Source of the DNA: a virus
Strand: one strand, 5' to 3'
DNA: 29,578 bases
Virus record (IMG/VR): IMGVR_UViG_3300017917_001398
Span: 1 to 29,578 of that record
Position numbers and translations under genes: made by a program. Positions within the stretch are counted from its first letter, which is position 1; each line of letters begins with the position of its first letter. Below the pieces are notes generated by a model. That model was not told where the DNA came from. It ran no database searches and saw only the letters and a program-made list of their open reading frames with translations. Shown piece by piece: positions 1 through 29,578 of this stretch.

Positions 1-182
1 CTACCCGTATTGTAATATACTGAAGAAGTTAAAGGTGTTAAATTATACGTGTTACCATTTTCATTAGTACCAACCCATGGTATAATATTGTCATTACTAT
101 CATACCAACTTTGACTTGTATAACCAACAATTTTTACCCGATGAATATTATTTTTTAATATTTTATATTCTAGTTTACTCAT
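1..182 (-). CDS. Unknown tail-module protein, N-terminal 60 residues only
   Basis: The 5' end of a gene that runs off the left edge of the window. It starts at an ATG four bases after the stop of the preceding tail protein (187-1887), and 60 complete codons are visible. The start reads MSKLEYKILKNN and the visible part ends in a Ser/Thr/Asn/Tyr-rich stretch (TSQSWYDSNDN, then VGTNENGNTY). That composition resembles the beta-rich virion proteins upstream, and there is no signal peptide. No Shine-Dalgarno sequence is present; the bases before the ATG are the tandem TAA stops of the upstream gene. Close spacing and shared direction suggest it belongs to the same late tail operon. I do not recognise the family, and a tail or fibre role is inferred from position only. 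Confidence 0.65.
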   Translation of the reverse strand, partial: MSKLEYKILKNNIHRVKIVGYTSQSWYDSNDNIIPWVGTNENGNTYNLTPLTSSVYYNTG

Positions 183-186
183 TTTA

Positions 187-1887
187 TTATACAGTTTCGA
201 AATTTATGTAAGCATATTTTCCATTATCAAATGAACTTGTAATGGTAAAATTATATACACCTGATGTTAATGTTATATTTTGCGTACTATTAACAGTAAA
301 CGCATTTGCAGTAGCACTTAAACTTATATCACCCATAACAACACCTGTATTCGAACCTCCTGGTGTTGTACCACCAAATACATTCAATGTTACTTTTACA
401 CTATGTCCAGTATCAATTGTTAATGTACCAGTAGCATAACCATTGTTAGAATATCCAGCATTACTTGAACCTGTTACTGTGTATGGTAATGGGGTTGGTG
501 TTGGGGTTGCAGTTGGAGCTGGTGTTACAGTTGGTGTTGGTGTAGGTGTTAATGTTACGCCTGCTGGTACTGTTGCGGTTGGTGTTGGTGTCAATGTTGG
601 ATTAGGTGTAGGAGTTGGTGTTGCAGTGGTATCAGGTGTTGGAGTTGGAGTTGCGGTTGGGAATATTGGACAACTTGTTGCAGGTGATAAAAATATTGTT
701 TTGTTATTAAATGTTGTATCTGGATTAATTGTGTTAAAAAGAACTTCTACTATACGGTAATGAGTTCCATTTGATTCGTATACATAACTATTTACATCAG
801 CATCAATTGTCGTGTAACCTATAGAATAATATTGTAATCCGTCAACGCATGATTCCATCAAATAATAATATAATGGTACTGATAATGTTGGTTCTGGTGT
901 TGGGGTTGGTGTTGCTGTTAATGCAGGTGTAGGAGTTGGTGTAGCACCATATGCTGGTGTAGGAGTTGGAGTTGCGGTTGGTAATGGAGTTGGCGTTGCA
1001 AGTATAACGTTTGCACCACCTCTTTCATAAAATTTTATTGGATTAAATGTTGTACCTGTGTTCCATCCAACTCTTTCCGATAATGTACATCCTGTATGAA
1101 ATGTTACTGAACCACCTGTATAAGGAAAAACACAATATGTTCTACTAATGTGGTTGAAATCTACTTGATAATACATGTCATTTGTGTCATTTACAGTGTG
1201 TCCTGTTGTGAATCCACTATTAGTAAAATCTTGTATTTCAGCGGTTTTAGCATTCATAAATTTTGCTGACATAAAAAAGGTGTTACCCGTGCCATTACCA
1301 AAAAAATCTGTATCATCAATTACTTTTTCATCATCAAACCAAAACAAATACATGTTTTCTTTATTTCTATAATTAGAACCTTGGAATACAGGAACGTGAA
1401 TATAAAATTGTGATATACTATCTTTATAAAGGTATTTTTCTCCTAATGGTAATGATAAATTTTTAGCAAATACTAATTTTCTATTTTGTCTTGTTGGTTT
1501 TTCAAAACCAATTACATTTTTATTGGCATCTAATATACTTGGTGTTTTAAAAAATTCTAATCTGAAAAAACTTTCAGTTGCTTGTTTCAACATCAATTCA
1601 TTTTCTCTATGTGTAATATCAGTAGATGGTGCACTATAATCCTGTACATATGTTGAACCGCTAATAAAAAAGAATGAAAACCAAATATCTGTTTGTGGTC
1701 CAGCCAATCCATTATATTCAGTATGAATATATCTTACGGTTTCATAATTTAATGCAGGATTAATAATACTTTCTAATACTTCATTTTCAAAATCAACAAG
1801 ATTTTCTTGCCAACCTAAATCAAGTCTAAATTTTTGTTCGTTATTAATAACGATATTTTCAGCATTATTATTTCTAATTATTTTCAT
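187..1887 (-). CDS. Virion/tail protein with Thr-Pro linkers and C-terminal beta-domain
   Basis: A 566-aa protein with no recognised enzymatic domain. Residues 1 to about 290 form a globular N-terminal part. A Thr-Pro-rich linker follows (about 292-332), then a small domain (about 333-408, containing LYYYLMESC near its start and TSCP near its end), a second longer Thr-Pro linker (about 409-469) and a C-terminal beta-rich domain of about 97 residues containing SGVYNFTITSSF. The C-terminal domain resembles that of the 1322-aa protein at 3674-7642. An upstream in-frame TTG (1893) is possible, but the ATG at 1887 overlaps the previous stop as TAATG, so I chose it. Domains on flexible linkers at the end of a tail operon suggest a surface-exposed or receptor-contacting tail protein. 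That role is inference; the layout is seen directly. Confidence 0.8.
   Translation of the reverse strand: MKIIRNNNAENIVINNEQKFRLDLGWQENLVDFENEVLESIINPALNYETVRYIHTEYNGLAGPQTDIWFSFFFISGSTYVQDYSAPSTDITHRENELMLKQATESFFRLEFFKTPSILDANKNVIGFEKPTRQNRKLVFAKNLSLPLGEKYLYKDSISQFYIHVPVFQGSNYRNKENMYLFWFDDEKVIDDTDFFGNGTGNTFFMSAKFMNAKTAEIQDFTNSGFTTGHTVNDTNDMYYQVDFNHISRTYCVFPYTGGSVTFHTGCTLSERVGWNTGTTFNPIKFYERGGANVILATPTPLPTATPTPTPAYGATPTPTPALTATPTPTPEPTLSVPLYYYLMESCVDGLQYYSIGYTTIDADVNSYVYESNGTHYRIVEVLFNTINPDTTFNNKTIFLSPATSCPIFPTATPTPTPDTTATPTPTPNPTLTPTPTATVPAGVTLTPTPTPTVTPAPTATPTPTPLPYTVTGSSNAGYSNNGYATGTLTIDTGHSVKVTLNVFGGTTPGGSNTGVVMGDISLSATANAFTVNSTQNITLTSGVYNFTITSSFDNGKYAYINFETV
491..660 (-). repeat. Low-complexity Thr-Pro coding repeat (long linker)
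   Basis: Degenerate tandem repeats of a six-base unit encoding Thr-Pro or Ala-Thr-Pro, read on the plus strand as GGTGTTGGTGTAGGTGTT and variants. They encode the second linker of the 566-aa tail protein. The unit is mixed (GTT, GTA, GTG and GTC third positions), so it is a drifted repeat rather than a perfect microsatellite. Length change by slippage or recombination in multiples of six would keep the frame. Confidence 0.85.
891..1001 (-). repeat. Low-complexity Thr-Pro coding repeat (short linker)
   Basis: The same class of degenerate six-base Thr-Pro coding repeat, encoding the first linker of the 566-aa protein. It is interrupted by short non-repeat codons (for example the segment encoding AYGA). 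Its similarity to the 491-660 and 4039-4095 blocks makes intragenic and intergenic recombination possible. Confidence 0.85.
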
Positions 1888-3665
1888 TAACAATTATTTT
1901 TACTATTATAAAATGAAAATCCTGTCTTAACAGAATCATTTTTATTATTATATGAAAATTCATTTCTTAAATAGAAATTAATATCGCTCATTACGTGGTG
2001 TGTATTATTAATAAATGGAAAATTTGTACCGTTTCCGTCTGTGTCAATAAATCCATGGTCATATACATCTCTCCATTTCCATACATTTCTTACCGAATCA
2101 AATTTTGTATTTTCTGGTAAAAATAATACATCATTTGTTTTTGATTCTTCAACATACGGCGATAATTCCCTTAGTTTAATTCTATGATGTGGTTGATAAT
2201 AAAGTCCAACCATATTATTATCAGATGCACCAGAATAAACACATTCATTATTTTGACCGTGATTGAATATTGTTTTTCCCCCTATTGTCTTTTTATGTGA
2301 AAATTTATGGAATGCTTCACTTATAATTCTTTCTTTAAAATCATCACTATTATATTCAACAAAAGCACCAATTAATGTTGTGCCTGTTGGAATTGTATTA
2401 CCACTTGTAAACCCTGTAATACCAGTATTACCAGTAAAAGCTGTTTGTGTTATTGCTGTTTCAGTTGAACCTGTAAACATCTGGTCCATCCAATTATTAT
2501 GGAAATTAAACTTATAACCAACTTTTGGTGGATATGTAAAATAACCATTACCATTTCTTAATAATATTGTAACATAAACATCTGTTGGTGTATAACCTAA
2601 ATTGTTTGTAATACCACTTAATGTAAATGTTTTCTTAAAATCAAATAAAACAGATTCTGGTCTGTTTTTTTCAACAATCACATCTTCATCACCTAATTCA
2701 TTTTCAACCAATATTTTTTTCTCATTTTCAAAAATTGGATTTTCAAACCCAACTTTATCTAAAATGTAATCACTAACGTCTGTTAATGTTTTGTGTTTAT
2801 GTACATAATATTGGGAAGTTGTACCTGTTATATTCTTTATATTCAAACATCTTTTTCCTAATACAAATGTTACACCACTTAATGTATATCCACTTGTAAA
2901 TTCACTTTTTAATAAATTAATAACATATTTTTCTGAATTATATATTTCGTTACCGACGCTATCAATATAAATTGTATTTCTCGTTATAGACGAACCATTC
3001 AACGTTCCACCACTTAGGATAATATATTCACCTTGATTCATTCCGTGTTCTATAGGGGACGTTAATGTATAGTAATTACCATTGTCTTGTACTCTAAATG
3101 GAATACCGTTTCCTGCAACAAATGAATAATTTGTTCCACCGGAAAGTGTATAATTCATTGTAAAACCAGTATCATGTGAATCAACATAACTTAAATATAA
3201 ATTCCAATTATGATATGGCGCTTGTAATGATGTAATTTTAGTATGACCACTATATCCTGTTACAGAAATATTTGGAAAATAATTTCCAACTGTTGAGCCT
3301 GATGATGGTGTATTTAATTCTCTTACTACATCATTTCTTAATATTGCGAATTCATTATATGGTACAAACCCAACTTTATCGATTCCTGTACCATCATCAT
3401 ATAAATAAAACTTTTTTTGTAACGGTTCGTAATTAGTTGTACCTGAATACATGTTTCTGAAAACCATTTTTAATTTACCATAAATCTTATATTGATTTGA
3501 TATGTTCCTTTCTCTGTTAAATAATTCTTGTAAATTAATAACATTGTTCATATCACCTTCTCTTAACAATGATTGTTCGTTTTCTAAATTTACATTTAAA
3601 TTAACGTCTTCGTCATTTGCCTTAAAATATCTTTTACTCGGTAATAAAATTTTTTTCTTTTCCAT
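1887..3665 (-). CDS. Phage virion structural protein, family not identified
   Basis: A 592-aa protein with no signal peptide or membrane segment. It starts with a basic, charged N-terminus (MEKKKILLPSKRYFK). From about residue 120 it becomes rich in Gly, Ser, Thr, Asn and Tyr, with many short turn motifs such as SGGT, SGVT, GNTG and SGNT, typical of beta-strand-rich tail proteins. The C-terminal quarter has a more conserved look (LYYQPHHRIKLRELSPYVEE, then WKWRDVYDHGF). It lies 8 bases downstream of the 1322-aa protein, and its stop overlaps the next start (TAATG at 1889-1885), so the three are probably co-translated. A baseplate-to-fibre connector or fibre role fits its position between the wedge genes and the Thr-Pro protein, but I cannot assign a function from sequence alone. 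Confidence 0.75.
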   Translation of the reverse strand: MEKKKILLPSKRYFKANDEDVNLNVNLENEQSLLREGDMNNVINLQELFNRERNISNQYKIYGKLKMVFRNMYSGTTNYEPLQKKFYLYDDGTGIDKVGFVPYNEFAILRNDVVRELNTPSSGSTVGNYFPNISVTGYSGHTKITSLQAPYHNWNLYLSYVDSHDTGFTMNYTLSGGTNYSFVAGNGIPFRVQDNGNYYTLTSPIEHGMNQGEYIILSGGTLNGSSITRNTIYIDSVGNEIYNSEKYVINLLKSEFTSGYTLSGVTFVLGKRCLNIKNITGTTSQYYVHKHKTLTDVSDYILDKVGFENPIFENEKKILVENELGDEDVIVEKNRPESVLFDFKKTFTLSGITNNLGYTPTDVYVTILLRNGNGYFTYPPKVGYKFNFHNNWMDQMFTGSTETAITQTAFTGNTGITGFTSGNTIPTGTTLIGAFVEYNSDDFKERIISEAFHKFSHKKTIGGKTIFNHGQNNECVYSGASDNNMVGLYYQPHHRIKLRELSPYVEESKTNDVLFLPENTKFDSVRNVWKWRDVYDHGFIDTDGNGTNFPFINNTHHVMSDINFYLRNEFSYNNKNDSVKTGFSFYNSKNNC

Positions 3666-3673
3666 GTTGTTTA

Positions 3674-6600
3674 TTATACTTGTTCTAATTTAGCTTGTGT
3701 TACAGTTGTTGTTCCATCAGAAATTGCACTCACCGTCCAATTAGTAATATTGTATACACCAATACCTAATGTAAATGTTGCTGATGATGCGTTACCTTCA
3801 CCTGTACCACCAGTCAAACCTTGACCAGCATTATTTGGTGCATATGTATTAGAACCTATTGTTATTGAAGTACCTGATCTATAACCAGTACTTACCCAAG
3901 TTTTTAACCTTATTGTTACTGTTCCATTTATTACTGTTATTGTTGTACCACTTGTTTCTGTTGTTGTACCAATTCCACTTGTTCTAGCGGCAGTTATTGT
4001 TGTAGTTGAAAAACTTGCCGTTGGTATTCCACTACTAGTTGGAGTTGGTGTCATCGTAGGTGCAGGCGTTGGTGTAGGTGTTGGTGTTGCAGTTGTGTCA
4101 CTACAATCAGGTAATGCTGTTGGTATTGGTTCAGTCACATCAAACGCATCTTTAGGTCCATATAAATCAACAAATTTATCCATTGCAGTTGAACCTGCAA
4201 TTAAACCAAAATAAAATTGAAATGGCGTTGATAAAATTTGTTTATTACCATTATAATAATCTTCTCTTTTTGGTAAAATCACATCTTTCGATGTATTCCA
4301 TGATATTGTTTGATAAGTTGTACCATATCTAATATATAATGTTCCTGCTACTGGTGTCGCAATATTTCCACTTGTCACATGAAGATATGTGAAACCAGGA
4401 TATTGTTTCAAAAAATTAGTTAAATAAACACCAGTCAAAGGTTGTGTTGTTACATAGTCAAAATCAATTTCAGTTGTTAAGTCTAAGGATTCTACTAACC
4501 CATCCATATTTTTTGTTATAGGTAATAAAAGGTATTTTTCGTCTCTATTAGTTAAATGAATATAGTTTTTAGTCATACCTTGTAAAGGTTGTAATTCAAC
4601 ATTAAAATAATCCCAAGATTGTGCATTTCTATTCCCTGTGGATGGACCAAAACCAGGAGCACCTTTATCCCATAAATAAAAAGGTATCAATTGTGATGCT
4701 TCTGTTAAGTTACCAGGAGCATTTAAACATAATCTTGTTTTCTCACCGTCTTCACCAATTTCTAATGTAACAGGTAAAGGTCCCCAATTTCCACTTTCAT
4801 CTTGGAATATTTCAGGGTATATTTCGGGGTCTAAAACATTATATCTATATCCAACATAATTTGGATTTTCTAAATCAAATCTTTCAATACCAGTTTCACA
4901 ATTTGTTGATAATACTTGTAATATGTCCCCATCTAAAACACTAAATAAACCTACTTTTTCAAAACCTTCGTTTCCGAAAAACATATCTAAGTTACCGCTA
5001 TCGCCAGCAACATCCATTCTATAATTTATTGCTAAACCTAATACGTCGCCACCATCTTGATATGATGTTGGTGAAATATTCCTTATAACAGAACAATTAG
5101 GATCTAATGAATTATCAACACAAATATCTTTAATAAATTCGTCTCTCGGTCCTAAATCAACAAATGTTGTTGGTCTTACAATTCCTGATGGAATGAAAGC
5201 TCTTTTAGTTGTATCATAAGCTGCTGACCTATAATAAAATCTATTTTGGTCAAAAACATATCTAATTACCTCTCTACAATATTTTGCAATTGATTCTGTA
5301 CCAACTTCAACTGCTCTTGCTAATTTTCTAGTTTGGAATTGTGGGAAATATAATGCACCAGATAACCAGTTATCAACAAAACCAAAATTAATTATACCAC
5401 CACAAAACATTTTATTAACACGTTTTCTTCTATAATATTCATTAATAATTTTACGTAGTTTTCTATTTGTTTGTGAACCAGGAACAATATAAAAAATACC
5501 ATTTTTAAATTCACTTCTACCACTTAATGTTATATCTACCTTTTCACCATTATCAAAACAATGTGTAACTTCAACTAAACCCAGTCCCCACCAAGGATTT
5601 TTTGTGAAACATATTCTTTTTCTACCCGTATAATTACCATCATATACACCATGTGACTCTGAAAGACCAGGGTTGTCATAAGGATAATATGATTTCGGCC
5701 TTAAACCACCATATTCACCATATATCGCGCATCCAACTATTTGACGTCCTGCAGCTAACTCAGCTTTTAAATCTGTTATATTGTCAATGTATTTTCTACC
5801 ATAATTTTCGGGAAAACATTGACCTATAAAAGAATCTGTATTTTCAGTTACCGTAGTAACACAATTATTTGTTGGGTCGTCTACAAAATATGCTGTGATT
5901 AATGCATCGTCATATGGTACATCATAATAATCACAATTGCCCGATTCATCATCACACTCACTACAATCGGGATAGTTTACAAGTAATAATGTTGTTGATG
6001 TATTTGCAATAAAACTATTAACCGCACCTCTTAAACTTCTAGTTGTTTCACTTGCAGCAGCAGATATAACTGCTTCAACTATTCTTCTAAAAAATGGAAC
6101 CAAAAAATTTAGAACGGTTAAGACAATTAATTTTATAATATAATCAATTAACAATAGAACGTCCGCTATAAAGAGAGGAAATGAATATCTTTTAACACCA
6201 AAGTTTACTGGTGGTGTTACTTTATCACCACAATCCTCTTCTTCAGTTGGTAAAATATCTGTTATATTTGCAAAAGCTTTTTCTCTTAACCAAGTAAAAC
6301 CCATTTGATGTTTATGGAAAGACGAAACTGTATAAACTTTATTATATTGGAATCTATAAAAATAATCTTGTGGATAATATGCACCTGTATCATCTGCATT
6401 TAAAATTAGACTCTGCGCATCAGTTGGATAACCACTATACTCACTTCCAAAATAATATGACCTATCGTCTATTGCGCCATCTACATTATATTCACGAATA
6501 TTTGGCAAAAGATAATCAGCTCTTTTACCATTTGCAATAGCACCACTTGCATTCATATTAATTCTAAATCTATATATGCCTGCTGTTGGAATACCTTTAT

Positions 6601-7642
6601 TTGGGTCATTCGTAATTTCATTCTCACCAAATTCATTTGTAACAACATGTTCCAAATTCATTTCTATTGGCATTACAAATGCACCATCATCTTCGATATC
6701 TTCATCTAAATCTGTATACTCAATAAATGGTCTATTCAATTCATCTCTTTCCTGTCTGAACCTTAGGGCTTCAATTTTACCTGAGCGTGCTTCTAAAGAA
6801 CATTTGGTTCCCATTCTCTTTTTAGGGGCACAATTTTTCTTTAGTGTATTTCTTCCTGAATCAGTAAAAATACTACCAATAATATATGCTTTAGGTTGTA
6901 TGTTAATACCTAATGTTGATGTGTCGAAATCTGCTCTTGTAATTGCTATGTCACATAAACTCTCATTTCCCCAAAATGGGTAAACTTCAATATTCCTATC
7001 GAATGTAACTACTTGTGGTAATGAATCTAAATCAGCTGAAGCTTTGTATGTATATTTGTTTTTAAAATCATCAATCCCAAGACCTAATCTAGATAAATCT
7101 GCTGGTCTTAATGAGAAACAACCAATATCAGATAAATCAATATCAACATGTAATTCGTGGTTACCTACTGGTACACCCCATATCATGAAATCACCAGCGT
7201 TGTTTGTTTTTACAGTATATCTATAATATTTTTCATATACTTCTAAAACCTCTTCTCTTTCTAAAATGTCTGATTGGTCTGGAAATGTCCCAATTGGTGT
7301 GTGACCCCCATGTTGTTTTCTAGATGGAAATAAATTATATCTTAATCCATCTGAATTTTTGTCACCGATTTCCTTGTATGGGTACAATGCACTTATTACA
7401 GGGTCTTCGCTGTCTTCGTCTGTTAATGGAACAAAAATAGAAACTCTTGCGTTCGCAAGACCAAATCCATTGTTTGCACTAACTCTACCGCAAATAACAC
7501 CATAGTCAGAGCAACCCGATGTAAAAATTTGTTCCTGTGTAAATTTTAAAGATAAAATCTCTAATACATCAAAATCCTGTTTAAGTTCAACAGTTACCTT
7601 TTGATCTTGTCCTATGTTGGTTGAAATTCTATGTTTTTGCAT
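3674..7642 (-). CDS. Large virion protein with carboxypeptidase-regulatory-like domain and Thr-Pro-linked tail
   Basis: A 1322-aa protein. Residues about 43-175 look like a carboxypeptidase-regulatory/transthyretin-like beta-sandwich: VICGRVSANNGFGLANARVS, then TNNAGDFMIWGVPVGNHELH, the pattern in which a sandwich strand pair is followed by 'N-x-x-G-x-F-x-x-x-G-V-P-x-G'. A strongly hydrophobic run lies at about 487-517 (LLLIDYIIKLIVLTVLNFLV is its core), followed by an amphipathic, Ala-rich segment. A cysteine cluster (CSECDDESGNC) lies near residue 557. A Thr-Pro linker (about 1181-1207) joins a C-terminal beta-rich domain containing IGVYNITNWTVS, similar to that of the 566-aa protein. It sits directly after the gp6-like wedge gene, behind a hairpin leader. 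A baseplate-distal or fibre-anchoring role is inference. The hydrophobic segment is unusual for a virion protein. Confidence 0.8.
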   Translation of the reverse strand: MQKHRISTNIGQDQKVTVELKQDFDVLEILSLKFTQEQIFTSGCSDYGVICGRVSANNGFGLANARVSIFVPLTDEDSEDPVISALYPYKEIGDKNSDGLRYNLFPSRKQHGGHTPIGTFPDQSDILEREEVLEVYEKYYRYTVKTNNAGDFMIWGVPVGNHELHVDIDLSDIGCFSLRPADLSRLGLGIDDFKNKYTYKASADLDSLPQVVTFDRNIEVYPFWGNESLCDIAITRADFDTSTLGINIQPKAYIIGSIFTDSGRNTLKKNCAPKKRMGTKCSLEARSGKIEALRFRQERDELNRPFIEYTDLDEDIEDDGAFVMPIEMNLEHVVTNEFGENEITNDPNKGIPTAGIYRFRINMNASGAIANGKRADYLLPNIREYNVDGAIDDRSYYFGSEYSGYPTDAQSLILNADDTGAYYPQDYFYRFQYNKVYTVSSFHKHQMGFTWLREKAFANITDILPTEEEDCGDKVTPPVNFGVKRYSFPLFIADVLLLIDYIIKLIVLTVLNFLVPFFRRIVEAVISAAASETTRSLRGAVNSFIANTSTTLLLVNYPDCSECDDESGNCDYYDVPYDDALITAYFVDDPTNNCVTTVTENTDSFIGQCFPENYGRKYIDNITDLKAELAAGRQIVGCAIYGEYGGLRPKSYYPYDNPGLSESHGVYDGNYTGRKRICFTKNPWWGLGLVEVTHCFDNGEKVDITLSGRSEFKNGIFYIVPGSQTNRKLRKIINEYYRRKRVNKMFCGGIINFGFVDNWLSGALYFPQFQTRKLARAVEVGTESIAKYCREVIRYVFDQNRFYYRSAAYDTTKRAFIPSGIVRPTTFVDLGPRDEFIKDICVDNSLDPNCSVIRNISPTSYQDGGDVLGLAINYRMDVAGDSGNLDMFFGNEGFEKVGLFSVLDGDILQVLSTNCETGIERFDLENPNYVGYRYNVLDPEIYPEIFQDESGNWGPLPVTLEIGEDGEKTRLCLNAPGNLTEASQLIPFYLWDKGAPGFGPSTGNRNAQSWDYFNVELQPLQGMTKNYIHLTNRDEKYLLLPITKNMDGLVESLDLTTEIDFDYVTTQPLTGVYLTNFLKQYPGFTYLHVTSGNIATPVAGTLYIRYGTTYQTISWNTSKDVILPKREDYYNGNKQILSTPFQFYFGLIAGSTAMDKFVDLYGPKDAFDVTEPIPTALPDCSDTTATPTPTPTPAPTMTPTPTSSGIPTASFSTTTITAARTSGIGTTTETSGTTITVINGTVTIRLKTWVSTGYRSGTSITIGSNTYAPNNAGQGLTGGTGEGNASSATFTLGIGVYNITNWTVSAISDGTTTVTQAKLEQV
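4039..4095 (-). repeat. Thr-Pro coding repeat in the 1322-aa protein
   Basis: A short degenerate repeat of the same type as those at 491-660 and 891-1001 (plus-strand unit GGTGTAGGTGTTGGTGTT). It encodes TPTPTPTPAPTMTPTP just before the C-terminal domain. It is the only Thr-Pro block in this gene and marks the domain junction. Confidence 0.8.
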
Positions 7643-7644
7643 TC

Positions 7645-7684
7645 TTATAATAAATAGAAACTATCTGATTTTCTACTATTATAA
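7645..7684 (-). promoter_or_regulatory. Stem-loop immediately upstream of the 1322-aa virion gene
   Basis: Nested inverted repeats fill the 54-base gap between two structural genes. The outer arms are TTATAATA (7645-7652) and TATTATAA (7677-7684), 8 bp. The inner arms are TAGAAA (7655-7660) and TTTCTA (7670-7675), 6 bp. A 2x1 internal loop separates the arms and the apical loop is 9 bases. The structure ends two bases before the ATG of the downstream gene on the minus strand. There is no U-tract, so it is not an ordinary terminator. It could control translation, be a processing site or overlap a promoter. The inverted repeat is seen directly; its function is not known. Confidence 0.45.
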
Positions 7685-7696
7685 CTAAAATTTCAA

Positions 7697-9529
7697 TTAA
7701 AATGTAGTCGTTCCAAGAGTCTTAACCCTTACTTTTATATCTTTATTTGGGAATCGTATTTGAAATATTTGATTAGACTTCATATAAATTGTTTTGTCTA
7801 ATTGTTGTATTTCTCTAGTTTGGTTGTTTACATAAGCTTGAGCAACTTGTGCTGATGAATATTGACCTCCAATCATATTAAAAACTCTAATATCAATAAC
7901 GTTTTCAACACCGCTTACATTACCAATTTCTTTAGATAAACCACCAATTAATAGTGGGTCACCCATTTTACGTCTGCCAAAATCAAAATAATTTGTAACA
8001 TCTTGGATTACGGCTTGTATAATATCAGCTTGGCTTTCATTTTTATCTACCGCTAAATCAATTTCTAAACTCATATCTATCACTTCACCTGTTTCGATGT
8101 CAACATAGTCGTTAATCATTTTATATTCCGATAGGTAGGATATAATATTATTTTTTAATGTATTTGAAACAAGATTTGTTAAGCTACCTTTTTCATCATA
8201 TGATAATAATTTGATTCTCACTTTATTATCTTCTTCCATAACATTTACTTTTGCAGGTGCACCAAATGTTGCTGGCATTGTTTCAATCAATGATTTGTAG
8301 TCATTTAAAGTAACCGCTCTATCTTGTGCTGCAAAGTTATAACCAACCATGTTTCTAATTTCATCTATTGTTGGTAAATCAGAACCACCAACCGCAGGTG
8401 TTATATTCTGAACTCTTAATGAGTTTACAACTTGTGTGTTTTTTGTTGAGTTGGTACCATTAACGGTAAATTCTGCAGAATCAATACTACTAATTACATT
8501 AACCCCTAAGTTAGTATCTTTACCTCCACCTACTCTATATTTTATGAATAATGTTGTACCTACTTTAGGTATTTCACCTAACGACATATTATTCAAATAT
8601 GACCCCAAGCTAACTTTCAAATCACCTGTAATATAGTTATCCAAATTGTCTAAAGGATTTACATTACCTGAACCGAATGTAATTGAAAAATAGTTTTCAG
8701 GTGTATGTTCAGTAATGAATTTTTTGGTAACTGGTCTATATGTTCCTGCTTTGAAATTAACAGTATCAGATACTGTTGTTGCATCTGGTAAAAAAACTTT
8801 ATCTTCAATTAAAGATTTAACCTCGTACCATTTATTTGTTTCACTTGCAAATTCTGAATATGTTGGATTTGCAAAGAATGTTGTTCCATCTTTATGGATT
8901 ATTGATGTTACACCTAGTACGTTTTGTTCTGGTAAATAAATTTTCAAGAAAGGTTTTTGGTCAGCCTCTGTAATAACTTTTCTAAAAATTTTAGTTACGC
9001 CATTTACAACTGCTTCTCTTTTTGTAATTGTATATTTTATAGGAACGTTGTTTGCATCAAAGTTTGGTATTTTTAATCTGTTTGGTTCTCCTTTACTATT
9101 AAAAGGTTGTGAAAAATCAATGTCTTCAATCGTTTCAAAGATTTGTCCTCCGCCTGATAATTGTGTTCCTGCTCTTAAAATACCTAAATAGCTTTCATCT
9201 TCCTTATCACCTTTTACCGGTACATCTATTGAAAAATCACATAAAGCAACTGACGGTCTCACACCTGGTATTTTTATGCCATATGTTTTTGCTATATGAA
9301 ATAATGATTGTCTTTGTTGTGCAAAGTCTAACATTGTTTCTTGCCAAACTCTATCAATATGAAAGTGTAAGTTATCCGCAACTGCAGCATTTAAATCTAA
9401 CAATACTGAGTATATTGATGCATCATTAAAGTTTTGTACTAATTCTGGATAATATTGTTTTGTTAGGTTAACTAATTCACTTCTTAAACTAGCGAAATCT
9501 CTAACTCCGTATGTAATTTTTTTACTCAT
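7697..9529 (-). CDS. gp6: T4 gp6-like baseplate wedge protein (baseplate J family)
   Basis: A 610-aa protein matching the T4 gp6/baseplate J-like family, whose dimers join neighbouring wedges into the baseplate ring. The N-terminus (ITYGVRDFASLRSELVNLTK, then FNDASIYSVLLDLNAAVADN) and the segment around residues 376-420 (VGGSDLPTIDEIRNMVGYNF, then QDRAVTLNDYKSLIETM) are typical. The latter is the conserved 'A-x-D-R-A-V-T-x-x-D-Y' signature of J-like proteins. Length is close to T4 gp6 (about 660). Its ATG overlaps the stop of the gp25-like gene as TAATG, so the two wedge proteins are translationally coupled, as expected for subunits of one complex. No Shine-Dalgarno sequence is present. The family call is firm. 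Confidence 0.93.
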   Translation of the reverse strand: MSKKITYGVRDFASLRSELVNLTKQYYPELVQNFNDASIYSVLLDLNAAVADNLHFHIDRVWQETMLDFAQQRQSLFHIAKTYGIKIPGVRPSVALCDFSIDVPVKGDKEDESYLGILRAGTQLSGGGQIFETIEDIDFSQPFNSKGEPNRLKIPNFDANNVPIKYTITKREAVVNGVTKIFRKVITEADQKPFLKIYLPEQNVLGVTSIIHKDGTTFFANPTYSEFASETNKWYEVKSLIEDKVFLPDATTVSDTVNFKAGTYRPVTKKFITEHTPENYFSITFGSGNVNPLDNLDNYITGDLKVSLGSYLNNMSLGEIPKVGTTLFIKYRVGGGKDTNLGVNVISSIDSAEFTVNGTNSTKNTQVVNSLRVQNITPAVGGSDLPTIDEIRNMVGYNFAAQDRAVTLNDYKSLIETMPATFGAPAKVNVMEEDNKVRIKLLSYDEKGSLTNLVSNTLKNNIISYLSEYKMINDYVDIETGEVIDMSLEIDLAVDKNESQADIIQAVIQDVTNYFDFGRRKMGDPLLIGGLSKEIGNVSGVENVIDIRVFNMIGGQYSSAQVAQAYVNNQTREIQQLDKTIYMKSNQIFQIRFPNKDIKVRVKTLGTTTF

Positions 9530-9978
9530 TATATGTTAATTATTATAAAATCTGACGTTGAAAACGCACCATTATTTACTGTATATTCTATTTTAACTTT
9601 TGCTGTATATGGTTTAGAAGTTGAATCTGAAACCCTGAATAATCTTTCATCTTCTTGTTGAGCCCATGTTGTGGCCTCATCAGGGTCATCTTCTGCTGAC
9701 ATTACTTGTATTGTATTGATATCCAAGTTGGGTATGTATTTTTTTACTGTAGACCTAATCTCATCTTCTATATGATTGAACGTAACTAAATCATTCTGTT
9801 CAAAAATATATTCATATAATCTAGTTCCAAAGTCAGGTAGATAATATCTACTACCCTTTCTCGTCAATAGAAGGTGGATTAAATTAGCTCTAACCTCTTT
9901 TTCAGGTGTTTCTGTCATTCCAACATAATCACCCTTTGTACTGTCCCTAAATGGAAAATCTATACCATATGTAGCCAT
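9529..9978 (-). CDS. gp25: T4 gp25-like baseplate wedge protein (GPW/gp25 family)
   Basis: A 149-aa protein of the gp25/GpW lysozyme-like-fold family, a core wedge component that touches the sheath and triggers its contraction. The diagnostic stretch is EKEVRANLIHLLLTRKGSRY followed by LPDFGTRLYEYIFEQND, matching the family pattern 'I-R-x-N-L-x-x-L-L-x-T-x-x-G-E/S-R-x-x-x-P-x-F-G'. Another in-frame ATG six codons upstream (9996) lies inside a small A/T-rich inverted repeat. The ATG at 9978 gives the usual family start (MATYGIDFPF), so I chose it. It is followed by the gp6-like gene with a one-base overlap. It is the first gene of the second structural block, 29 bases after the DUF5522 gene. 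Confidence 0.93.
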   Translation of the reverse strand: MATYGIDFPFRDSTKGDYVGMTETPEKEVRANLIHLLLTRKGSRYYLPDFGTRLYEYIFEQNDLVTFNHIEDEIRSTVKKYIPNLDINTIQVMSAEDDPDEATTWAQQEDERLFRVSDSTSKPYTAKVKIEYTVNNGAFSTSDFIIINI

Positions 9979-10007
9979 GTTAATAAATATAATCATTACT
10001 AAAATGA

Positions 10008-10178
10008 TTATGTATCTTCTTTTGTTTGGGTATTACCTTTAATGTGTTTTGGTTCATAAGGACAGCTTTTACATTTGTTACCACAGCAATATCCTCGTTT
10101 TAATAAAAAAAGAGAAGTCAGAACCATAAGTCCTGACTCCTCATCAATGTAGTAATCTACACCCTCTACTAAAGCCAT
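10008..10178 (-). CDS. DUF5522-family small cysteine-rich protein
   Basis: A 56-aa gene fitted exactly behind the ribonucleotide reductase: its ATG overlaps the reductase stop (TAATG). The core, ESGLMVLTSLFLLKRG followed by YCCGNKCKSCPYEP, matches the DUF5522 family pattern 'G-L-x-V-x-T-x-x-Y-H-L-x-R-G-Y-C-C-G-x-x-C-x-x-C-P-Y', known to me from Bacteroidota and elsewhere. The four cysteines (31, 32, 36, 39) include a C-x-x-C pair and suggest metal binding or redox activity. The function of the family is unknown. The middle of the gene also forms a terminator-like hairpin followed by seven T residues (see 10105-10142); the T-run encodes the Phe-Leu-Leu of LFLL, where the family usually has Tyr-His-Leu. 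Coupling to the reductase hints at a linked role, which is inference. Confidence 0.88.
   Translation of the reverse strand: MALVEGVDYYIDEESGLMVLTSLFLLKRGYCCGNKCKSCPYEPKHIKGNTQTKEDT
10105..10142 (-). terminator. Intrinsic terminator embedded inside the DUF5522 coding sequence
   Basis: On the minus strand, GAGGAGTCAGGA (10142-10131) pairs with TTCTGACTTCTC (10123-10112) over 12 positions around a 7-base loop, and is followed at once by seven T residues (10111-10105). Two of the pairs are G-U on the minus-strand RNA but A-C mismatches on the opposite strand, so the hairpin is stronger in the direction of transcription. It lies 36 bases past the reductase stop, within codons 13-25 of the DUF5522 gene. 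It has every sequence hallmark of an intrinsic terminator. Whether it acts while ribosomes translate the gene is not known. Confidence 0.75.
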
Positions 10179-12439
10179 TAGATTGATGTTACATCACATT
10201 GAGCCCCACTACAAGCCTGAGCAGCGTAATCACTAACACTCTTGTATTGTGGTTTATCTAAAATTTCCCCAAAATTTACTTCTTTAAATTGGCGTGTGAT
10301 AGTTTCCCACTTGTAGAATAAATGTACGTCTTTAAGACAATATACCATCTTTCTCAAATCACCTTTAAAGTAATTCTTAGCAAATTTCTTCGCTCTTGAT
10401 ATCCAATATTTCTTTAATAATACTTGTTCTCTAGTTCCTGTTACAGGTATTGAATCATCTAATAATGTGTCAGTTGCTAACCACAAATTATTTTGGAAGT
10501 AGTGTAAACCATCAATAATTAAACCTGATGCTAAGATAGAACCTTTACCATATGTTTCAACAATTTCTTCTAAATTAAGAACTGATGTAAATGGTGCTTG
10601 GTTGAAATCTTTATCTCCATAATCACCTAAGAAAGACACAGCAGTGAAATAATCTTTGTTTTCCCAAATATATTCAACAATAGCATCTTTGTCATCGATA
10701 ATAACAGTACATGATGTATTGTGATTTACTGAAGGGTAAGCACATAATTCATGATTTGTACCCGCATTAACCCAATGGGTTTGAACTAATTTAATTAATT
10801 CCAAGTGCTTAATACCTTTCATGTCTTTTTTATAAAGACCTTGTTTGGGATTTTCAACAGGTACGAACACAACATAATCAGATTTAGTTGATGACCATAC
10901 ACTTTCTTCTAACAAGAAAGACATATTATCTTCTAACCATTTTGCGGTATTACTTTCTTTATTCAACTGCATAATACGGAAGTATTTTTCAGAATGTTCT
11001 GGATGAATACCAGATGCTGTACCTAACACAACTGACGCGTTACCTGATGGTTTTACGCAAGTTGTTCTAGCCGCTTGATTAATACCAATTACCTCAGCAA
11101 CTTCTTTGTTTGTATCCTTAACCATCTTAGCACCTTCTTCTAATAATTCAGCATTAAATAATTTAGGGTTATTCATCCAACCTGTAATACTAACACCTAA
11201 CAACGCTTCTCTTTCAAAGATTGCTTTACTAACTGAACCCAAATATGGGAAGTCTGTATAACCTGCTTGTAATGTACCTAAAATAGATGCATCCTTACAT
11301 GCCTTTAAAAATTTCTCTTTTGTTGTTGCCTTTTCAGCATTGATTTCTGTTAAGTTACAACCTTGAATACCAAACTTTGATTTGTTGTTTCTTACATAAT
11401 CTTCCACATCTTCGTATGCAATTTTAGAAAAATCTACGGTATCTAATACAGGAATTTTTAAAATTTCAAAACATGGATTGAACATGTCGAACCAACTATT
11501 TGCAAATACAAATCCAATATCATTTGCTCCGTCATTTAATTTAACTAGATATTCAAATTGTTCTTTCTTTACTTGATCTCTTAACAAGATAACTGAATTG
11601 TTACTTCTACCTCTTTGTGGGTTTTCCATAAACCAGTTACCTGTTTTAGCATGTATCATTTCATCGTCGTTAGGGTCAACAATCATGTTCAACGCCGAAC
11701 GTCTTACACCTCCAGATAAAACCGCGTCTGCAGAATGACAGATAATATCAAAAGCTAAGATTGGTCTAATTTTTTCACCTTCATTAGTTATCCATTTTTC
11801 AATCAAAGTTTCAATCTTTTCTAAAGATTGTTTTAAACCTTCAGGACCAGGAGCTTTGAACCCACCACTAATGTGTGCACCTTTTTCTCTAATAAATGAA
11901 TAATCAAATTTAATTTCATAACCAGCATATTCAGGGAATGGTTGATTATCAACAAAATATGAAGACATCAAAACGCCTAATGAATCTGCCCATCCTTCAA
12001 TTGAATCCTCAATATAGAATGTTTTAGTTCCTAATGTTCTTTTTTGTAATCTACTTAAGTTGTTAACAAAAGGAATTAACAATCCTCCACCAAATCCACA
12101 ACCAGATAGTGCTAAATAAAATATCTCTTGAAACACCCTGTTACGAGCAATGTGTCCTGATGTACAGTTAAACATTCTCGTATTATGTTTCATAATTTGT
12201 TCGTGTCTGTATTGTAAGTTTCTTTGAGAAGCCAAGACAGCTTGGTCTTTCATGCTATCTACAGCACTTTGTAAATACGGTTCAACAGCTTCAGATACTT
12301 TTTTGTATTTTTTTCTGTGTCCGTCAATTATGTTCTCGCAGGCATCTTCCCATGTTTCGTACCTACTTTCATCTTCCAACCATTTGAAATAATCTGAGTG
12401 CAATTTTAAGTCACTCAGAAACTTTTTACCTTTCTGCAT
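10178..12439 (-). CDS. nrdJ: Class II (adenosylcobalamin-dependent) ribonucleoside-triphosphate reductase
   Basis: A 753-aa monomeric B12-dependent ribonucleotide reductase, making deoxynucleotides for phage DNA synthesis in the cytoplasm. Length is close to the Lactobacillus leichmannii enzyme (739 aa). Visible catalytic features: Cys114 in LSGCGFGGG (one half of the active-site disulfide), the radical-site motif NPCFE (Asn321, Cys323, Glu325), Cys361 in GIQGCNLTEI (probable other disulfide half) and the C-terminal redox pair Cys743/Cys748 in ACSGAQC. No NrdB-like subunit or NrdG activase is nearby, as expected for class II. A GGA element lies 12 bases before the ATG, one of few possible ribosome-binding sites here. 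It is the last gene of the replication block, and its stop overlaps the DUF5522 start. No intein or intron is present. Confidence 0.95.
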   Translation of the reverse strand: MQKGKKFLSDLKLHSDYFKWLEDESRYETWEDACENIIDGHRKKYKKVSEAVEPYLQSAVDSMKDQAVLASQRNLQYRHEQIMKHNTRMFNCTSGHIARNRVFQEIFYLALSGCGFGGGLLIPFVNNLSRLQKRTLGTKTFYIEDSIEGWADSLGVLMSSYFVDNQPFPEYAGYEIKFDYSFIREKGAHISGGFKAPGPEGLKQSLEKIETLIEKWITNEGEKIRPILAFDIICHSADAVLSGGVRRSALNMIVDPNDDEMIHAKTGNWFMENPQRGRSNNSVILLRDQVKKEQFEYLVKLNDGANDIGFVFANSWFDMFNPCFEILKIPVLDTVDFSKIAYEDVEDYVRNNKSKFGIQGCNLTEINAEKATTKEKFLKACKDASILGTLQAGYTDFPYLGSVSKAIFEREALLGVSITGWMNNPKLFNAELLEEGAKMVKDTNKEVAEVIGINQAARTTCVKPSGNASVVLGTASGIHPEHSEKYFRIMQLNKESNTAKWLEDNMSFLLEESVWSSTKSDYVVFVPVENPKQGLYKKDMKGIKHLELIKLVQTHWVNAGTNHELCAYPSVNHNTSCTVIIDDKDAIVEYIWENKDYFTAVSFLGDYGDKDFNQAPFTSVLNLEEIVETYGKGSILASGLIIDGLHYFQNNLWLATDTLLDDSIPVTGTREQVLLKKYWISRAKKFAKNYFKGDLRKMVYCLKDVHLFYKWETITRQFKEVNFGEILDKPQYKSVSDYAAQACSGAQCDVTSI

Positions 12440-12472
12440 TTGTTTAGTTCCTTTTTATAGTTTTATGTTTTA

Positions 12473-13855
12473 TTATAATGTGATACCTTTTTTCTGCTGT
12501 GCCTTTTTGTAAATTTCAGCATTACGAGCAGCTCTGTCTTGTGTCTTCTGTTCTTCGTGTCCTAGAAGCGTGTTTTGTGTATCGGTATCGATTATTAAAA
12601 ATTCGTTATTGAACTTACAATTTTGCCATATAATACCATCTTTACCAATACGAGATTTGATTAAAGTTAGTGTTGCTAAATTGTGTTCTTTTTGTTCTAG
12701 TGTTTTTGCAATTGATAAAATTACATGGGCAATTTGTGCTTTCTTGATTGAACCACCCATTTGGTCTCCTGTTACAACTTCAGATGAAATTGATTCACGG
12801 TTACCTTGTGTTGCTGTCCATATTGCCATATCAAACTCACCTGTCATAGATTCTAAACTTCTCATGATTGAACCTTCACCTTTCCATTCTTCTCCTGAAG
12901 GTGCCCTTTCTGGTGATATACAATCTACATAATCAATGATTAATAAATCAACTTTGTTTGGATTTTCTGAATTGATTTTTCTAATCTTGTTTTTAATTTC
13001 AGATATTGTAACATTATCACTTGCTAATTTTAAAAGTTTTAAAGTGCCTTTTGATTTAGACTGCGCTTCGTCAACAGCTCTCTTAACCTCTTCTTTATAT
13101 TCAGGTTGTTCGTCTGGTGTAATGTTTGACCAAATCGTATAGTGTTTTCTTTTAATATTACCAGGGTTGTCCTCAAAAAATATCTGTACAACATTGTATC
13201 CTAAGTTGTATGCTGTGTTAGCAAATTTAGTCAATAACGTTGTTTTACCTGTACCAGTTGGTGCTAATACAACACCTAATTCTCCGATACCCAATCCTCC
13301 TTTCAGCACATTATCAACACCAACAATTCCTGTTGGTAATGGATGTCTAAAATCCTTTTCTAATGCATCATCAATATTAGCAAATACATCATCAGCTTCA
13401 TCTCCTGAAATACCAACTTGTAATGCTTTTTTTATGATTTCTTCAATTTTATTATAAGATTCGAAATCACCATTATCAATAATGTTATTAACATTTTTCA
13501 ACTCCTTTTTTAAATTCTGTTGCTTACAAAAATTAAGTGCAGTGTCTTTTACTAAATCGTTCTGCTGTTCATTGTTTTTGATGGCTTCTAATGTATCAAT
13601 ATGCATTTTTGAGTTGCTATTGGTACCATTCTCAGCCATAATTTTCTGTGCTAGAGTATGGTAATCGGGAATTTTGTTATATGTCTTCCACAATTCTTTT
13701 AAATTCTCCATGATGTATTTAAACGAAACATTGTCAAAATATTTGCTTTCAATTACATCGATAATCGTTTCTCCGAATTTTCTATCTTCAACAATTACCT
13801 TGATAAGTGATTGCTGAAACGAAAACCCCAAGTGTCCAAAATTCCTTTCTTCCAT
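12473..13855 (-). CDS. gp41: Replicative DNA helicase, T4 gp41/DnaB type
   Basis: A 460-aa hexameric 5'-3' helicase that would unwind the phage replication fork. The N-terminal helical domain (about 1-140) is followed by the RecA-like ATPase core. Walker A is APTGTGKTT (P199 to T205). Walker B is LLIIDYVD (304-311). Downstream are the TQGNRES segment, comparable to the sensor/glutamine motif of DnaB-family enzymes, and KSRIGKDG, comparable to the arginine-finger region. Length fits T4 gp41 (475 aa). It lies 26 bases downstream of the 149-aa unknown and 33 bases upstream of the reductase. Its end carries tandem TAA stops. No DnaG/gp61-type primase is in the window. Confidence 0.93.
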   Translation of the reverse strand: MEERNFGHLGFSFQQSLIKVIVEDRKFGETIIDVIESKYFDNVSFKYIMENLKELWKTYNKIPDYHTLAQKIMAENGTNSNSKMHIDTLEAIKNNEQQNDLVKDTALNFCKQQNLKKELKNVNNIIDNGDFESYNKIEEIIKKALQVGISGDEADDVFANIDDALEKDFRHPLPTGIVGVDNVLKGGLGIGELGVVLAPTGTGKTTLLTKFANTAYNLGYNVVQIFFEDNPGNIKRKHYTIWSNITPDEQPEYKEEVKRAVDEAQSKSKGTLKLLKLASDNVTISEIKNKIRKINSENPNKVDLLIIDYVDCISPERAPSGEEWKGEGSIMRSLESMTGEFDMAIWTATQGNRESISSEVVTGDQMGGSIKKAQIAHVILSIAKTLEQKEHNLATLTLIKSRIGKDGIIWQNCKFNNEFLIIDTDTQNTLLGHEEQKTQDRAARNAEIYKKAQQKKGITL

Positions 13856-13881
13856 AGTTTTAATAATAGTCAGTTTTTAAA

Positions 13882-14331
13882 TTAAAGTTCGTATTGTAAA
13901 TAAGTTGTTTCCAATTCATAAGATGATAAAATGTCAGTTAGTTCTGCCAAAAATCTCTTAAGTTTTGGACGGATATCGACAGTGTATCGAGCCTTTGGAT
14001 GGTACAAATACGCTGGAAATATTCTAGAAATAAATACGTCGTCACCTAGCTTAATTTCCAACAAAAAATACTCTTTTTCTGCATTTGCCTTATCTTCCAC
14101 AACCTCTGAATTAAGGATAAAATTTTGATTTTCGCATAGGTAGTTGGAACTTTTTATTTTCAAATCTTCCTGTATTTCTTCACAAATATTTTTTACATAG
14201 TAGTGAAGGTCTAACGAGCGTCTTGCTTGGTCAACGTGCTCTCTAACGTTAAAATATCTTTGACATACAATATTTCCCTCTAATGTCAATAGAAATTCAA
14301 ATTTGGTAATGTTGTCTTGATTGTTACTCAT
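13882..14331 (-). CDS. Unknown protein in the replication cassette
   Basis: A 149-aa acidic, soluble protein between the RNase H-like nuclease and the helicase. It starts MSNNQDNITKFEFLLTLEGN, continues with IVCQRYFNVREHVDQARRSL, and ends with KLKRFLAELTDILSSYELE. There is no Walker motif, zinc site, signal peptide or membrane segment. Its ATG overlaps the end of the nuclease gene by 8 bases (ATGAGTAA), so the two are probably co-translated. In T4 the region next to rnh holds the late-transcription co-activator gp33, DsbA and the helicase loader gp59, but I see no convincing similarity to any of them. A replication-fork accessory or transcription-factor role is inference from position only. 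Confidence 0.8.
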   Translation of the reverse strand: MSNNQDNITKFEFLLTLEGNIVCQRYFNVREHVDQARRSLDLHYYVKNICEEIQEDLKIKSSNYLCENQNFILNSEVVEDKANAEKEYFLLEIKLGDDVFISRIFPAYLYHPKARYTVDIRPKLKRFLAELTDILSSYELETTYLQYEL

Positions 14332-15349
14332 GATTTTTTACTTTAATTGTTTTTGTTTTTATTTTGTTTTTTTCTTTTCTTGTTAATCTTAAGAATGGAT
14401 TTAAAAATTTAATCCATGCATCGTCTGATTTTGGTAGTACATTGAATATGCCATCCTCGGTCATCATTTTCATTGCGTTTTTATATGACCTACCCTCTTG
14501 GTCTAGTTCTTCAGTTATGAGTAACTTAACTACCTCTCTCGCTTCTTCTGTTAGGAAAGGGGTTTCTAAACTTACAATTCTCTCGTTGATGTCATAAAAC
14601 TCATCTCCAAACACGCCATACTTTGTAACACCTGTTAATAAATTAGCAAGGGTTTTATTGTGTTTGTCCTGCTCAAATAATATATTAGTTTTTTCTTTAA
14701 TCTGTGATACAGATAGTTTTTCAGTTTTTAATTCAGGGAAAAAAGCTAAAAATCTTTTTATCCCCATTCCTTTGATTCCTGCAATGTTATCTGAACTATC
14801 GCCACAAAACATTTTGACCAACTTAATATTTTCAATCAAAACTTCTTCGTGGTTATAAACAAATGATTCGTTTACTGTATATAATTTTTGATGTGATGGG
14901 TTGTAGATTTTAACTCTTTCATTGACTAATTGTGTTAAATCACCATCGGATGAATAAATAATAATATCTTCTTGAGAATTCTGTGTATAATATGCAATAC
15001 AATCATCGGTTTCGCAATACTCAAATTCGCCTTGTCTAACATATAACTCCTCCAAGTATTGCTTTACTCGATTTCTTTGGTAACTATATGAATGGACTTC
15101 TTCTTCTGAACGTGTCCTTTCTCGTCTGTTCTCTTTGTAGTGTATATATAATTTACGTCTTTCGTGTGAACCGTCTTGACCATCCCAAAAGACTACAATT
15201 TTTTCTAAATGGTAATATTCAAAAGCTCGTCTAAGTGTGTTCAGAAAATGGAAAATACCACCTATGTGTTCACCTTTATAAAAGTAATTCTTAACACCAT
15301 AAAATCCTATTGTAAGTAAATTATCACCATCTACTAATAAAACCGACAT
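14324..15349 (-). CDS. rnh: RNase H-like 5'-3' exonuclease (T4 Rnh/FEN family)
   Basis: A 341-aa member of the flap endonuclease/5'-3' exonuclease family to which T4 RNase H belongs; these enzymes remove RNA primers from Okazaki fragments. Metal-binding acidic residues appear in the expected order: VDGDNL (Asp7), FWDGQDGSHERRKLY (Asp56), ETDDCIAYY (Glu113, Asp115, Asp116), SSDGDLTQL (Asp135, Asp137) and FCGDSSDNIAGIKGMGIKRF (Asp184, Asp187), the last being the helix-hairpin-helix DNA-binding segment. Length is close to T4 Rnh (305 aa). The gene follows uvsX by 17 bases, and its end overlaps the next gene by 8 bases. The C-terminus is basic (KEKNKIKTKTIKVKN). Confidence 0.93.
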   Translation of the reverse strand: MSVLLVDGDNLLTIGFYGVKNYFYKGEHIGGIFHFLNTLRRAFEYYHLEKIVVFWDGQDGSHERRKLYIHYKENRRERTRSEEEVHSYSYQRNRVKQYLEELYVRQGEFEYCETDDCIAYYTQNSQEDIIIYSSDGDLTQLVNERVKIYNPSHQKLYTVNESFVYNHEEVLIENIKLVKMFCGDSSDNIAGIKGMGIKRFLAFFPELKTEKLSVSQIKEKTNILFEQDKHNKTLANLLTGVTKYGVFGDEFYDINERIVSLETPFLTEEAREVVKLLITEELDQEGRSYKNAMKMMTEDGIFNVLPKSDDAWIKFLNPFLRLTRKEKNKIKTKTIKVKNHE

Positions 15350-15366
15350 TCATTATTCTTTATAGA

Positions 15367-16341
15367 TTACTCTTCTTCTGTTACAACATCTAAAATATCT
15401 GCGTCTGTAACATTAACGCCTAGCTGTTTGCTAATATATTCGCCATGGTCTTTTTTGTATTTTTCAATACTTTTCTTTTCTTCACTATCATCTCTACCTT
15501 TCATAAAGTCATGAGCAGTTACCAAAATTCTACCATCTTCATATCCTAAACCATTAACATGATTTTTCATGATTGAGATTTTTGTTCTAGTAGCTATTTT
15601 AGTTTTTCTTCCTTCTTTTGTGATTGAGATTTTAGTTGTACCTGCTCCTTTTTGGTTTCCAAATAAGAACACTAAAGTAGAGTTTAACCATATTGCTTCA
15701 CCACCTTTAGCCTTAATCTTTGGTTGTCCGAAAGGATTGTCTGGTAATTCAACCCATGGTTGGTTTACAATAATCAATGTGTTAGTACATTTTTTGTCTG
15801 TACGTCTTGAACCTGAAATTCTTTGATTAATTCCCATTCCAATTTTATCTGCTAAAACAGATGCATTGTGTTGTTTACCGCCTTTACCTTCGTATGTCAT
15901 TTTACATGGAACTGAACCAACAGAATCCCAAAGGAATAATAAATCGCTTTCAATATCACCCTTTTCCTGAGCATCTAAAATATCATTGATATAATCAGTA
16001 ATTTGTTCGATGTATTCAAAATCGCTATTGAATAGATAATCAGATTCTCTATTGAAGCCCATTAATTCAGCATGAGCCCAACTCCATTTTTGTTCTGTAA
16101 TAATAAACACAGGAACAATACCTTTCTTCTGAGCATCTACCGCTGACTTCACGAGTGCTGTTGTTTTACCTGTATCACTATGTCCTAAAAACATATTGAT
16201 ATGACCTATTGCAGGACCAGGAATACCTGTTGCATCAATGAATGCATCACCCAAATCTAAAAAGCGGTCTGCTTTATATTCAGCCTCTTTTGAGAATTTC
16301 TTTTTTATTGAGTCAAAATTGTTTTTCTTTATACCTGCCAT
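15367..16341 (-). CDS. uvsX: UvsX/RecA-like recombinase
   Basis: A 324-aa RecA-fold recombinase, the phage counterpart of T4 UvsX, which drives strand invasion for repair and recombination-dependent replication. Walker A is GHSDTGKT (53-60), with a Ser-Asp-Thr in place of the usual RecA Glu-Ser-Ser. Walker B is LLFLWDS (134-140), followed by the VGSVPCK segment. NQPWVELPDNPFGQPKIKAK at about 200 corresponds to the DNA-binding loop region, and the C-terminus is acidic (DVVTEEE). It lies 54 bases downstream of the SSB gene and 17 bases before the nuclease gene. Length is shorter than T4 UvsX (391 aa), mainly at the ends. The leader before the ATG is A-rich with no adjacent Shine-Dalgarno. Confidence 0.93.
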   Translation of the reverse strand: MAGIKKNNFDSIKKKFSKEAEYKADRFLDLGDAFIDATGIPGPAIGHINMFLGHSDTGKTTALVKSAVDAQKKGIVPVFIITEQKWSWAHAELMGFNRESDYLFNSDFEYIEQITDYINDILDAQEKGDIESDLLFLWDSVGSVPCKMTYEGKGGKQHNASVLADKIGMGINQRISGSRRTDKKCTNTLIIVNQPWVELPDNPFGQPKIKAKGGEAIWLNSTLVFLFGNQKGAGTTKISITKEGRKTKIATRTKISIMKNHVNGLGYEDGRILVTAHDFMKGRDDSEEKKSIEKYKKDHGEYISKQLGVNVTDADILDVVTEEE

Positions 16342-16395
16342 ATTTTTGTTTTTTTAAAAGTTGGGGCTTCTGACGTTATCTCCACCCCTCCATGA
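16342..16395 (-). other. G-rich spacer between gp32-like and uvsX genes
   Basis: A 54-base gap that stands out in A+T-rich DNA. On the minus strand it begins with ATCATGGAGGGGTGGAGATAA, here cited only up to that five-codon ATG-to-TAA micro-frame, and later has CCCC. GGGGT and GCCCC could pair around a 16-base loop. GGAGGGG resembles a Shine-Dalgarno sequence but lies more than 40 bases before the uvsX ATG. I see no U-tract, so a terminator is unlikely. It could be a control element between gp32 and uvsX expression; nothing here proves it. Confidence 0.25.
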
Positions 16396-17232
16396 TTAAA
16401 ACGGTAAGTCATCATCTGCAGCATCATCCTCTTGTGGATCAACTACTGTTGATTTTGGTGAACCAATTGTTTCTTCCGCTGTAGAATTTGATACCCATTT
16501 CTTAGCATCAACATCCCAACGTGGAGTTTCGCCTTTAGCGACCATCTCTAAATAATCTTCACCCTTTTTAGAATAAACGTCAGACCATACTAATTCATCT
16601 TCTAACCATTGCTTAGAAACGTCAGGATTAACATTTAATGGGCTAGCGTCATCAGGAATTACTGAATTGATTACCGTATACTCTTTACCTGTACCTGATT
16701 TTGTTAAAGTTAAATTCAAGATTAAATCACGTCCTTTTTCAGAATCGGTGATATCACCTTTGTTGCGGAAAATAGGGAAGATTTTATCCAAAACACCTTC
16801 TTGTTTAATGTTGTGTTTAAATCTCCAAAATTTAACACCATCATCTTCATGGTCTCGGTCAATTACTTTTACAATGTAAAATTTACGTGAACGATAGTTA
16901 CGTGCAGCTTCTCTGTCTTGTTCTACTCCTGTTTGCATTAAAGCGTCATGAACTTCGTTTAATGGTGAACGTAAACCTTCTTGTGCTGGGTCATATAATT
17001 TTACCCATTTACCATCTACTTGAACTTCGTGGAATTTTACCTCAACAAATGGTGATGAACCATCTTTTGTTGGTAAAATACGAATTCTTCTTTCTTCACC
17101 TTTACTACCTTTTGGTAATACTGTTGTGAAGTATTTTTTCATTCTATCCTCTTGGGATACTTTGTTCGAATTGCTGCTTGCAGCGTTCTTGTTTTTTTCG
17201 TACTGTGCTAGTACTGCGTCAAATGAAGACAT
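16396..17232 (-). CDS. gp32: Single-stranded DNA-binding protein, T4 gp32-like
   Basis: A 278-aa ssDNA-binding protein that would coat single strands and organise the replication and recombination proteins encoded next to it. The N-terminus (MSSFDAVLAQYEKNK), the OB-fold region (KFYIVKVIDRDHEDDGVKFW and RFKHNI) and the acidic tail ending DDAADDDLPF fit gp32. The C-terminal DDDLPF resembles the partner-binding tip of bacterial SSB. The protein contains no cysteine, so the zinc site of T4 gp32 is absent. An in-frame TTG twelve codons upstream is possible, but the ATG at 17232 gives the family start. It is the first gene after the terminator at 17280-17309, so it needs its own promoter; a TATAAT hexamer lies 27 bases before the ATG. 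Confidence 0.9.
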   Translation of the reverse strand: MSSFDAVLAQYEKNKNAASSNSNKVSQEDRMKKYFTTVLPKGSKGEERRIRILPTKDGSSPFVEVKFHEVQVDGKWVKLYDPAQEGLRSPLNEVHDALMQTGVEQDREAARNYRSRKFYIVKVIDRDHEDDGVKFWRFKHNIKQEGVLDKIFPIFRNKGDITDSEKGRDLILNLTLTKSGTGKEYTVINSVIPDDASPLNVNPDVSKQWLEDELVWSDVYSKKGEDYLEMVAKGETPRWDVDAKKWVSNSTAEETIGSPKSTVVDPQEDDAADDDLPF

Positions 17233-17259
17233 AAAATTTAATTTTAATTTACAAAATTG

Positions 17260-17265
17260 ATTATA
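17260..17265 (-). promoter_or_regulatory. Candidate -10 element for the replication cassette
   Basis: An exact TATAAT on the minus strand, between the terminator (17280-17309) and the gp32-like ATG (17232). A transcript starting about 7 bases downstream would have a 5' leader of about 20 bases. No TTGACA-like -35 box lies at the right distance, and the Bacteroidota TAnnTTTG element does not fit well. The argument is positional: the first gene after a terminator must have a promoter, and this is the best candidate. TATAAT can occur by chance in A+T-rich DNA. Confidence 0.3.
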
Positions 17266-17279
17266 CAAATAATATACAT

Positions 17280-17309
17280 AAAAAAACCCAGACTTAAAAA
17301 TCTGGGTTT
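17280..17309 (-). terminator. Intrinsic terminator before the replication cassette
   Basis: A perfect 9-bp stem, AAACCCAGA (17284-17292) with TCTGGGTTT (17301-17309), around an 8-base loop. Reading leftward, the stem runs into seven T residues on the minus strand (17286-17280). The other direction has no clean T-tract, so it acts on leftward transcripts. It lies 25 bases after the stop of the DUF5856-like gene and ends transcripts from the baseplate block. Confidence 0.88.
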
Positions 17310-17333
17310 AATTATTTTTAAAATATTTTAATC

Positions 17334-17705
17334 TTATTCTAAAGTTAACAAATACTGAAGTTTATTGAATAAACCAAGCATTTCATCTCTTAAATTAAAT
17401 AAGTTTGTGTCGTTTTCTTCAAACTGTCCATTAAACTGAATTAACGCTTCACATGTTGAATTACAAAAACTTTTAATATCTATTTCACCTAAATTATATA
17501 GTTGTATTGCTTTGGTTTTGTTATCTAATTTGAATCTACCATATTTACCCATGGCTTCTTCAACAAACTGGTCAACTAGTCCTTGTAGGTCACCTAAGGT
17601 ATCATCTAAAGCTTTATGACGAGCATACCCTTTAGTTTGCCAATGCATTATTTTGATTTGACATTGTAACGTTAAAAAGAAATTTACATTAGAATGAATA
17701 TTCAT
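17334..17705 (-). CDS. DUF5856-like small phage protein
   Basis: A 123-aa protein, mostly helical in appearance. Its signature, QIKIMHWQTKGYARHKALDD followed by FVEEAMGKYGRF, resembles a family of small phage proteins I know as DUF5856. The H-W-Q-T motif and helical pattern recall Dps/ferritin-like four-helix bundles, but the usual di-iron ligand set is not obvious, so ferritin-like activity is only a possibility. The start at 17705 overlaps the end of the Pro-rich protein gene by 17 bases. It is the last gene before the terminator and so belongs to the upstream transcript rather than to the replication cassette. The family match is from memory of the motif; function is unknown. Confidence 0.7.
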   Translation of the reverse strand: MNIHSNVNFFLTLQCQIKIMHWQTKGYARHKALDDTLGDLQGLVDQFVEEAMGKYGRFKLDNKTKAIQLYNLGEIDIKSFCNSTCEALIQFNGQFEENDTNLFNLRDEMLGLFNKLQYLLTLE

Positions 17706-18381
17706 CTTCTTGTGCTATTGGATTAAATGACGTTTTCATGTCATCAGCTGAGAAATTATCAACATCATCTTTAGTTAAAACATACTCGTTTTTACCTGAT
17801 TGTCTCATCTCAGCTTGTTTATGATTAAAAAATTCTTGTGGTTTTTGGTTAAATGGGTATGAATCTAAAGAACGCATTTCTAATTTTTCTTGTGGTGTCT
17901 GTGGTTTCATTTCTTCAACCTTAGAACCTAATTGGTCTATTTTAGCCATTACATTATCCATAGCAGCTAATTTTTGTTCTAATTCACCTAATTTAGTAAA
18001 CACATCTTCCATTTTACCAACCACTTCAGTGTTGTTAGATTGGTTTGATTCGTAATCTTTTTTAAGATTTTTAACCATATCCACCAAATCTGTAACATCA
18101 ACTTCTTCAGTATCACCTCCCGCACCTAAATCTCCTGCAGCATCTCCTGCTGGTGGAGGTGGTGGCGGTGGAGCATCTGCGCCTGCGTCTGCAGCTGGTG
18201 GCATATCCATTCCTGCTGTGTCACCTGCAGGTGGTGGAGGTGGAACATCTGCACCTAATGGCGCTTCATCACCCACAGCATCTGGTGCTGGTGGAGCGTC
18301 TTGTTCCATAATCATCGTTTTACCATATCTATTAATGGCTTTGTAACGTGCTACTTCTTCTAATAATTTTTTCTCTAACAT
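17689..18381 (-). CDS. Acidic Pro/Ala-rich phage protein with central coiled coil
   Basis: A 230-aa protein in three parts. An N-terminal helix starts MLEKKLLEEVARYKAINRYG. A low-complexity segment (about residues 25-95) is made of Pro, Ala, Gly and Asp, with poly-Pro runs of five and seven. A heptad-like coiled-coil region follows (about 105-160: LVDMVKNLKKDYES, then MEDVFTKLGELEQKLAAMDN). The C-terminus is polar and ends EDEYSF. An in-frame start at 18411 would overlap the previous gene by 29 bases; the ATG at 18381 lies one base after the previous stop (TAATATG) and is preferred. The N-terminal 'E-V-x-R-Y-K-x-I-N' helix resembles the starts of other virion proteins in large phages. A structural or scaffold-type role is inference, with no direct homologue recognised. 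Confidence 0.75.
   Translation of the reverse strand: MLEKKLLEEVARYKAINRYGKTMIMEQDAPPAPDAVGDEAPLGADVPPPPPAGDTAGMDMPPAADAGADAPPPPPPPAGDAAGDLGAGGDTEEVDVTDLVDMVKNLKKDYESNQSNNTEVVGKMEDVFTKLGELEQKLAAMDNVMAKIDQLGSKVEEMKPQTPQEKLEMRSLDSYPFNQKPQEFFNHKQAEMRQSGKNEYVLTKDDVDNFSADDMKTSFNPIAQEDEYSF
18143..18254 (-). repeat. Duplicated GC-rich Pro/Ala coding repeat
   Basis: Two related copies at about 18145-18183 and 18221-18254, each reading (plus strand) CCTGC, a run of GGTGG/AGG triplets, then CATCTGC and a CC. They encode the poly-Pro plus Ala-Gly-Asp stretches of the 230-aa protein. The segment is far richer in G+C than its surroundings, probably because Pro, Ala and Gly codons require it. Confidence 0.65.
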
Positions 18382-18382
18382 A

Positions 18383-18586
18383 TTAATCTTGTAATAATTG
18401 TCTACCGTCATCGGTAATATATCTTTTATTTATTCTTTCTACTATACCATCTTTTTCTCTAATAGTATAACATTCACCAGTCATTAAATCACATTCTTCT
18501 CTTTCCATACCGTCTTGAGAAACATTAGTAACCTTTCTTGGATTCAAAAATTGGTCTAAACTATTTTTCATTTTATTATTTTCCAT
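18383..18586 (-). CDS. Small unknown phage protein
   Basis: A 67-aa polar protein starting MENNKMKNSLDQFLNPRK, with EECDLMTGECYTI in the middle and RINKRYITDDGRQLL near the end. The two cysteines six residues apart (E-C-D-L-M-T-G-E-C) could form a disulfide or bind metal. An in-frame TTG at 18613 is possible, but the ATG at 18586 is more likely given the other starts here. It begins 33 bases after the hub-like giant gene and its stop is one base from the next ATG, so it is co-expressed with baseplate genes. I do not recognise the family and assign no function. Confidence 0.7.
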   Translation of the reverse strand: MENNKMKNSLDQFLNPRKVTNVSQDGMEREECDLMTGECYTIREKDGIVERINKRYITDDGRQLLQD

Positions 18587-18619
18587 ATTCGGTTTTTTAT
18601 ATAAATATCCCAATATATC

Positions 18620-21600
18620 TTATTCTACAACAAAATAAACAACATCATTATCTTTTAACCCTAATTTATCCATTAAAGCTACAGATAAGGATATACCAAA
18701 GTTACCATTTGTTGTTTTTGGACCATAATTAACAGGTCCTTTAACAACTCTTGGTTTGTTTACGTTACCATCTAATTTATAATCATGAATAAAACCGTAT
18801 GTTTTATTTGTTGCAGGATTTAAGAATGATATTTGCGCTTTAGCTATATCAACAGCTTTTGCTTTTTTCAAATTAAATCTTAAAGAATAGAAGTAATATT
18901 TGTCACTTAAATCTCTAATTTCACTCCACTTCATACCAGGTGGATTTATTGTTGAACCAAATTCTGTGGCATCTAAATTTGAGATAATTGTTAAATCGTC
19001 ATTTTCGTTATAAGAATCAAATAAACCACCCATGGTACAAACGTATGCTCTATACCATTCCTGTCCAGCATCATAGTTACCCATAACTGTTGTGGTTTTT
19101 ATTTTTGTCAAATACATTTCACCATCAAAACCATTATATGTTATACCAAAGTTGTCAACTCCTGCTTCGCTTACTAAATTAACTCTTTCTTTTTCTAGAG
19201 GCTTAGGTCCAACATCAACAACATATGAACCATTAGAAGTTGTCAATGTAACTAAAGTTTGTACTTGATTCTTGTTTGCATTAGAAACTTTAGTTTGTGC
19301 AGACTGAGATATCTTATCAAATAATACACGATATGAAGATGTGAATGAATCTGCCAAATCTGGTAATTCCATGTATGGCATTCTAGCTCCTTTAAATGTT
19401 GTTGTAATAGTGTTATTAGCAATTTTGTGTGATACCTCTGTAATCCAATATGTACCTTTAAACATCGGTACGTTTTTAAGATAGAAATACATTGTTGGTT
19501 GTATCATTACATTACCCATACAAGTTACCTCGCATGAATATGCTGCTTGTCTATAATAGTCATACAAACTAACATCCACATTGTATGTTGACGAACCTGA
19601 TTCAGATTTCGCAATATTTTCCAATACAACAAATGCTTCAGTTGTATTTTTTAATGTTGATTGGTCTAATGATATACTTTTAAAAATACCTTGGTTCTGG
19701 TCACCAAAACTTAATTCAAATGCAATAACTCTATTTGATTTTATTAAATCTGCAGTTTGAAACACTTTAGGGTTTTCAATTAATACTGGATTGTTAACAG
19801 TATTTGATATATCAAAACTATCATCCAAATATTTGTATTTCTTATGTTCTGACATGTCTAATCTCTTAGATAAATTCATAACATACTGTACAATTATTTT
19901 CGGTGATGATTCTTGGAAATCAACCTCAGAGAATGTACCAAACAATGTAGATGCTACAGTCTTTGAAGGTAATAATTTTGGATTTTTTGCTGTGACGTTT
20001 GCGCCGTAATAATTTACATACGCAGGTAAAGCTTTCATATCAAAACCAGTATTTTGTAAAAGTAATGATATTGTACCATATAAACTTTGTTTAGCATTAC
20101 CTTCATCAGCCAAACTAATAATCCTATCTAAATTTAAAAAATATTCTTGTCCTATGTCACGATTTGCTTTATCTAAGAATAAAAATTCTTCAATCAAATT
20201 CCTTTGACCTATCGAATTACCACCAATCCATTTATCATTAAATGACTTAAAATGATTATACAATTCTAATTTTAAACCCGAATCGTTATAACCATTTGTA
20301 ATGTCTATTTGATTTATATTATTTTGTGTGATAGTATCTTTGTAAACCTTTTTAACTACATTATTTAAAAATAAACTAAATCTTTCCGCAAAACCCTTAA
20401 CAGAAGAATTTGTATCACTGTCTTTGTTAAAAATATTAGTCTTGATATATGTTTTAAAATCATTAAGTGTTCTACCAGTATATTCTCTATTATAACCAGC
20501 ATACAATAATGCTAATTGTCTAAAATCTTTAACATTTTGTTCAGTTAAATCTACGTTTGTATATTTGAAAAAATCCAAATAATAGTTTGTATCATAATAT
20601 GTTTTTGAAACCGAATCATATGATTTTGGTTCTTCTCCGATATACAAATCAATTAAATACTCATTTGTATCATCTGTATAGTCGTCATACTTTAAAATGT
20701 TGTTATTATCAATCTCAGCAAAACCATGGAAAATATGTAAATCTAATTCTTTGCTATTACCAAATGTTAATTTAACTAAATTATTTTCATCTAATATGCC
20801 TTGTGTAATTAATTTTAATTTTTCAATCTGTTCATTATAAATTTCTGTAATTTGTTCTGAGGCTGTAGTAGATGTAATTTTAGTCTTTTTAACACTTACA
20901 ATTTCTTTTAACAAATCTTGGAAGTTATAATATTTGATATTATTGAATGGCGGGTTTTCAGCTGTAGTTGTTAATCTTTCACTCGCAAATTCTAAAAACT
21001 GATATTCAAATTCTTCCAATATATTAGGGCTAAAGGTTCCTATTAAATCATATACTTTACGAAAATCTTTTCCGCTTTGAGAACCAAATTGGTTATCATA
21101 TATATCTTTTTCATCATAAATTCTTGTGTATTGTGTTGGGTCCGCAAATGTTACACCTGTCTGATAGTAATTTTGGTTGAAAACTTCTTGCTCCCAAAAT
21201 ATTCTATAATTGTTAAATGTATCGTCTTCGAAAGTTCTACCTGATGTTGTATATTTTATACCTGGTAATAAATTCAAAAGCTTAGCTTGTTTCTTATCAT
21301 ATGTAATTTTATCAGCATCACTGTTCTTTCCATTTGAAGGTAATATCGTAAATCTTTCATCCCCTTCAGTATATTTTGAATTATCAACAAAAGATGTCCA
21401 GTAATTCCTGTTAATAGATGAGGTAAATTTATGTGATACAATTTTACCATTACTAGTGTTTGCTGAATACTCAAGATTACCTAACACAAAATTATATGGT
21501 TGATAATCATTTACAACTTGATGAAATATTGCGTCATAGAATGGATGTATACCTAAATCTGTTTCATTGGAATTTGTTATTTCAGTTGTTGTGCCGTTTG

Positions 21601-24511
21601 TGTATGTAAATCCACTATCGTTGTCAAAAAACACATCGTTATCTATCGTGTTACCAGTATATCCAGTACCAAAACTAGGATTTAAAATATCCCCACCTCC
21701 GCTTTTATATTTTTTATATCTATGATAAATTGAACCCCATTTCAATACTAAGTGATATGGTATGACTTGTGTAGAATTAACTTCTCTAAATAAAGTAGAA
21801 ACTAATACCTTCTTATTTGTTGAAAAAGTTATATAGTCATCTAAATCAACGAATGGTAAGGAATTCAATAACAAGTATGCCGAACCAACATACTTTCCTT
21901 TTGAAGAAGTGCCAGTTGTAAATTCACTAAACAATTGTTTATGAAAATACGGTGTGTTTAAGATATGTGTATATTGACCATTTACATTTAATCTTTGTGT
22001 GAATAAATTTACATCATAACCAGGTTTTACCCATAACTTAGAATTAACCTGACCAGCAATAAACCCAACTTTTGTGTTAATTTCTAAAAATTGGTTAACT
22101 TCTAAATCTTCTAATTTAAAAAGTTTTTTATTTTTCATGTAAAAAGAATCCACATACATGTCTGATGAGAATGGGTATATATCTTTTCTATATGCTTCTG
22201 GTTTGTAGTTTTGTAAGTATGTATTTAAATTTGAATACATTGTGGCATTGCCATATCCATTTACAACATTACTATATTGTTCTAATTTAAATGGGTTTGA
22301 TAAAAAGCTTTTTATGTATTGTGTTGTTGGTAATTGACTTAAGTAATAGTAGTACTTGTTATATGGTGCTAATTTACCAAGTAAATCTCTAACCTTTTCT
22401 GATGATGTAAAATTATCTTTTATTATTTTAATTAAGCCGTCATCAACCTTTGATGCATTTACAATATTTTCAGCTTCTAATTCTGCTAATGTTTGTAATG
22501 TTTTTGTATTGTATGAATCTATAAATGTATAATTGATTGCTCTTTCCCAAATCTCATATATAAAATCATCATGAATTAATGAAACATACGGATTGATATT
22601 ATTGAAAATATCACAAGAATTTATTTTTCTTATTTCTTTTCTATCTTCGTTATTGTTAAAATCAAAAACAATTTTACTGGTTCCACCTTCTTTCGGTGCT
22701 AATGGGTCAATTCTATTAGTTGATATTCCAATAAAATTTTCAACAAAGTCAACCTCTGGCCATCTATTGGCTTCATTTGCTTTTAATATTTTTGCAACTG
22801 ATGGGTCACCAGGATAAACTAATACATTTTGTTTGTTCTTATCGTTTTTCTTTTTTATTTCAGGCCATGGATATAATGTGTCTGTAGGTTTCGCTTCACT
22901 TGAATGACCTACAACATCCGATTTTCTAGTATCTCCTGCGCTTAATGCTCTTATGTGGACATCTTGCATTAATCTAACAAATGCTTCAGCATTAGCTAAA
23001 ACAATCGCAAATAAATTTCTAATAGTTGGTTCAAAACCTAATCCAACATCTGACCTTTTTACATATTGGTTCATTTGTTTTTCAACATCATTTTCTAATG
23101 TTGATCTTTGTTGTTGAAATTCTGAAATAATATTATCTATTTTATCGACTAGATAATCAATACCAATTAATACATTTCCTACAGGTGCTTGTTTACCATT
23201 GGTTTGGTATATGTCATTCGGATTCTGACCACTCCAAGATATATTTGATATATCACCTAAACCAAATTTTTTCTTATTAAAAAATGCATTTGTTCTATTA
23301 ATTAATGTGGTAATGAATATATCATTCTTTTGTAAAAGGTCTGAATATTTTTTTACTAAAAATTGTAACGTTCCTTCTTTATCTTCCCCTAATACATTTG
23401 TTGTGTCGGTTTTTTCACCTTTTAAGTTATAATAATCAATACCGTTTTTTGTTACAGCTATTGCTGTTTGGTCTAAATTTTCTCGTGCCCATCCTACAAT
23501 TGCGCCTCTAAATTCATCTACATTATCACTAAATTCTTTTATACCTGAAAAAAGTTTTAAGTCAACAACCTCTGAAAATATTTTTTGTTCTAATACTTTG
23601 TCAAGACCGTCCGCTGCTTTAATAATTTCACGTAACGTTTTGATTGGGAAATTTTGTGGTAAATAACCTTTTTGGATATATTCACCATATATTGTTTTTA
23701 AATAATTATATCCTTTGGTGGATTTCACAACACTTCTTTGTGTTGTTGTTCCATTATTTAAAGGTTCTGATATCGATTCAATAGGAATCATATATGCAGC
23801 ATTTAATATACCTTGTAATGGAATATCTGATAACCACGCATATGTTGAACCAACAAATGTTGCGTTGCTTTCAAAATTACCATTTGTTTCGTTATATCTT
23901 GTTTTGAAGCTAACTAAGTGTAATCTGTATTTTATTGCTTTACCATAATAACCTTTTATTGTAAGATAAAATATAGGCCAAGGTACATGGAAAAAAGCGT
24001 TGTATGGTGAATTTTCTGCTGGTTCAAATAATGTTTTTCCTCTAACGTCTATAAATCTAATAGTAACTTCAGGTATGGCATTAAAACCTTTAATATCAAT
24101 GTTTAAAGAATCAATACCAAAACTTTGACCTGAAACGTCTTCTTGAAAATTATAATTTTCTTGTGTCTTACTATTGAATCCAGTTTTCTGTTCGTAAAAT
24201 GTATTAGTCCACGAAGTATCAAAATCTTTATTTTCTCCGTTTGAGCTATTAACCTTGGCGTTTAAAAAACTTAATTTATTACCTGCAACGAATCGTAATG
24301 AATTTACATTATTTTCATCTGATAAAAATACACTCCTAGGTATGATATCAGCTTCTAAATTAACATACATTGTTAATTCTTCTTGTTTCACACCTCTTGG
24401 TGATATTGTACCGTCAGATGAAATTACTGTATTAGGATCAACATATATTAAATTATTTTGATCTACCTTTACATGTATATTCTCACCTCCTGTTATATTG
24501 TTATTCGCCAT
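18620..24511 (-). CDS. Giant baseplate hub-like protein
   Basis: A 1963-aa virion protein. An N-terminal conserved block (residues about 130-235: FGIDSLNIDIKGFNAIPEVT, then FIDVRGKTLFEP and IFYLTIKGYYGKAIKYRLHL) has the look of a tail or baseplate beta-domain. A very long Asn/Tyr/Asp-rich middle follows. Residues about 1657-1710 (CEVTCMGNVMIQPTMYFYLK, then MFKGTYWITEVSHKIANNTI) resemble the C-terminal domain of tail hub proteins (gp27/gpD/VgrG type: 'G-N-x-x-I-Q-P-x-x-x-x-x-L-K ... G-x-Y-x-I-x-x-V-x-H'). A further C-terminal region (about 1775-1963) ends DNDVVYFVVE. The ATG overlaps the end of the gp53-like gene by 11 bases. T4 gp27 is only 391 aa, so this is an enlarged or fused hub. The hub call is inferred from the C-terminal pattern and from context. 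Confidence 0.7.
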   Translation of the reverse strand: MANNNITGGENIHVKVDQNNLIYVDPNTVISSDGTISPRGVKQEELTMYVNLEADIIPRSVFLSDENNVNSLRFVAGNKLSFLNAKVNSSNGENKDFDTSWTNTFYEQKTGFNSKTQENYNFQEDVSGQSFGIDSLNIDIKGFNAIPEVTIRFIDVRGKTLFEPAENSPYNAFFHVPWPIFYLTIKGYYGKAIKYRLHLVSFKTRYNETNGNFESNATFVGSTYAWLSDIPLQGILNAAYMIPIESISEPLNNGTTTQRSVVKSTKGYNYLKTIYGEYIQKGYLPQNFPIKTLREIIKAADGLDKVLEQKIFSEVVDLKLFSGIKEFSDNVDEFRGAIVGWARENLDQTAIAVTKNGIDYYNLKGEKTDTTNVLGEDKEGTLQFLVKKYSDLLQKNDIFITTLINRTNAFFNKKKFGLGDISNISWSGQNPNDIYQTNGKQAPVGNVLIGIDYLVDKIDNIISEFQQQRSTLENDVEKQMNQYVKRSDVGLGFEPTIRNLFAIVLANAEAFVRLMQDVHIRALSAGDTRKSDVVGHSSEAKPTDTLYPWPEIKKKNDKNKQNVLVYPGDPSVAKILKANEANRWPEVDFVENFIGISTNRIDPLAPKEGGTSKIVFDFNNNEDRKEIRKINSCDIFNNINPYVSLIHDDFIYEIWERAINYTFIDSYNTKTLQTLAELEAENIVNASKVDDGLIKIIKDNFTSSEKVRDLLGKLAPYNKYYYYLSQLPTTQYIKSFLSNPFKLEQYSNVVNGYGNATMYSNLNTYLQNYKPEAYRKDIYPFSSDMYVDSFYMKNKKLFKLEDLEVNQFLEINTKVGFIAGQVNSKLWVKPGYDVNLFTQRLNVNGQYTHILNTPYFHKQLFSEFTTGTSSKGKYVGSAYLLLNSLPFVDLDDYITFSTNKKVLVSTLFREVNSTQVIPYHLVLKWGSIYHRYKKYKSGGGDILNPSFGTGYTGNTIDNDVFFDNDSGFTYTNGTTTEITNSNETDLGIHPFYDAIFHQVVNDYQPYNFVLGNLEYSANTSNGKIVSHKFTSSINRNYWTSFVDNSKYTEGDERFTILPSNGKNSDADKITYDKKQAKLLNLLPGIKYTTSGRTFEDDTFNNYRIFWEQEVFNQNYYQTGVTFADPTQYTRIYDEKDIYDNQFGSQSGKDFRKVYDLIGTFSPNILEEFEYQFLEFASERLTTTAENPPFNNIKYYNFQDLLKEIVSVKKTKITSTTASEQITEIYNEQIEKLKLITQGILDENNLVKLTFGNSKELDLHIFHGFAEIDNNNILKYDDYTDDTNEYLIDLYIGEEPKSYDSVSKTYYDTNYYLDFFKYTNVDLTEQNVKDFRQLALLYAGYNREYTGRTLNDFKTYIKTNIFNKDSDTNSSVKGFAERFSLFLNNVVKKVYKDTITQNNINQIDITNGYNDSGLKLELYNHFKSFNDKWIGGNSIGQRNLIEEFLFLDKANRDIGQEYFLNLDRIISLADEGNAKQSLYGTISLLLQNTGFDMKALPAYVNYYGANVTAKNPKLLPSKTVASTLFGTFSEVDFQESSPKIIVQYVMNLSKRLDMSEHKKYKYLDDSFDISNTVNNPVLIENPKVFQTADLIKSNRVIAFELSFGDQNQGIFKSISLDQSTLKNTTEAFVVLENIAKSESGSSTYNVDVSLYDYYRQAAYSCEVTCMGNVMIQPTMYFYLKNVPMFKGTYWITEVSHKIANNTITTTFKGARMPYMELPDLADSFTSSYRVLFDKISQSAQTKVSNANKNQVQTLVTLTTSNGSYVVDVGPKPLEKERVNLVSEAGVDNFGITYNGFDGEMYLTKIKTTTVMGNYDAGQEWYRAYVCTMGGLFDSYNENDDLTIISNLDATEFGSTINPPGMKWSEIRDLSDKYYFYSLRFNLKKAKAVDIAKAQISFLNPATNKTYGFIHDYKLDGNVNKPRVVKGPVNYGPKTTNGNFGISLSVALMDKLGLKDNDVVYFVVE

Positions 24512-24824
24512 AATATAAGTTATACATTTCTACCGCTCTTTTGTAGTCTTGTAGTGAATTAACTAAAGGAAAAGGTATTCTTAATAAGAAATTATCTGGT
24601 ATTTCAAATTCAGTACCTACGATACCTGGATTGGCCATCATTATCAACCAACCAAAAGTTGGTGAATCATAATATTCTTGTGAAATTTTATCTAATCTAT
24701 CTTTACCGCTTTTAAAATACAAATACTTGTCAGTTCCCTTAATATTAATCTCAATACCAGGAACAATTTTAAAACTTCCATTTTCTATAAAAAATTGGTA
24801 CCTGTCATAATAATCTCTACTCAT
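24501..24824 (-). CDS. gp53: T4 gp53-like baseplate wedge protein (LysM-like)
   Basis: A 107-aa protein resembling T4 gp53, the small wedge protein with a LysM-like fold that helps lock wedges together around the hub. The core is VPGIEINIKGTDKYLYFKSG, then RLDKISQEYYDSPTFGWLIM and NPGIVGTEFEIPDNFLLRIP. This is the usual 'D-x-L-x-x-I-A-x-x-x-Y-x-x-P-x-x-W-W-x-I-x-x-x-N' pattern ending in a proline-marked strand. It is shorter than T4 gp53 (196 aa) and close to the LysM-like core alone. It overlaps both giant neighbours (8 bases at its start as ATGAGTAG, 11 bases at its end), so the three are tightly coupled. Confidence 0.85.
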   Translation of the reverse strand: MSRDYYDRYQFFIENGSFKIVPGIEINIKGTDKYLYFKSGKDRLDKISQEYYDSPTFGWLIMMANPGIVGTEFEIPDNFLLRIPFPLVNSLQDYKRAVEMYNLYYGE

Positions 24825-27800
24825 TTCTTAAAAAATTTAAATTACCTTCAGGTTCGTTTATTCTTAAAAATAATTTTGTCATATCATCTGTTCTACTGAT
24901 TAATGAAGGTGTACTTGCAACATATGAAAACTTTTGACTATTTTTTCTGATTGGTGCTCTACCAAATTTAAACTTCACCTCTTCTGGTTTATAAAAAAAT
25001 TCAGTATACCCTGCTATTATAATTGGAGCATATGGTTCATAAATTTCTACTGACATTGTATCATTTACCACACTGTTCAACTTATTAATGTCATCTTTTA
25101 ATAATACACCTAAAATATCTCTAACTATATCATCATCAAAAGGTGATGTTGATGTACCAAATGTTACACCAGTATTTAGGCTTTCGTACATTTTACTTTC
25201 CTTTGCATTAATATAATCAACACAATCTTTATAACCTTTATAGAAATCAATAGCCGTGAAACCTGATAAGGTTACTCCACTAGTGGATGCCCCATCTATA
25301 GCGAAATCTGAAGCGTTTACTACAACATAATTTAACTTATCGATATTTTTTATCATATCATTACGTACAGAATTAATTGAAAAACTATACGACTCAATTT
25401 CATTAAATTTAGAATTTAATATTGGTTTAATAACATCGTGTAGATTTTGGTTAAGTAAATCTTTTATATTTGGGTCTATATTGTCATATTTCAAAAGTAC
25501 ACTAACCTTATCAACTGTTATATAATCTATTAACTGCTTTTTTGTGAGTTGTACTAAATTACTATATTCCGATTTTTTAATATAACCAAATAACTTTAAT
25601 GTTGAAGCTGCCGTATCATTATAAACAACTAATTCAGTATTGTTTCTATAAATTTTATTTATCATCATATTCGTAAGATGTTGACCGTACTTTGTAAGTA
25701 TGTCGTTGTACATTTTTGTATATGATTCAAAATAACTTGCAGTATCTTTATATATGTTTTCTATTAAAGGTGTATAGTTTAAAGAGTTACCTGAAACAAC
25801 CCCCAAATACTCACCTTGAATATATTTGGATTTTCCGTCTTCGTTTTTACTAAATTTTACTTCATTATTTAATTTGTTCTTTTCGTTAAGAGAACGTAAA
25901 AATGCTTTCGTAAATGTATTACCTGTTTTTCCTCCTATTGATGTTGCTGTACTAATTGAACGTTCGTCATACATTTCTGTATTACCATAGAAGTTAGACG
26001 ACAACGCATTTTGTAATCTTTCTACCGGTGCTTCCAAACCTTGTCCACCTATAAAGTTTAATTGTAATGTAACATTAGCAATCATTGGTTGTATACCAAT
26101 ACCTTCAGGGTTTAAATCCCAAGTACTTTCATCAAAGTTTAAGTTCAAATCTCTAATCACTACTTTTGAATGGTAGAAATCACCAAATCTTAAAATACAA
26201 ATTGGTGGTGGACCAAACGTTGTATTCCTAGCAACTATATCTGAATTATCACCATTTCCTTTAGTTGGTATTGTATCACCAGGTCTTAAACATTGTTGTA
26301 AAAATGTTAACCTAGAATTCAAACCTTCTGGTGTCATCGAATGGAATGCAGGGTGAAAATATTTTAGTTTTTCTTTAATTGAATTAAACACTAATGGTGT
26401 TTCTTCTTCCACCTTTTTAAAGTAGTATTGTTCAGATAGTGCTTTCATTACTATCCTTTTCATTACATCAATAGGTGGTTTGTTATTTTGAGTCTGAACA
26501 TTATTAACTAATAATTTTGTTGGTGGTTTTGTGCTATCTTGTGGTACAGGTTTTGTATCAACTGTTGCATAATCTATTGAAACCGTTGATGTTCTACAAC
26601 CATACATTAAAGGTGAATATCTTTTAATATCGTTGTCATTAATTTTTATTGTACTACAATCATAACCATTCACGGCATTCTTTTCACCGTAATTAAGAGT
26701 TTTAATAATTAAGAAATTTTTATTATCTGTATAACCTAATTCAGATAGTGGTACTTGAATATCAATTTCATATTTTTCATACCCACTCGGTAGTACTGAA
26801 CTTACCTCTTTGAAGTTCCAATATTTTTCAATTATTTTATCTTCAGTTGTAAAATTATTTTTAATTAAAGATTTTACAATATATTGCGCTATTGAATTGG
26901 AACGTCTTATTGTTAACAAATAATTATACTCGGTTGATTCGTCTGCAGTTTTAGCTGCTGTAGAACCCACGTTAACAATGATGTTTTTATCAACTTTTTT
27001 ATTGTCTATATTTGACGCTAATTTATGAACATAAGCATCCAACTTGTCAAAATTTGCTAAAGAGTTGTTTAATCTACTTGCTAAGTTTGTTGTTTCAACC
27101 ACAACATTATTTAATGTAGCACCTGTATTATTAAAAATTGTTTTTCTATCTTCTATTGCTTTTGCATCTGTATTAGTTACTATACTAGTTAATGCTGTTG
27201 TATATAAAGAAACTATATTTATTTTATCGTTTGATAAAATTGTATTTAAATTTTGATAATTATACTTACTAATTGATGTATTCGCACCAATACCTGGCAC
27301 ATCATTATTAAACTCTAATTGAACTTTTATAGTTTGTTTATCAGCATTATTTACTTGTGCGGGTGTGACATTTACTGATGTTAAATTATCTACTTGATTT
27401 TTAATTATTGTACTATCACCATTACTATTAAGATAATTTTGTATGTTTGTTATATCATCATTATCTAAATTTGTATACGTACGAATTAAACTATAAAAAT
27501 CTATATCCTTTGCACCCGCAAAAAATGATGAAATATAATTATCTGCCTGTTCATCATTCATTAGTTTAAAATGTTCTCTTACTAATAAATTAAGAATACT
27601 TGGGTGGTCTACTAATATTTTAAAACTTAATGTTCCACTTCTTTCTGTGTTTTGATAAGTATAAATTGGTTCTGGTCTACCTAAAAAATTATTCTTTTCC
27701 CATGTAGCACTAGACACTTCATTTACTTTTACATCATATGGGGGGAACCACATAATTCTTCCACCATTTGGTCCTCTTTCACTATAAGGTAAATCATTAA

Positions 27801-29520
27801 TACTAAAACCTGGTAAATGTGTATTCTTCCATGCTAAGTTTTCTAAACTAAACATATATTTTTTAGCATAGAATTGATTTCCTTTTTTACCAATACTTGT
27901 TGACTGGTCGAATGTTTTATTATCGATTGAATTTGGTGTAATATTAAGATTCCAAGTATTGTTTAATACTGAACCATCAAATCTTCTGATATTACCTCTT
28001 CTATAATAGTTTCCCGTCGCACCACTATAATATGGTGTTGTAATATCATTTTCGTATGGCGCTGTGTGTTTATATAAATGATATGGTTTATCTTTAGTCC
28101 ATACTCTAGCATATTCAATACCAGCGTCTTTACCATTCTTCATATACTTTACCGCCGAGCCTCTTGATATATACGTGTCACCATCTTTAAAATAACGACT
28201 TGTTTGGTCTAATACGTGACTAATATGACTCAATTTATCACCACCTGAAATAGGGCTACTATCCAACATGTCTTGTGTTGTGAATAATATTGAATCTTCC
28301 CTAAATTTAAATTTGGTTGATAAACTATCTTGTATTGCTTGATTGTATTTGTTAATAGTTTTACTACTAATCCATGTTAATTTACCTTCTAGCTTTCCTT
28401 GATTAATTGTGTTTCTATCGCTATGGAATAATTCTGCTGCTGTCTTGTCAAACATTAAAGTTAAGTAGTAACTACTTCTTACAGGTCTACCAGATATTAA
28501 ATCTGTCATAGCAAGTCTTACATCATTCGCTCTATCATCACCTATATAAGCGTTACTATCTGGAGCTTCAAACCCTAACACCGATTTAATACTTTCTGCT
28601 ACTAAATTTGGAAAATTGAACAGTTTAGTACTTTGTTGTGACCTTGCGGTTGTTGTATAGTTTGGTCCATATTTCGAATATGACAATAAATCAAATAATC
28701 TTGATTTTGATGCATTACCCATATGTTCTATGAGTAAATCTGAAGGCTTCCTGGTTGGTAATGGTCTTCTTTCTATACCAACTATAGAACCCAAAACCCC
28801 CGTTAAATCCTGCCAAACTTTTGTTGCTGTAGAAACATTAGTCGGTCTTACATTAATTGGATTTCTTGGATTACTTAAATAATCACCAGGTATTGTTGAC
28901 CAAGGTAACTGAGTTCCTGCTACAGTACCTAAGAAATCGATTCCTTTACCCAATAAAGAGCTTGAAACTGTAATTTTGTTATTACCTTCAATAAGAGGTT
29001 GTTTACCCCTTATTATGGCTTGTAATGTCGTTAAATTACCTCCTAATGCTTCACCTATTTTATTTTTAGCTGTTGTAGCTGTATATAAGTTTTGTTGAAT
29101 CCTAGATAATACTGGCCCATTAGGGTCTTTCTTAATATATTTTGCAGCAAATTTAAATAATTCAGATTCGTTATCATAAGTTGCTGAACTCATGATACTA
29201 ATTAAATTTTCATCAGATTTTACAAAATACGGGTATAAATTTAAATTTGCTCTTCTTGGTAAATCAATTAATGTATCTTTTACTTCAAAAGTATTGGGCT
29301 TATAAGTGTTTGATGTGGATATTGATTTTAGGTCATTTTCTCTTGTACTATCCACATTTGGTAATAAAACATTGGAATAGTTGCTGAGATTTTGTACACT
29401 ATACGTTGAACTATTAAATGTCTTTGGTGATATGTCTTTACCATAAACAGGATCCAAAGTTCTTTTTAATAATTCATCTCTAAGCCTTTTAGTGCTATCA
29501 AAATCTAAGTAATATGGCAT
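24817..29520 (-). CDS. Giant baseplate protein with OmpA-like region
   Basis: A 1567-aa virion protein. Residues about 590-645 (RIMWFPPYDVKVNEVSSATW, then FLGRPEPIYTYQNTERSGTL) form a conserved block seen in large baseplate proteins of T4-like phages. Between about 728 and 1000 the pattern fits an interrupted OmpA-like peptidoglycan-binding fold: VQLEFNNDVPG, then IIVNVGSTAA and EYNYLLTIRRSNSIAQYIVK (compare 'G-H-T-D ... Y-N-x-x-L-S-x-x-R-A-x-x-V-x-x-Y-L'), then TLNYGEKNA. A further block (FHPAFHSMTPEGLNSRLTFL, FGPPPICILRFGDFYHSKVV) lies at about 1060-1170. It would sit in the baseplate, possibly contacting peptidoglycan. The next gene, gp53-like, overlaps its TAG stop, the only non-TAA stop here. 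The start is the only sensible ATG and has an A/T-rich leader. Confidence 0.75.
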   Translation of the reverse strand: MPYYLDFDSTKRLRDELLKRTLDPVYGKDISPKTFNSSTYSVQNLSNYSNVLLPNVDSTRENDLKSISTSNTYKPNTFEVKDTLIDLPRRANLNLYPYFVKSDENLISIMSSATYDNESELFKFAAKYIKKDPNGPVLSRIQQNLYTATTAKNKIGEALGGNLTTLQAIIRGKQPLIEGNNKITVSSSLLGKGIDFLGTVAGTQLPWSTIPGDYLSNPRNPINVRPTNVSTATKVWQDLTGVLGSIVGIERRPLPTRKPSDLLIEHMGNASKSRLFDLLSYSKYGPNYTTTARSQQSTKLFNFPNLVAESIKSVLGFEAPDSNAYIGDDRANDVRLAMTDLISGRPVRSSYYLTLMFDKTAAELFHSDRNTINQGKLEGKLTWISSKTINKYNQAIQDSLSTKFKFREDSILFTTQDMLDSSPISGGDKLSHISHVLDQTSRYFKDGDTYISRGSAVKYMKNGKDAGIEYARVWTKDKPYHLYKHTAPYENDITTPYYSGATGNYYRRGNIRRFDGSVLNNTWNLNITPNSIDNKTFDQSTSIGKKGNQFYAKKYMFSLENLAWKNTHLPGFSINDLPYSERGPNGGRIMWFPPYDVKVNEVSSATWEKNNFLGRPEPIYTYQNTERSGTLSFKILVDHPSILNLLVREHFKLMNDEQADNYISSFFAGAKDIDFYSLIRTYTNLDNDDITNIQNYLNSNGDSTIIKNQVDNLTSVNVTPAQVNNADKQTIKVQLEFNNDVPGIGANTSISKYNYQNLNTILSNDKINIVSLYTTALTSIVTNTDAKAIEDRKTIFNNTGATLNNVVVETTNLASRLNNSLANFDKLDAYVHKLASNIDNKKVDKNIIVNVGSTAAKTADESTEYNYLLTIRRSNSIAQYIVKSLIKNNFTTEDKIIEKYWNFKEVSSVLPSGYEKYEIDIQVPLSELGYTDNKNFLIIKTLNYGEKNAVNGYDCSTIKINDNDIKRYSPLMYGCRTSTVSIDYATVDTKPVPQDSTKPPTKLLVNNVQTQNNKPPIDVMKRIVMKALSEQYYFKKVEEETPLVFNSIKEKLKYFHPAFHSMTPEGLNSRLTFLQQCLRPGDTIPTKGNGDNSDIVARNTTFGPPPICILRFGDFYHSKVVIRDLNLNFDESTWDLNPEGIGIQPMIANVTLQLNFIGGQGLEAPVERLQNALSSNFYGNTEMYDERSISTATSIGGKTGNTFTKAFLRSLNEKNKLNNEVKFSKNEDGKSKYIQGEYLGVVSGNSLNYTPLIENIYKDTASYFESYTKMYNDILTKYGQHLTNMMINKIYRNNTELVVYNDTAASTLKLFGYIKKSEYSNLVQLTKKQLIDYITVDKVSVLLKYDNIDPNIKDLLNQNLHDVIKPILNSKFNEIESYSFSINSVRNDMIKNIDKLNYVVVNASDFAIDGASTSGVTLSGFTAIDFYKGYKDCVDYINAKESKMYESLNTGVTFGTSTSPFDDDIVRDILGVLLKDDINKLNSVVNDTMSVEIYEPYAPIIIAGYTEFFYKPEEVKFKFGRAPIRKNSQKFSYVASTPSLISRTDDMTKLFLRINEPEGNLNFLRNE

Positions 29521-29578
29521 TCTTTGCTTTTATTATAAATAGATAAAATATAAATTTTAAATTAAAGTATTAATTCTA
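29521..29578 (-). promoter_or_regulatory. A/T-rich leader with promoter-like TATAATAA
   Basis: The last 58 bases hold no gene on the visible part. Nine bases before the ATG of the 1567-aa gene the minus strand reads TTTATAATAAAAG (TATAATAA at 29537-29530). Read on the plus strand the same site contains TATAAATA, identical to the T4 late-promoter core but facing away from the genes. This could be a late promoter, or chance in very A/T-rich DNA. Confidence 0.25.

Follow-up and report, generated by a model that had tools for sequence, protein, structure and literature searches.

The tail-region genes of this phage raise the question of whether the C-terminal ends of its proteins are exchangeable parts, and whether two of these ends are related. 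This uncultured phage has a cluster of tail and baseplate genes in the window, that is, in the whole 29,578-nucleotide stretch of DNA that was analysed.

Layout of the tail-region genes

Three genes, all on the minus strand like every feature given here, are of interest. ORF translation gives p1 (187-1887) 566 aa from its ATG; its entry in the ORF list has 568 aa, counted from an upstream TTG at 1893. The conserved 592-aa protein p2 (1887..3665), tail-less here, lies between p1 and p3 (3674-7642; 1322 aa by ORF translation). Adjoining them are homologs of the T4 baseplate wedge proteins gp6 (7697..9529; phrog_219, E 2.8e-20) and gp25 (9529..9996; PF04965, E 8.7e-13), and this gene order suggests that p1-p3 may be virion proteins. 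In T4, gp7 and gp8 follow gp25 and gp6, and the position of p1-p3 fits these wedge proteins; p1-p3 have no PHROG or PDB sequence match to gp7 or gp8.

As the original prediction stated, the translations of p1 and p3 both close with a Thr-Pro linker followed by a C-terminal domain. The endings are similar (SGVYNFT and IGVYNIT) and both genes finish in GTA-TAA-TAA; the tandem TAA-TAA is not distinctive, occurring in 3 of the 16 window genes checked. In p1, the conserved N-terminal platform (residues 1-289; 1021..1887), delimited by alignment with the relative L044 and 67 orthologs, is followed by a first Thr-Pro linker (874..993), a middle module (YYYLMESCVDGLQYY...; 670..873), a second Thr-Pro linker (487..669), the all-beta domain A (99 aa; 190..486) and the stop codon (187-189). 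The linkers were delimited by translation and repeat families, domain A by homologous copies and a model. In p3, the platform (residues 1-1169; 4136..7642) was defined over 34 loci, with 78 distinct relatives reaching its end; it is followed by a Thr-Pro linker region (4019..4135; from the translation), the all-beta domain B (114 aa; 3677..4018; from homologous copies and a model) and the stop codon (3674-3676). The p1 module between two linkers, at about 670-873, had been omitted from the original prediction. It is different in the relatives that also have domain A, and it matches the middle module of L041 weakly (26% over 96 aa).

Neither p1-p3 nor the cargo proteins that were scanned, which are some of them, gave an informative match in Pfam, PHROGs or NCBIfam. 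The SslE and S-layer matches in NCBIfam and a phrog_15511 match (p1 residues 278-339) overlap the Thr-Pro linker and were read as low complexity. PDB sequence searches with the p1N, p2 and p3 profiles returned nothing convincing. In 50,697 phage records, tblastn found one match for A, at E=4, and none for B or p3. Flavobacterium phage immuto was found by way of gp6 (27.7%), and among nine neighbouring proteins it showed no homolog of p1, p2 or p3. The genome contigs searched contained no p1N or p2 relative and thus pointed to no host.

Tails are present, absent or replaced in relatives

We kept 80 of 385 p1 relatives and made the tail counts on 67 distinct ones, a tail being counted in p1 and p3 relatives when it was 35 aa or longer. 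By this measure 40/67 p1 relatives have a tail and 27/67 have none; for p3 the numbers are 8/78 and 70/78, and a p2 tail occurs in 1/63 relatives. L044, the nearest p1 relative among those fetched, has neither a p1 nor a p3 tail. The p1 platform is identical to residues 1-334 of its tail-less protein at 218/289 positions, and DNA homology between the two stops at window position 1023 and restarts at 185, while L044 is continuous at 8000 and 7999. The p1 tail cassette has an 837-base stretch (186..1022) with no counterpart in L044.

Tails are also replaced. L102 and L103 have p1 platforms of identical amino-acid sequence and unrelated tails; in L051, L055 and L075, among others, the N-terminal parts are nearly the same and the C-terminal domains unrelated; L036 and L094 differ in the last domain only. 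Domain A copies, 70% identical, are found on p1 of L036-L040. Domain B copies are located on p3 of L041 and L042, at the end of the p1 relative of L043, and at the end of a third protein in three contigs (L134/L139, L135/L140, L141). By sequence comparison, the locus has the mosaic trait of tail and receptor-binding proteins, near-identical platforms bearing unrelated C-terminal domains in close relatives, and domain B, ending three different platforms, is common to otherwise unrelated proteins. The proposal that the end-domain is mobile and exchangeable is thereby well supported. Inheritance still plays a part: tails account for 15 changes on the tree, compared with 21.5 when the labels are shuffled.

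A profile search over all locus ORFs gave additional weak A and B matches that were judged to be chance. The best of these were, for B, the p2 relative of L120 (E 0.0035) and, for A, the p3 relative of L043 (E 0.015 in one search, 0.001 in another). The end-domain of L094 was tried as an A relative and found no support (hhalign probability 0.6%; 56/1000 and 130/1000 shuffles at or above the real score). Clusters of cargo families merge through multi-domain segments, and no family count was drawn from them.

Predicted folds and the possible function of the tails

The models of A and B are both all-beta and of low confidence (pLDDT 61-66), too weak for locating side chains. As regards the beta jelly-roll fold of CBM family 6, CBM6 leads the Foldseek matches of model A, with three PDB matches at E <= 0.001 to CBM6-bearing chains and TM up to 0.57 by query; model B has no PDB match at that threshold, and in BFVD it has two, an uncharacterised uncultured-phage protein and a nameless one. 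Fold matches in the structure searches include CBM6/CBM35. For B the top structural match is 1nqj, the ColG-type PPC/collagen-binding domain (Z 8.6, rmsd 2.5, 91 aligned); for A it ranks second (88 aligned, Z 8.5, rmsd 2.8). These Z values, by the tool's own warning, may reflect a common arrangement, and they come from weak models. Against Pfam CBM_6, domain A scores 13.5 bits, under the 28.9 cut-off that family 6 membership would call for, and its DUF4397 and Big_1 matches are as weak; domain B has no Pfam match. Glycan binding by the end-domains is plausible from these weak CBM-like matches.

Taking the comparisons together, we consider it probable that this phage group has conserved tail platforms with exchangeable, likely glycan-binding domains. 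The cassettes might instead be general decoration of the virion, acting as shields or spacers or sticking non-specifically to particles or a polysaccharide matrix, as has been proposed for the Ig-domains of T4 Hoc, rather than host-specific binders. The many relatives without a tail, of p1 and of p3, indicate that tails are dispensable, the structural matches of A and B include a collagen-binding domain, and Hoc is described in PMC10385173 as combining a conserved anchor, variable domains and possible reversible attachment. Replacement by unrelated domains on near-identical platforms, however, suggests, without proving, selection for specificity, and we regard decoration as unlikely.

Are domains A and B related?

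The original prediction placed a related end-domain on both window proteins, which would imply that A and B come from one ancestral domain, copied within a single phage between its p1 and p3. The end motif GVYN.T is common to A and B, lies at a similar position in both models, and 25/50 listed structural matches are common to the two by manual count. The sequences, on the other hand, are no more similar than shuffled ones: the Smith-Waterman score, 46, lies below the shuffle mean, 49.4, with 1299/2000 shuffles as high or higher, and in two further pairings 663/1000 and 154/1000 shuffles were at or above the real score. Profile-profile comparison (hhalign) gives a probability of just 6% (P-value 0.0062 for a single comparison) over an alignment of only 15 columns around TL..GVYN.T. 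In addition, the A relatives found are all on p1, while those of B are on p3, p1 and the third protein, and no contig has an A/B pair of intermediate kind. A related domain on both proteins is thus unsupported by sequence, and copying from one ancestor seems improbable. Predicting and comparing the two structures, as had been proposed, did yield all-beta models with overlapping matches; given their low confidence these are suggestive at most, and a common fold class for A and B is possible.

Junctions fall in linkers and at gene ends

Breakpoints in the linker, as had been proposed, are also supported. All five mapped pairs with two unrelated tails (5/5) break in the linker, as do L140 and L141, in which the tails are identical at 181/183 positions and the platforms only 36.5% identical. 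In tail/no-tail pairs, the left junction is at the platform end or up to 30 residues before it. Homology restarts near the stop codons on both sides in 3/5 unrelated-tail pairs, and near the stop codons in 8/9 tail/no-tail pairs; in two mapped pairs the right junction lies well away from one stop codon or from both, and a junction at the start codon was seen once. The idea that the linker DNA is a special recombination site found no support, there being no common site beyond the similarity that the amino acids dictate. One relative, L078, has a Gly-Ser-Ser linker. In a check for a diversity-generating retroelement, made on the window, the repeats of 40 nt or more are linker repeats only.

It is very improbable that assemblers joined unrelated sequences at the linkers, which are repetitive, present in many genes of these contigs and the site of some junctions (e.g. 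L140/L141), because several contigs (L051-L054; L083-L087; L036, L037, L039, L040) show the same joins of platform and tail, homology restarts near stop codons as well, and the insertion that sets the window apart from L044 ends cleanly at a platform end and a gene end.

Discussion

In the reading that we favour, the platforms p1, p3 and, in relatives, the third protein would each take an optional C-terminal cassette before the next gene, consisting of a flexible Thr-Pro linker and one or more small domains. With a flexible linker, a foreign domain could be displayed on the virion and leave the platform undisturbed, so that recombinants breaking in linkers or at gene ends would survive. Exchange may be made by the phage's own recombination, the window encoding a UvsX-like recombinase (15367..16341; phrog_97, E 8.4e-11) as a possible agent. 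The end-domains would then bind host-surface or environmental glycans, tuning adsorption. Going further, the Thr-Pro linkers may be a standard socket by which at least three tail-region platforms draw cassettes from a common pool, a tentative extension. An exchange from linker to stop codon would swap the tail, one from start codon to linker would swap the platform, and the phage population would be able to try several displayed adhesins together in varying combinations.

If this is true, an uncultured phage group shares one stock of add-on domains for tail ends, which pass from one tail protein to another by way of flexible linkers, and offers a natural, testable model of changing adhesion without baseplate rebuilding. 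The linker-to-stop and start-to-linker rule would also serve to find, in metagenomes, candidate adhesion domains that lack known-family matches.

Related arrangements are known. In T4-type phages, the adhesins gp37/gp38 exchange modules at short conserved low-complexity (glycine-rich) motifs; here the proteins are different and Thr-Pro linkers take the place of glycine-rich motifs. Bacterial enzymes that degrade polysaccharides carry carbohydrate-binding modules on Pro/Thr linkers, and the modelled end-domains would resemble these in being small binding modules of beta-sandwich type, attached to the end of a protein through a Pro/Thr-rich linker, with the differences that no enzyme is present here and that the Pfam family cut-off is missed. 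Among the search listings of our literature search, none reported phage tails with Thr-Pro linkers, and PMC12619734, in its available portion, shows no link to p1-p3 or their end-domains.

The locus is clearly a new example of a known phage habit, the swapping of binding domains in receptor-binding-protein mosaicism. Smug et al. 2023 (PMC10684548) described domain mosaicism in the receptor-binding and tail proteins of phages, together with neck proteins that have exchanged carbohydrate-binding-type domains. The proteins here are alike in that close relatives keep the N-terminal part and have C-terminal domains that are unrelated, and in having one domain common to otherwise unrelated proteins. 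They differ in that the window platforms match no known family, in that one domain ends three platforms in one phage group, and in that a Thr-Pro linker serves as the pivot; the text of that paper does not contain the word "linker". T4 Hoc and similar capsid fibres, as presented in PMC10385173, likewise join a conserved anchor on the virion to beta domains that vary and are carried by flexible linkers; Hoc is a capsid protein with Ig-like domains and a C-terminal anchor, whereas the platforms described here belong to the tail region and anchor at the N-terminus.

Results

Both p1 (566 aa; 187-1887, minus strand) and p3 (1322 aa; 3674-7642, minus) consist of a conserved N-terminal part, here the platform, and a C-terminal cassette, here the tail. 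As the original prediction had it, each protein ends in a Thr-Pro linker followed by a short C-terminal domain, domain A in p1 (190-486, minus) and domain B in p3 (3677-4018, minus), and both genes finish in GTA-TAA-TAA. In p1, two Thr-Pro linkers flank a further module. The tandem TAA-TAA is no signature, because 3 of 16 genes checked in the window end so. A 105-aa open frame of Val-Gly repeats (443-760, plus) lies antisense to the Thr-Pro linker; it is a mechanical antisense ORF and is not counted as a gene.

Scans of IMG/VR yielded 34 p3 loci, five domain-A loci and the best 80 of 385 p1 loci. After identical and contained p1 sequences were dropped, 67 reach the platform end; 40 of these carry a tail of at least 35 aa (including 3 truncated at the contig end), and 27 end no more than 12 residues from the platform end. 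For p3, tails of at least 35 aa occur in 8 of the 78 sequences reaching the platform end, one being 50 aa long, and the other 70 end within 20 residues of it. The protein between p3 and p1, p2 (592 aa), is tailed in 1 of 63 sequences. That sequence is from the locus L029, where the p3 relative is long-tailed as well (2355-8252 for p3, 8466-10994 for p2); both tails are otherwise without matches. On a quick tree of p1 platforms, tail presence requires a minimum of 15 changes, fewer than when tail labels were shuffled 200 times (mean 21.5, never below 17). Therefore, tails are partly inherited, yet gains and losses are frequent. Long Thr-Pro arrays are also seen in many other large proteins downstream of p1, such as L038 8406-12296 and L107 10607-12460 on related contigs, and occur in 53 deduplicated ORFs beyond the p1, p2 and p3 classes.

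The proposal that the end-domain is exchangeable is supported, as domain B occurs on p3, on p1 and on a third platform protein found in some relatives, and close relatives differ in their tails. The last domain of p3 is B in the window and in loci L041 and L042 (73-75% identity; the L042 frame contains one TAG). In L043, it stands at the end of a p1 relative truncated by the contig end, and p3 is tail-less. B is likewise the final domain of the third protein, both in L134/L139 and L135/L140 and, in a diverged version, in L141; there, an extra module separates it from the Thr-Pro linker. Sharing between p3 and p1 extends to further tail families (L116 with L030, 33% over 208 aa; L058 with L110, 36% over 348 aa).

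Exchange junctions were mapped in p1 pairs with platform identity of at least 80% and discordant tails. Both junctions were placed in 14 of 18 pairs, the left one not being found in 4; pairs share members and are not independent. For linker membership, a tolerance of 4 residues and a lenient mask were applied, and right junctions were sought as matches of at least 100 nt from 60 nt upstream of the stop codons, which misses earlier ones. In all 5 mapped pairs with two unrelated tails, the left junction falls inside the linker in both members, as anticipated. For the right junction, the distance to the stop-codon end is at most 4 nt in both members of 3 pairs; in the other two pairs it lies at -1 and +237 nt (L102/L103) and at -48 and +227 nt (L102/L107). 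L102/L103 is the sharpest pair, with identical platforms and unrelated tails. About 236 extra bases separate the L102 p1 stop codon from the restart of L103 homology (L102 8777-9012); these might be left over from a tail that was exchanged. In L036/L094, the difference is confined to the last domain, and the right junction is at the stop codon. Nine tail/no-tail pairs were mapped. In 8 of them, neither member has its right junction more than 20 nt from the stop end; the left junction lies no more than 4 residues from the platform end in 5 pairs and 24-30 residues ahead of it in 4. Two of the 4 unmapped pairs were read off BLAST pieces: in L078/L111 the left break is at the platform end and the right one 13 to 46 nt beyond the stops, and in L088/L104 the left break is inside the linker and the right one 59 and 356 nt beyond the stops. 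The third proteins of L140 (4338-5351) and L141 (4200-5351) present a mirror-image swap. Their tails are identical at 181 of 183 residues, their platforms at 31 of 85 aligned residues, and DNA homology ends at the L140 start codon, restarts within the linker and continues beyond the stop.

The p1 sequence nearest to that of the window, among 66 others, is from L044 (platform identity 75.1%), where both p1 and p3 are tail-less. At the p1 site, DNA homology stops at 1023 (L044 8000) and restarts at 185 (L044 7999), leaving 837 window bases with no L044 counterpart; at the p3 site, it stops at 4150 (L044 5182) and restarts at 3665 (L044 5205). Copies of domain A (70% identity) occur in p1 of the five loci L036-L040, and p3 is tail-less in all four of these where it is visible. 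In one of them, L038, the platform is 59% identical to that of the window, and the middle module differs.

The longest exact words that the p3 linker shares with the p1 linkers, 11 and 15 nt, are not above codon-preserving shuffles (473 and 146 of 500 reach or exceed them). The best view of the linker is as a tolerant junction in which microhomology is incidental, rather than as a special site. A p1 relative in L078 (7001-8590) has a Gly-Ser-Ser repeat linker in place of a Thr-Pro one, which fits a spacer role.

The two end-domains had also been proposed to be related, and by sequence this was not supported. Alignment of A with B gave no score above chance (1299 of 2000 shuffles equal or better), two further pairings were equalled or bettered by 663 and 154 of 1000 shuffles, and profile-profile comparison gave a probability of 6% over 15 columns (P-value 0.0062, for a single comparison). 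AlphaFold2 predicts all-beta folds at low confidence for B (pLDDT 65.7, pTM 0.58, 6 sequences) and A (pLDDT 61.2, pTM 0.52, 3 sequences). Foldseek against the PDB returned no match at E ≤ 0.001 for the B model and three for the low-confidence A model, CBM6 leading. In VIA, the ColG collagen-binding domain 1nqj heads the list for B (Z 8.6, rmsd 2.5, 91 aligned). For A it comes second (Z 8.5, rmsd 2.8, 88 aligned), after a beta-glucosidase domain (Z 8.8), and by our own count the lists have 25 of 50 entries in common. According to the tool, Z of such size may come from a common arrangement. Domain A matches the CBM_6 profile below threshold (E 0.089, residues 6-95), with comparably weak matches to DUF4397 (2 of 3 members, E 0.076) and Big_1 (E 0.19); B has no CBM_6 or other such profile match.

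Genes for baseplate wedge proteins, gp6-like (phrog_219) and gp25-like (PF04965), adjoin p3, so that p3-p2-p1 sit where T4 has gp7, gp8 and onward. A virion role for p1-p3 is suggested by this gene order, since the three match no known family. Megablast of window bases 1-25000 against phage records gave zero matches. Eight phage records match the gp6-like protein; identity is 27-28% in the three best groups, namely an uncultured phage, Flavobacterium phage immuto and a Microcystis phage. The window also codes for a UvsX-like recombinase, a single-strand binding protein and an exonuclease. A ribonucleotide reductase (phrog_367; 10178-12439, minus) weakly matches the insertion domain of the B12-dependent type. 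Two very long proteins of 1963 and 1567 aa (18620-24511 and 24817-29520, minus) have no match in PHROGs or Pfam (E ≤ 0.01) or NCBIfam (E ≤ 0.1).

Discussion

The C-terminal cassettes of these proteins are modular, optional and exchanged, and their junctions lie in linkers and at the ends of genes. Exchange may proceed through ordinary recombination between conserved neighbours. The flexible linkers would display the end-domains, which would serve adhesion, with glycans as the probable target. Tail replacement while the platform stays nearly identical is a pattern of modules that interact with the host.

Among the papers listed by our literature searches, which covered those outside subscription, none was seen to report a Thr-Pro-linker pivot or a domain pool common to three platform proteins. 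One study describes phage neck and tail-fibre proteins with near-identical N-terminal parts and unrelated C-terminal domains (PMC10684548); another describes Hoc, with variable Ig-domains on a capsid anchor (PMC10385173). In the literature searched, a conserved N-terminal part with variable C-terminal domains is known, and the Thr-Pro pivot and the domain pool of three platforms are apparently new.
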